Source of the DNA: Hexactinellida sp. DTS-2022
Lineage: Eukaryota; Porifera; Hexactinellida
Assembly: GCA_028753945.1 (NCBI GenBank)
Contig: JAPNXP010000001.1
Coordinates: 6,934,501-6,998,500, forward strand
Length of the DNA stretch: 64,000 bases
Reading direction: 5' to 3'
Shown here in pieces: positions 1 to 64,000 of the stretch. The notes under the pieces were generated by a model that was given only the letters and a program-made list of their open reading frames with translations, was not told the origin of the DNA and did no database searches. Positions within the stretch are counted from its first letter, which is position 1; every line of letters begins with the position of its first letter. The position numbers were made by a program, and so were the translations under genes.

Positions 1-985
1 GCATTCTTGTTAACAAAACAAATCAGATTGATAGTAATATTATACATACTTATGTCATTGACGTAAGCTAAATACATCACGAATAGAAATAAACTGATGG
101 AAGCCAAACTGGATTATAATCAAGTATGCAATTTCGGAAATAATGTAGGTGAAGATTAAATCGTCAAACCTCAATATGTGCAATGACGCAGCAATTGTAG
201 GTTACACTTTTGTAAGTGCCTGGCTCAAATTAAATGCGAAAATTACAAAAATTTCTAGAGTCATGCAATACATTCTGTTTTATAATGTGACAAAATTATT
301 TGACGATTGAATCAAAAATGTAATAGCTATATGCAAATTAGTTCCTACGTGACGTCACAATCCCATAAATCGGTATACGTGTGTCTCATTGTATGTTGTG
401 TTATCATCTAAAATTGTGGGCAAATCGAATAAAAACTGAAAGAGTTATTCCCAAATATGTGCGTTTATAACGTCATAATCCCGTTATTTCGCTTAGAAAA
501 CCAATAGATCGTTATCAGCGTGTAAAATTACCCCTGTATGCCAATTTTCAGCTTTCTAGGACTCGTAGTCTTTCCTATTAATTCTGGACAAACACACACA
601 CTTGCACTTTGCTATACCTGTGTTGGTACGATACACTATTTATGGTTGATTAGTGCAGGGACTAATTAATTAACTGTGTCACAATCAGAAGTAAAATGGG
701 AATTCGTGAACTGCTATCAGGTGTAGAAATTTAGTGTACGTCTAATGATTTGAATTTTCTACAGATCGGAGCAAAATTGGGAAGCTAGTACAAAATATCT
801 GTTTTTCGAAACTGTGACGTCATAAACGCATTATTTTGTTTCAAAAACCAATAGATCGTTGTCGCAGTACAAAATAATCCCTATATACAAATTTTCAGCT
901 TTCTGGGACTCGTAGTCTTTCCAATCAATTACGGACAAACATCCAAACAAACAAACACACAACAATTCCGCTTTTAATATACAGA
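1..985 (-). repeat. Helitron-like non-autonomous repeat, 5' end at right
   Basis: No gene is seen here. The right edge, read on the minus strand, begins TCTGTATATTAAAAGCGG and runs into a GTGT/TTTG-rich stretch and a GTCCG motif, as in the 5' ends of other Helitron-like repeats in this window. The interior holds a diverged direct duplication: about 483-600 and 836-960 share an ATAGATCGTT block, a TTTTCAGCTTTCT block and GACTCGTAGTCTTTCC. Assignment to Helitrons is inference from the end shape; the 3' end was not located. Confidence 0.4.
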
Positions 986-986
986 T

Positions 987-1087
987 AGATGTTAGAAGTA
1001 TATAAACCACACACCAAACGCGAAGCGGTTGGTGTGTGGTTGTGTTCTGCCGCGAAGCGACCTAGCAAAGCGAAGCGCGCTAGTATA
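987..1087 (+). repeat. Helitron-like 3' end fragment (CGAAGCGCGCTAG family)
   Basis: This is a terminal fragment of a family present at least five more times (11800-12254, 33700-34155, 39849-40273, 40312-40735, 44235-44272). It contains a strong hairpin (ACACCAACCGC with GCGGTTGGTGT), a second GCGAAGC-type hairpin and ends CTAG followed by T. Hairpin plus CTAG is the hallmark of Helitron 3' ends. Confidence 0.5.
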
Positions 1088-1260
1088 TATATAATTATAT
1101 TATTTATTGGACTAATGACATAATAAGTGTGTTGTTATTCAACTTAACTTGATACCAATAAAAATGCCCGATTGATGCAGGTGCCTGTAACTGAGAAGTA
1201 TTTATTTATTTCACAATAATTAAAAAATTAAAATAGTAATTGTATTTTATCCAAATTTAG

Positions 1261-1723
1261 AATCCAAATTCTCTAGACTTAGCTGACATTCTGTGTGGAA
1301 AGATCTCACAGCTCCTGAAACAGATAACGCTACCAGAGTATAGCAGTACTTGGTCTCTCTTGTCTTCTCTCAGAGCTGATAGACTCACTAAGTACCCAAC
1401 TGTTATGAAGACACTCTCCCACTATGTTGACACTGCTATTGAGCCAATACTAGCTGGGGTATTGGGTGTTATTGATTCGCATAACGATATAGATATAGTA
1501 TTCTCTAATGAAACTGAAGTCAGAGAGCTTTTCAAGATGCTATTTCAAGACGAAAGTTTGTTTGATTTAAATTATTTAATATCTCCAGAGAGTCTGAGAA
1601 ACCCCAAATCATATTCAACAGAATTTTTAACAAATACTCCGTTGTTTAATACTAGTTTTCCTTTCTTTCTAACTGTCTACCAACAAGTTACTCGTCTCTT
1701 TCAGGAGTTAAACATGCAAACAG
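1261..1723 (+). CDS. RNF213 (mysterin)-like exon
   Basis: One open exon of 154 codons follows a TTTAG acceptor and ends at CAG|GCAAGT, a typical GC-AG donor. The translation contains IEPILAGVLGVIDSHNDIDI, then FKMLFQDESLFDL and FPFFLTVYQQ. The first matches the IxPxLAxIIxxID pattern I associate with the RNF213 family, followed at the usual distance by a WxxIFQ-like and an FPFSW-like segment. RNF213 proteins are giant cytosolic AAA ATPase/E3 ubiquitin ligases; neither the AAA core nor the RING is in this exon. The leftover base (phase 1) fits the exon at 13438, which starts with two bases, so the two can be spliced directly across an intron of 11.7 kb filled with repeats. The family call is from recalled conservation, not a search. 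Confidence 0.62.
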
Positions 1724-1846
1724 GCAAGTTAAGGATAATTTAACTTAATTAACATTAGGGTGTCAACTGTCAAAGCTTTCTTTTCACGTTCCAAGGGCTG
1801 ATAAATATGCTTTAATTAATTAAGTTAATAGTTATATAAATAATTA

Positions 1847-1970
1847 TTAACCCTCGGATGCATAGGGGTAAATGTATAAATAGAAAAATCCCATTTTCAC
1901 TTTCAATTTGTATTGAAAGTGAATTAACTTCCGTATTTACTTTCACATCCCTGGGCATTGGAGGGTTTAA
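1847..1970. repeat. piggyBac-like MITE (TTAA ends)
   Basis: A short hairpin element is bounded by TTAA on both sides, with CCCTC at the left and GAGGGT at the right and an A/T-rich palindromic middle (GAAAGTGAAT with its partner). A related hairpin lies at 58546-58655, sharing ATAAATAGAAAAATCCCATTT. TTAA targets with CCCT-type ends are typical of piggyBac. No coding capacity. Confidence 0.45.
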
Positions 1971-1972
1971 AT

Positions 1973-2208
1973 CAGGGGTGCCCAACATACGGCCCGCGTA
2001 AATTTAATCCGGTTAATATTTTTGATCATTTTATGTATTATGTCATGATTTTAGATGTGTTTCTTAACCTATTCTGTTCCATTAACGCTTGGATACCCTA
2101 ACCTATTTCTCCCTAAATATTATAAATTTAGCAATTGGCCTGAATGGGCCTCCGAAATATTAGAGGAAACCAATGTGGCCCGAATTAAAATCGAGTTGGC
2201 CACCCCTA
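1973..2208. repeat. hAT MITE with exact 8-bp target duplication
   Basis: The ends are CAGGGGTG at left and CACCCCTA at right, flanked by identical 8-bp copies of GTTTAAAT (1965-1972 and 2209-2216). CAGGGG-type ends and 8-bp duplications are diagnostic of the hAT superfamily. It landed on the right edge of the piggyBac-like MITE, so it is the younger of the two. The open frame inside it is not a gene. Confidence 0.72.
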
Positions 2209-2245
2209 GTTTAAATGTTAATCGTTACTGTTATTATAATAATAC

Positions 2246-2290
2246 TGTGCCGACTAGTATAGTATAGTATAGTGGCCCAGTATTGAAATT
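2246..2290. repeat. Single unit of the palindromic GTCGGC satellite
   Basis: One copy of the palindromic motif (GCCGACTA, TATAGTATAG, TGGCCCAGT) that is tandemly repeated at 26305-26750 and 37355-37520, here in the opposite orientation. Confidence 0.5.
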
Positions 2291-2584
2291 GTTGCAGTCA
2301 AAGCAAAGTGCGTTTTCAGTGCAGTCAAAGTGCGTTTTGACTGAAATTTTCAGTCAAAGTGCGTTTACTTTGAAATAATTTATATTATTATTTTGCTTTA
2401 ATTAAAGCATGTTTAGATAGTTATGTAGCATTATTTTAATAGCTTCAGTAGTTATAAGAATATAAGAGCCCTTCGGTCTCTCACAAAAATTGAGTTTTAT
2501 TAATAATCTACAGATTAACGTTTATCCATTTTCCCACCTTTTTTAATTAAAATAAATTAATAATTCTAAGTTATACTTATAAGA
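2290..2584. other. Intronic sequence with short repeats, no gene
   Basis: This stretch holds three diverged copies of a CAGTCAAAGTGCGTTT motif (2297-2370) and a short GAGCCCTTCGGTCTC piece (2467-2481) that matches the 3' end of the Helitron-like family at 62763-63354. Nothing coding is seen. Confidence 0.4.
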
Positions 2585-2760
2585 GAATGCTTATATAGAG
2601 CTGAGCTCTAGTAGAGTTCAGATTTATTCCCATACTAAAACCCCAGGCTTACTTTCTAAAGGTCAATTTCAAACCCTGGGAAAATCTGACTTTTCTCAGT
2701 GCCTGAATACACATACTGAAAAACTGAGTATTCTCCTGCGTACACTGTGAAGGTGGGAAG
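2585..2760. repeat. Dispersed MITE with GAGCTCTA inverted ends
   Basis: The same sequence occurs split around the P-type transposon (21608-21666 and 25965-26085). Its left end reads CTTATATAGAGCTGAGCTC. The complete copy at 26041-26085 ends with the inverse, AGCTCTATATAAG. This copy supplies the empty-site sequence showing that the P-type element inserted at CCCCAGG. Confidence 0.5.
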
Positions 2761-4560
2761 CATCTATTGAGAGATCGAATGGTTATCGAACTTAAAAAGC
2801 GATATTGTGGATACTCGAAGTCCGTAGTACAAGATTATGTCAACCTCTGTCAAGAATGTTAACTAAAGAAGGGCAAAAAGTCTCTTAAAGGTACCACTGT
2901 TAAACCTATTCACAGTCCAGACTTTGCATCGAGAGGTCAAGTTGATTTAATCGATTTCCAGAACACGGATCAAGCTAACAGACCTTATAATTTTATTTTG
3001 GTATACCAAGATCACCATACCAAGTTTCCGTATGAATTTGATGGTCCTACACAGACAGATAATGAAAATCCATTTTCTTCACCTTATTCTGCTAACTATT
3101 CAGGTGTTCATGACTCACCACGAGAGTTGCACGATTCTCCGGACTCCTCTATGAGGGACATCAGTCAAACGTGTATTAATGCACAACAGTCTGAGCTGGG
3201 CGCTGTTAATTATGACATACTACCTTTACTCAGGGATGGATTCACCGGGGGGGTTCAGGGGGGTTGCACCCCCCCCAAAATGGCTCAGGGGGAGTTCGAA
3301 CCCCCCCAGTGGCGTTTCCAGGGGGGGATTTGGGTGTTCAAACACCCCCCTCATAACTGGTTTCCAAAAGGGATATGTTGTTATTTATAATACCTAAACA
3401 TCTAAACGTCTTTGGTTAGTTTGGTACAACTGCACAATATTACATTCCTCCTACTATGTGACAAGAATAGCTGTACATCGATGTTTGAGCGTCTAAGATT
3501 CAAAAAAAAATCTGGGGGGGGGTTCCCCCCAGATCACCCCTTACCGTTGCTCGCTTCGTTCGCTCCAGAGCACCCCCCTCACGATAATCCTGGATACGCC
3601 ACTTCCCCCCACCAAGAATATGATAATATAATCCCAAAGTATATCTAGGGAGTGGCAAAATTCCCGAGATTGGTTGAGAGAAATATATGAGAGTTCTCTT
3701 CCCAATCTTTTCTGTTAGTACTTTTGGGAACGTTATATATCAAATATCAGGAAAAATCGTTAACTGTTGATTCATTGTGATTGTTGGTTAACTGATAGTT
3801 TAATTCAATCATTATTAATTTACAGTTTTGTATGAATTTAGAATAGATTTTTGACGTGTATTAAATATATTTCAACTTTCTTGAAAGTTGCTTTCTCAAG
3901 GGCAGTTCTTAAAAAAAGAACGTCCAAAAACTGGCACATTTGACTCGCTGGCGCTTCCTACGGCGTCCACAATTCTAATGCCCAATTCTGGGCTTGGCAC
4001 CCCCCCAGATATTTTGTGCTGGATCCATCCCTGCCTTTACTTTGTTCTTTAGGATACACTCATAACAGCGAGTATAACCCTTTCCGTTACATTTCATCAA
4101 TTCTACCAGAAACTTCATATACCAGCCGCTGTTCTCAAATCCACCACCTATGAGTTTCAAATTAATACCAAACTACATGTATGGGATAACTTATATAACA
4201 TTGTCTTAAATATATCCGAAGTCGACAAGAGATCACCTTTCGACCCACCAAATATATTGGTGTTATCCTTAATCGTTCACAAGAGGGGTTTTATCGCATC
4301 GGTACAAAGTCAGGAAGAATAAATCGACTTTACATTGGAACGGAATTCGATCTGACACACGGTCACTTTCTTTCGTCAGATGATGTACCTGACATAGAAG
4401 TCTCATTTAGAATTTCGGTATTTCGGGAATCGTTGAGCAATCGCAGGCAATTTTGCAACTGCACTAGTGGCTGCCGTACCAATCGGTGCAGATGCAAAAG
4501 TGCTAATATTAAGTATAACTCTAAATGTCATAAGCAGTTAGCATGCCAAAATAAATAGCA
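2760..4560 (+). mobile_element. Fossil integrase element (KRBA2/SCAND3-like integrase)
   Basis: Degraded coding remnants of a DDE integrase of the kind found in KRBA2/SCAND3-like and Ginger-type elements. Around 2930-3030 the translation gives RGQVDLIDFQ followed by YQDHHTKF, a core integrase signature. Near 4446-4560 a short cysteine-rich tail with the pattern CNC...C...CRCKSAN...CH ends the frame, as the family does. The middle is displaced by G-rich MITEs (3230-3640). The copy is old and broken in many places. It may be a Ginger-type DNA transposon or a Ty3-derived relic; the parts seen do not decide. Confidence 0.5.
3307..3604. repeat. G-rich hAT-like MITE (CAGTGGCG ends) inside the integrase fossil
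   Basis: The ends are CAGTGGCGTTTCCAGG and CCTGGATACGCCACT, with long G and C runs just inside. It appears nested in a second G-rich element (about 3230-3640). Similar G-run MITEs lie at 6129-6782 and 9904-10272. No genuine coding region. Confidence 0.5.
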
Positions 4561-4723
4561 AACGAAACCAGGTAAAAAAGAGTTGCACACCTTATTTGTA
4601 TTTCATTATTTCTGGCATCTATGAAATCTTGAATCTAGTTAGAAATATATTTAGAAGACGGTATAAACTGCCGGAACTTCGGAGGGATATTAATTAAATG
4701 GACAGTTCGTTACCTGTCTATTA

Positions 4724-5054
4724 CAGTACACCCTCGCTAATCCGAACCCCGCTAATCAGAACCCTCGCTAATCCGAACAGGAGAAACCAAAATATTCTTC
4801 TAATAAATGTGGGAAAAAATCGTAAATTGCAATGGAAGTATAAAAAATAAGTCTCAGGCAAGTATTTTAAGGAGTACACTAGATGTTTAGTGCGGATTAA
4901 CAAGGTTTGTGCAAGTTTGGTTCGGATTATCGAGATTCTCATTTATAGATTCCCATAGAAAATGCTATACTTCACTAATCCGAACGAATTCACTAATCGG
5001 AACAGAAGATTTTTGAATCGGAACACCTCTGTTCGGATTAGCGAGGGTGTACTG
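4724..5054. repeat. pogo/Tigger-like MITE (TA target)
   Basis: Inverted ends CAGTACACCCTCGCTAATCC and GGATTAGCGAGGGTGTACTG are flanked by TA. The repeated GCTAATC(C/A)GAAC blocks inside are subterminal repeats. Ends of the form CAGT(N)nACCCTCG-TTA with TA targets are characteristic of pogo/Tigger mariners. Confidence 0.65.
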
Positions 5055-5179
5055 TACTACTAAATCTTAACAATAACTGTAGTGATTTCAATTTATTGAT
5101 AAAAACCACCTGGCTTCTTTGAAAATACTAGTAAACATATCATGTCCATGCACCATGTAACGAGGGCCACTGCATAAAG

Positions 5180-5476
5180 GAGGGTTCCGCAAACTTTCAT
5201 TTATATCAGGCCACATAATCTTAACAAAATTTTCCTCAGGCCGCAAACAATATCGAGAATTTTTCGAAATTTATAACAAAACTATTATGTTGTTGTAATA
5301 CTAGAACTATTCTAATTTCTAAGCAAAAAGTGCATAAAGGACTCTAGTCAAAAGGTAATACAGTTAGAAATGTCTCTCTGGCCACACATGATAAAAATTT
5401 CCATTGGGCTATCAGGTCACACATAAGGTTATTTTAGGCCGCATGCGGCCTGAAAAACCTGGTTTGCGGAACCATG
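5180..5476. repeat. hAT-like MITE (AGGGTTCCGCAAAC ends)
   Basis: The left end AGGGTTCCGCAAAC mirrors GTTTGCGGAACC at the right, flanked by GCATAAAG (5172-5179) and GCATAAGG (5477-5484), a 7-of-8 target duplication. Internally it carries CATGCGGCCTGA-type palindromic blocks. It is a non-coding deletion derivative. Confidence 0.55.
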
Positions 5477-5484
5477 GCATAAGG

Positions 5485-6056
5485 GATAATTATGAAGTCC
5501 GTTATTTGCAACAGGTAAGAAGGATTTGTCTGCGGTCTTTGTAGAGTTTTTATAGATTTATTGTTATATATAAGTAACATATTTTGGAAAAATGGTACTA
5601 AACATAACGCGACGCTTTTGAAATTAGTAATTTACAGACAAATAATATAGATTGAAAGGTGTAAAAGGCTAAAAGCATGTAGTAATTATAGACTTTCTTT
5701 AATAAAGTTCCCGACTTGCTGTTAATTAATTAGAATAATAATATGTATTCAAATCTACAAATCAATTACACGTAATTCTAATTCAATGTGCTCAATATAC
5801 AAATCAAATACTGGTACAATACTATAGTCGTACCCAAATACTTACTGTTTGATGTCGAGAAAATCCACTTAACTAACTGCGAAGAATAATAATATCAAAA
5901 CTATCAAACAAATATTAGTATAGGATGGTTATAAACAAAACACTGCCATTAGAAAAGGGTAATTATGCATGCATCCTGTTTGAAGGTAACCATGACAATA
6001 GAAATGTATATTTCGTTGACTAAGTGGGTTCTTACAAAATAGTAAATCAAGATATA
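5485..6056. other. No recognisable feature
   Basis: AT-rich intronic sequence. I see no open frame of conserved composition, no RNA gene and no clear element end. Confidence 0.4.
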
Positions 6057-7216
6057 CAGTGTAACCTCGCTAACCGGGGAATTTGGCACTACAGATTTTG
6101 AAGCTATTCCCCAGTCCCCGGTTAGAGGCCATAGGCGCCGAAAGTGGGGGGGTCAGGGGGGGTTACACCCTCCCTGGTTTTTGTCAGGGAGGGTTTCACC
6201 CCCCCTGGCTGAGGAAAGAGTCAGGAAGGGTATACCCCTCCTGGTTGGTCAGGCAGGGTATATTAGACATATTCTTTATTGTTAAAGTAGAAAACATATA
6301 CGTAAACCCATTGAAAAAATATAATTCCATAAGGAGTCCTTCTAAATAACATTGGATTATTAATATATGTATACAATTATGCCCGTCAACATAATGATTT
6401 TCAGCCACCATACCAGTGGCGAAACAGGGGGATGCGCTAGGGGGGGCGCGTTCCCCCCCTCCCGTAAATTGAAGGGGGGCAACATTATTGGTGCGGGTGT
6501 TACCGTTCCCTCTGGATAGAAAATACAATATTCAATATAATTTAGTACAATAAAATATACGTATAATTCATTCAAAACAAATTGATATCTGGGTATCTCG
6601 TAGTCCATTTTTTTCTGGGGGGCTTGCCCCCAGAACCCCCCAAGGATCGCTCGCAACACTCGCTCCACGCGCCCCAACTTTAATCTTAGCGACAATGCGC
6701 CATAGGAATCGTTTTTTTGACCTTTCACATTTTTAAATGTAAAGTTACACCCCCCCTGGCGCTGGAGAGTTTCGGCGCCTATGTTAGAGGCTGTCTCTAT
6801 TTATTGATTTTCCTATGGTATTGACTTTTATTGAAACTTATATTTTAGCACACTTAAGCAGGCAAGCATCACAGACTTTTTGGGAAATTCTAATTAGCCG
6901 TGTAGCTTATTTGTGTTCTATAAACTTTCAGATTTAGGGAAACTAGTAGAATGCATTGTTTGTATTAAGTAAAGTACTATTAGTAAGACACTGTAGTAAT
7001 ACGTATACCATTCATCTCGACTTATGTTATAAATTCCCCGTTTAGCGAGGTTAGGATTTAAAGTAATACACGAAGTCGTAACCAGATCACATTCCCCATT
7101 CCCCGCTTAGGGCAATTCCCCGGTTAGAGAGAGTCATTTGTATATTAAACGACGAAATCAAAAAAAGAATTCCCCGCTCCCCGGTTATCGAGGCCCCGGT
7201 TAGCAAGGTTACACTG
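6057..7216. repeat. pogo-like element with nested MITEs (TA target)
   Basis: The ends CAGTGTAACCTCGCTAACCG and CGGTTAGCAAGGTTACACTG face inward and are flanked by TA. Near the right end there are more copies of CCCCGGTTAG and CCCCGCTTAG, as in subterminal transposase-binding repeats. No transposase remains; about 650 bp of the length is a later hAT-like insertion (6129-6782). Confidence 0.6.
6129..6782. repeat. G-rich hAT-like MITE, exact 8-bp target duplication
   Basis: ATAGGCGCCGAAA at left mirrors TTTCGGCGCCTAT at right, and both sides carry the 8-bp copy GTTAGAGG (6121-6128, 6783-6790). Inside is at least one more G-run element, beginning near 6410 with AGTGGCGAAAC. The reading frames across it are products of the G/C runs, not genes. 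Confidence 0.58.
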
Positions 7217-7276
7217 TACTACAACAAACATATAATGTATTTTAATATTTTAGAATAACATTATAATGTATTGGAG

Positions 7277-7425
7277 GGGATTTATAACTTATATAATTAC
7301 GAGCCCTTCGGTCTCGGTCGCTTTGCGACAGATTGGTGCTACGCACCTCAAGTTAACGGCCGCCACGCGGCCTTACTCCTCACTAAAGAATTGATTACAC
7401 ATCTTGGGTTGTAAAATCCTTCTCC
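7277..7425 (-). repeat. Helitron-like 3' end (GAAGGGCTCGT family)
   Basis: Nearly identical to 62763-62870: GAGCCCTTCGGTCTC, a GTCGC/GCGAC hairpin, a CACCTCAAGTTAACGGCC block and a GCCGC/GCGGCC hairpin. Only the terminal part is present. Confidence 0.5.
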
Positions 7426-7429
7426 TCCT

Positions 7430-8040
7430 GAACATACTGCTCTCTAAAGATTTGAAAGTCACTGAAGACGCTTCATTTAGTCCTCGGCAGGTATCATTAA
7501 ATACTTCTCGGAGATTAGCTGATGATACTTCAGCTTTCTTTTAATAGTATTACTAACGATAATCTTTTCAGATCTGTGCATCGCAGCATCGTGGTTATTT
7601 TGGCGTTTAATTCGAGAAGATTTGTCTGTTTGTCAATTTTGCCAGTGCAAGCAGAAGAGTTGCTTCGAAATAATGCACACTTGGTGTAAATGGAATTGCC
7701 GTATACTCCGGACTTTACATCCGAAAACCTTGACATTCGTAATTACAGTGCAACCTCGATTATCCGGACCCATTGGGACCGAACGAAAATGTCCGTATAA
7801 GCTAAAGTCCGGATAATCGAGGTCATTTTATATATAATATATAGGATTGGGATTTGGACCCATGTCCGGATAATCGAAGAGTCCGGATAATCAAAGTCCG
7901 GATAATCGAGGTTGCACTGTAGTTGAATTCAATTTTCTTGCCTTCAATTATAGAATATTCCATGTTGAACGAAGATGCGAATGATTTGGGGAAACAATAT
8001 ATACTGTTTTCAATCGACTTATGAATATGCACCCATATTA
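7430..8040 (-). pseudogene. FLYWCH/MULE-type transposon remnant (weak)
   Basis: On the minus strand around 7600 the translation gives NHDAAMHRSEKI, followed in another frame by SSANLREVFNDTC and SSVTFKSLESSMFRRRR. This is the arrangement that follows the HxH of FLYWCH zinc fingers in MULE-type transposon proteins. The sequence is split between frames and interrupted by a pogo-like MITE (7746-7919). It is a relic; a captured host FLYWCH fragment is the alternative. Confidence 0.33.
7746..7919. repeat. pogo/Tigger-like MITE (TCCGGATAATCGAGG ends)
   Basis: Perfect inverted ends CAGTGCAACCTCGATTATCC and GGATAATCGAGGTTGCACTG are flanked by TA. Several further copies of GTCCGGATAATC occur near the right end. 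Length 174 bp, non-coding. Confidence 0.72.
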
Positions 8041-8104
8041 GTTAGTGTTTGGTAATAAATAAACACCACAAGAAACCATAATAGCTAATATTCAATTAGA
8101 AACA

Positions 8105-8245
8105 AACACATATCGGTTTCAATATTTAGGACAAATTCCAATTTTGATATTTAGGAGTAGGACAAATTCAAATTATATTTAGGACAGAATCCAATTTCAA
8201 TATTTAGGACAAATTCCGATTTTATTAGGACAAATTCAGGTTTCC
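8105..8245. repeat. Short tandem repeat, unit ATTTAGGACAAATTC
   Basis: About five imperfect copies of a 25-30 bp unit with the core TTTAGGACAAATTC alternate with CAATTT/GATTTT. Nothing coding. Confidence 0.6.
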
Positions 8246-8700
8246 CTATTGGAAGCATCTATATACGTAAGTCAAATACAGACCGAATTAATTATAATTA
8301 ATTACTTCAGTATATCAATAGTGCATGAGTACTCTTGCAGAAGGAAAGATAATCTTAGTTTTCAATCAGAAAATAGAAGTCTACTCGATCTCACAATTCG
8401 AATCAATATAATTATCACAAGTTGAACAATAGAATTAGATCTAACACTTTCAATTGAACAGTGTAAGTAAACAAAGGAAATTTGCAACTCAATTTTCGCA
8501 CAAACTAAGCCCAATTTGAAAATTCGTGCATTGTGAAAAGGTTTAGAATTAAATTCTCTATCGAATGCATATAAAATGAAAATTCGGGCACTATATATTG
8601 TTCCTCTTGTGATATTGAATAAGTGTAAAAATGTGTCCAAAAATGTAATCGAAATCGTGACCCCAGGTGCATATCTGTAACCATGGCCTACCATATATAT
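8246..8700. repeat. Dispersed repeat, also at 16619-16990
   Basis: The left part (TTGGAAGCATCTATATA, TTAATTATAATTAATTAC, CTCTTGCAGAAGGAAA, CTACTCGATCTCACAA) is repeated at 16619-16990. The right part (8576-8700) matches 26090-26200. The last bases, CATGGCCTACCA, resemble the end of the CATGGCCTAC element family at 30116. Class unknown. Confidence 0.45.
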
Positions 8701-9151
8701 AATTATAACTAGCCATGTGACCCGTCGCCTTGCGACGACGAATTAGACGGCATAAACGGTTGGGATGCGACCCCCAATTATAGCCTCTTACAATGCTACG
8801 GGTTGCAGCTTAGCTGTTAAATACTTCCCGATATACAATATTAGTCGTATAGAGCCATTCCCGAGCTTTCTAACCAAACTGTATGGCACTCTCCCTGCAT
8901 ATCCCTTACTCCATGCTTCTGCCATCAGCGGTAGTTTTATGCTTCCTGGTTTATGACGAAAAGGATTGCCTCGGGTCACCAACTCGGTATCCACGTTAAT
9001 GTAAGCCCCTAGGCCCCTCGAGGGGCAACCATGCATTTTGGAATCTGCATTCGTTTTGCCTTGCAGACTTATTACATTGCAAGATTCAGGGTTGTTATCA
9101 ATCCGGCCGGCAACGGTGTGTGGGTGAACTGTCTGACTGGATTACGTTGCA
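8701..9151. other. No assigned feature; upstream flank of the Helitron
   Basis: Slightly more GC-rich than its surroundings, with GTCGCCTTGCGACG-type short inverted repeats. Small open frames overlap on both strands but show no domain or splice structure. It may be an older unclassified repeat. Confidence 0.3.
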
Positions 9152-10356
9152 TCTATATATATAAAGTTGTTTGTGTGTATGTGTGTTTGTATGTCCTCAC
9201 ATCTCCTCTGAGAGTTCTCAACAGATCTGAACCAAATTTTGCATGTCACTTAGGGGCTACCCAACCACCCTGAATAAGGAATTTTTAAGAGATACCTACC
9301 TTTCTCGCGGAGTTAACTCGAAATATATGATTTTTTTGCCACCTTCTCATACATTTCAATTGGAATTATGAAAAGTTCACAGTGCTGCTAGAAAAACATT
9401 TCAAACGTGCAATCTAGGTTTTAGTGTATGAGGAATCCAAATATGATATTTTAAAGTCAATATAATGCATAATTTGCAATTTACCACATGCATATTTTTC
9501 ACACTTTGCGAGGGTACCGACCTTGACCTATCAGATTGCAGAGTTTTCACATTATTCTGACTCGAGTTTTATTGGTCTATAATTCAATGGGTCAATGTGT
9601 ATGAAAGAAAACAACAATTGGATGGCCCTTGCTATAGCTGACATTATTTAACCAATAAAATATCAGCTTGCATTGAGTTGTCAATAGTCTCATTCCTATG
9701 GTCCCCGTAATATTAATACAACTGTTTACAATATTTTTAACATATTTCACATTTCACATTTCACATATTTTACATTTCACATCCGTCATATTACAACACA
9801 TTACACATCCGTCATATTTCAAATCATAAAAAATGCCACTCAAAAAACCTTTTTGTGGCGGAGGGCGGCGCTTCGGCTATTAGTAATACTATCAATAACA
9901 TATCAGGGGCGTAGCCAGGGTTTTGGATTGGGGGGGGGGTCCTGAGCAAGTGAAGTGAGCCAGTAACGGGGTCTGGGGGCATCGCCCCCAGCGATTTTAA
10001 AAAATTACTTTAACAAAAGACCGATTGCGGTACGGGAAACTCTATTGCAGTAATCTCTACCCATTAACAAATGTTTATTATAGAATAATAAACATGATAA
10101 TTAACAGACAGTAATCAAGTACTATTAAGTAGACCCTATGTATGTTTTTTTGAGGTACTTTTGAAACCTGAGTAGTCCTCTGTTTTTTTATTGCAAATGA
10201 AAACAAATAAGTCTGACAGATTGGGGGGGGTCCTAGGACCCCCAGGACCCCCCCCCCCTCCCTACGCCACTGTAACATATGCAAATATGATAATTTACTC
10301 ATTATAAGACATCCCGTGAATTTGAATACCGCGGCGAAGCGCGGCTACTCGGCTAG
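9152..10356 (+). mobile_element. Whole-looking non-autonomous Helitron
   Basis: The left end reads TCTATATATATAAAG and then a GTTTGTGTGT stretch; the right end reads CTCGGCTAG, preceded by a hairpin CCGCG-GCGAAG-CGCGG. The flanking bases are A on the left and T on the right, the A|T insertion pattern of Helitrons. No Rep/helicase coding is present, so it is non-autonomous. It carries a hAT-like MITE at 9904-10272 and a run of CATTTCACATTT repeats (9745-9830). Confidence 0.65.
9904..10272. repeat. G-rich hAT-like MITE, exact 8-bp target duplication
   Basis: The ends are CAGGGGCGTAGCC and CTACGCCACTG, flanked by TAACATAT on both sides (9896-9903, 10273-10280). Long G and C runs near the ends and an internal CTGGGGGCATCGCCCCCAG hairpin match the G-run MITE group in this window. 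Inserted into the Helitron, so younger than it. Confidence 0.7.
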
Positions 10357-10671
10357 TGATGTAATAAATGATTAAGTAAAATTTAACAAATTTATTTATT
10401 TTAGGCACCGCAATTGGTAGTACACAATAGGACTAATATCCCAGTTAGCAGTAGCCAATAGGATTAATATTCCAGTTAGCAGTAACCAATAGGATTAGAC
10501 CTTTAACAATAGGCTTATATATGCACATTAGTACGTAAACACAAAATGCCGTGTAATTCTGGAACTAACACCTTTTAGTGGAACCCAGTATATTTCCCGA
10601 GGTCTCCCTTGGAAGAGCTTTCGATTGATATTTATTTCGTCAGGATCGGGCAATGTAGCAAAGAGTTACAG

Positions 10672-10708
10672 GGGCGGACGGACAGACGGACAGACGGACG
10701 GACGGACC
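10672..10708. repeat. GGAC/GACG microsatellite
   Basis: A short run of GGACGGACAGAC-type units directly upstream of the first copy of the TTTTTTTGCC MITE. Confidence 0.6.
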
Positions 10709-10725
10709 AAGCTCTCTTAATAATA

Positions 10726-10903
10726 CAGTCGAAATCGGGTTTTTTTGCCACGGGTTTTTTTGCTTATTGGGTTTTTTTGCCTCCTTTTGTCGTGCAAAAA
10801 TGTGATATCTTAATGTGTTTTCCATCGGGTTTTTTTGCTTATTGGGTTTTTTTGCCTCCTTTTGTCGTGCATTTTGGGGGGCAAAAAAACCCGATTTCGA
10901 CTG
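10726..10903. repeat. pogo-like MITE, GGGTTTTTTTGC type, copy 1
   Basis: The inverted ends CAGTCGAAATCGGGTTTTTT and AAAAACCCGATTTCGACTG are flanked by TA. Inside, a block with TTGCTTATTGGG and CCTCCTTTTGTCGTGC is directly repeated. The second copy at 11062-11239 has the same length (178 bp) and differs at very few bases. Confidence 0.72.
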
Positions 10904-11061
10904 TATAGATAATACGTCTATACATGATGCTTAGTCATAGTAGAAATAGGAGTCCGCTTAACCACAATTCTCAGATTCTCAAAAGTGGTTCCATTGGACT
11001 CGCAATGGTTAATTACCCCATACACAATGCAAATTATGCCAATAGGAAGCATAGTTTAATA

Positions 11062-11239
11062 CAGTCGAAATCGGGTTTTTTTGCCACGGGTTTTTTTGCT
11101 TATTGGGTTTTTTTGCCTCCTTTTGTCGTGCAAAAATGTGATATCTTAATGTGTTTTCCATCGGGTTTTTTTGCTTATTGGGTTTTTTTGCCTCCTTTTG
11201 TCGTGCATTTTGGGGTGCAAAAAAACCCGATTTCGACTG
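11062..11239. repeat. pogo-like MITE, GGGTTTTTTTGC type, copy 2
   Basis: Same ends, length and internal direct repeat as 10726-10903, again flanked by TA. It sits inside a remnant related to the E-element arm (10920-11260 shares CAGATTCTCAAAAGTGGTTC with 60414-60433). Confidence 0.72.
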
Positions 11240-11463
11240 TAGTCATTTTATAGTAGGCCATGTGTAACCCATGAGACACCTATCCTGAAAATTGGCTCTT
11301 AGTTAATAAAACTCTGTTCTGTGGAGAGGATACGGACTAATTATAATATAAGGAATCCAAGGCAGTAATGTACTTTCTACTTGGTTAGTACATACACTTG
11401 GATTATACGTAATTACTAATTATCTCCCCGAGGAGGCACGTATATTAACCGAGTTCTAATGTA

Positions 11464-11604
11464 CAGTAGATGTCGGATATAAGAATATGCTGGATATATG
11501 AACATTCTACTGAAAAACGGTTGCCATATACCCTATATAGTTTATGCCGGTTATAAGAACATTATGTGCAGTTTCCGACGATGTTCTTATAACCGGCATC
11601 CACT
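11464..11604. repeat. pogo-like MITE (GGTTATAAGAAC type)
   Basis: Starts CAGTAGATGTCGGATATAAG and ends ATAACCGGCATCCACT, flanked by TA. Better copies of the same family lie at 31684-31857 and 56839-57012. Confidence 0.55.
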
Positions 11605-11613
11605 ATATATATA

Positions 11614-11794
11614 CAGTCGGCTCCGCTTAATAGAGCTGTTAATAGATTTCCCGCGTAATGGGGTCAAAATTTCACAGGATTTATAGGACAGGATGACATT
11701 TTGGCTTAAAATATTTTCGATAAATAGATTTCTCCGCTTAATCGGATCAAAGTAACCTGGTCCCCGAGGTGCTTCTATTAAGCGGAGTCAACTG
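11614..11794. repeat. pogo-like MITE (CCGCTTAATAGA type)
   Basis: Starts CAGTCGGCTCCGCTTAATAG and ends CTATTAAGCGGAGTCAACTG between TA dinucleotides. A second copy in the opposite orientation is at 50283-50467. Confidence 0.62.
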
Positions 11795-11799
11795 TATAT

Positions 11800-12254
11800 A
11801 TTTGTTTGTATGTTCCGTTTTGAAAAAAACAGGACTATTTAAAAAATGATTTTTTGGCATATAGGGGTACCCCTGAGGCTCCGACAACAAGTTGAGGTTT
11901 CCACTCAAAATTTTTCGCAAAGTTATGACGCCATTGTCACATTTTGAGAAAAAAATCACTTAATCACACATAATTTACTAACACCCTCTGTGAGATGAAA
12001 ATCTGCAAATTTAATAGAGCATGGACATTAATGGTGTGGACATGGTGGTCTCACCAGATTATCAATATGCTTACTCATTATCGAATGATGACGTAATAAT
12101 TAAAATTTATACGTATTGTCAAATTTAACTACATATCTTTGGCCAATTTACGCTTTATAATCAATGTTGGAACTATGAACCACACACCAACCGCAAGCGG
12201 TTGGTATGGGGTTGTTTTGTGTCGCGAAGCGACCTAGCAAGCGAAGCGCGCTGT
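11800..12254 (+). repeat. Helitron-like repeat (CGAAGCGCGCT family), near full length
   Basis: Begins near TATTTGTTTGTATGTTCCG and carries TTTTTGGCATATAGGGGTA, GACAACAAGTTGAGGTTT, a TATGACGCCATTGTCACATTT block, the ACCAACCGC/GCGGTTGGT hairpin and the GCGAAGCGCGCT end. About 450 bp, non-coding. The other copies define the same order. Confidence 0.5.
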
Positions 12255-12462
12255 TGTTACATAGACTAAAATAACTCGTAAGAAAACTTCCAACACTACA
12301 AATGATCGTTACATTCCGAAACACCTTTATAGTAATGATGATTTGACGAAAAAATATAAAATTACAGCTGTGCCGATTTCATTTTCTCATGGAGGCACTA
12401 TTTATTATCTAACAATATATAGTACCTCCAAAAGAAAATGCTGTCTAGTATATATATATATA

Positions 12463-12868
12463 CAGTGGAACTCGCTTAGTGCGTACTCGCCTTAAGACGT
12501 ACACTCGGATACTACGTACTGTTCTCTAATAACCGATTTTCTCCTATTTGATCCATTATAATTGATTCGGTTAATACGTAATCGGATAAGACTTACCTCG
12601 GATAAGAAGTACCAATTTCTATTCCCAAGTAAATAAAATACATGTATTATAAATCGGTTAGTACGACTCTAGAGAACTATCAGCAAAACTCACTTAGTAA
12701 TTGGTTTAAGTCAGTAGGTTATAGACTTGAATACCCTAAATCGTATTCATATCATTGAACAAGTCACTATTTTCGACCTGTTGATTATGTATACGGATAA
12801 GACGTACCTCGTTTAGTACATACTTTTTCTTGTTTCCCAAGGTGGTACGTCTTAACCGAGTTCTACTT
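12463..12868. repeat. pogo-like MITE (GGAACTCGCTTAG type)
   Basis: Starts CAGTGGAACTCGCTTAGTGC and ends near ACCGAGTTCTACTT, with TA flanks. Several GATAAGACTTACCTCG-type subterminal repeats lie inside. Non-coding. Confidence 0.5.
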
Positions 12869-12889
12869 TAGTATACTATATGTCTATTT

Positions 12890-13286
12890 TTAAAATTTGT
12901 CTAGATTAAGTGATACTGGAGTCTGGAGTACAAAAAGCATTTATTTTTGGGATAGAGACTAACTTCCAATTGTTATGATATAGTAATAATATGCTGCACA
13001 AATTTTACGTAATATAAATATTTTATTTGTTGTCTATGTGACAAAGTAGTTAACCAAGTTGTCAGGTATTAGAATTCACTTAGTGACTAGCTTTTGACTG
13101 TTATAATATAATAGCGAATACAAATGCTGATTAAATTTGTCTAATGACAATTATGATGACGTTTGTTGTCGTTAAGCTGAATTAACTAAATGATGATACT
13201 TTTATTTAATTAATATATCGAGATTCGAAACCTCATAGTAGTTGAGTGATCCGTCACGAAGTGACCGAGACCGAAGGGCTCGTTTA
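12890..13286 (+). repeat. Helitron-like repeat (GAAGGGCTCGT family)
   Basis: Shares GGGATAGAGACTAACTTCC, the TTATTTGTTGT block and a GTCACGAAGTGAC hairpin with 14932-15368. It ends GAAGGGCTCGT followed by TTA, the same 3' end as 62763-63354 in opposite orientation. Confidence 0.45.
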
Positions 13287-13437
13287 ATTTAAATACCACG
13301 ACAGTAGATATCTAAAGCCTCTGTTAATTAACACTATTTCTACTAGTACCAGCTTTTCCTACGTATTAAATTCCTAATACAAATAAGGGAGTTGTATTCT
13401 TGTTACTAATTCTCTTTATTAGTTGATTTATATTTAG

Positions 13438-13610
13438 GGAAGTATCGGTCTTGGAAGCGGTTAAACGCTGTATTTGATGAAAGCTTTGTTGGACAAGCTC
13501 TTAAGTCTATTAAGTTCGAAACTATGACAAATCCTTTCTATATTCTCTATAAATATCTGGATAGCTTTGTTATGTTACATATTCCCCAGTATCAGGATCA
13601 GCTATATAAG
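13438..13610 (+). CDS. RNF213-like exon
   Basis: The acceptor is TTTATATTTAG and the donor is AAG|GTTGTT. The translation includes SWKRLNAVFDESFV, then YILYKYLDSFVMLHIP. The YKYLDSFVM segment resembles the YLHDFVxM motif I recall downstream of the IxPxLA block in RNF213. It starts with two bases, matching the phase left by 1261-1723, and ends in phase 0, matching the next exon 61 bp downstream. The donor is weaker than the GTAAGT/GTGAGT used elsewhere in the model. Confidence 0.55.
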
Positions 13611-13671
13611 GTTGTTATTTGAGATTATACAGGTTAAATGAGATTTATTTTGATATTATATCTCCCAACAG

Positions 13672-14102
13672 GTGGTTTATGTAATGCTGGTAGTAACTAT
13701 TTCTAACTGTCATAGACAAATGAAGGGAGAAGAGGGTACTACTGTTAATTCAGAGAGCTTACCGGAAGTGACTATACCTCTCATTCACATTGCTAGTGAT
13801 ATTATACGCGAGAGATTAGCGTTTGTTAAGGAAGCGTACTCTTTGGGATTTAGTCTCCCCAAGTCTCATTTAATTCGCCTCTACGACGCTCTTAAAAATC
13901 CCAAATCTTACTCTGAGTTGAAACATATAGACTTTGATTTATTTGCGTCTATTATTGGTTCTTGTTCGAAAATTGTATCTCGTATTTACACTAATCCTGA
14001 TACATCTATACCTGTTCAGGATTTTCAGACCTATGAGCCTTTAATCAATGAAAATTTTGGTCTTTTCCACAATAACTTCAGCGATCAACTGGATACTTTA
14101 AG
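13672..14102 (+). CDS. RNF213-like exon
   Basis: The exon follows TCTCCCAACAG and ends at AAG|GTATGA. It encodes about 143 codons with LPEVTIPLIHIASDIIRERL, corresponding to the IHLAYxxxRxRL motif recalled for RNF213, then a helical stretch around SLPKSHLIRLYDAL. The frame stays open to 14124, but the GTATGA donor makes an end at 14102 more likely. It leaves two bases, which do not fit the next exon recognised (43581, phase 0), so at least one exon between them is unseen or lost. The following 29 kb is repeats plus one antisense gene. Confidence 0.55.
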
Positions 14103-14260
14103 GTATGATATAACGAGACAATAATTGGGAAAACCATCTGCTACTGAGAAATTCCTCCACGTCCCAATTAAAATTAAACGGATGCAACTGTATTCAGTCT
14201 TATAGAATAGGCTGTGTCTAATAGAAATTACTTTCGGTTAATTGGGTCAATTTATCTATA

Positions 14261-14931
14261 CAGTAAACCTCCAATTAAGGATAACTTTGGGAACTGCTGT
14301 GAGGCGTTCCTAATATGGAGGTGTTCGTGTCCTTGATAAGAAGTCTGCTTTTAGGAACCTATCATAAACTTTATCAGGTGTATGAATGTTTGTTGGCAAA
14401 CATACGCAATATGTACTACTGTGATAAAGAAGGTTAATCAAATAATCTAACTTTAGTGTATTTTATTAACCATCTTCAGTATCACACATATCATTGAGTA
14501 TGTACGTGCACATTTAACTAATCTGTGTTATTAATTTAAGAAGTATTCCAATAATTTAAACTTTGAAAAGTCTATGAGACATTTTTGTGACAAGTTGCAA
14601 CGCTTTCTACAATATGTCCATAAACAACACTCTCGGTACTGATGATTGAACCTAGGACACTAGGATTGTGAATCGCATTAAACTTGAGCACCTATAAAGC
14701 TCTGATAACATCTTTGTCAGAAGGCACTGAAAATTCCGGTAAAACTGTGAACCAGATATAGCCCACTGAGGCACTGACTGTCATGTTGACCCCCACAAAT
14801 TATGATAAATACGTATGTTACTTAATGAGAGATCCATCTGAATGGCTAAGTGACATTTGGGACACAAAATGGTGTTCCCTGTTCACTATAGAGAGTTATT
14901 CCTTAATCGGATCCCTAATGGAGGTTTACTG
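14261..14931. repeat. pogo-like element remnant (AACCTCCAATTAAGG ends)
   Basis: CAGTAAACCTCCAATTAAGG at left and CCCTAATGGAGGTTTACTG at right are inverted and flanked by TA. The 670-bp interior has no open transposase frame. Confidence 0.55.
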
Positions 14932-15368
14932 TATTATTAAAACTTGATTGGTGTGTGTGTCTGCACGTGTGTGTGTGTTTGTCCGGAGTGTATTAAAGTG
15001 ATAGGAAAATAAAAACAGCATTTGTATTTGAGATAGAGACTAACTTCCAAATTAAACAAGTATGCTGAACACGAATTTCGTATTTATAATATGAATATTT
15101 ATTGTTGTTTACCAAAAATAGTTAAACAAATTAATGAAAATTAAAAAGAACTCAGGAGCTTACTTCCAACGGGTATTATAGGTAAACAAGTATGCTGATT
15201 ACAAATTTAGTCTACATGTGAACATCTGTTGTTGTTGTTGTTGAAAAAAGAGGAAAAACGAATTCAAAATTTTCAAATGTTTAATTTAAATATATCTATT
15301 GAAAAGAGCGAGACCCCGTTGCGGTTGAGTTATCCGTCGCGAGGCCACCGAGCCCGAAGGGATCGTTT
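14932..15368 (+). repeat. Helitron-like repeat (GAAGGGCTCGT family)
   Basis: Begins ATTATTAAAACTTGATTGG, then GTGTGTGT and TTTGTCCGG, and includes two diverged GACTAACTTCCAA/GAGCTTACTTCCAA modules with a TTGTTGTT tract. It ends in a GTCGCGAGGCCACC region and GAAGGGATCGT. The same layout is at 62763-63354 on the other strand. Confidence 0.5.
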
Positions 15369-15478
15369 AAATTATTTAAACGATCCCTTCGTCATAAATA
15401 TTCAAAATTTGACGATAGTAAATTTATATTTAAATTAAATATAAATTTACTATCGTCAAATTTTGAATATTTATGACG
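15356..15478. repeat. Two adjoining perfect palindromes
   Basis: 15356-15390 is a palindrome with 16-bp arms (GAAGGGATCGTTTAAA) around TTA. 15390-15478 is a second one with arms of about 43 bp starting CGTCATAAATATTC, around a 3-base centre. I see no mismatch in either. The first overlaps the 3' end of the Helitron-like repeat. Confidence 0.75.
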
Positions 15479-15850
15479 AGGGTTATCTTAGCGGCGGATT
15501 CGCAGACCTCACGTTTATGCTAATAACGAAAAAGTGTACGCTGTAAGTGAAAGATTTTCACATCAGCGTAAAGATGAAAGTTGTGACAACCCATATATCA
15601 TCCCAAAATGCCAAAAATCCCTTAAGATGACTTAGCAATTTTAGTTCAAATTTAGACCTCGGTTTTTCCATCATAACTCAAAAATTATTCATTATTTCAA
15701 ATTTTCCTTTTAATCACATATATATCTTACCATTCTTACCTATGACAACCTGTCATGTAAATTTCAAAACAAAATATTCATTTTTGAAAAAATATTATTA
15801 ACATAAATTTCACTAAAATCGGCTTACAATGATGATTTGCATACCTATCC
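15475..15850. repeat. Dispersed repeat, inverted copy at 42395-42745
   Basis: Shares GCGGCGGATTCGCAGACC, GTTTATGCTAATAACG, CAGCGTAAAGA, AAAAATCCCTTAAGATGAC and TTTTTCCATCATAACTC with the other copy. It starts directly at the large palindrome. No coding; class unknown. Confidence 0.5.
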
Positions 15851-16164
15851 AATATCCATAATGTAGAATCAGACATATAAACAATATTATGATTACTACA
15901 ACAATGTTAGGTATTTTGAGCAACTCCAGGTTTTTTTCATTTCCATAATCTGCATAACTTCTAGCTTCTATCTGAATGATCTTACTTGTGCGAATGTTCC
16001 TTCTCTCCAAATATACGTATTTGCCTTTTAAAGAGGGTGAATCTCATATAAATGTAAAGCAACATATTATCTCAGAATATGACTTACCAACGAGTGCGTG
16101 ATATTAAAATAGTGACAAATATTAGTAATGCTTATATGAGATAATAAAGATCGAGATAACCAAA

Positions 16165-16500
16165 GTTATTCTAAAAAATCCAAAATTGCAGCTTTGCCGA
16201 CAGCGCCACCAAAGGAGCATGTGTCGGCACAGCTGCAATTTTGGATTTTTATGCGCGTGTTGGGTGATCACCCAACACCAACCAACCCATTCTAATTATG
16301 TAATTCACAAAATTGTGAAAATACATTTTTTGACGATGTCATCACCACCTCAAGGTGTCAAGACACATTTGTAGAGGTGGTACGTGACATAATGATCAAA
16401 TGATAAATTGGAAGTTTGTTTCTATCTTGTATCATCTCTGAGATTAATGCTATTTATCAAATTAGTATAAATAATTATAAATATTATTATTAATTTAACA
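16165..16500. repeat. Hairpin repeat (TGCCGACAGC) with conserved tail
   Basis: 16170-16245 folds as CCAAAATTGCAGC...GCTGCAATTTTGG around a GTCGGCA core. The tail (TTGGGTGATCACCCAA, GACGATGTCATCA, CACCTCAAGGTGTCAAGACAC) is repeated at 33459-33700, and the hairpin at 32960-33300. Confidence 0.5.
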
Positions 16501-16618
16501 CCAATTTCAATGTCAACTTAAATTTATTAAGTTTGATTATTTGTCATTAATAGTAAATAGAATTAATTTGTCGACCATATTTCAATTCCGCACCCTCGAT
16601 GATCCCTTATAAACAAAT

Positions 16619-16990
16619 TGGAAGCATCTATATATATTAAATACAGACTGGATTAATTATAATTAATTACGTCAGTTTATTAATAGTACAAGAGTATTCT
16701 TGCAGAAGGAAATATATTCACTTAATCTGTCGTTGTTATGGAATATATAATCTATTTTTTCAAATGGAAATAGAAGCCTACTCGATCTCACAAGTTGAAT
16801 CAATATAATAATAACGAGTTGAAACAATAGAATTAGATTTAATTAACACCAATTGAACTGAAGTGTTAGTGAACAAAGGAAATTTGTAACTCAATAGTGG
16901 GACAAACGAAGCGCAATTTCAAAATTCGTGCCCTGTGAAAAGGTGTAGAATTTAATTCTCTATCGAAAGCATATGAATCTAAGAGAATTT
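16619..16990. repeat. Dispersed repeat, second copy of 8246-8570
   Basis: Begins TTGGAAGCATCTATATATA and follows the 8246 copy through CTACTCGATCTCACAA and TCTATCGAAAGCATAT. The DIRS-like element begins just after it. Confidence 0.45.
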
Positions 16991-17473
16991 GGAATTCTAC
17001 AAATGGCGTAACCAGACAATAACATAGTTTGAATAGTTCTCCAAAGTCGCAATTTTAACAAATCCATTGTTTTGACAATGAAGTAGTAAACATACCACCC
17101 AGGTAGTATAGCTAGTATATAACCAGTTATGCCTACTTCGAGTCATCTCCAAGCGCCCCACTTTCTCCTTTGGGTTGGGAGGGTGGGAACGCCTTATGTT
17201 ATTGTCTGGTTACGCCATTTGTAGAATTCCAATTCGACGTCGCCCCTACGGGGCTAGTCGAATTCCAAATTCTACTTCATGGCTTCACCAGACAATAACA
17301 TAGTTTGAATAGCCCGTTTAACGGAAATAAGACTTGTTGCATGAAACGGGGTAAATTCATGTCTTGGCTAAATTGCTACATTTAGTTCTACATAAAGTGG
17401 AATTTGCCTAAATGGGAGAAATTCCTTATTGAGCTTAACTAGTCAGCTAGTAAGTAGTAACATTGCGACACTA

Positions 17474-18300
17474 CTATTCTATAGTATCGCTAGGGGGTTC
17501 ATTTGTGAGGATAGCTGATGCAAATGCATGAGCTGCATCAGATCGAGTCGTCGCATCCTCATCCCCTGTACTTCTCTTGTAGTATCTTTGGAAGGTTTGA
17601 GCGTTGGACCAGTCGGCCACTTTCAATATTGTGTCAGTTGGTATCCCGACCATAGCGGCTCTAGAGGTGGAGGCTGATCTCGTGGAATGTGCCTTGAATA
17701 CGCTAGTATCGATTCCTGCAAGACTGAGGGCCTCCTTTATCCACCTCCCCACCGTGATTGGGGATACAGGTTTGTGAGGTTTGACTACAGCAATTAGAAG
17801 GGTGCTGTTTTTCCTTAATCCTTCTGTTCGAGACAGATACAAGTTAAGTGTGGTAACGGGGCAAATGCTAGGATTGTCTGGGAAGGCATGAATGTATACC
17901 GGTTTCATTGATTTTTGCTTCCATGTTTTGGTTCGAGATATGTGGCAGATAATTTTATCTGCATATATCTCCATGTGAGAAGTGTCCAAAGCAGTTAGCT
18001 CTGAGCATCTGGAAGCTGTTGTTAGGGAAAGGAGTGTAACCGTTTTTTGGGATAGGTTTTTAAGGGTAGAGCATGGTAGATGTTCCAGGTAATTGAGTAG
18101 TAAACGTACGTCCCATGTATTAGTATATCGAGGTTTTTTGGGTGCAATTTTGTTTTTGTAAGCACCACTGTTCCCATTTGGTCCAGGCTGAGCCATAGGA
18201 TTTCAAGGTAGCGGAGCTCCAGCTTTTGCAAATGATCTCAGTTGCATGTTCAGGCATGCCCCTCGCTATTAGCAAGTTCCTGATATAACGCAGGCCAGTA
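17474..18300 (-). pseudogene. DIRS-like tyrosine recombinase region (fossil part)
   Basis: Tyrosine recombinase features are visible: TASRCSELTALD holds the first catalytic Arg, HSTRSASTSRA the His-x-x-Arg pair, and DWSNAQTFQRYYKRS the terminal Tyr. The N-terminal DNA-binding part is encoded just to the right (about 18120-18300). In DIRS this enzyme inserts a circular DNA copy without target duplication, instead of an integrase. Confidence 0.82.
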
Positions 18301-18415
18301 GAGTCATTCTTTTGCTGACTACTAAGGGATGATGGTTGCCTACTGGGTCTGCTAGTAGGTTGTGTATCTGTGGCAGAATCACGGGGGGTTGTATCATGGC
18401 TTTCAGAAGGGCAGG

Positions 18416-20163
18416 CTACCATGGTCTGGATGGCCACTGGGGCACAATCAGTATGGCTTTCTTGACACGTTCTATCTTGATCTTTGTCAGCACTCTGCCG
18501 ATCAGGATCATAGGGGGGAATATGTAGGGGCATTCCAAGTGTTCCCAACTCTGTGTGAACGCGTTTATGGCTACCGCCTCTGGGTCTGGCTTCCAGCTCA
18601 TAAACTTGGGTAACTGGGCGTTGAGCCGTGAGGCGAAGAGGTCTATTGAGGGAGACAGGTTCCCGTTTCTCATGGTCTGATTGAATACAGAAGGGGAGAG
18701 TCTCCAATCGCTCCAGTCTCGGTTCAGTTGTCTCGACAACTTGTCCGCAGTTATGTTCTGCTTCCCAGGTAGATGTTCCGCCGTGAGCAAGATGTTGTTC
18801 GTCAAGCAGTCTTTGTGTATCTCTAGTGATAGGGTACATAGGCTCCGGGAGTGAGTACCCCCTAGTTTGTTGACAAAACGTATTACTGTCGTGTTGTCTG
18901 TCTGTATTAGCAGGTGTGAGTTTGTTTCTGCAAACATTTTTACTGCAAAGAGTACTGCTTTGAGTTCGAGCATGTTTATGTGCATTGTTGTCTCCACTTG
19001 GGACCATAGACCTGATGCTTGTTTGTTGCCATACACTATCCCCCAACCTGTCAATGAGGCATCGGTTTGTATTAGGGAATCTATCTCCCTTTTGTGAATG
19101 GGGGTTGAGTTCCATGTCCTCGCATTGGATATCCACCATTCGAGATCCGATAGAGACTGGGCACTCAGGGTGAGTGTGTTGTTGTAGTCCTTCACCGAAT
19201 GAAGGGATTATATTAAGTCGAACTGTAGCGAGCGGTAATATATCGGCGCTGGTCGAATCGCTGTTTTCGCGAAGGTCATCCGGCCGATAAGAACGGCTAG
19301 CTGGCGTGCTGTACACGTCCTCTTGCGTAGCAAGTAGCGGCATTGTGAAGTTAGGCTCGTTAGAGCAGCAGAGGGAAGACTCAAGGTCATAGCGCTTGAG
19401 TTGATTATCATACCCAAGAATTCTATCTCCTGGGTAGGAGTTAGAATCTACTTCTCTTGGTTTATTCTGAAACCCAGATGTGTAAGCAGTGAGATAGTTA
19501 GATTCGTATCTCGAGATAGAAGTGTTGGATTGGTGGCTGATATTAGTATATCGTCTAGATATATAATCAGGTGGATACCGAATGAGCGTAGAATAGCGAT
19601 CGGTCGCTTCAGAATCTTGGTAAACACTGAAGGAGCGATGTTGAGGCCAAACGGCATCGTTTTGTATTGGTAAGTGGTCTCGTTCCATATGAACTGGAGG
19701 TAAGTCCTGAATGCACGGTGGATGGCCACCGTGAGGTAAGCGTCCTTTAAATCGATCTTGGACATACACGCATTCTGTTCCACTACGTATATAATGAACG
19801 CAGTGTAACCCTTCCATCTTGAAGTGGCATGGGCTCAGAAACTTGTTCAGTCCCTTGAGGTTTAGAATAAGCCGCCAATTTCCGGACGACTTTTTGCGTA
19901 TAAAGATTGGGCTCGTGAGGTAAGTCGATCGAGCAAGTTCTATGGCTCCGATGTCCAGGAGTCTTTGAATCTCGTCTTCCATGGCACATGCTTGCTCGAG
20001 GCTCACTACTGGGGATCTCCGAACAAGCGGTGTTACTGGCAAAGTAAAGGAAGTTGTAATCCCTGTATATGTTGGATGATAGATCCGGGTGTATTAATTC
20101 CCAGTTGTGCTGAAACAGTGGGAGAGAGCCAGTTAGAGGTGGAGATTCCGGAGGGGGCTTCAT
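18416..20163 (-). pseudogene. DIRS-like reverse transcriptase and RNase H region (fossil part)
   Basis: Reverse transcriptase signatures are SPIFIRKKSSGNWRLILNLK, MSKIDLKDAY, YKTMPFGL and YLDDILI. RNase H follows with IQTDASLTGWG, MLELKAVLFA and IQTDNTTVI. The segment SIDLFASRLNAQLPKFMSW then links to the recombinase, a sequence typical of DIRS. The order and motifs are seen directly; assignment to DIRS rests on family knowledge. Confidence 0.82.
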
Positions 20164-20186
20164 AGCCCGGAGACACTCTAAGAGAT

Positions 20187-21470
20187 TTAGTGTTTGCGTT
20201 GGTTGAAATTTTGGGGTTTCGATTGGGTACCCTGGTAGTATCGGGGTTTCTTGTGATCGGCCCCACTGAAGCCCGAGCCTCCTGTGGGGCCTTTCCGAAA
20301 AAACTGGTTAGTTTTTGGGCCAGTGTTCCTGTAGTTGTTATAAGTTGAACCGTCATTCAGTTTCTGTTTCTTAGCTGGGCGGTCAACCAGTCTGTCCATT
20401 TGAGCCCTATCCTTCTGTAGGTCTGTTAATGATTTTAGGTTAGGCGAGCCGAATATAAAATTGGTCTCATGGTCATTGGGGAGAGGTCCTCCCTCATTCA
20501 CCATAGAAGGGTTAAGTTCCCTGATGGCGTTTTTCCTGCGAGCCACGAGGATCTTGGCAGCACAAGATCCCATAAGGACAAGGGTTGCGGAAGTGTACTC
20601 CATCACCTTATCAGGCTCCACAGCTTCGCCCTCGATTAGCTTGGAAAGCAGTTCTGCGATTGGCCCAACCGAGTGGAGCAGGTTTCGATGAATGTCTTTA
20701 AGGGTTTGGTCTCGGCCCTTCATAAAACTGAGTTCCTTACGTTGGAACATGCTATCCAATTTGTGCACACTCATAACGGGAATGTCCGGCCTCTTGAACC
20801 GTTTGGCCATTTCGGAGGTTAGCTGGGAGTCCAAGCTCTGCGAAAAATACTTGGTTAGGTATTCGCATATAGAGGTTGGTGCACCAGCGAAGAATTTTTT
20901 CCCTAGTAGCCCACTGGGATCAAACAGTGCTGTGCTTTTGTATGCTTCGTTCCCCGAGGAGATAGCAAGGTTTTCAGCAGATTGAACCATCTGCTGGCTG
21001 GAGCTCGGAGCAGAGAAGCAGTTCTGCAGCTCGGCTATAGAACTTTGTAGGTTCTGAAATACTTGCGTCAGATACGGGTTGGGTTGAGACAAGTCCCTCT
21101 GAGGGGTCTCTTCGTGCACCAAGGTCGGGGAATGCCCGAGGGTGCGGGAAACTATTAGGTCAGCCGGAGCTGCCGTTTCCCTGGGGTTCCTATATGGCCG
21201 TGAACCAGAAGGAAGGGAAGTTATGAAGCTAACCGGAGCTACCACTTCCCTTTGTCGTGTGCCGGTGTAATTGTCACTGGGACCTTCCCGGACTCTGGGG
21301 AGAAAAAACTCGTCGTTTTCGGAGAGGTTCGATGCATCCGCGCATGGCTCGGAGTCGTACGAGGATAGCGGGGAATTAGGATTGTAGTCTTCTGACATAG
21401 GTGTTGAGATGAATTTAGTCGTTGAATTGGAAATGAGAAAAATCGCTAGGAGATGACTCGAAGTAGGCAT
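20187..21470 (-). pseudogene. DIRS-like gag-type region (fossil part)
   Basis: A long region of about 430 codons upstream of the reverse transcriptase. It is acidic and serine-rich at its start, then helical with segments such as GLLGKKFFAGAPTSICEYL and KAKQKL-like basic stretches near the end. This position and composition fit the gag-like first product of DIRS elements, thought to form the particle. No zinc knuckle is visible, which is normal for DIRS. Confidence 0.65.
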
Positions 21471-22195
21471 AACTGGTTATATACTAGCTATACTACCTGG
21501 GTGGTATGTTTTACTACTTCATTGTCAAAACAATGGATTTGTTAAAATTGCGACTTTGGAGAACTATTCAAACTATGTTATTGTCTGGTGAAGCCATGAA
21601 GTAGAATGCTTATATAGAGCTGAGCTCTAGTAGAGTTCAGATTTTTTCCCATACTAAAACCCCAGGCATAGCATTCTATACATAAGGCAATGGTGCTGAT
21701 TGATGGACTTGGACCAGGGATTGGTTAGGTCAGTTACTTTGGTTTTATATCTAAATCCCAATACAGCTCTAAATTAATGTAGACTATCAATGTGAAGGGA
21801 AATAATTGATAATCCACCACCCTTCTAAGAAAATTACGAATTGTAGGGATATATCTTTTATTTAATGTAATTTATATATATAAATATACTAAATATAATA
21901 TAAAATAAGTATAAAAGCAACAATCAAAGATAATACATAGTATGAAGGTAAATTAATAGAATAGTGATCTGAGTTCTATAGGAAGAGCAGTTGAGCAGTA
22001 GTACATCTATGACGACAGGGGGAGGGAGTGTGGTTACGATGTGTCGGTGTCCTGAATGAGCGGATGGATTGTTGGTGTTAGTGGAGCTCCTCGTCTAAAT
22101 GATAGTAATGTAGAGAATACAGTCAAATGATGGTAGTATAGTAGATGCGCACTGGTATATCGCCATGTCAGGAAGCTATCTATAAGATTAGAAGA

Positions 22196-25100
22196 TTATG
22201 TACTGAAATTTTTAAGTTTGCTATTATCTCGACCAATAACTATCGAATTAATGTTTCTAACCTTCTTCGATAAAATACAATTAGCTACAGTAGTATTAAA
22301 AAATTTAAGAATTTCCCATTTTGGAATCATACAAACACACCATTGCCTCCATATTTCACTATACTTTTCTTCTACAATAGTAAGTGACAACTGAACCAAA
22401 TTCCGACGGCAGGATCCCTCGTAAAATAGTTTACTTAAATGTGAATGGTTATCGATTTTCAAAAATATTTCATACATTATGATGAGAGATTGGTAGACAA
22501 TTTCAGATGGATACTTAAGTGAGCCTCTATCAAGGAATTCAATCATTGAAAATCCGGTGTCGTTAATAACTTGAATATCTTTGGGAGATGTTAAAAAATC
22601 TTTGCAGTCTCGACATTCTTTAGAATTTTTAAGGTACGAAAAGATTGCATACCCAGCAACGTAATTTAGGCATTCAATTTGCGAATTATCAAATAGAGGG
22701 TTAGGAATGTTAAGTATTTCACTTGTAACATACTCAAAATCAAACTCTGGGTGCATTTCTTCATTGTCCTCCTGTGTAAAATTTTTCAAATATTCTTTAA
22801 GAGATATTTTATCAGACTGATGATTTATGTTAAAAAATTTGAGGAGATTAGATAATTGAAGTCGACGTTCACTCTCCAAAATTTGACAGTAAGATATATT
22901 ATAGTTTGAACCAGACATTTGACGATATAGACCGAAATGATAATGGGTCATTTTGTATTCGAGAAGTCAGCAAATATTCAAAACCGCATTCAAGGGTCAA
23001 TCTTTGTACTAAGAGAGGGAGGGCAATACAAGTATGTCTAAAACTAGTGAATGTTTGTGGTGTAAGCTTCCCTCTAGACGTGGGAAGTAATTTCCAACAA
23101 TCCAGCCATTTAACTACATGGTCCAAAAAGGATAATCTCGGATCGTTCAAGCGAAGCGGAGCAAAATTTGGATTGTTGAAGCGAATATCTTTTCCGACCC
23201 ATTTAACATTGAAAATGTTCCAGATTTTATTTATCAAATGTATGAATTTGACGATATGGCGATTTTCATTTGTTGTATTTTCATTATAGAAACTAGAGAG
23301 CCCCGCTGCTGTTGATTCATGAAAGATCTTAAGAGCTAAGTTTACATTTTGTCGCTCTAAATCAGAGTGGACCATGGGTCAACATTGGTGACCCATGACC
23401 CATCTGACCCATCCCATTTCTGACCCATGACCCATTGACCCAATGACCCATCACACAATTTAAATATCTATATACTATACTGTACATTAACAGAATAACA
23501 GAATAACAGTATAAATTACCTCAACAAACCTACTTGTTGCAATGTCGAATATGTTTAGTCTTTCAATGCACATCAATGTTATAATAATAATGATGATGAT
23601 GAGTGATTCGAATTTTAACTGAAGAATACATTGAAATTCCAAATGGGTCATGGGTCATGGGTCATGGGTCACGGAGCCGTGACCCATGACCCATCTGACC
23701 CATCGATTTAGGTGACCCATTTGACCCATGAACCATCGACCCATGGTCCACTCTGCTCTAAATGAGATGGCCAACATGCTTTTGATGTTAGTTTTGGGGC
23801 TCTCTTAATTATGGAAAATTTGTCAGCTTTAAATAAGGTTCTGAGGTCGTCAAATGCTGCAAAGCATATTGGAGGGTATTTTGACTTAGTCAATACCCTC
23901 GGATCCAAAATAATATTAGCAACAGGTATAGAAACTTTAAGCTGAGTAGATGGTATGATTACTGGTAGTGGAATATCATCGGTGCAAGTCTCAAAATCAG
24001 GATAAATAAAAGTTTTCTCAAAGTCTTTTAAATTTAACCAGTTATTACGAATTGATTTCATAATGTGGACTATGTCAAAGAATAAAATAAGGTTGCGGGT
24101 TGGGTTACATGGATGTACAACTCGCGGTTGCAATATTTTCGCGTCATATTAAAATAATTTAAATACACTGACATTTAAAGGATAATTATCGGTACATATT
24201 GCCTCAACAAATAGATCACAACTCTCTATATCACAAATTGTTTTTGTAATAATTGGATATAAATCAGCCGCGGAGGAAGACCCTAACGGAATCAGACGAA
24301 CAATGGTGGAAAACTTTTTCATAAGACTGGAAATCATCATTGAAAACACAGTTGTGGGGGGGTCGCTAGGGTTGTCGATGGCGCCCAAAACTTTACCTCC
24401 TTTATATGAAGCATCACTACGGATGTGAACTTCGTCCATTTGAAGTATCACATGGCGTTCCCTATGGCTAAACTTGGAAGTTATTTCCTTTAGAATTTGA
24501 AAGTAATCACCTTCAATACCCAGAGTGTTTTTATACCAATCAAATTTCTCTCGTGAGGCAAGATTAAGCAATTGGATGATTGAATAAGTCGGTAACATGC
24601 AGGTGATATTCCATGAATTTTTAGTGAAAATACTTGAGTTAAAATATTATACCGTCGACGACTTTTAGCATTTATCAAATTTCTCAGTTGTCCAACTAAA
24701 AAGTGGAATGAAATACTCAGAGATTCGCTACTGCAATGTAAATCATCTATGTCTAGGTCTATCGAGTCACCATCAACAAGCTTAATTGCACTTTCGAGTT
24801 CATGGATAGCAAGTTTTATATGGTTGTTAATAGAACATTCAGTTTGAGAGTTAATAGTTTCAAGTATGAATGAAAATGTATCTACTTCATCGAGGATGGT
24901 CTCAACTTGGCGAGTGTCATTAATAAAAATTCGCGAGATCGGAATTGGGACGTTTTTATTGTCAAATGCTTTGATGTACAAATCATCGTTAATTAATACA
25001 GATCGGTCGATGAAAGGTCCGGTTTCTAAAATAACGATTTTTACAAAAAATAAAGGGGTGTTATTAGACACATTAGTTATCCAGCCGTTTGGTAGGTCGA

Positions 25101-25615
25101 TTAAATTTAGCTTAGAAAGAAGATCAGAATATGAATTAACTAGGAACTTATCCACCGTTTCTTCGTTGTCAGTTATGCTCTTGGAGTATGCAGATTCCAT
25201 CAGCAGTCGTTCTTTATCATCTAGGCATAGTCTCTTTGGCTTGGAATTGAATTCAGAAAGATAGGAAGGACAGTTGGGAAAAATGCTGGGTATTGCTGTC
25301 TTCTTCAGAGCTATTCTCTCTCTGGAAATTGTAACAGTATGAACCCCGTCATTGTAGGATATGGTCCTTTCGATGTCATCTTCTTTGAAATGACGAATGC
25401 ATACCTAAAGAAACTAATGTAAATATGGCAATCAATAAATGGAAATTATAGATACTTACCCTCATCTGCTTGTTGGTTTCATAGTCCTTCCGTGGCCGTG
25501 GAATTGCCCTGAACCATTCTTCAAGTAACTTCGGGTCTCTTGGGAAATGAAAAGCGGAGATAGACTCATCTTGGCTTTTATAATTAGACTTGCAGCCTGG
25601 GACAACACAAGACAT
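22196..25615 (-). pseudogene. P-element (THAP9-like) transposase, interrupted
   Basis: Exon 1 (25615-25460) encodes MSCVVPGCKSNY...FHFPRD...EEWFRAIPR, the start of a C2CH THAP zinc finger. A 55-bp GTAAGT-AG intron follows. Exon 2, from 25404, supplies the CxxH pair (VCIRHF) in frame and continues to about 24490. Later parts show the catalytic-domain signatures QMDEVHIRSDASY, DIVHIMKSIRNNWL and the C-terminal YVAGYAIFSYL with its CxxC. It is disabled by a frame change near 24500-24590, an in-frame TAA at 24149-24151, a hAT MITE insertion and a frame change near 22910. THAP9-like transposases bind the element ends through the THAP domain and catalyse excision and insertion in the nucleus. Confidence 0.82.
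23363..23755. repeat. hAT MITE of GACCCAT repeats, in the P transposase
   Basis: The ends CAGAGTGGACCATGGGTC and GACCCATGGTCCACTCTG are flanked by the exact 8-bp copy CTCTAAAT (23355-23362, 23756-23763). The outer parts are dense with GACCCAT/ATGGGTC units. A close relative is at 47171-47499. Confidence 0.83.
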
Positions 25616-26089
25616 GCTATTAGAAGTTTCAAATGAATTGTATTGTTGGGGAACGTTTCTGATGAAGATAGTGTCGTGAAATGAATTTAACAGTGATTTT
25701 TTTAACTTTTTAACAAAGTAGTAAAATAATATCTAAATATTATGGTTGGTTAAAAATTAGATGATCACAAGTTTTCGACATTCCTTCCTATGTACCATTT
25801 TGGTGCAAATTGATGTAGAATGAATTATAATGGTTAGTTAACGGTGTACAATGCTAAATGCCAGCAGTAAATAAGCTTTACGCAAAATTTAATTTGACTG
25901 ACCTAAGAAATCCCTGGTCCAAGTCCATCAATCAGCACCATTGCCTTATGTATAGAATGCTATGCCCCAGGCTTACTTTCTAAAGGTAAATTTCAAACCT
26001 TGGGATAATCTGACCTTTCTCAGTGCCTGAATACACATACTGAAAAACTCAACTCTACTAGAATTGAGCTCTATATAAGTTATTTGTAA

Positions 26090-26304
26090 ATTGAATATTC
26101 GGGTACTATTTATTGTTCCTGTTTTAATATTAAACAGGTGCAAAAATGTATCTAAAAAAATGTAATCAAATATCGTGACCCCATGTGCACATCTGTAACC
26201 CATGACTGCCATGAGACACATATCCTGAAAATTTGGGCTCTTAGTTAATAAAACTCTGTTCTGTGGAGAGGATACGGAAGGAAAATAATAACTAACCAAA
26301 GCAC
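26090..26304. repeat. Dispersed repeat with GTGGAGAGGATACGG tail
   Basis: Shares CGTGACCCCA, TGTAACC, ATGAGACACATATCCTG and AGTTAATAAAACTCTGTTC with 8640-8700 and 11255-11330. No coding. Confidence 0.4.
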
Positions 26305-26750
26305 TAAGATTAGAACTGGGACACTATAGTACATAGTCTATACTATAGTCGGCACAGTAATAATAAAGGCAGTAATATCAGAACTGGCCCACTATACTAA
26401 AGTATAGTCGGCACAGTAAAAAATAATAAAAATAGTAAAGGCAGTGATTTAATACTGGGCCACTATACTATACTATAGTCGGCAGGGGCGTGCTGGCCAT
26501 ACAATCGATGCGGGATTCCCGCTCGGGCCCCACTTTGAAGGCCGCCTTAGGGGCCCCACAGCGAATCCTTTCTGAATGGAATCCCGCATGGGCCCCCCAA
26601 CCCCAGCACGTCCCTGATAGTCGGCACAGTAATAAAGGTAGTGATTTCAATACTGGGCCACTATACTAAAGTATTGTCGGCACAGTAAAAACAAGGCAGT
26701 AAGATTAGAACTGGGCCACTATACTATAGTATAGTCGGCCAGTAAAAAGG
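26305..26750. repeat. Palindromic satellite array (GTCGGCACAGTAA)
   Basis: About five tandem units of 60-80 bp. Each has the palindromic core CCACTATACTATAGTATAG followed by GTCGGCACAGTAA, AAAGGCAGTA and GAACTGGG. One unit is split by a hAT MITE (26483-26616). Further units are at 37355-37520 and 2246-2290. Confidence 0.7.
26483..26616. repeat. Short hAT MITE in the satellite
   Basis: 134 bp with ends CAGGGGCGTGCTGG and CCAGCACGTCCCTG, flanked by ATAGTCGG on both sides (26475-26482, 26617-26624). The interior is a GGCCCC/GGGGCC-rich palindrome. Confidence 0.8.
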
Positions 26751-27074
26751 TAGAGAACTACTTAGTAGAACATGGAAATAAAGAGAGTACTAGTTTATTG
26801 GTTTAGGATTTAACACATTAATGATAATAATCATAATATGCACGAATTGCTTTCACTGATACGATATTAAAAGGGCGCCATTAAATATAACAGGATAGTA
26901 CCTGTACATCTACAAATTGTGGTAAAACTATTGCAAGTCTTTAAAACTCTGCCTTGTTCAATTGAAAAATTAATTAACTATTATTTTCGAATTTAACAGA
27001 AATATTAGGTTCATAATGATTCCCAATATTTCGTATATAGATCCAATTTGGGGTTGGCGCCTTCATTAACTCTT

Positions 27075-29620
27075 CTAAAGTTGATCCATTCCCTGAAAAT
27101 CCAATCCAACGTGTTCCCAACGACCCAAGAATACCCAGATATCTATATTAGATAACAAATCAGTTGCAAAGAGTTCAAGATCTGTAGCCCATTTCCCACT
27201 CTGCCTCATTCCTGTTTTGTTAACCCAGTCTTGTACATAAATTACATTTCGATAATTACCCTGCGTGAAATCTTGACTACCAGTGATGAGATAAGAAATT
27301 GTCGAGAAATAGCAATTTCCATCACCAATTATATATTGAGCACAAGTTTGGCGAATAACTAAATAAACTTTCTTCATTATCTAGAATATCATTATAGGAG
27401 TACGGTAACTCCTCGCGAAAGTGAAACTTCCACTTTTTACATGTAGAAATCTACCAGTCTGTATGTGAGGGACGAAAGCTTGGTAGTACATATCGTATTA
27501 GCCCCGTCTCAACTATTTCCTCATCTGTAATTATAGAGGCCACTCGCATTACCTTTGATGCAGTTTGCGTACGTAAACTAGATAACTTTTCACATTTTCG
27601 TGGGACAAATTTACGCTTAATTTTACATATTTTGTTTTTATTCTCAACTTTTTTCTTCTTAAATATTTGAAATTCATACGATTTATGTTGTAAATAACCG
27701 CAATACACTTTCTTTTTTCGTGACCATTCTTCAACACTTTCCTCTTCCAAACTATTTCTTACTCTTTTATGACCTTTAATTACCTTATTCGCTCGCGGGT
27801 GAAAGGCAAATTGAAACGCTGATAACCTACTTACTATACCAGGATATTACAATTGTATAAAATCTCCAGGCCTCAAATTAGTTTTGGATTTCAAAATATT
27901 TAACTTAACAATACGCATCCAATTCTCCACAATAGCGTTGCTAAAGATGCTAGTCTTGTTCTTATCCGCTACACTAATAGGTCCTAAGATTATTCCACTC
28001 CACAAAGGTCAAGCCCGTCGTAAGCCAATTATTATTGGTGCGGCCAAGTGACTTCACTTAATTGATTCGCAGTGTATAACCCGAATTTTGATGCAGTCAC
28101 CTAAAATATTGGTGCGGCCTAGGCCGCACCTGCCGCCCGTGTTCCTACGGCCCTGAAGGTAATATAGGTAGGTAGAATGTTAACAAGTATTCTATAAGCT
28201 CAAGATTATAACAAGGATTTGGATCTGCATTTTTTTCTGGATTATTGTTGATCCAAGATTTGCAATTTATTCCAATATTTACAAAATATTTGCCGAAAGT
28301 GGATTTTTCTCTGTATGTTTTACTATCCTTGTTATCACTAGCAATATTATTATCGTCCATATGTTGTTCCAACAAATATTCATTAGTCTCTAAGGAGTTT
28401 ACGGATTCATTACTAATGTATGTTTCTAGCAAATGAGTATGTCTTTACTATTGCACTTAAAGTACTACTCATAAATACAATCCATAAAGATTGGAATAAA
28501 TTATTGATACTTGTAATTTCAACAGCACGTACAATAAATCCGATACAATGTAAAAACATTTTCTCACATCTTTTTGTAGTTTAAATTTTTTATTTATATG
28601 AAATCCTATGCTGTGTATTAAATGAACCGAACATAAGTGAAGAATTACTTCAAAGTCCGTTTAGATAACTGCAGAATTTGCATCTACCATATTCCAACAC
28701 TTATGGAGATAGGTATCTATATCACAATTGAGAAAAATACTACAAGAACTGTGAATCAAAACCCAGCTGAAATCTATTTCAACTTGTGAAATGTTTAGAT
28801 CGCCCAGTATTTTCTTTGCATCAAGGGACCATTTGTGCAAAAAATAACTTATTTCAGCACTGGTGTGTCCTGAACTAATCATTTCTGCTAGTGGAATTGG
28901 ACTAGTGGAGTAAGTAGGATGTCTTACAGTAAGAGCGTAATAGAATACTTTCTTTAGTGAGGGTTCTATTGTCCTAACAATTGATCCTGTGGCATCTAAG
29001 TGAAGAACAATTCTTGTATCTTTAAACAATTTCAATATTTTGATTTGATCTTCAGTGTACATATGTACAATAAAAGGATTATGACTTAATGACCGTATGT
29101 AACCTCTAACATGAAAACCAATAACACTATTCCTATAATACTGTTGTAAGCTAATTAACTCAGTCCAGTTATCATTAAAATACCTCTGTAAACTAGACAA
29201 ATCAAATTTAGCTTTTCGCAGAACTGCAGAACTCCTAACCTTATTTAGGTTACCATAATTAAGTGCTAAGTTTGTGTTCTCTACAGAATCAAATTGATCA
29301 TAGAAATAAGCATTTACAGATGTATCTGCTACCCCTCTAGCTACTTAAAACCTATGCGAATGTGATACATTTCGTGAGTGCACAGTTGTATTATCGAAAT
29401 GCTGTTCAGATAAGGTTCCATAAGTTGCATACTCGGTGATACTCCGCAATAATATTATCACCAATTTTACACTCCAACGGCTCTTTCATTATTACAAATG
29501 TAAATTCAAAACAATCTTTAAACTTACACGCTGCTTTAGCTCTAAAAAAACAGCTATGTTGTTTTCTACTACTAAGTTTATTAACCTTTTTGTATTGAAA
29601 AGAAAGAACACACACAATTT
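27075..29620 (-). pseudogene. Unclassified DNA transposon remnant with OTU protease domain
   Basis: Five minus-strand coding blocks run right to left. 29406-29615 is a zinc-binding-like module (SCFFRAKAACKFKDC). 28661-29200 is a likely transposase core with VLHLDATGSIVRT, VFYYALTVRHP and VEIDFSWVLIHS. 28145-28432 is a linker. 27451-27750, preceded by NAIVENWMRIVKLNIL and LRPGDFIQL, is a basic C-terminal part. 27075-27377 is an OTU cysteine-protease start (IIGDGNCYFSTISYLITGS). This combination is, to my knowledge, widespread in invertebrate transposon-like proteins; the superfamily is not certain. The blocks are separated by stops and by a GGCCTAGGCCGCACC palindromic insertion around 27975-28155. 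No element ends were found. Confidence 0.55.
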
Positions 29621-29621
29621 T

Positions 29622-30017
29622 AGGGCTGAAAAGAATATACCGAATTTTCGAATATTCGTTCGAAATGTATGAACGAATATTCGTTACAAAACGAATATTC
29701 GTTTGGACGAATATTAGATTGAAACGGATATTCGTTAACTAATCTTGGACAACAACAAGACTTTTGTATAGCTTACAGAAATCGTAAATATAAATTCCCA
29801 CTTAAACTAGCTATTATTGGTTAACTTGTGTATCATACACTTTGTAACTAGTATTATTACACCATTGTAACATTATCAAAAACCTATTTTCCAATGTATT
29901 TTGTCTCTAGAAATTTTCTTTAATGCTTATTCATCCAAACGAACGAATATTCGAAAATTCGTTCGTTTAGAAAAAGGTTCGTTCGTTACATTTCGAATAT
30001 TCGTTTCAGCCTTACAA
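29622..30017. repeat. MITE with CGAATATTCGTTC-rich ends
   Basis: AGGGCTGAAA...CGAATATTCGTTCG at left mirrors GAATATTCGTTTCAGCCT at right. The ends are dense in CGAATATTCG palindromes. The flanks (ACAATTT / ACAAATT) hint at a decayed 8-bp duplication, pointing to hAT. Confidence 0.55.
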
Positions 30018-30352
30018 ATTTTCCCTCGATTTTTGAACTAAATAAATTGGTCCAATCTTAGAAAATACTACAGAGTCTCCATGAATTAGTGTAACACTTT
30101 TCCATTCCATTCCACCATGGCCTACTATAATACGGCTATACATGCTGCCGAATCATAGTAGGAAATAAGAGTCCATTGATAAATAGGTTATTTATATTTA
30201 TCTCCATAACTAGTAATGATAGACGTCATAAATGTACTATAACTATATAGGAACTTGGTATCAAGGTATACATAGCATCCTTCAGAATTGTGCTATGTCA
30301 TCATATGATGACGTAATCGATATTTTGGGTGCGAAATATCGTGTCTTTATAA

Positions 30353-31118
30353 CAGGGTTGCCAATCCAATCCAATCGAGAGAACTTATCGATTATCGATT
30401 GCTGAATTTTGTATCGATTGGATTGCCTAAAGTCTTCATCGATTGGATAATTATCGACGAATTTTTATCGATTATCGATTTTCTTTCGATTTTTTCGAAT
30501 TTTTCGATTTAGCGAGTAAAGGGGATAAATTATAATAATATACATAATCGATAGAAAATCGATAAATAATTGGTAGAAAATCGATAAATAATTGGTAGAA
30601 AATCGATAAATAATCGATAAATAATCGATAGAAAATCGATAGATAATCGATAGAAAATCGATAAATAATTGATAAATAATCCATAAATAATTGATAGATA
30701 ATCGATTATTAAAATAATAAAGTCTATAAATAGTCTATAAATTTAATCGAAAGAGATCGACAAGTAATCGATAAATAAGCGATAGAAAATCGATAAATAA
30801 TCGATAGAAAATCGACAAATAATCGATAGAAAATCGACAAATAATCGATAGAAAATCGACAAATAATCGATAGAAAATCGATAGAAAATCGATAAATAAC
30901 GATAGAAAATCAATAAATAATCAATAGAAAATCTGTTGAAAATCAATAAATAATCGATAAAAAATCGATAAAAATCGATGATTTTCATCGATTATCGATT
31001 GGATTGGATTGTCAGATCATATCATCGATTGGATTGGTTATCGATATCGATTGCCAAAATTTACATCGATTGGATTGGATTATCGATTGGATTGGATTGG
31101 ATTGGATTGGAAACCCTG
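30353..31118. repeat. hAT MITE filled with ATCGATAAATA tandem repeats
   Basis: CAGGGTTGCCAATCCAATCC at left and GGATTGGAAACCCTG at right are flanked by exact CTTTATAA copies (30345-30352, 31119-31126). The 766-bp interior is tandem ATCGATAAATA/ATCGATAGAAA and ATTGGATTGG units, which create long but meaningless open frames. Confidence 0.78.
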
Positions 31119-31683
31119 CTTTATAACCTGCTTTTACCATAGTTAAACTCGTTATAAATGTTCAAGATTGGAACATGATGATGCCCATAACTAGTTGAAT
31201 AAAATATATCGAAATTATAAATGGAATGTTGACATATTCCTCGGTTGCCAGGGAAATGTATATTTCCTAAAATGAGTCATAACTCAAAAACTATCGATTT
31301 TATGTAAACTGGGCTAGTTCTGAACTATCCGGAATAGGTAACTTCCTATTCATTGATAATACATAAAATATGCTTAACTTCATTAACTTTTGAGATAATG
31401 AGATAATTAGCTTAGGAAAATTATTTGCTTTTTCTAAGCAAATTATCTCATTAACACAAAATCTCATTATCCAGGTTATAAAGACACGATATTTCGCACC
31501 CAAAATATCGATTACGTCATCATATGATGACATAGCACAATTCTGAAGGATGCTACCTTGATACCAAGTTCCTATATAGTTATAGTACATTTATGACGTC
31601 TATCATTACTAGTTATGGAGATAAATATAAATAACCTATTTATCAATGGACTCTTATTTCCTACTATGATTCGGCAGCATGTA

Positions 31684-31857
31684 CAGTGGATGCCGGTTAT
31701 AAGCACATCGTCGGGAACTGCACTTAAGGTGCTTATAACCGGCATGTTCTTATAACCGACATAAATTATACAGGGTAGATGGCAAACGTTTTCCAACACA
31801 GTGTGCTTATATCCGATATGTTCTTATAACCGGTGTGCTTATATCCGACATCTACTG
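31684..31857. repeat. pogo-like MITE (GGTTATAAGCAC type)
   Basis: CAGTGGATGCCGGTTATAAG at left and TTATATCCGACATCTACTG at right with TA flanks. The left arm of element A shows the uninterrupted site (CAGCATGTATAG in inverse). Also present at 56839-57012 and 11464-11604. Confidence 0.72.
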
Positions 31858-31905
31858 TATAGCCGTATTATAGTAGGCCATGATTCCACTTATTAAAAAT
31901 TTACC

Positions 31906-32949
31906 TCAGATTTCCTCACTAAACACGGATTGTTCAACTATAACTTCATTACCCAGAGTACTGTCATCTACTGATGACACTAGCAATTTGGACTCGGGGA
32001 TATTGGAGGTAATATCAATTTCACGTCGGTAGATGACAATTACGGGACTTGTTGATCTGAAGAAGAAGAGGTATGATGCAATTTTAGGCACAGAGATTCA
32101 TGAAATGAGCTTAAAGTATCTGAACTTTCTCGACTACATAGAATAAATCTAGTGAATATATTTAGTTGTTGGACTGTGATAGCTATATATGAATTCCCGA
32201 ATAGCTCTAATATCCTACAACTAATGTTTTCAACTAAAATCCATGCTTCCACTAAGTTACAATTTCGCCTGATTAGTCGAATCCATTGCATTGACTCCAT
32301 TAGACAGCAACTAAACTTTTTCTACTGGTTGTGGAGTTTGTCATCCACTAGCATGAACTCACCACTAACAAGCGGACACTCTAAGCTGAAAAATTTCATT
32401 GCATCTAACCATAGACTATTATTACAGTTTACGAATGACAAAAAATGGCTATCAGTCCTCCCTGTTTGGGGAGGAGAAGAAGCTATCTTAGACATCAGAC
32501 CGTAAAGTTGGCAGTCATCACAACCAGATGCCAATAAACCTAGCAAACTGTTATTCGTTACTTCTCGCTGTAAACTAGGAAAACTTAAATCGAACTACTT
32601 CAAACTCATCTTACTGAGCTCTACAGTGTCAGGATATGAGCTAGCAGATATTAACTGAGTACTGATATGCTCTACTGCCAATTGGGATACATCAATGGGA
32701 ATGATAGACTCACGTGTACTGATCAATTTGCTTTACGAGATGCTGAAAGTTACCTCTATTCAATCTCCATTTAGAGCTGAGAGAATCGCGCTTAGTAGCC
32801 TTGTTTTTTCCAAAATGAGTAATTGACAATTTTCCCCAGACAGATTTTGGCTTATGTTTATCTCCTTTGTTCAAGGCATCTCTTGCGGTATCGAAGCTTT
32901 CATAGCCGAGTTTCTGGAGAGCTTCGACGAATTGCTCTATTGAAGTCAT
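31906..32949 (-). CDS. Unrecognised multi-exon gene, antisense in the large intron
   Basis: Minus strand. Exon 1 (32949-32714) starts MTSIEQFVEALQKLGYESF and ends at AC|GTGAGT. Exon 2 (32574-32363) follows a TTTTCCTAG acceptor in matching phase, encodes LQREVTNNSLLGLLASGC, and ends at a second GTGAGT. A third coding block (about 32300-32040) encodes MQWIRLIRRNCNLVEAWILV, and a last block ends with LGNEVIVEQSVFSEEI and a stop at 31906. The joins to the third and last blocks are not settled. Composition is typical of a soluble, mostly helical protein of about 300 residues; no domain is recognised. It lies between element A and a pair of hairpin repeats. It could be a nested host gene, a captured fragment or part of an unknown transposon. 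Confidence 0.42.
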
Positions 32950-32959
32950 TACTAGTAGA

Positions 32960-33380
32960 TGAAATAATAACAAAATTGCAGCCTGTGCCGACAGCATGTT
33001 CCTTTAGTGGCACTATATTTTGGTGGTGGTTTATTGATAGTGCCTCCAAAGGAACATGCTGTCGGCACAGGCTGAAATTTTAGATTTATTTTCGCTATGT
33101 CATCATCACTATGAAGGTGTTAAATTATTTCAGAGAGGTGTTTCGGAAGGCAACGACCCTTAGAACAATTACATAAATTAAAATCCAAAATAGCAGCCTG
33201 TGCCGACGCATGTTCCTTTAGTGACACTATATTTTGGTGGTGGTTTATTGATAGTGCCTCCAAAGGATCATGCTGTCGGCACAGGCTGCAATTTTGGATT
33301 TTTTTCGCCATGTCATCATCACTATGAAGGTGTTAAATTACTTCAGAGAGGTGTTTCGGAAGGCAACGACCCTTAGAGTG
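32960..33380. repeat. Two tandem hairpin repeats (GCCTGTGCCGACAGC)
   Basis: Two copies (about 32970-33170 and 33185-33380) each fold as a hairpin with arms of about 37 bp (GCAGCCTGTGCCGAC, CATGTTCCTTTAGTG) around TTGGTGGTGGTTTATTG. Each is followed by the same tail (ATGTCATCATCACTATGAAG, GTTTCGGAAGGCAACGACCC). Tail plus hairpin make a unit of about 210 bp. Confidence 0.62.
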
Positions 33381-33699
33381 GTGGAAGTTTCGTTTTAGCT
33401 CACTTCATTTTAGAGATATTCAAGTTTCAGTAGAATATAATAGGTGACTCAGCATTTTTTATGTGCGTGTTGGGTGATGACCCAAAACCAACCGATCCAT
33501 TTGAATTGCATAATTCACAAAATTGTGAAAACACATTTTTTTACGATGTCATCAACACCTCAAGGTGTCAAGACACATTTGTAGAGGTGCTATGTGGCAT
33601 AAGGATCAATTGATAAATTGGAAGTTTGTCTCTATATTGTATAATCTCTGAGATTATTGCTATTCATCAAATCAGTATAAATAATTATTAATTTATTAA
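33381..33699. repeat. Dispersed repeat, second copy of 16249-16500
   Basis: Carries GCGTGTTGGGTGATGACCCAA, ACAAAATTGTGAAAACACA and CACCTCAAGGTGTCAAGACAC as at 16249-16380, then AT-rich sequence. No coding. Confidence 0.45.
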
Positions 33700-34155
33700 T
33701 AACTAGCGCGCTTCGCTTGCTAGTCGCTTCGCGGCAGAACACAACCACACACCAACCGCTTCGCGGTTGGTGTGTGGTTTATTTACTCCCAATATTGATT
33801 ACAAAAGCGTAAATAGACCTAAATAGTAAAATTTAACAATGTGGAATTTTAATGATTACGTCACCATGCGATAATGAGTAAGCATATTGGCAATCTGGTG
33901 TGACCAACGTGTCCGCATCATTAATGTGTATGTTCTATTAAATTTTCAGATTTTTATCTCTTAGAGGACGGGAATTATGTGCGTATAAGTGAATTTTCAT
34001 GCTTCTCGAAATGTGACAATGGCGTCATAACTTGTCAAGGTGTGATAAATTATGAGTGGAAACCTCAACTTGTTGGCGGGTGCCAAAAGTATATGCCAAA
34101 AATCCAATTTGGAAGCCGTCCACTTTCTTCAATCAACTCGTAACATACAAACAAA
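33700..34155 (-). repeat. Helitron-like repeat (CGAAGCGCGCT family), reverse orientation
   Basis: Starts at left with CTAGCGCGCTTCGCTTGCTA, the inverse of the family's 3' end, and ends at right near AACATACAAACAAATA, the inverse of its 5' end. The same internal blocks as 11800-12254 occur in reverse. Confidence 0.55.
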
Positions 34156-34157
34156 TA

Positions 34158-34720
34158 CACTGACCGGCCAAAAGTATTTGAACAGCAGTAATTAGTATTT
34201 ATATATTTAAGCTTCTAGCAGCATAATAGCATTGATGGATTCATCAACACTGCTCAATACATAATACGATATTTAAAGTATAATAAAATAGCAAATTTTT
34301 TGAATTACATTTATATAGAGGTGTTAAACTCATTAACTATATAATTAGCTAATCAAATATATAATTTCTGATCATCAAGATGTAATGATAATATAGAAGT
34401 TCTGATTGCAGATTTGAATTCTACATGGTCGAATTACTCTGGGTGTATAATTTCAAATCATTATGTTAATTTTCTACTGAAATACATTCGCATTCCCATT
34501 TGTGCCACTTGTGCCACAAGTGGTACGTGGCAGATACACTTATGCCACTTGGCGGATATTGACTAAGATGACGTCAATTCAAAATATTTTGTAATTTATA
34601 ACTATAGCAAGATATTTATAATCATTTCAGAGTAGTTTAAACAGCCGTTAATAAGTTACCAGACGACTATTGTGTCTGCAATAAAATTCCAAATGTAAAA
34701 ATACTTTTGGCTGGTTAGTG
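34158..34720. repeat. Tc1-like MITE (TA target)
   Basis: CACTGACCGGCCAAAAGTAT and ATACTTTTGGCTGGTTAGTG are inverted and flanked by TA. Ends containing GGCCAAAAGTATTT are typical of Tc1-like mariners. The 563-bp interior is non-coding. It sits in the 5' end of the Helitron-like repeat. Confidence 0.68.
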
Positions 34721-35427
34721 TATATACCATATACACATATATACGTATATTGTATATATAGTAGGGCAGCTTAAGCCCATATTTTGGATGGATGTGGACA
34801 TCCCGGACCAAAGCACCAAATTTCTCCACGTACAGACCATTGCTTGGGCAGTCGATTTTTGGTAGGATCCACTACCGCCGGATACATTATGACCTCCATC
34901 ATGCATTTTAAAAATGGTCACTTTAATACTATTCGGACAAAAGTCCGCATTCACGAACTCATGTCAAATGACTTCGTGTAAGGTTATTTTATACATAGTC
35001 GTTATCAGTATACAGTGTGTGCTGTCGAAAGATGGGTCACTCGGTAGGGTTGCTATCATTTTTGAGAATGGAATGTTCAACATTCCACCGTTGTCAAGGA
35101 TACTTTTTTAATCTAATATAGTCATGTGACCCCTCTAATTAACGGAAATTCCATGCTGATTACGAATATCTTATTTCTAGATTGGATTAAATATCACTTA
35201 AAAAGTTAGATTACATTTAGTGGTTAATGATTAGCTACTAAAAGTAATAAAGTGAGAATTGTGTGAATACTGTGAAGTCTGTAATGGTATACTAAAATTA
35301 TGGTTCGTACCATGGCACTAAAAATATTGCTTCCCACAGTTACAACTACATTTCCAACGCGCTTTTCTGCACGCGCATCTACCACCACAGTCACTTCTAC
35401 TCTTGAAGCTACATTTACTAATTCACA

Positions 35428-36600
35428 TCATGCCTTTGAAGCCACAGGTAAACTGTTCCATACAGGAACCCATGATTGGGTTTTATCATCAAGAGTCCAG
35501 CCCAGAGATGCAGCGGTCTGGACCGGACCGGACCGACCGGTCTCATGTCGGTCCGGTCCGCTTATTTTCAAGTGCGGTCTGGACCGGTCCAAATTAACGA
35601 TATAACGGTCTGGATGGTTCATCGGTCCAGACCGATCCAATATTTTGATCTGGACCGGTCCTGACTGTCCAGAAAAAAATCATGATTGTCCGGTCCAGTC
35701 CATGAAATTTCCGGACCGCTTCATCTCTGGTCGAGCCCCAACCTTCTGGAGTAGGTACCCGTTGTTCAATTTGCTCACTAGTGCACCATATTCCAGACTG
35801 ATATGCAACTCGATTAGATTGTTATAGTAGTGAATCCCGGGTGAGCGGTATTCTCTCCATTGTTTTCTCCTGATAAACCATTTCTTTTCTTGCTTCATCC
35901 ACATACTGCAAATTACTTGCTTTATCATAAAGAATAACAGTGAAGCGTTCCACCAGATGGAAATGCTGAACATCGATTTCTACTTTTGTATAAGCGTTGA
36001 GTGCCATGTAGGTAAAGGCAACTGTCACATCATGATAACAGTTCCATGCATTGCATCCCACTTATTGCCTCTGCCAAATAATGCAGATGTAGTATTACAT
36101 CCCGTGAAACAATGGAAAAACAGGAAGGGCTAGAAATTTCTCCCCTCCTAGTTCTTCGTAGATTGCATTGATATGATAGTATGTAGAAGTTCTTTCTTGT
36201 ACCAAAGCTAACTCAAATGTTCACGTCTTTGCTATGATAGTCAAGTGGTGAACTTTCCAACATGGTTCACCAATACTACATCCGTGTCAATTGTGCGCAC
36301 TAGACACTTAGTATAGCTATTGAGAAGGGCATTGTAAATGGATCAGCGCTGCAGTCTGGTGTCAGCTTCCCACGATCACATCGTGCCATAGAACGATCAC
36401 TTCCTCGAAGAATAGCTGTGGCACCAGTCGTGATGATTATTTATTTGCCTTCGGGACAATTCACATTGGAAATCTTGTTGGAAAGAAATGCAAACAGTTC
36501 TTGTTTATTAGTTGGATCACGTAAGATATCAGCCCAATTTCTGGGAGCTTATTCTTACTTGCAACCTTACTCCGAATACCTTTACCTCATGGTTGAAACC
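35428..36600 (-). pseudogene. Degraded fragment of a widespread invertebrate gene (AWNCYDEVTEAF type)
   Basis: Minus-strand blocks include EADTR, then TKCLVRTIDTDVVLV near 36300, then GCNAWNCYHDVTVAFTYMAL and VERFTVILYDKASNLQYVDE (35822-36061), and finally LGWTLDDKTQSWVPVWNSLP (35428-35515). These match, from memory, an uncharacterised protein family that is multi-copy in many invertebrates. Its function is not established here. The copy is old and broken, and a hAT-like MITE lies between the last two blocks. Confidence 0.5.
35504..35730. repeat. hAT-like MITE of GGACCGGACC repeats
   Basis: AGAGATGCAGCGGTCTGG mirrors CCGGACCGCTTCATCTCT. The flanks TCCAGCCC (35496-35503) and TCGAGCCC (35731-35738) match in 7 of 8 bases. 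The interior is almost only GGTCC/GGACC units, which accounts for the overlapping open frames. Confidence 0.6.
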
Positions 36601-36805
36601 GAATACTGATATATTTGGTTGAACCGAATATTATTTGCCGAATAGTTGATATTTGGTAGCCAACCTGATATCAGTATTTGTATTCGGTTACTCAACCAAA
36701 TATCAGTATTCGTATTCGGTTACTCAACCGAATATCAGTATTCGTATTCGGTAGGGCAACTATTCATGAATACTGATATTCGGTTAGAGAGGTTTCAACC
36801 TTGCT
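36600..36805. repeat. GAATATCAGTATTCGTATTC tandem MITE
   Basis: Four to five copies of a unit containing CGAATATCAGTATTCG and TATTCGGTT lie between GGTTGAAACC at left and GGTTTCAACC at right. A related, shorter copy is at 63360-63525. Confidence 0.55.
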
Positions 36806-37354
36806 TTACCACTCTTTTCTCTAGTAGATTCTTTGGTGCTCTTGGGGACCACTAAATGTAATATAACTTTTAAATTGATATTTAATCCAATCTAGAAATA
36901 TAATATTCGTAATCAGCATGGAATTTCCATTAATTAGAGGGGTCACATGACCATATTAGATTAAAAAGGTTTCCTTGACAACGGTGGAATGTTGAACATT
37001 CCATCAGCAACCCTACCGAGTGCCCATCTTTCGAAAGCGCACACTGTACTGATAATGACTATGTATAAAATAACCTTATACTAAGTCATTTGACATGAGT
37101 TCGTGAATGCGGATTTTGTCCGAATATTATTAAAGTGACCATTTTGAAAATGCATGATGGAGGTCATAATGTATCCGGCGGAAGTGGATCCTACCAAAAA
37201 TCGACTGCCCAAGTAATGGTCTGTACGTGAAAAAAAATTGGTGCTTTGGTCCGGGATGTCCACATGGACCACATCCATCCAAAATATGGGACTATGTAGA
37301 GAGGATACGGAACGATAATAATTATTATAATAACTAACCAAAGCCCTAAGATTA

Positions 37355-37520
37355 GAACTGGGCCACTATACTATATTATAGTCGGCGCAGGATTAATTAA
37401 TAAAGGCAGTAAGATTAGAACTGGGCCACTATACTATAGTATAGTCGGCACAGTAAAATATTAAAGACAGTGATTTCAATACTGGGTCACTATACTAAAG
37501 TATAGTCGGCACAGTAATTA
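37355..37520. repeat. Palindromic GTCGGC satellite, about three units
   Basis: Same unit as at 26305-26750 (GGGCCACTATACTATA, TATAGTCGGCACAGTAA, AAAGGCAGTAAGATTAGAAC). The two arrays share the flank GAGGATACGGAA and AACTAACCAAAGC. Confidence 0.65.
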
Positions 37521-37544
37521 TTAATCAAAACATATATACAACTA

Positions 37545-38076
37545 CAGTAGAACCTCGTTAGTACGAACATGGTTAATTAATACGAATTTCGGATAAGAAG
37601 AACAGTCCACAAAATAAGGTCCCTACAATGGCGATTGAATGGATATTACTCCGGTTAATACGAACTCCGGATAAAGCGAACAAATTTTTATCGTCCGTTG
37701 GTATCGACTGCATATAATAATATTAGGCCGGGTAAAATAGATTAATTGTTTATCATTCGGATTTTTTCAGAAAAATACGAACGACGGACGGGATTTTATT
37801 TTAATTTTAAATTACCATTAATATGCAAATAACATTATCCTATGCCAAACAATAAATATTAATATTTTATTTTTTTAGAAAATCAAATGACAATGCCAAA
37901 ATAATTAAAGTAATGCCCTAAAATACAAGACTAATTAAATATCGTACATTAGAAGTACTTTACACAAGTTTTTAGCTAATATCTGTACGTTTATGTCCAT
38001 AAAATAATAATAAAATATATCCGGACGGTGGGTAAAATTGGGACGGACGGGAATGATAAACAAGTAATTTATTTTC
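37545..38076. other. pogo-like MITE end, then unassigned AT-rich sequence
   Basis: 37545 starts CAGTAGAACCTCGTTAGTAC after TA, with GGTTAATTAATACGAA and GGATAAGAAGAAC subterminal copies. The inverse end was not found nearby; a similar right end is at 63592. The rest holds no gene. Confidence 0.4.
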
Positions 38077-39618
38077 GCTGAGGAGATCAACTCGTTTTTC
38101 GAATCAGTTTGTAGTGAATTGAATCCTCTTGACATGGGTACTATGCCCACCAACTGCAGAGTTCCTGTGACGTATATCATTAACACCGATACAGTATTAA
38201 AGCAGCTAAATGCCATCAAAATCAACAAGGCTATAGGCCCTGATGATATACCTAATTGGATTCTCAGAGACCATGCCATTAATTTGGCACCTCCTATTTG
38301 TGACATATTTAATGCGTCAATCAGAGAGGGGTATGTTCCACCACTCTGGAAATGTGCCACCGTTATCCCCATTGCCAAAGTTATCCCCGCTCGTAAGATA
38401 GAAGAAGATCTGAGACCTATCTCGCTCACTGCTGTGCTATCTAAGCAATTAGAGAGCATTGTAGGTGGGTGGATATTTGATATCATAGTTGATAAGTTAG
38501 ATGTGCGTCAATATGGAGGTATGAAGGGCCTGTCCACCACTCATGCTTTGGTTGACATGGTTCATAACTGGCTCGTCGCTGCAGATGAAAGGATGGCCTC
38601 TCACGTAGTCCTATTGGACTACCGAAAGGCTTTTGACCATGTTGACTACACAGTGCTGATCAACAAATGTAAGATGTACGAATTACCCGGATTCATCATC
38701 AGATAGATAGGGGTTTTCCTTTCCGACAGGTCTCAGAGGGTGAGACTAGGTCAGGAGCTCTCTGATTGGGTCCATCTGAAGGGATCTATTCCACAGGGAA
38801 CATGGCTTGGGTCGCTCCTCTTCGTTATCCTGATTAATGACCTGACTCCTCCATGTGCTACTCACAAGTTCATGGACGACACAACGTTAACGGTCAGGGT
38901 TGGGAAGGGGAGTGTTAGCTCAATGCAATCCATCATGGACCTTACCACTTCATGGTCCACTGCTAACAACATGGTTCCCAACATTAGAAAAACGAAAGAC
39001 ATGGTCATCTGTTTCCATAAACAACCAACAGCTATCCCGCCTGTAACCATCCAGGGGATGGAGATAGAGCGAGTGTCTTCCTTTAAATTGTTAGGTGTCG
39101 TTATTAATGACAAGCTAACCTGGGCCGATAACACCAACTATATATACTCCAAGGCCTCTAAACGCCTCTACCACCTAAGGCAGCTTCGCAGGGCTGGGCT
39201 AGACAGCCTAGACCTGCTGATGTCTATACAGCCGGTTATTGAATATGCCTGCCCCGTTTGGCATAACTCTCTGACCGCAGCCGATTCCGCTAATCTCGAA
39301 AGTATTCAGAGGAGGTCGATGAAGATCATCGAACCGAATCTGACATACGAGTTGGCATGCGCTAAACACAAATTAATTAAGACATCCGCTCGGAGGGAGA
39401 AATTAGCTAAAATATTTTTCTCGACAATCTGTTTGAATTCAAGCAGATTGCATTACCTTCTACCGCAACCTATTAACACCAGGTACTCCCTCCGAAATAA
39501 GCGTAAACTGCCGCTCCCCAAAGTCAAGACTAACCGATTTAAAAATTATTTGATCCCGTATGGGTTATTTAACTACAATAAAACACCATTAACCCCTCGG
39601 TCTGAGTCTCCCCTTTAG
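38077..39618 (+). pseudogene. CR1/Jockey-like LINE reverse transcriptase, 5' truncated
   Basis: About 510 codons of a non-LTR reverse transcriptase. Motifs in order: INKAIGPDDIPNWILR (domain 1), VIPIAKVIPARKIEEDLRPI and SLTAVLSKQLE (domain 2), VLLDYRKAFDHVDY (catalytic), GSIPQGTWLGSLLFVILIND, then KFMDDTT in place of the usual FADD/YADD, and SFKLLGVVINDKLTW. One in-frame TAG (38704-38706) sits where the family usually has Trp, between FIIR and IGVFLSDR. The element is cut at its 5' side (no endonuclease seen), as is usual for LINE copies. It copies its own mRNA at a nicked genomic site when active. Confidence 0.85.
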
Positions 39619-39835
39619 ATCCAAAACACCTGGAGTTGAAGAAGACTAAGCGGAAGTTTCGGAGGTGCGATGAACTCGTTGTAGCAGTGTATTCGTATTG
39701 TTTGTGTCATGTAACATTTTGTTTTGTTTTTTATTTTTATTTTCATTTTTTTTCATAGACTCCTTAAGATAAGGACTGGAACTTCGCGATCTCGGGGTTT
39801 TTAACTTGAGTCTGAGAGGCTCCAATTATATAAAT
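39619..39835 (+). repeat. 3' tail of the LINE
   Basis: An untranslated tail with T-rich stretches, ending CTTGAGTCTGAGAGGCTCC and AATTATA. The last 75 bp recur in reverse at 41806-41879, which defines the 3' end of the family. Confidence 0.65.
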
Positions 39836-39848
39836 TTAAAATTCATTA

Positions 39849-40735
39849 GGTTTCCGGTTTCCAAATGTGATTTTTGGCATATAGGGGTAACTTTTGGCAT
39901 CCGTCAACAATTTGAGGTTTTCACTCAAAATTTCTCACACCTCGACAAGTTATGACGTCATTGTCACATTTCGAGAACCCTAAAAAGTCACTTAATCGCA
40001 CATAATTCGCGCACTCCAAGAGATAAAAATCTGAAAATTTAATAGAACATGCACATTAATGATGCGGACACTTTGGTCACATCAGATTGCCAATATGCTT
40101 ACTCATTATCACATGATGACGTAATCACTAAAATTTCACATTTTAAATTTGACTATTTAGGCCTATTTACGCTTTATAATCAATGTTAGAAGTGTATAAA
40201 TCATACACCAACCGCGAAGCGGTTGGTGTGTGGTTGGGTTCTGCCGCAAAGCGACCTAGCAAGCGAAGCGCACTAGTATATATAGTAGATATACTGTAGC
40301 ATCAATATATAGAGATACTAGCGTACTTCTCGGAAGAACCCAACCACACACCAACCGCTTTGCGGTTGGTGTATGGTTTATACACTTCTAACATTGATTA
40401 TAAAGCGTAAATAGGCCTAAATAGTCAAATTAAAAAATGTGAAATTTAGTGATTACGTCATGTGATAATGAGTAAGCATATTGGCAATCTGATGTGACCA
40501 AAGTGTCCGCATCATTAATGTGCATGTTCTATTAAATTTTCAGATTTTTATCTCTTGGAGTGCGCGAATTATGTGCGATTAAGTGACTTTTCAGGGTTCT
40601 CGAAATGTGACAATGACGTCATAACTTGTCGAGGTGTGAGAAATTTTGAGTGAAAACCTCAAATTGTTGACGGATGCCAAAAGTTACCCCTATATGCCAA
40701 AAATCACATTTGTAAACCGGAAACCGCACAGTGGT
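39849..40735. repeat. Tail-to-tail palindrome of two Helitron-like copies
   Basis: 39849-40273 and 40312-40735 are inverted copies of the CGAAGCGC(G/A)CTAG family, about 420 bp each, with a 38-bp spacer that is itself AT-rich and partly palindromic. Both copies are cut at the same point at their outer edge (GGTTTCCGGTTT... on each side). The CTAG ends point at each other. Confidence 0.7.
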
Positions 40736-41805
40736 TTATTTGGACCATTCACAGGAATTAGGTATTTCCAGGTCAGATAGACCTATCAAATGTATTATAT
40801 ACCAATAAGTTATCGATACCTGTGAATCAATTTATGGACTCAGAAAATTAGTACGGCTTCTTATTTTTAAGTTATGACGTCATAGTATTTTTTTAGACTC
40901 CCATAGTTTCCACAAATATTTGCCAAATTAGTATTTTCAAATAAACTAGAGCTAATTAATTTATGTGCAACTCTAAATAAATGCATGGTGTAGATATAAA
41001 TTAACTTGATAATGTAATTCGAGAGCCTAGGCCTGTTAAATAACCAGTTTTATTAACATCAACGATTCGACCAGTTTTTCTTGATCCAATTTTGGCATTT
41101 GATCACCCTTGCGTTTTCTATTCCATTACAGCAACCTGTATAGATTCTGCAACCCGTATACTTCTAAATTATTCATTGTAGTTTACTAATAGATGAAATT
41201 TCGATAATAAAAATTAATATCTTGGTATATAAATTTTAAAAGCCCCCGTATATAGACAAGTAGATTTTGGTTTGCGCGGGTTTGCGCGGGGTTAGAAAGT
41301 GGTTAAAACAGAAGTTTATTAGGTCATTATAAGATAAAAACGTGTCTGGGTACACGGCACTTGACGGCACCACAAAATTAGGCACTTCCTAAAAAGGTAT
41401 ATATCTGTCCGGACTTTTAGTTGAAACATATTTTGTAATGATCCACTACACTTAGAGTTGACGTGATATATATTTGAAACTCAACTGTTTTAGGATGATC
41501 TAAGGTACAATAATATGTATTGAAAGTCTTAGGTCATAATGAAAGAAGCCTACAGAGAATATGAGCATTATCTAAAGCAAGATTATGAACCACAAAATTC
41601 AAAAATAAAATGATTCTGTTGTGTCATGATTTGATGCATTATATCTCCTAAACCCTTTCGAATTTTTAGCTGAAATTTATCTTTCTTACGTTTTAGCTTA
41701 TGCTTAAAACGATAAAAATGGTTTAGTGTGATTTGAGAACATTGAAATTTTGCACTACTTCCTGTCAATAAGCCACTGTGAACCGAATGCTTTTTAGATT
41801 TTTAT
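40736..41805. other. No recognisable gene
   Basis: AT-rich sequence with a GCGCGGGTTTGCGCGGG repeat at 41274 and a few short open frames without domains. No element ends recognised. Confidence 0.35.
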
Positions 41806-41879
41806 AATTGGAGCCTCTCAGACTCAAGTTAAAAACCCCGAGATCGCGACGTTCCAGTCCTTATATTAAGGAGTCTATG
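41806..41879 (-). repeat. Short LINE 3' tail copy, reverse orientation
   Basis: The inverse of 39765-39832: GGAGCCTCTCAGACTCAAG, AACCCCGAGATCGCGA, AAGGAGTCTATG. A severely 5'-truncated LINE insertion. Confidence 0.6.
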
Positions 41880-42394
41880 TTTTATTTGTATATTTTTTTA
41901 TATTTCTTTTATATATATATATTTTTTGTATACATATTGAAATCCGTCGAAGGATTCCTGATCAAGGTGCTATGTGGGATAAATCCTGGTACAGATAGAT
42001 AGCTGGTTTTTCCAGCGTAAACCCTCCAGGCTCCAGGGGATCAGGATTCCTGCCTCTTAATTGGCAAAGTGATTTATTTTTGGGGGGATGTTTGTTTCTG
42101 GTTTTTGTTTTTTTATAAGTACTTTTGATAATAATGTATAAGAGCAATTTAGCCTACGGGCTACTAATTAAACCTTTCTTTTCTTTTTCTTTTTCTTAAA
42201 TGAGAAGAAAAGGAGATGAGAAATATACTGTAAAGTCAAAAAGATGTTTGAAAAAATGGTGAAAACTTTTGTTTTAAAATAATGAATAAATTTGAAGAAA
42301 ATCAAGTAGAAGAATGGCAGTGTATCATTTATAGTGAGAAATCATTGAATTATGAACAAAGGACATAATATATTCTTATCAATGTATTATTAGA
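41880..42394. other. Possible LINE-type untranslated tail, otherwise unassigned
   Basis: T-rich runs followed by GGATTCCTGATCAAGG, CCCTCCAGGCTCCAGGGG, TTTTTTTATAAGTACTTTTG and a CTTTTCTTTTTCTTTTTC tract look like the 3' tail of another retroelement. No reading frame supports this. Confidence 0.3.
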
Positions 42395-42745
42395 GTTGAC
42401 AACATATTCTACATTATGATATTGGATAGGTATGCAAATCATCATTGTAAGCCGATTTTAGTGAAATTATGTTAATAATTTTTTTCAAAAATGAATATTT
42501 TGTTTTGAAATTAACATCACAAGTTGTCATAGGTAAGATATATATGTGATTAAAAGGAAAATTTGATATAATGAATAATTTTTGAGTTATGATGGGAAAA
42601 ACCGAGGTCTAAATTTGAACTAAAATTGCTAAGTCATCTTAAGGGATTTTTGGCATTTCTTTACGCTGATGTGAAAATCTTTCACTTACAGCGTATACTT
42701 TTTCGTTATTAGCATAAACGTGAGGTCTGCGAATCCGCCGCTAAG
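42395..42745. repeat. Dispersed repeat, inverted copy of 15475-15850
   Basis: Same blocks as the other copy in reverse, including GAGTTATGATGGGAAAAACC, GTCATCTTAAGGGATTTTTGG and GGTCTGCGAATCCGCCGC. Confidence 0.5.
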
Positions 42746-42768
42746 ATAAGTTATCTCTCATCGTGACC

Positions 42769-43393
42769 TTCGTTATATAAGGCCTTACTACTGAGTAGAT
42801 TTTGCTGGACCATGGATACTTAAAGGCCATTGATTATTAGCTAACATGTTAGCACTTAACTCTTTATATGGTAATACACTCATTATCTCAAAGATTATTG
42901 AAGTTAGGCCTAGAAAATGTATTATCAATGAATAGGAAGTAACCAATTGCGGATAGATCAGTATTAGCATAGTTTACATAAAATAGATAGTTTTTGAGTT
43001 ATGGCTCATTTTAAGAAATATGCATTTCCCTGGCAACCGAGGAATGGTCAACATTCCATTTATAATTTCGATATATTTCATTCAACTAGTTATGGACATC
43101 CTCATGTTCCAACTTGAACATTTATAACGCGTTTAACTATGCTAACAGCAGGCTATAAAAACACGATAATTCCCACGAAAAATAGCGATTACGTAATCAA
43201 ATGGTGATATATCACAATTCTAAAGGGTGTCATGTATGCCTTGATATCATGTTCCTAACTTCCTATACAATTATAATGCATTTCTCAGGTCTGTCATTAC
43301 TAGCTATTGAGATAAAGATATGTCAGCTAATAATCAATGGACTTTAAGTAATCCATGGTTCAGAGTATTAGTAAGGCCTTATATAACGAAGGT
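42769..43393. repeat. Palindromic MITE (CCTTCGTTATATAAGGCC ends)
   Basis: CCTTCGTTATATAAGGCCTT at left mirrors AAGGCCTTATATAACGAAGG at right, followed by further inverted similarity (CCATTGATTATTAGCT). The right interior (ACATTCCATTTATAATTTCG, TTTATAACGCGTTTAACTA) matches the centre of element A, so it is related to that group. No coding. Confidence 0.6.
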
Positions 43394-43403
43394 CAAGCAC
43401 TCA

Positions 43404-43465
43404 TATATTTATGTGGCAAAAATCTTGGTGATTGTGATCAAATTGAAGCAATATTCGCTTTTACC
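43404..43465 (+). pseudogene. Possible exon relic
   Basis: A frame reading LCGKNLGDCDQIEAIFAFTN lies directly right of the CCTTCG MITE and 115 bp before a good exon of the RNF213-like gene. It stops at TAG, after which the same frame would read PPVPLSSNPDLG. The sequence looks protein-like, but no acceptor is visible because the MITE abuts it. It may be an old host exon, cut by the MITE, or chance. Confidence 0.25.
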
Positions 43466-43580
43466 AACGCGGAGCTGTAGCCCCCAGTCCCCCTGTCGTC
43501 CAACCCTGATTTGGGTTAATTTTTCCTTTGACTCAGAATTCAGGGATTAACTGTTTCTAAATTAATGATGTACGTTACAG

Positions 43581-43724
43581 CTGTTACTGGACTCTTATAG
43601 ATGCCGTTGGTATGCTATGCAGACTGTCGTGTTATTTGCTACGAATATTATCGAAATCTACAAGTTTCAAGATTTATTGCACTCACAAGATCTGTTGAAA
43701 AGCGCTCTCAGCACTCTTCATAAG
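43581..43724 (+). CDS. RNF213-like gene exon (probable)
   Basis: A 144-bp exon with acceptor TACGTTACAG and donor AAG|GTGAGT. It encodes LLLDSYRCRWYAMQTVVLFA and continues TNIIEIYKFQDLL to LSTLHK. It begins and ends in phase 0, which fits the next exon at 49788. No motif of its own identifies the family; assignment rests on strand, phase and position. Six kilobases of inverted-repeat element and retroelement fossil follow in the intron. Confidence 0.5.
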
Positions 43725-44272
43725 GTGAGTTATGAAAACATTCCATTAATTTTGTTCTAAACATTGTACAGTATAGCTCCGTTAGTACGAACACGAGCGG
43801 ACCGTCAAAATGCGTACATCAAAAAATTTCCGCTGCCCCAGGGAACGGATACATTTTCGATGATGACATCGAAAATGATCGAATATGAATGATTTTTTAT
43901 TTTTTAAATTGCGGCTCTCTAAATCGCCAATATTGCCCGAACGCAAACCTCCTAAATCTATACTGATCAACTTTTAACCAACAGATTGTAGTCAACATGA
44001 AATTCCCTGTTGTTTAAGGGGTCACTTTCCCATAGTTTATCCATAGCAACGCAAGAATGCCTTAGGAATGTGACAACATTGTATTCTCAAATTTTGTTCT
44101 AACCCTTTCGAGTACTGTCTGACACTAATTATACACATAGCGACTCTGTAAATTGTCATTCGATGCGATTTTTCGAGAATTTCCTTGTCATTAGCTGGAA
44201 ACATGGATTGGAGATTATGTTTGATATATGATATACTAGCGCTTCGCTTGCTAGGTCGCTTCGCTGCAGAAA

Positions 44273-47200
44273 GAAGTCCACCAATATTTTCGTAATGGTT
44301 TCAGCCTTCTGATCAGACATTGGAATGCATTCCATCCATTTTGTAAACGCGTCCTCGACTACTAAGATGAATCGGTGTCCCTTTGTACTAACAGGAACTT
44401 CAAGAACGTCCACGTTAACTAATTGTATCGTTCTCCCAATTGGAGTATTGAGTAATGGGGCTCTGACCGGTAAAGGTAGTTTAGCTTTTTGACAAGTTTT
44501 GCAAGAGGTCACATACTCGTGGATATCAGAGCTCATTCCAACCCAAAATCCTAAATATTTTGCACGACTAAGAGTGCGTTCTACGCCTTGGTGACCGGCA
44601 TCGTCATGGGCTTGACATAGTAAATCTTGTTTGAGTGTGTCAGGAACAATGATGACACTTCGTAAATCGGAAAATGGTTCAATCTTGTAGTTACGAGTTA
44701 AAACTCCATTAATTACCTGTAATTGTGATTGAATCTGCTTAAAACGCTTGAGTATCTGTTGGTTCCACTTGACACCAGAGAATCGTAGCCGAGTTTGAAT
44801 AGCCTCGAGCTCATAATACATTGCCTAATACAGGGTCATCAAGCTGTTGTTGTCTAATCATTTCCTTAGTAGGTAAACGTGATAATTCCGTGAGCTCACA
44901 ATGCTTGTGATTTTCGTTACCAGTTAGAATTTCAAAATTCTATGAAGAACGCGATAAAGCATCTGCATTTTTATTGTCAGTTCCTTTGCGATATCGAATT
45001 ACAAAGTCATACTCCTGTAATATTACAGCCCAACGCCATAGTCGTCCGACACTCTTTTGCTTCGCCAGCCATTCTAATGGCTTATGATCAGTGAGTATTT
45101 CGAACTACCTTCCTAATAGATAATGTCGAAATCGCTTCACGGATTGGACAATCGCAAGACACTCTAATTCAATAGTGCTATAATGTTTTTCTGCAGTCCT
45201 CAATCCCCTGCTATAGTAAGCCACAACATGTCCTTCTTGTTCCAAAACTCCCCCAATCCAGTTCCACTCGCATCCGTACACAAAACGAACTTTTTCGTGA
45301 AATTTGGGCAAATTAGAACTGGGTTCGATGCCAGTTCTGCGAATGATTTTCCTGCATGTTCATTCCAAGAAAATACAATATCCTTATCTAACAAGGAATT
45401 TGTGATTCTGCGATGTTTGCAAAGTTCTGGATATACCGCCTATAATAATTCGCTAAGCCTAAAAATTGTTTCAATTCTTTCTGACTTGTAGGTTGTGGCC
45501 AGTTTACAATGGATTCCACCTTGTTTGTCTGTGGTGCCATTCCTTTATCAGAAAAGTGTGTCCTAAGTAGGTAACAGATTGCTTTCCAATTACACATTTT
45601 CTTCCCCTTAAAGTCAATTTGTATTCACGAAGCCGTAGGAAAACCTGCATTTAATCTCGTCTATGTGACTCCAGATCCGGTGAAAATACTAGTATATCAT
45701 CAATGAAATTGTCTTTACAATGTTCAAGTCCACATAAGACCTGATCCATAACTCTTTGAAAATAGCTCGGTCCACCTGTAAGCCCGAATGGCAATACCTT
45801 AAACTCATAAAGTCCCATTCCAGGTCCTGGAGAAAACGCTGTTTTTTTCACGATCCATTTCCCTAATGGGTATTTGCCAATACCCAGAATTCTAGTCAAG
45901 TTTTGTGAAGTAATTCATTCCGCTTAGTTTGTCCTGAACCTGATCCGGGGTTATGCATCTTTCTGAGTTACTTTGTTTAAGTTTCTATAATCAATACAGA
46001 ATCGTATACTTCCATCTTTCTTCTCAACTAACACCGGTGGAGCAAGCCATGGACTGCTTGAAACTTGTATGACGTCTTTACTTAACATCTCTCTAATCTG
46101 AGACTTCATCTCATCTTGATAGGCTTGTGGAATCATTCGCGGGGGAACTTTCACCGGAGCTGCATTACCTGTACGGATAGGAAAGGGATCGACCTTTGCC
46201 ACGCCAGGTAGAGTAACAAATAGATCTTGAAACTTCAGTATTATCCCTGAGAACTCTTCTTCTGTGTCCGGGTACTCAATCGAAGGTGAGCAGTCATACC
46301 TAGGAATTGCCCCCAAACACTCCCAGTCTTCTTCTTCTTGATCTGTCGATCTTAAGACTGCATAAGATCCTGAAATTTTTGTTCATCATGTATTGGACAA
46401 GTGTGATTCACGCGTTGCGGAGTATCTTGCGAATCCAAAGACTTTACTATACCAAGGTTTGGTCCCGTAGCAACTCTATTAAAAAGATCCAGGTTAATTT
46501 GATGTCTTTCTAAAAAAATCCACGCCCAGGATGCAATCCGTTATTAGAGAAGGTGTTATTGGAATTTTTGTGGCGAATCAAGTTTTCCAATTCTACTTCA
46601 CCCAAGGATTCCATTGTATTTCCAGAAGCAGTCAATAACAACTGTTCCGTAGGGGTAGTTCTTGCATTCTTGACTTTCCTGGGCTTCATTTAGGGGATGG
46701 CGAGGGATGGCTCCGGCCATCCTTGGTAATAACTCGCCATCCCTTGCACCCCCTACCTTACAGCGTGCTTCCGCGCGCGGTCATATTCTCGCCATCCCTT
46801 ATTCCTGAAAACCATAATTTTGCCATTCCTTACGTCAATGTCTAAATAGGAGCCTGCTTTCTTAAATATTGTATTCGAAATAAGGGATACCGATGAACCA
46901 CTATCCAGCATAACGTTGCAATTAGTATTTCCGATCTTCGCTACAACCTTCAATGGTTGAGTAGGTTGGCACAAAGCTACAATTGATTCTCTGGAGGACT
47001 GATTTATGGATTGAGCCATATTTAATATCTCTGGGACCTTGTATCGGCTCTCCCAACAGGTCCCTGAGAGTTTAAACTTTGTCCAGTCGCGGGTTCGGTA
47101 CAGTATCTCATTATATGTCCTAATTGATTGCAATTGTAACAACGCACTTGTGTAATTCGACGTTGACTACCAGAGTGGACCATGGGTCAACATTGGTGAC

Positions 47201-48310
47201 CCATGACCCATTGACCCATCACACAATTTCAAATATCTAAAGACTATACTGTAACATTAACAGTATAACAGAATAACCGTATAAATTACCTCAACAAACC
47301 TACTTGTTGCAATGTCGAAGATGTTTAGTATTTCAATGCACATCAATGTTATAATAATAATGATGATGATGAGTGATTAGTATTTTAACTGAAGATGACA
47401 ATGAAATTTCAAATTGGTAATGGGTCATGGGTCACGGAGCCGTGACCCATGACCCATCTGACCCATGACCCATGACCCATCGACCCATGGTCCACTCTGT
47501 TGACTACTCGGCTGGTTCGTAGATCGTCTCGAACTTGGACAGATTTGAGCGTAATGTCCTCTTCCTCCACACACGTAGCACTTAACATATCCAGGTTTCT
47601 TATTTTCGACAAAGGATCGTCCACCTACTCCTCTCTGTACCGTACACGTGATTTCATCAGATGTTACCCCCAACTTTTCGGTAATAACCTTAACTGCTTC
47701 ATTGATAGCCGCTTGTGTTTTTCACTCGCTTCTTTATTCGCGGTTTCTGCTTGCAAATTATCTATCGAAATCCTAGAGCAAATAACAGCCACCTCTTTAG
47801 AGCTTCGAAGTGACGTCTCTTCATGCATCAGAATCACTAATTGAGCCCGTTTCATTGCATCCTCGCTTGTTTTGACATCTGGAGATGTGAGAATGTTTTC
47901 GTAAACATGTCTGGGCAATCCACGAATGAACTGTTCAAATAGGAGCTGTTCTTTGGCTTCTAGGATCATTTCTGGAAAGGCTCTTTTCAGTAGCCTTTTC
48001 AGTTCGTAGATATTTTTTGAGGTGACTCTCCTGGGTAGATCCGCCGTTCGTGAAATTCACTTAACCAAGTGAATTTAATATCTTCTGGTTTAAACGCTTT
48101 TTGTAGAGCGGCTTTGATGTTGCCATACTCTCTTTCATCATTCTCAAGAGACTTGTACACTTCAAGTGCCTCTCTCTTCAGGCAAGTTGCTATCATCAGG
48201 GCTTTCTTTTGAATTGAACATACGTTGGCCAAAAAATAAATCTCGAAGTAGTCCATAAAATCATCAATATCTCCATTCTCAAATTTGTCAACTTGTACAA
48301 ACTGAGCCAT
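44273..48310 (-). mobile_element. Ty3/gypsy retroelement fossil (element D interior)
   Basis: Reads right to left on the minus strand: gag (47664-48310, starting MAQFVQVDKFENGDIDDFMD), CCHC zinc knuckle (CYVCGGRGHYAQIC near 47560-47620), protease (VMLDSGSSVSLIS within 46753-47142), reverse transcriptase (45388-46316, with [19 protein letters not shown], and LPFGL at 45651-45899), RNase H (VLCTDASGTGLG; HYSTIELECLAIV, 45105-45394) and the start of integrase (HHCC-like, CKTCQKAKL; 44273-44821). No long terminal repeats were recognised. The copy is broken in many places and the integrase is incomplete. A hAT MITE lies inside (47171-47499). Confidence 0.8.
47171..47499. repeat. hAT MITE of GACCCAT repeats, in the gypsy fossil
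   Basis: CAGAGTGGACCATGGGTC at left and GACCCATGGTCCACTCTG at right, flanked by exact TTGACTAC copies (47163-47170, 47500-47507). 329 bp; the interior closely matches 23363-23755 (GTTATAATAATAATGATGAT, CAAACCTACTTGTTGCAATG). Confidence 0.84.
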
Positions 48311-48370
48311 ATTTAAACTACAACCACTTTCTGCTATGCTACCAATATAACAGTATAGTATAGTAATAGA

Positions 48371-48918
48371 CATAGATGCATTATACGTAACGTATAACGT
48401 ATATATGGTGCCATTATACGTTAGGTGAACGTATAATGCCATCATACGTTAGAGGATCATATGGTCAAAACGTATAATCATCATACGACGTATAACGTAT
48501 AATGATTTTATACGATTTTCATTATACGTTCATCATACGTTCATTATACGTTCATTATACGTTACCATACGTTATCATACGTTCATCATACGTTATCATA
48601 CGTTCATTATACGTTCATTATACGTTACCATACGTTATCATACGTTCATCATACGTTATCATACGTTCATTATACGTTCATTATACGTTACCATACGTTA
48701 TGTATCGAAGAAACCTGTCTTCCTTAGCATCACTAATAGTCACGTTTTAGTTTTTACTAAATTGACTAAATTCAGTTTCATCGTATGATGGTATCATACG
48801 TTGGCCATTTGTTATACGTTGATTATACGCTCGAACGTATATATGATCCATTATACGTATATATGATCCATTATACGCTCCCCGAACGTATAACGTATGA
48901 TCGTATAATGCATCTATG
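48371..48918. repeat. CATAG-ended MITE of ATACGTT tandem repeats
   Basis: Ends CATAGATGCATTATACG and CGTATAATGCATCTATG, flanked by exact GTAATAGA copies (48363-48370, 48919-48926). The 548-bp interior is mostly ATACGTTCATT/ATACGTTATC units, with an 84-bp block repeated about twice (48520-48690). The CATAG end and 8-bp duplication resemble P-type ends. Confidence 0.72.
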
Positions 48919-49787
48919 GTAATAGAATAGTTTAATAACACGTTACTCAACGATATTTACAGTTTTCCTTTTATGTAGTCTACGAGTATAATAACTGATT
49001 TGGTTGCTTAACAATTTACAATTATGAATATTACTATAGAAACGATTAATATGGTGAATTAACCATGAATACTGGAGAATTCAAAAGACACAAGTTTGGG
49101 AACTTCCATAGTGGCCTCTTGGGATATATATCATATATCAAACATGATCTCCAATCCATGTTTCCAGCTAATGACAATGAAATTCTCGCAAAATCGCATC
49201 GAATGACAATTTAGAGAGTCGCTATGTGTATAATTAGTGTCAGACAGCACTCGAAAGGGTTAGGACAAAATTTGAGAATGCAATGTTGTCACATTCCTAA
49301 GGCATTCTTGCGTTGCTATGGATAAACTATGGGCAAGTGACCCCTTAAACAACAGGGAATTTCATGTTGACTACAATCTGGTGGTTAAAAGTTGATCAGA
49401 ATAGATTTAGGAGGTTTGCGTTCGGGGAATATTGGCGATTTAGTAGAGAGCCGCAATTTTAAAAATCAAAGATGACACGAAAATGTATCCGTTCAACGTA
49501 GGGCCACGGAAATAGTTTATGACGAGGTCATGAAGATAACGTAAAAAAAATTGATGCTTTGTCCAGCGTGTCTCGATACTGCCAAAATTCGATGTTGAGT
49601 GACCTGACTATCTAGTCTGTTTCTAAAGACAGGGATGTGGTTTGAATTTAGTGGTTTTTTGTGCTATAACAAATTGTAATAAATTTGAATTAGTAGTAGT
49701 GAACTCAAATCCCAATCGTGATATACTCTTGTCGTAAGAGCAATTAATTATTATTACGTATTGATTTACTATTTTCTGTTATAATAG

Positions 49788-49876
49788 ATTGTCTCTGATG
49801 AAAATGTTAACTTCCAATCTCCAGAAACAGTGAAATCCATTTTGGAGTTGCTGATATCTATGAATTCACGGGCTGG
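49788..49876 (+). CDS. RNF213-like gene exon (probable)
   Basis: Acceptor TGTTATAATAG, donor CTGG|GTAACT. Encodes IVSDENVNFQSPETVKSILE then LLISMNSRAG. It starts in phase 0, as left by 43581-43724, and leaves two bases, which are completed by the first base of the exon at 51052. Phase agreement on both sides is the main evidence. Confidence 0.5.
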
Positions 49877-51051
49877 GTAACTAATAGTAATAGTTTAGTT
49901 CACTCAACCTCCCTTATCCGGGCACTGTCGTTCGGAGGGTTCCCATCAAGGAATTATCCAGGAAGACGTGAAGCTCCTTTTGGAGCATGATTTTTGGAAA
50001 ATTTGAATTTAGGAGCACGAAATTAAGAATCCTTTCCTATACCGTTATATTAAATTGTGATTTAGGCCTATTAAAATTAAATGAGACCAGGATTAGGAGG
50101 GTATTTACAAATGGCTGTATAATATTACACTGGTGCCCATAACTTTAAATTTGCCCGGATCTCAGAAATATTATGGTTAGTGCCTGTGCTTTCCCAAAGT
50201 ATCTAATACATATTTTTTAGATTTATTCAATAATAAAAACTGATGTTTTTAAGGGGGTGTGGACAATTTAAGAATTAAGATACAGTCGATTCCGCTTAAT
50301 AGAATCACCTCGGGACCAGGTTACTTTGACCCGATTAAGCGGAGAAATCTATTAACCGAAAATATTTTAAGCCAAACTGTGATTCCGTCCTGTAAATCCT
50401 GGGAAATTTTGACCCTATTAAACGGAGAAATCTTATAACCGGTGGCTCTATTAAGCGGAGTCGACTGTATGTGTTTTTTACAATATTTGTGATTAAAGTC
50501 CATATTTGTTAAATTATTACATAAGTAGCTTGGCTTTACAACAATAAGGGTTCCCGGTTGAGAGAGGTGCACGTATCTCAGAGGCCCGGACGCGGATCTC
50601 GGAAGTTTGAGTAAATCTTAATTGTCAAAATACATTTTAGCATCTACTTTAATTATAATGATTATTCTCACTCACTGGAGGGTTGACGTTCGAAAAAATT
50701 TCCATTCCCATTCTCGCAGATTTCTCTTTAGAATTCCCACAGATTTCTCTTAGAATTTCCACTGACAAAGTTACTAGAAAGATACATATTTTTCTTATTT
50801 TTACTGTTAAAATAGCTTGCTACAAGTATTAACTTGCGCTCTAATAATATAATAGATGCATTTCAAGGAATCCCCACAGGAAAAAAATAATTCCATTCAC
50901 ATGGGAATTCCCATGTCCATAACAACCCGTTATCCTGTGTTTTTATATAGGAAGAGTACAAGCGATGACGAACAATCGGAGAAGTACGTATATTATTTAG
51001 TTATAACTTGTTCCCATGTATCATAAATTCATAATACGTTATTTTTAATAG
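49877..51051. other. Intron with pogo-like MITE and no gene
   Basis: Contains a MITE at 50283-50467 and a remnant with TTATCCGGGCACTGTCGTTC at 49913. A segment with several CCCAT/ATGGGAATTCCCAT motifs lies at 50690-50930. No other coding signal. Confidence 0.4.
50283..50467. repeat. pogo-like MITE (CCGCTTAATAGA type)
   Basis: CAGTCGATTCCGCTTAATAG at left and CTATTAAGCGGAGTCGACTG at right, flanked by TA. Inverse orientation of the copy at 11614-11794. Confidence 0.68.
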
Positions 51052-51297
51052 ATTGTGGATCTTGTTTCAAGTTCATATTACTCGATTCTTCCACAATTTC
51101 CTTGCAAGTATTGTACTCAGAGCATCGGTTAATAAACTCCCTAATGGCCTCATTAAGGAAATTATAGATTTGGCACTCCTTAATAAGAAAGATATTTCGG
51201 ATACTCGCGGTATAAATCTGTTTCGATTCTCGGTTCTAAATCCTTCTCCGGAGCTCCGCTGCATATTACTCGAGTTGATATTCAGAGAAAGCGAAAG
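51052..51297 (+). CDS. RNF213-like gene exon (probable)
   Basis: Acceptor ATTTTTAATAG, donor AAAG|GTGAGA. Encodes about 82 codons, with LPNGLIKEIIDLALLNKKDI and LNPSPELRCILLELIFRESE. The NPSPxLRxxLLxL motif resembles the DPSPVVRSxLLQLLL pattern I recall for RNF213. The first base completes the codon left by 49788-49876, and two bases are left over for 51602. Confidence 0.58.
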
Positions 51298-51601
51298 GTG
51301 AGAAGTGTATGTATAATATAGTATAATGGTAGTATACCCACATATGTTAAGATAAATCCTAACGTCTTCATTAAATTACGCTTAAACCACATGAAGGATG
51401 GCTGTGAAAATATTTTAAGTAATTGCGATGATTTCCTTATATATGGAATCTCCTAGTTCGTTTGGCTATTGATATGGGTATTAGTTTCTCTGAAAATAGA
51501 ATAAATATTATCGCCTTCTATTTTTTGCCCTTCTCTGTGATATATATGGCCGTGTATTAAGTAGGTTATGAATACAATGATTATATCAAATATGTTAATA
51601 G

Positions 51602-51728
51602 GAATCAGTTGAATGCTTTAATAACAAATCAGCTGAAACAAGAAATGGAAGACGTTTACAAAAACATTCATCTGAATCAATCAACACGAAGAGATGAAAT
51701 AGCTACAATTGTGTTACAGAGTTTCGAG
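51602..51728 (+). CDS. RNF213-like gene exon (probable)
   Basis: Acceptor ATGTTAATAG. The first base completes the codon from 51297, then the frame reads NQLNALITNQLKQEMEDVYK through IHLNQSTRRDEIATIVLQSF. The donor GAG|GTTCGT is weak. It ends in phase 0. Confidence 0.52.
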
Positions 51729-51799
51729 GTTCGTTCTACATTTTTTCTACTTGGAGGCCTCCTTAATATACGAAGAATGCTCTATATTTCTCCTCTAGA

Positions 51800-52236
51800 A
51801 TAGTTATCACCACCGTTTAGCTGAATACTTAACTTTTGATGACAAACTTAGTTACATAAGACAGCTCATCACTGATGAATCCTTGTACCCTCCCTTATCA
51901 GACTCTAGTGTATCTCACAAATTGATAGAATCAGTGGCTGTGCTAAGATTCGCTATCACATGGTTAGTGAAATGGTACTCTGCCCTTGACTTCAAAACAA
52001 TTTATTTACGATTTCAAGCTACCTCCTCCCTAGTCAAGATTAACACCATTAATGGAGAATTGTATAATTGCTTTGGTCTATTATACACAATGATTGATCG
52101 GTATTCTCTACACAACTCTTTGTTATTATTCATTTTAAAAACTCTATCCTTCAATACTGGATTCGGAAATGTGTTATCCCATCCTCTATACAGAGACAGT
52201 AAATGTAGATTAATTCAGGGAAGACAACACAACAGG
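51800..52236 (+). CDS. RNF213-like gene exon (probable)
   Basis: A good acceptor TTTCTCCTCTAG precedes a frame with NSYHHRLAEYL and then LSYIRQLITDESLYPPLSDS, ESVAVLRFAITWLVKWYSAL and LLLFILKTLSFNTGFGNVLS. The donor is AGG|GTATGT in phase 0. The exact left boundary is uncertain: the first 40 bases and the rest appear one base out of step in my reading, so either the start is different or there is a one-base problem near 51840. The protein is helical and hydrophobic in places. Confidence 0.48.
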
Positions 52237-52705
52237 GTATGTTATACGTATTAAATATATAGGGTATAGGGAAACAATCAGATAACAGTTAGAATAATCA
52301 ATTTCATACAATATGTCTACTATTATACGATTATTTCCGTATTTAATGTAGATTGATTTGTTAAATGTTTATTATACCAGGAAAGGGGCATCTGACGTTC
52401 AGTAGGTTCTTTTAAAATGTACATTAATTAAAGGGATCCAAATTGTGTTCACAATAGAGATTTCATCATATTCGAACTCAATTAATACAATGGTTGTTAT
52501 ATTGGGACCATAGGGCTTGTTCTTGATAAAAGTTTTCATATTAAGCAGTCGAAAAATTATTCACACTAAGCAGACCTGACTGTATTAAAGAACCATCGTA
52601 TTAAACGATATTAGTGAGTATATTCAACAGCATTGGAAACACCTACTGTGTATGAATGTTGACTGATATTATTAACATTAACTAATTATCTTTTGTATTC
52701 TTTAG

Positions 52706-52798
52706 AGGCATGTCGATCTATTTCATGCTGTTGATCCAAATTACAGTGATACACTAAAGTCACTCAGCAATAATAGTCTGAAACCTCTGAAGAAACAG
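52706..52798 (+). CDS. RNF213-like gene exon (probable)
   Basis: Acceptor TGTATTCTTTAG, donor CAG|GTTTGT. Encodes RHVDLFHAVDPNYSDTLKSL then SNNSLKPLKKQ. Phase 0 at both ends, matching the previous exon. The next exon is not found for at least 10 kb, where a retroelement fossil and element E lie. Confidence 0.5.
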
Positions 52799-55700
52799 GT
52801 TTGTACTTTTACAGTATCTCGAATTAGTTTAATTAAATACTACGAAACTTTGATCGATGACTTCGCAAGAGACCATAACCACAATGCGTATACAGGTGTT
52901 TGTTTGCATGTGGAACTATATACAGAATTGCTGCCCTATTAGTGGTACCATTGTGAGGAAGTAAGGCAGATTACTTAACAGTAGCAGCAGAAGTGATTCA
53001 TTTAGGTATACTCAGTAGATAGTTTGCAGTTAGGATATAGGTTGATATTTCTTAGTATGTTACATAACTAAATACATCTTGTATAATAACTCTGTGAAAT
53101 TAACTATTAATCTTCTACTTCAGTGATTGTTCATCACATTAAGTATTTAGTTGTCTCTTCTGTTTTGTTTTGGTATTTGGGCAATTGTCAACACAAGTCT
53201 ATACCAATGTAATGGCACGAGAAACGGAGGAAGATTTCAATTCCAAGTTAGTTAGGGTGGGTGGCCTATCAATTCCCCCATTGCATCAAGATGAGCTAAT
53301 CAAGGACTGGCAACCAGTGTTTTTGCCAGCGGTTATCCCCTTGCTGGATAGGAAAGAGGAAGGAAAGATCATCCAGATGCTCCCGGCTTTTGTCTGCAGG
53401 CTCCCGGCAGAGAGGCATTTAGTAAGGGAGGTCGTTGAAGAAGTCAATACAGTTGAAGAGCGGCATTCCATGTGTTAAATAGAGAATCTAGATCCGCCAT
53501 CCGATCCGCAACAGGTAATGTTGAAGTTGTGTCGGTCTGACTGGCAGCCAGGCCAGCCAATAGATGATTTCTTCTATCAGCTGAAGTCGACATCCACAGT
53601 AAAAGGCTCAATCCAATCCTGGCTAGGAAAGCCAGAATACCAGGAGGTTAGTAACTTACAAGCACGTCAATTCTTAATTTTGGTGCGTAAAGAGTTCAAT
53701 GCCAAAGGCATAACGCGGGATTTGGGAAATAGAAATTTTGGTGCAGTTAAGCTAATCCATGACGACACTGGTGACATATCAATCGAATCGGACGCAGAGA
53801 ACAAAGATACATTCAAGCATGTACGTACTTGGAGAATCGGATCAAGGGACGATAGAACAAGAGGTTAACCACGGAAATGTCTTAAGTGCCTGCAGTAGGC
53901 AAGGGAGAGGTGGTTTTTCAAGGAATCGAGGCACATCGATAAAGCCGCGAACTCCTGGAAACCAAACGGAAACCCACGGTGGAAGAGTAATCAAGTGTGT
54001 TGGATATGTGGAGAGGGAGGACACATGTCGTTCAACTGTTCAAAAGGTTTCTATCAGAAATGTGGCAAACGCGGGCATTTGATTCAAGATTGCAATGCGA
54101 GGAACGTGTTAGTATCCGAGTCAACAGAGTGTCGGAAATCTGACAGTGTATTTATTCGCGTCAAATAGGTTCAGTAGATGTAGATACATTAGCCATGCTA
54201 GACTCCGCAGCTCAACCGTCTGTTCTGGATCTCAACTTTGTCAAGGAGCATATTATCCCATTTATGAGGGAGTCCAGATTCGTTCGAGGGCTAGCAGCCA
54301 ATCCTGTACAAGTGTGCGGAACTTCAGAAATTCAGGTATACATTGGAGAAGGACAAATTATCAACCAGAGGTTTTGTATAATCGTTAGTCCAGAACCAAC
54401 GGTTATCCTTGGACGGGAATTTCTGGAGATGTTTGAGGTGACAACTTTTGATTGGCATCAGCATCGAGTTCGACTCGGTCCTCGCTGGATTCCCATGATC
54501 GCGAAAGTCAGAGGAGGCAGAATTCGATCTAATGCAAGTATCATACATGCACTGATGTCAGATTGGGAAATTCCTTTTTCCAAGAAGTCGGACTGGAATA
54601 TTGACCCACGACTTTCGAATGATGAGCAACGAGCGCTAAGCGAATTACTAGAGAGATATAGTGACGTTTTTGCATTAAACCCAAAGGCTCCATCGGTTAC
54701 ACCAACAGCCGAACATGCAATTGAAACGGGATCGGAACAGCCAGTGAGAGCTAGAGGCCTAACGGATGCCCTCCAAAGCGGAAAGGGAGGTATTTAATCA
54801 ACTGGATCAAATGTTGGGAAACGGTATTGTGAGACCGTCTTGCTCCCATGGGCGGATAAAGTGTACTAGTGGAGAAGAAAGATAAACACTTCGTTTTGCA
54901 GTCGACTATAGGGGACTAAATTACAATACGCGTAAGGTGCCTATCCCATCCCAGACGTTAGGGATATGCTAGTTAAATTACATTGGAGTGCGTTTTACTC
55001 GAGATTGGATGGCGCTTCAGCGTACTGGTCAGTACCTATTAGAGAAAAGTATATATATCCCCAAGACAGCATTTATAACCCCGTAAGGCCAATCATGACC
55101 TACTTAATATACGGCTATATACGTATGTCGTCGAGAAGGCCATAAAACAAAGAGGCCAGTTTTTAATTTTCATTCTAGGATAAACTATGCCTCCTATTGT
55201 TGTTATTCGGGTTGTATATGGGGTAATCAACCATTGCGAGTCCATTAGAACCACTTTTGAGAATCTCAGATTTGTGGTTAAGCTGTTTAGGCGCCATTTA
55301 ATGATGACAAAAATATACAATTCGAGTCTAAAAGAACTACAAGAAAATGAAAATAATTTGCTAATATACTTAGGATCATTTTCTGAATATATAATGAGAA
55401 TGAATATATATAACCAGCAATTATACGTATATGTTTTATGGACGAAATAGTCAGGTCGCTTAACATCGATTTCGGGAAACGCTGGACAAAGCACCAAATT
55501 TTGTATACGTAATCTTTATGACCCCGGCATCAAAATTTTCGCGGGCCCACGACGAACGAACACATTTTCGATGTTATCTTGGACTTTTAAAATTGCGGCT
55601 GCGTACTAAATCGCCGGTATTACCCCGAACGGCGACTTTCCAAATTCAACTCTGGTCTACTTTTAAAGACCAGATTCGTTGTCCACATGAAATTCCCCGT

Positions 55701-56838
55701 CGTTTAAGGGGTCACTTACCCATAGTTTATCCCTAGTAACGCAATAATGTCTCAGGAATGTGACAACATTCCTTTCTCAAAATTTGTTCTAAACCTATCG
55801 AGTGACCCCTTGTTCGACTCCCAACAGCTATCTGAGTCTAGTTATAAACATAGTGACACTCTAAATCGTTATTTGATGCTGTTTACGACAATTTCCTTAG
55901 TTATCATTACTCTAATAGTCCACCAGTGGGTAAAAGGACCCAGGTGGACTATTAGAGAACATGGACCATTAAAGAATTTTGCCTTAAGTAACATCAAATA
56001 TACATAATCAGGGACTTCTTTAATATAGGGACTGTAAACTTAGTTTTACGGTAAAATTAGCGTAGGCCTAAAACAGTATTGTTACTTATTGATATCCCGT
56101 AATCCGCTAATAGTCCAGCCGCTTACAACATTAATCATGCATTTTTATATAGAATTTTCAGACTTTGTAGGTTTGTTCTTTCATGCAAATAGTGTATTTT
56201 TGGATATAGTGCCAACTCCAAATTCCAATGTGTCGGCCACAATTGACCACTTAAGGGACACATTTTGAAGGTGTTAGAACTCGTCTAACTTCCTCAAATC
56301 AAGTCAAATCCAATTTTTATGCCGATATTCGTAATCAACACTAAATTTGGCGTCATTTAAGTGGTCACCTGAGACAATTTTTCCTTGACGACGCAGGAAT
56401 GTTGTAGGAATTTGACAACATTCCATTCTTAAATTTTATTCTAACCCTATCGAGTGACCCCTTGTTCGACTCCACTCAGCTTCCTGAAGCTAGTTAGATA
56501 CATGCGGACCCTCTCAAAAGTCATTTGGTGCAATTGTACTGTTCTGATATATTTGTTCCGGCTGCAAAATGGTTCCGGCCGGTACCAATTTGTCATAAAT
56601 TGTTCATTTAACAAATTAGTTCCGGGCTAAATTTAGAGTCTTAGTCATTTCTATGGGTTTGTCTATTCCATGGCAAATTCGTTCCGGCTTAATTTATACC
56701 AGTAATCACACTTAGACGGGTTCTTTATGCAACACTTAAGTAACATTTACGTAATCACCACGACACCACCCTTGCTTAGGTACATTATAATTTAAAACCA
56801 TGTACCCTCGGCCTCTGGGAAGTAGTAAAAAATGTGTA

Positions 56839-57012
56839 CAGTGGATGCCGGTTATGAGCACATCGTCGGGAACTGCACTTAATGTGCTTATAACCGACAT
56901 GTTCTTATAACCGACAAAATTATACAGGGTATATGGCAACCGTTTTCCAACATAGTGTGCTCTTATCCGATATGTTTTTTATAACCGGTGTGCTTATATC
57001 CGACATCTACTG
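56839..57012. repeat. pogo-like MITE (GGTTATGAGCAC type)
   Basis: CAGTGGATGCCGGTTATGAG at left and TTATATCCGACATCTACTG at right with TA flanks. 174 bp, the same length as 31684-31857 and close in sequence. Confidence 0.72.
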
Positions 57013-57124
57013 TATTATCCTACGTACTAATTAAATTAACCTTATAAATAGAGCTTATAGTCTCAGGATTTCGAATTAGATGTTATCCAATCTCGTGATT
57101 ATTTATGCAAGGTACAGTATGTAT

Positions 57125-57238
57125 CAGATCCGGTGGAAGCAGTTATAGTGGTCAGGCCATGACATGAGTCACATGACCGGCCTAACTAGTGATGTAAGAG
57201 TGGTTAGGCTATTGGCCTGACCGCTTCTGCCGGCCCTG
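57125..57238. repeat. Short hAT-like MITE
   Basis: CAGATCCGGTGGAAGCAG and CGCTTCTGCCGGCCCTG are inverted, with matching inner blocks GGTCAGGCCATGAC and GGCCTGACCG. The flanks are GTATGTAT and TGTATGAT, an imperfect duplication. Confidence 0.5.
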
Positions 57239-57289
57239 TGTATGATATTTACTGGATTAATGTTAAACATAGTCGTCTTTATTATACCA

Positions 57290-57851
57290 GCTTTGTTCTT
57301 AAACAGTAAGTATGAAAACGAATTTCGCATTTACAAATTTTTCATATTAATACAGTAAACTCTCGTTATAAAGAAGTGCTCATAACCTGTAAATTCCTTC
57401 GTTATAAGAGGATAATAATTAATTCATTTAGTACTCCGTTAATAAGCGGGTATTTCGTTATATCCGAGTTCGTTATAACGGGAGTTCACCTGTATTTATT
57501 GTTGCTGTAACAAAATAAGCAAAAAGTTGATTAATTCGAAATACAAATAGAGGCCAGCTTCCAACGGGTTTAATAGGTAACAAGGATGACGATTTCCAAT
57601 TTAGAATCAGAATATTTGTAAAATGATATTTATTGTTGTCTTTGACAGTTTGTGGCAAATAGAAAAACAAGTTGTCAAGTATTATACTTCACCTAAAGAC
57701 TAGCCTTCGACAAATATACTGGTTAATACATTTGCTGAATAGGACTTGTTTCCTGGCAAATAAGAGAATGTTTGTTGTTAAGTTGAAACAACTAATAATG
57801 AGCCATATTTTAATGAATAGACGAGAGCGCGTAGCGATTGAGTGATCTTAC
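57290..57851 (+). repeat. Helitron-like repeat remnant with pogo-like MITE
   Basis: AAACGAATTTCGCATTTAC, GAGGCCAGCTTCCAACGGG, a TTTATTGTTGTC block and GCGTAGCGATTGAGTGATC place it in the GAAGGGCTCGT family. A pogo-like MITE (57353-57492, ends CAGTAAACTCTCG and CGGGAGTTCACCTG, TA flanks) lies inside. The 3' part is cut by the hAT element that follows. Confidence 0.45.
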
Positions 57852-58485
57852 CAGGGCCGGATTAACCCATGGGCAACCGGGGCAACTGCCCCGGGGCCTC
57901 CACCACCAAAGTAAAATATTTTAGATTATTTACTTTAAAATATAGAATGTTCGTTTACTAAGGTCACTATCATTTTATTGTGTGCTTTGTTTTCCTGAAA
58001 ATTATAATCAAATAATTGATCCTCTGTCTCTGGAAACATTACTGGTACAATTTCATAATTGACAAAAATGTGAGCTCTACATTTCCTAACATTCTGACCA
58101 TTTTGAGCATATGCCTGGTGCTAATGATCACTAACTGTAGCGGAGAAAGGTCATTCTCCAAATTGAAATTGGTTTGCAGCTCCTTTGCCGCCTTCAATGT
58201 TGCAAACAAGGTTGAACTCACTTACACTTATGTCAATTGAGCACGATGTTATGCGAGACATTGATTTCTCAAGTTTGATTACTGATTTTGTTATTATGAA
58301 AGCAAGAAAGTCATTTTCTAGAAACTATTAGTTTTACTTACTTACCTCGATTTATATTCCATAAAAACTTCGTGTGTCTGGAATAATTGTACTTCATTTT
58401 TCACTGAACAATTGTAGTGGAAGGAGTTAGAGGCCTATACAACACTGGTTGCCCCAGGGCCTCCACCTCAATTAATCCGGCCCTG
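57852..58485 (+). mobile_element. Internally deleted hAT transposon with hATC relic
   Basis: The ends CAGGGCCGGATTAACC and TTAATCCGGCCCTG are flanked by exact GATCTTAC copies (57844-57851, 58486-58493). Inside, 58070-58330 encodes the C-terminal dimerisation region of a hAT transposase: FPNILTILSICLVLMITNCS, GERSFSKLKLV, then after a frame change LSLMSIEHDVMRDIDFSSLI. The pattern resembles ZMYM1-like hAT proteins. Most of the transposase is deleted, so it needs a partner to move. Confidence 0.78.
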
Positions 58486-58545
58486 GATCTTACAATTGAG
58501 ATTTTGAATACTTTTTCAATATTCTAACTGTTGTTAGGTCAATTA

Positions 58546-58655
58546 AACCCTTCGTTGCCAGGGGTAAGGTATAAATAGAAAAATCCCATTTCAATTCAAT
58601 TGAAATTGAATTTAGTTTCAGTTTGACATTCACATACCGGGGCAACGAAGGGGTA
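58546..58655. repeat. piggyBac-like hairpin MITE
   Basis: AACCCTTCGTTGCCAGGGG mirrors CCGGGGCAACGAAGGGG. The middle contains TTCAATTCAATTGAAATTG and ATAAATAGAAAAATCCCATTT, the latter shared with 1847-1970. The TTAA target is not clean here. Confidence 0.42.
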
Positions 58656-61600
58656 TATACGTATATACCGTATAACAGAAAAACTATTAACAAATGAAGT
58701 ATTGAACCTGGGATTTAGAAAGAATTCCCGGGAATCAATTCCCAGAAATATATCCGGACCCGGGATTTTAATCCCAGAAATATTCCCGGTCCCGGGATTC
58801 TAACCCCTATTTACATAAAAATATATTTGTATTTGCCTTCTATTTTGTAAACTTGGTTTGATGTGTTACTTAAGTGCTGCATAAGGAACCCGTCTAAATG
58901 TGATTACTGGTATAAATTAAGCCGGAACGAATTTGCCATGGAATAGACAAACCCATAGAAATGACTAAGACTCTAAATTTAGCCCGGAACTAATTTGTTA
59001 AATGAACAATTTATGACAAATTGGTACCGGCCGGAACCATTTTGCAGCCGGAACAAATATATCAGAACAGTACAATTGCACCAAATGACTTTTGAGAGGG
59101 TCCGCATGTATCTAACTAGCTTCAGGAAGCTGAGTGGAGTCGAACAAGGGGTCACTCGATAGGGTTAGAATAAAATTTAAGAATGGAATGTTGTCAAATT
59201 CCTACAACATTCCTGCGTCGTCAAGGAAAAATTGTCTCAGGTGACCACTTAAATGACGCCAAATTTAGTGTTGATTACGAATATCGGCATAAAAATTGGA
59301 TTTGACTTGATTTGAGGAAGTTAGACGAGTTCTAACACCTTCAAAATGTGTCCCTTAAGTGGTCAATTGTGGCCGACACATTGGAATTTGGAGTTGGCAC
59401 TATATCCAAAAATACACTATTTGCATGAAAGAACAAACCTACAAAGTCTGAAAATTCTATATAAAAATGCATGATTAATGTTGTAAGCGGCTGGACTATT
59501 AGCGGATTACGGGATATCAATAAGTAACAATACTGTTTTAGGCCTACGCTAATTTTACCGTAAAACTAAGTTTACAGTCCCTATATTAAAGAAGTCCCTG
59601 ATTATGTATATTTGATGTTACTTAAGGCAAAATTCTTTAATGGTCCATGTTCTCTAATAGTCCACCTGGGTCCTTTTACCCACTGGTGGACTATTAGAGT
59701 AATGATAACTAAGGAAATTGTCGTAAACAGCATCAAATAACGATTTAGAGTGTCACTATGTTTATAACTAGACTCAGATAGCTGTTGGGAGTCGAACAAG
59801 GGGTCACTCGATAGGTTTAGAACAAATTTTGAGAAAGGAATGTTGTCACATTCCTGAGACATTATTGCGTTACTAGGGATAAACTATGGGTAAGTGACCC
59901 CTTAAACGACGGGGAATTTCATGTGGACAACGAATCTGGTCTTTAAAAGTAGACCAGAGTTGAATTTGGAAAGTCGCCGTTCGGGGTAATACCGGCGATT
60001 TAGTACGCAGCCGCAATTTTAAAAGTCCAAGATAACATCGAAAATGTGTTCGTTCGTCGTGGGCCCGCGAAAATTTTGATGCCGGGGTCATAAAGATTAC
60101 GTATACAAAATTTGGTGCTTTTGTCCAGCGTTTCCCGAAATCGATTTAAAGCGACTTGACTAAAAAGAGCAAGTTGTAATTCGGATACTACTTGTATTTT
60201 AGCATGTGGTTGCTTTATAATTTAAAAAAAAATCAGGATGTCGCCATTTTGTGATTTAGTAGCCTTTGGGGTATGAAATAACCCTAATTTAGTATTCCTA
60301 TTATAAAACTATTAGAAAGTAGGAAGTAACTGAAATTTATGATATTTGATTTTTTTAACCAAAAATTGTTACCGTCATCATTAAATGGCGCCTAAATAGC
60401 TTAACCACAAATCTGAGATTCTCAAAAGTGGTTCTAATGGACTCGCAATGGTTGATTACCCCATATACAACCCAAATAACAATAATAGGAGGCATAGTTT
60501 ATCCTAGAATGAAAATTAGAAACTGGCCTCTTTGTTTTATGGCCTTCTCGGCGACATATATAGCCGTATATTAAGTAGGCAATGGGCCAATACGAATTTT
60601 GTGTCATGCCCTTTGGATTAACCAATTAGCGCTCCCGCGACGTACCAGCGACCTATTGATATGGTACTTCGTGAGGCACCTACGAGCTTACCATATGTAG
60701 ATGACACGCTGGTGTATTCACAGAGCTTTCGGGAACATATCAGTCACCTTCAGAATACACTTGAATTATATCGCCAAGCTAAAATGCAACTCAGAAAAGA
60801 AAAATGCATCTTCGCGATTTAGGAGGTCGAATTCGTGGGGCATCTTATTTCTTCAAATGGACAGCGTCCCATACCCTCTTTATAGCTTTAATTCAACGGA
60901 TTAGAGATCACGCTTCCTCCACTACATTACGAGAGCTCTAATCCTTCCTCGGTTTAACAAACTATTATCGGGACTTTATTGATAAGTTTTCTGAAATGGC
61001 TTCTCCTCTGTATGATCTCACGCAAGGGAATGTCTCATGGAGATGGGGGATGTTAAAGAAAAGAGTTTTCAGCGTTTACGTGCAGCATTAACTTCAGATT
61101 CGGTATGCCTAGTGTTCCCTCAATGGAACAAGACATTTTACATGGAGTGTGAATGTGATGCATCAAGAGAGGGAATAGGGGCTGTGCACTGCTATCTCAA
61201 GAAGACGAGGAGGGAAAGTTGAGGCCAATTTCCTTCTTTTCAAGTAGGTTAAATAAGGCGCAGAAAAACTACAGTGCTTCAGAGTTGGAGGCATGGGCAA
61301 ATGTTGCTGCGGCGAGAAAATGGCGGAAGTATCTACAAGCTGCTTCATCGGTGGAGATAAGGACGGACCATAACCCATTGCAATGGTTGAGACGTCAGAG
61401 GGACCCGATAGGGAAGTTTTCCCGTTGGCTGATTGAACTAGAGTCAATGAACTACAATATTCAGTACCTCCAAGGAAAGGATAATTTCCTGGCCGATCAT
61501 CTGAGTCGTTTTTCCGGGAGGAATGGGCGAATATGTTAACGACGGCCGGAATGTCTTGAGCGATTTATTTAGCCTGTCGATATAGTCTTCCCGAGCGAGG

Positions 61601-62274
61601 AAATGGGTGTAAGACAATCAGAAGACCCGGGGTAATATGTGCGAAAGATCAAATGTTAACCACGGAATATGGTAACGGAAGGTCACTGAGGAATCAAGTA
61701 AATTTGAGAGTGTTAAATGGCCTATTGTATCGAGGGAATCAACTCGTAGTTCCAGAATATATGAGAGAAGTGATTTTAGTATCAGCTCATAAGAGGAGTC
61801 ATTCAGGAGTTTTTCGTACCTTTCATGAAGTCAGTAGGAGATTTACTCCCGTCAATGTGGAAAGACGTAGAAAATCACTGCGGTTCATGTCTTACATGTT
61901 TGAGGAACAAACGCATGTATAGGAAGAAAGAACCCCTAGTCCGGTGGAACTCGAAATTAGTCGTCCACGAGCTGTAGTGGCTTTTGATTTAGCGGTCCTG
62001 CCCTGGTCCAGTCAAGGATATCGTTATGTTTGGTGGCTGTGGATCTTTTTTCTAAACAGCTAGAAGCATGGCATGGCCATTGAAGGAGAAAGATTCCCCC
62101 TCAGTGAATGAGGCTCTGGAAAATGCATGGTTTAATCGTCACAGTATTCCTCAGATTTTATTATCTGATCAAGAAAACGCAGTGGATGGCCATATGGTAC
62201 GCGATATGTGTAGACGATTAGGAATTCAAAAGATTCATTCGTCAGCTTATCATCCACAAGGAGACGGCCAGTAG

Positions 62275-62762
62275 AAAAAATTCATACAAAGCGTTTTTTT
62301 TTTTTGTATCACTAGAAGCGCAATTTTTCATAGAATAGCATATCCAAATCCGCTAATATCCGTTTGGGGAAAAAATTTATGCGGGTGGGAGTGTCGGCCT
62401 TTTCATAGTAAATCGCCAACATTTCCGTAACTAACTTTCTCAAATCAAATCTAATTAACTTATAATCACCATATTTGTACATCACCATATTAGTACTAAT
62501 GATTTCTTCCGATGAGAAATCATTCTCAAAAGTATTTTAGATGTTTCTGGCGTATTTGAAAACCTAAGTTTAGTTTATTCCATGACGATAGGTAATTCAT
62601 TTTACGAGCAATTAGAAAGTAAACACTGGCCTGGAAATGAAATGAGCAAATACTTGACTTATCTAGCCGTATAATATAGTAGGCCATGACTCAGCGTAAA
62701 ATTTCCAGCAATTTGATATATCACATGACCATATTTAGACTGCTTATAAATATATATATAAT
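62275..62762. other. Flank of the retroelement fossil, no gene
   Basis: A T-run at 62296, then AT-rich sequence. At 62655-62690, TAGCCGTATAATATAGTAGG followed by CCATG is a lone right end of the CATGGCCTAC element group (elements A and E). Nothing coding. Confidence 0.4.
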
Positions 62763-63273
62763 ACGAGCCCTTCGGTCTCTGTCGCTTTGCGACAGATCGG
62801 TGCTACTCACCTCAAGTTAACGGCCGCTACGCGGCCTTACTCCTCACTAAACAATTGATTACATATTTAGTAATATTTATCATAGTTATATACTTATAAT
62901 ACCCGTTAAAAGCTAACTTCTATGTTGATTTTGAATTTCATTAATTTGTTTACCTATTTTTGTGTAAACAACAACAACAAATATTCATATTATATATTTA
63001 TAAATGCGAAATTCGAAATCAGCATAATTGTTTACCTATAATCCCCGTTGAAAGCTAACTTCTGGGTTGATTTTGAATTTAATTAATTTGTTTACCTATT
63101 TTGTGTCAACAACAACAAATATTCATATTATAAATTTGTAATTGCGAAATTCGTGTTCATCATACTTGTTTACCTATTATAACATTTGGAACTTAGTATC
63201 TCAACGACTATCTCAATTATAAATGCGGTTTCTAGTCCCCATCACTTTAATACAATCCGGACAAACGCACACA

Positions 63274-63339
<66 letters not shown>

Positions 63340-63354
63340 ATTTAATAATATAGA
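62763..63354 (-). repeat. Helitron-like repeat (GAAGGGCTCGT family), most complete copy
   Basis: Read on the minus strand it begins TCTATATTATTAAATCTC, continues with a (GT)n tract and TTTGTCCGG, and has three diverged modules with AGCT(T/A)AC and TTTGTTGTTGTT. Two GC-rich hairpins follow (GCGTAGCGGCC region; CTGTCGCAAAGCGACAG) and the end is GAAGGGCTCGT. The 5' TC and the hairpin near the 3' end fit a Helitron, though the last bases are CTCG rather than CTAG. Confidence 0.5.
63273..63337. repeat. (CA)n microsatellite
   Basis: About 30 CA units in an uninterrupted run, part of the Helitron-like 5' end. Confidence 0.85.
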
Positions 63355-63359
63355 TTACT

Positions 63360-63592
63360 CCGTTGACCAAATATAGTCGGTTGACCAAATACAGTATATT
63401 CGTTTGCTAACCGAATAACAAATACTGATATTCGGAAAATGTATAACAAAATATTGAACTATTTGGCGAATATATTTAGTAAAACCGAACATTGAACTAT
63501 GTATTCGGTTGCAACCTTGCTTAATACTAATTTCGGATAAGGCGAACGCATGTTGACAGGCCCCTAGAGTTCGTACTAACAAGGTTCTACTG
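63360..63592. repeat. ATTCGGTT repeat next to a pogo-like right end
   Basis: 63360-63525 resembles the 36600-36805 MITE (CGAATAACAAATACTGATAT, GTATTCGGTTGCAACC). 63530-63592 ends GTTCGTACTAACAAGG then TTCTACTG before TA, the mirror of the pogo-like end at 37545. Confidence 0.45.
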
Positions 63593-63611
63593 TAGATCGT
63601 TTTATTAACAG

Positions 63612-63855
63612 TCGCAAATTTCCACTGGATACAAAATTGTCTTTCAATTATTTACGAAAACCGTTTTTATCGTTTAAATGGATTTATTTATCAAACTTTA
63701 GCTGCTAATTATCTTCTTAGATTGAGAAGAAGAGTTACTTACAATCTATTCTATTCGCAACATTTAGTCTGTCATGTGGTCACTACTTGAATATAGATGT
63801 CTCACAAGAATTAGCTACAAAATCATCATTTCAGAAAAGTTATTTTAATGATCCG
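63612..63855 (+). CDS. Possible exon or exons of the RNF213-like gene
   Basis: After TTTATTAACAG the frame reads ANFHWIQNCLSIIYENRFYR then LNGFIYQTLAANYLLRLRRR. The right part, in another frame, reads LNIDVSQELATKSSFQKSYF to NDP and ends at a strong donor CCG|GTAAGC. The change of frame near 63740-63770 would need a very short intron or indicates damage. The sequence looks protein-like; the phase does not directly fit 52706-52798, so another exon would be needed between. The last 145 bases of the window show nothing. Confidence 0.35.
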
Positions 63856-64000
63856 GTAAGCAATCAATGACTGAGTTATGACATAAATTGGAGCATAGGT
63901 TATGGCTTTATAGTCTAGTCGTAGGTACATACTAGGAAGTTTCAACCGGGAAAAATTTATACAAAGCTAATTTAATATCATTAAAAGCGCATTTCTTTAA

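Follow-up and report, generated by a model that had tools for sequence, protein, structure and literature searches.

Probable nesting of two non-autonomous transposons, with an apparent gene-conversion footprint in the long inverted arms, in a hexactinellid contig

We analysed the interval 55094-60584 within a stretch of 64,000 nucleotides (hereafter the window) of contig JAPNXP010000001.1 from Hexactinellida sp. DTS-2022. The locus is read as one non-autonomous transposon lying within another, for the most part an ordinary arrangement, but it bears a very clear footprint of conversion: judged from the assembled sequence, recent arm-to-arm gene conversion over 1223 alignment columns fits best the pattern of differences between its long inverted arms. 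An earlier note, made from the letters alone, had read the interval as a single element of unnamed form with 1.65-kb arms. The single-element reading was not supported, and the interval is best understood as two families, one nested in the other. The arms are indeed long, inverted and nearly identical, but the outer and inner repeats are split by unmatched segments of 139 and 211 nt (Table 1). The interval thus probably consists of an outer element (55094-55447 and 60163-60584) and an inner element (55448-60162), the inner block being read as a separate nested family because relatives with a matching start occur in element B and within the arm itself. The whole account, comprising a P-type insertion, a nested inner element, inserts in the centre and recent conversion of the arms, is held with moderate confidence.

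Table 1 Features of the nested locus, in positions of the window
Feature	Position	Strand	Remarks
Target duplication GGCCAAT, left copy	55087..55093	.	Flanks joined with a single copy give an RT-like motif over the junction; fossil stop in flank
Outer element, left terminal inverted repeat	55094..55308	+	Starts CATGACCTACTTAATATACGG; 7 substitutions and one 4-bp indel relative to the right repeat
Presumed unique core of outer element, left segment, 139 nt	55309..55447	+	Unmatched to 60163-60373
Inner long inverted repeat, left arm	55448..56745	+	Starts TAGTCAGGTCGCTTA; similarity to element B right arm
Inferred conversion tract, left-arm view	55488..56710	+	Alignment columns 42-1264; zero differences from right arm
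Second, diverged terminal-repeat copy within left arm, same orientation	56111..56531	+	Starts TAGTCCAGCCGCTTA; mirrored at 59078-59498
Centre, patchwork of inserts, 2.1 kb	56746..58863	+	Repeat matches and insert ends
174-bp MITE flanked by TA	56839..57012	.	Near copy at 31684-31857, in element A right arm
140-bp MITE flanked by TA	57353..57492	.	Sits in a repeat whose other copy, 62963-63172, is without the MITE
634-bp hAT relic	57852..58485	+	8-bp duplication GATCTTAC; remnant of hAT dimerisation region
Inner long inverted repeat, right arm	58864..60162	-	Inverted match to left arm
Presumed unique core of outer element, right segment, 211 nt	60163..60373	+	No match found
Outer element, right terminal inverted repeat	60374..60584	-	Starts CATTGCCTACTTAATATACGG on minus strand
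Target duplication GGCCAAT, right copy	60585..60591	.	Exact 7-bp match to left copy

Boundaries of the outer element and its target

Both proposed ends of the element were borne out, and the proposed 7-bp duplication GGCCAAT is present as two exact copies beside them. When the flanks were joined with one GGCCAAT, a single frame across the junction read PKTAFITP*GQYEFCVMPFGL, which we take to resemble a Ty3/gypsy reverse transcriptase motif. Another gypsy-like stretch of the window (45765-45878, minus strand) could be aligned through this junction over 39 columns with 51% identity (E 3e-4), the alignment having a 2-residue gap next to the junction, and the empty site reconstructed in this way is consistent with a 7-bp duplication. 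The target fossil was already broken in its flanks: a stop lies two codons before the junction, and the upstream RT-like part, SRLDGASAYWSVPI, is in a different frame from the junction-spanning motif. The motif recovered from the joined flanks upholds the proposal that the target was a Ty3/gypsy fossil, with a weak match to the protease domain (RVP, E 0.017) that falls below the cut-off. By its flanks, 55094-60584 is a clean transposon insertion in an old retroelement.

The outer repeats are 211-215 bp long, and their alignment of 215 columns contains 7 substitutions and one 4-bp indel. The 139-nt and 211-nt core segments showed no match to each other with the repeat finder or with BLAST. Elsewhere in the window, 55309-55447 was likewise unmatched at E 1e-3, except for its last 7 nt, which lie inside a BLAST match to element B.

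The outer family

The terminal inverted repeats of the outer element begin CAT (CATGACCTAC / CATTGCCTAC), and members of its family are designated by their end sequence as CATNNCCTAC elements. Counting both strands, CATNNCCTACT occurs exactly 7 times in the window, namely at both ends of 55094-60584, at both ends of 30116-31882 and at single ends at 11262, 51570 and 62688; ACGG follows shortly after it at six of the seven sites. A longer outer-end pattern with up to 3 mismatches gave 3 matches against 0 expected. The likeness of the ends to those of an element A was recovered in 30116-31882, presumably the element that was meant, which has the ends CATGGCCTAC and a 7-bp target duplication.

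A transposase-bearing element of 4298 bp (21667-25964) lies about 29 kb from the outer element. It also starts with CAT (CATAGCATTC), is flanked by the 7-bp duplication CCCCAGG and has short terminal repeats of about 56-68 bp. Its frames match TNP-like_RNaseH_N above the cut-off (E 2.5e-13) and TNP-like_GBD (E 2.2e-4) and THAP (E 0.0047) below theirs, all of which we take to be domains of P/THAP9 transposases. A phmmer search with its RNaseH-like frame returned no solved structure at E 0.1. When the 22-bp end of this element was scored against other ends, with 800 CAT-starting 22-mers as controls, the score with the left end of element A was equalled by only 3 of the 800 and that with the left end of the outer element by 12, a modest similarity; for the other ends tested, 10 to 31 controls did as well. 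Two further CAT-starting elements of the window, 6130-6783 and 48371-48918, have 8-bp duplications, a length that the P superfamily also permits (PMC1562414, PMC10983969).

The outer element contains no open frame of 150 aa. Because its CAT ends and 7-bp duplication are common to the transposase-bearing 21667-25964, it is most likely a non-autonomous member of the P superfamily, a placement that also draws on the modest end similarity, and a P transposase may have acted on it in trans. The short terminal repeats of 21667-25964, the failure of its RNaseH-like frame to match a solved structure and the 8-bp duplications of the two other CAT-starting elements count against this placement. A probable P-type family with 7-bp duplications merits cataloguing.

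The inner family

The inner arms are about 1.3 kb long, start with TAGTC and hold no open frame of 150 aa. Relatives of this family in the window are element C (34.8-37.3 kb), which is the more distant from the inner arms at 62-66%, and element B (43.8-49.6 kb), whose left end was not found in the window. Similarity to the right arm of element B (start 49610) sets in at TAGTC, or no more than 7 bp beyond it on the outer side, and amounts to 76% over 463 columns. Moreover, each arm contains a second copy of the terminal repeat, starting at 56111 in the left arm and at 59498 in the right, with 72.65% identity over 245 columns (56288-56531 versus 55635-55879); the outer part of this copy, which holds the matching start, aligns weakly. 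A scan for TAGTCNNGNCGCTTA with up to 2 mismatches yielded a raw count of 7 sites, six of which are at inner-family starts and one (6895) unexplained. Nesting of the inner element within the outer core is well supported.

TA is present on both sides of 55450-60160, the only copy with both ends clearly readable, and hints that the inner family may duplicate TA on insertion, which would make a Tc1/mariner-type element a candidate for it. TA at the second internal start is uninformative, since the flanks there are inverted copies.

The centre between the arms had been described as holding at least five insertions. The patchwork was confirmed and at least five insertions are plausible, with clear ends for three of them; matches of 71-74% at 57651-57826 and 58541-58652 suggest that additional repeats are present. 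The absence of any recognisable protein, also claimed before, agrees with the lack of open frames of 150 aa in the arms, but not with the centre, where the hAT relic retains a remnant of a transposase (Dimer_Tnp_hAT, E 7e-4, 19.8 bits, below the curated cut-off of 21.4). The MITE at 56839-57012 carries 4 substitutions of its own at 142 polarised sites, compared with 3 in the element A copy and 1 unresolved. These changes are compatible with an old centre, but they may predate the insertion of the MITE.

Within the window, Rfam gave no match at the gathering score, ARAGORN found no tRNA, and two open frames resembling host exons had no solved-structure match at E 0.01. Exact scans with the outer end and a 26-base stretch of the inner arm returned 0 matches in viral and prokaryote genome contigs, collections in which an animal genome is not expected.

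Distribution of differences between the arms

The identical translations of the two arms were seen in several frames. Alignment of the arms showed the near-identity that had been reported, but the differences proved to be concentrated at both edges of the inner repeat, and the outer repeat is separate and diverged. Specifically, the inner repeats align over 1299 columns with 6 substitutions and 1 indel, at columns 7, 15, 17, 41 (the indel), 1265, 1278 and 1286. All of these lie in the outermost 41 and 35 columns, and columns 42-1264 form an identical run of 1223 columns. The value of 100% given by the repeat finder over 1258 nt is a rounding that conceals 3 substitutions.

When the 7 events were permuted, a clean run as long as this one arose in 0 of 20000 trials. 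Applied to 7 further repeat pairs of the window, this test returned values from 810 to 19753 of 20000, with 5042 for the outer repeat, 17221 for element B, 19753 for element C, 5543 for the arms of element A, 810 for the inverted repeat 39849-40725, and 5669 and 7867 for two direct repeats. In addition, 13 of 287 sites differ in the arm edges and the outer repeat taken together, versus 0 of 1222 in the middle (Fisher 3.4e-10); at the rate of the outer repeat (7/211), about 40 differences would be expected there. Divergence in the arm edges (6 substitutions in 76 columns) and in the outer repeat did not differ significantly (Fisher 0.11). The arm edges are short, so the old divergence is poorly measured over their 76 columns.

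Proposed gene conversion and competing explanations

The earlier note had left the choice between a young element and gene conversion. Of the two, conversion is favoured over youth by where the differences lie, because divergence at both edges of the arms is expected neither from youth nor from a fresh inverted duplication. A new inverted duplication was rejected as the source of the arms, which would then be identical up to the inner edge and are not. Growth of the terminal repeats through copying that ran on beyond the homologous part was likewise rejected for the 1223-bp stretch, given that 3 substitutions are kept at the inner edge.

Recent insertion of an inner block whose arms were already identical and whose centre was already a patchwork would agree with an upper bound on divergence of about 0.24% over 1258 sites (3 in 1223 would be 0.25%), and with the exact duplications around the whole element and around the hAT relic. 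Cut-and-paste transposition leaves the divergence between arms unreset. Youth alone is insufficient because a moving element does not make its arms alike; the edge differences imply an earlier life in which the middle would have diverged too, and a copying event would still be needed. We consider such a young element quite unlikely.

The main rival to conversion is assembly collapse, in which some or all of the inner identity would be an artefact of assembly or polishing that gave both arms one consensus where reads are indistinguishable away from unique sequence. The differences sit where unique flanks would anchor short reads, and collapse of the arms could inflate their identity in a comparison that covers a single copy as assembled. 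However, arms several per cent apart should not collapse in the first place, other inverted repeats of the window kept spread-out differences (14 substitutions in 347 columns for element B and 22 in 460 for element C), and the clean run starts 35-41 columns from the edges, nearer than ordinary read lengths would be expected to force. An artefact therefore appears unlikely, although it carries some weight.

Under gene conversion, the history of the locus may be reconstructed as follows. A non-autonomous P-superfamily transposon of about 0.78 kb, with CAT ends and repeats of about 0.21 kb, would have entered the gypsy-like fossil by cut-and-paste, duplicating 7 bp. A TAGTC-ended element of the other family, with long inverted repeats, would next have inserted into the outer core, possibly duplicating TA. 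Its centre would then have gathered MITEs and the hAT relic while the 1.3-kb arms diverged by several per cent. Recently, one arm would have been copied onto the other across at least 1.2 kb, with old differences surviving nowhere but in the 41 and 35 columns at the arm edges; our guess at the route is that a break in one arm was repaired with the inverted arm as template. If rates were constant, the copying would fall within about the final twentieth of the history of the arms (at most about 0.24% versus about 4.5%, 13/287).

An aged insertion can thus still show identical transposon arms, and the proposed conversion tract is clearly outlined by the differences left at both edges. If such events are common, dating by arm divergence would make inverted-repeat elements look far too young. 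A bolder and rather doubtful extension would be that the inner TAGTC repeats represent an undescribed TA-duplicating foldback family, with composite arms of two terminal-repeat copies each that are repeatedly copied from one another, so that arm conversion would be regular and not one accident.

Comparison with known systems

The ends of the Drosophila P element also begin CAT. The ends of the zebrafish P element Pdre2 begin with CAT, CATACCTGTCAAC (PMC10983969), and 8-bp target duplications are described for P elements and P-MITEs of Anopheles (PMC1562414) and for Pdre2 (PMC10983969). The locus resembles these systems in its CAT ends, in the existence of non-autonomous derivatives and in a THAP-domain transposase, carried here by another element of the window, but the outer element has a duplication of 7 bp and not 8. 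Among titles and abstract openings on TA-target foldbacks, 7-bp P-superfamily elements and sponge or THAP P elements, none presented 7-bp duplications in a non-fly host.

Galileo, a member of the P superfamily in Drosophila, is described as having 7-bp target duplications, inverted repeats of 18-1250 bp (mean 668) that are 98-100% identical within a copy, many non-autonomous copies, and transposable elements within its repeats (PMC3573991, PMC4168063). Long near-identical terminal inverted repeats are therefore already described, in Galileo (PMC3573991). By these descriptions, 7-bp duplications, long near-identical inverted repeats and a non-autonomous form are shared with the present locus. 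Here, by contrast, the long arms appear to come from a second family nested inside the first, and the repeats that the outer element itself carries measure about 0.21 kb. The locus could instead be a single Galileo-like element whose 1.65-kb terminal repeats were enlarged by arm-to-arm copying of flanking or inserted DNA. The 7-bp duplication fits, and both extension of a terminal repeat by repair templated on the other (PMC3573991) and transfer of insertions between repeats (PMC4168063) are described in Galileo. However, the outer element does not have long terminal repeats of a single family that extend to its ends: its repeats of 211-215 bp give way to the 139- and 211-nt segments that break the symmetry, and relatives of the inner repeat with a matching start are found in element B and inside the arm. 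We regard a single Galileo-like element as improbable and retain the nest of two families.

Tetris is a foldback element without coding sequence whose long inverted arms contain internal repeats; its duplications measure 8-10 bp, and its authors suggested a relation to Mutator (PMC4079207). The same paper names homogenisation, for example by gene conversion, as a possibility for the tandem repeats of Tetris (PMC4079207). The arms of the inner element likewise contain internal repeats, but the duplications here are 7 bp (outer) and perhaps TA (inner). A foldback of Mutator type (FB, Tetris) was rejected as a candidate, since the outer duplication is 7 bp and no 8-10-bp duplication was found by eye in the flanks of the inner block.

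On mammalian sex chromosomes, arm-to-arm gene conversion keeps the arms of large palindromes identical (PMC8981503). The present locus would share with them inverted arms kept alike by conversion, but differs in that 1.2 kb of transposon sequence is involved here.

Other repeats and open frames in the window

Features with inverted arms, defined ends or target duplications
Feature	Position	Duplication	Ends or arms
CATGGCCTAC element	30116-31882	7 bp, ATTCCAC	inverted arms
4.3-kb element	21667-25964	7 bp, CCCCAGG	CAT ends
393-bp element	23363-23755	8 bp, CTCTAAAT	CAGAGTGGACC
Two elements	6130-6783 and 48371-48918	8 bp, TTAGAGGC and GTAATAGA	start CATAG
Inverted repeat	39849-40725		arms ~400 bp, spacer 74 bp

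The inverted arms of the CATGGCCTAC element differed by one substitution and two indels over 219 columns, and a 174-bp MITE was present in one arm only. A further CATGGCCTAC element is possible at 8682-11262, which is flanked on both sides by TGTAAC in a slightly shifted register. It contains a 185-bp direct repeat (10721-10905 and 11057-11241, one difference) and a piece with 86% likeness to the outer repeat, that is, the inverted ends of the outer element at 55094-60584. In the inverted repeat at 39849-40725, the differences between the arms were unevenly distributed: 810 of 20,000 random placements gave a run as long as the observed clean one.

The minus-strand frames at 17474-21476 look like a DIRS-type retroelement. 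Among them, only 17474-18202 was matched, to the tyrosine recombinase domain (Phage_integrase, E 9.5e-13); a Pfam search with the frame at 18120-20093 gave no match. By eye, the 227-aa open frame at 28661-29344 resembles a transposase, judging from VLHLDATGS, and Pfam returned nothing convincing for it (DUF1986, E 0.11). Three open frames (1261-1743, 13654-14124 and 51799-52254) resemble exons belonging to a large host gene; none had a Pfam match at E 0.01, nor did the first two match in a solved-structure search.

The 4.3-kb element, whose transposase frames are broken and which is interrupted by the 393-bp element, is probably a member of the P superfamily. An element similar to this insert was seen at 47171-47499. 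The two CATAG-ended elements are perhaps also P-type.
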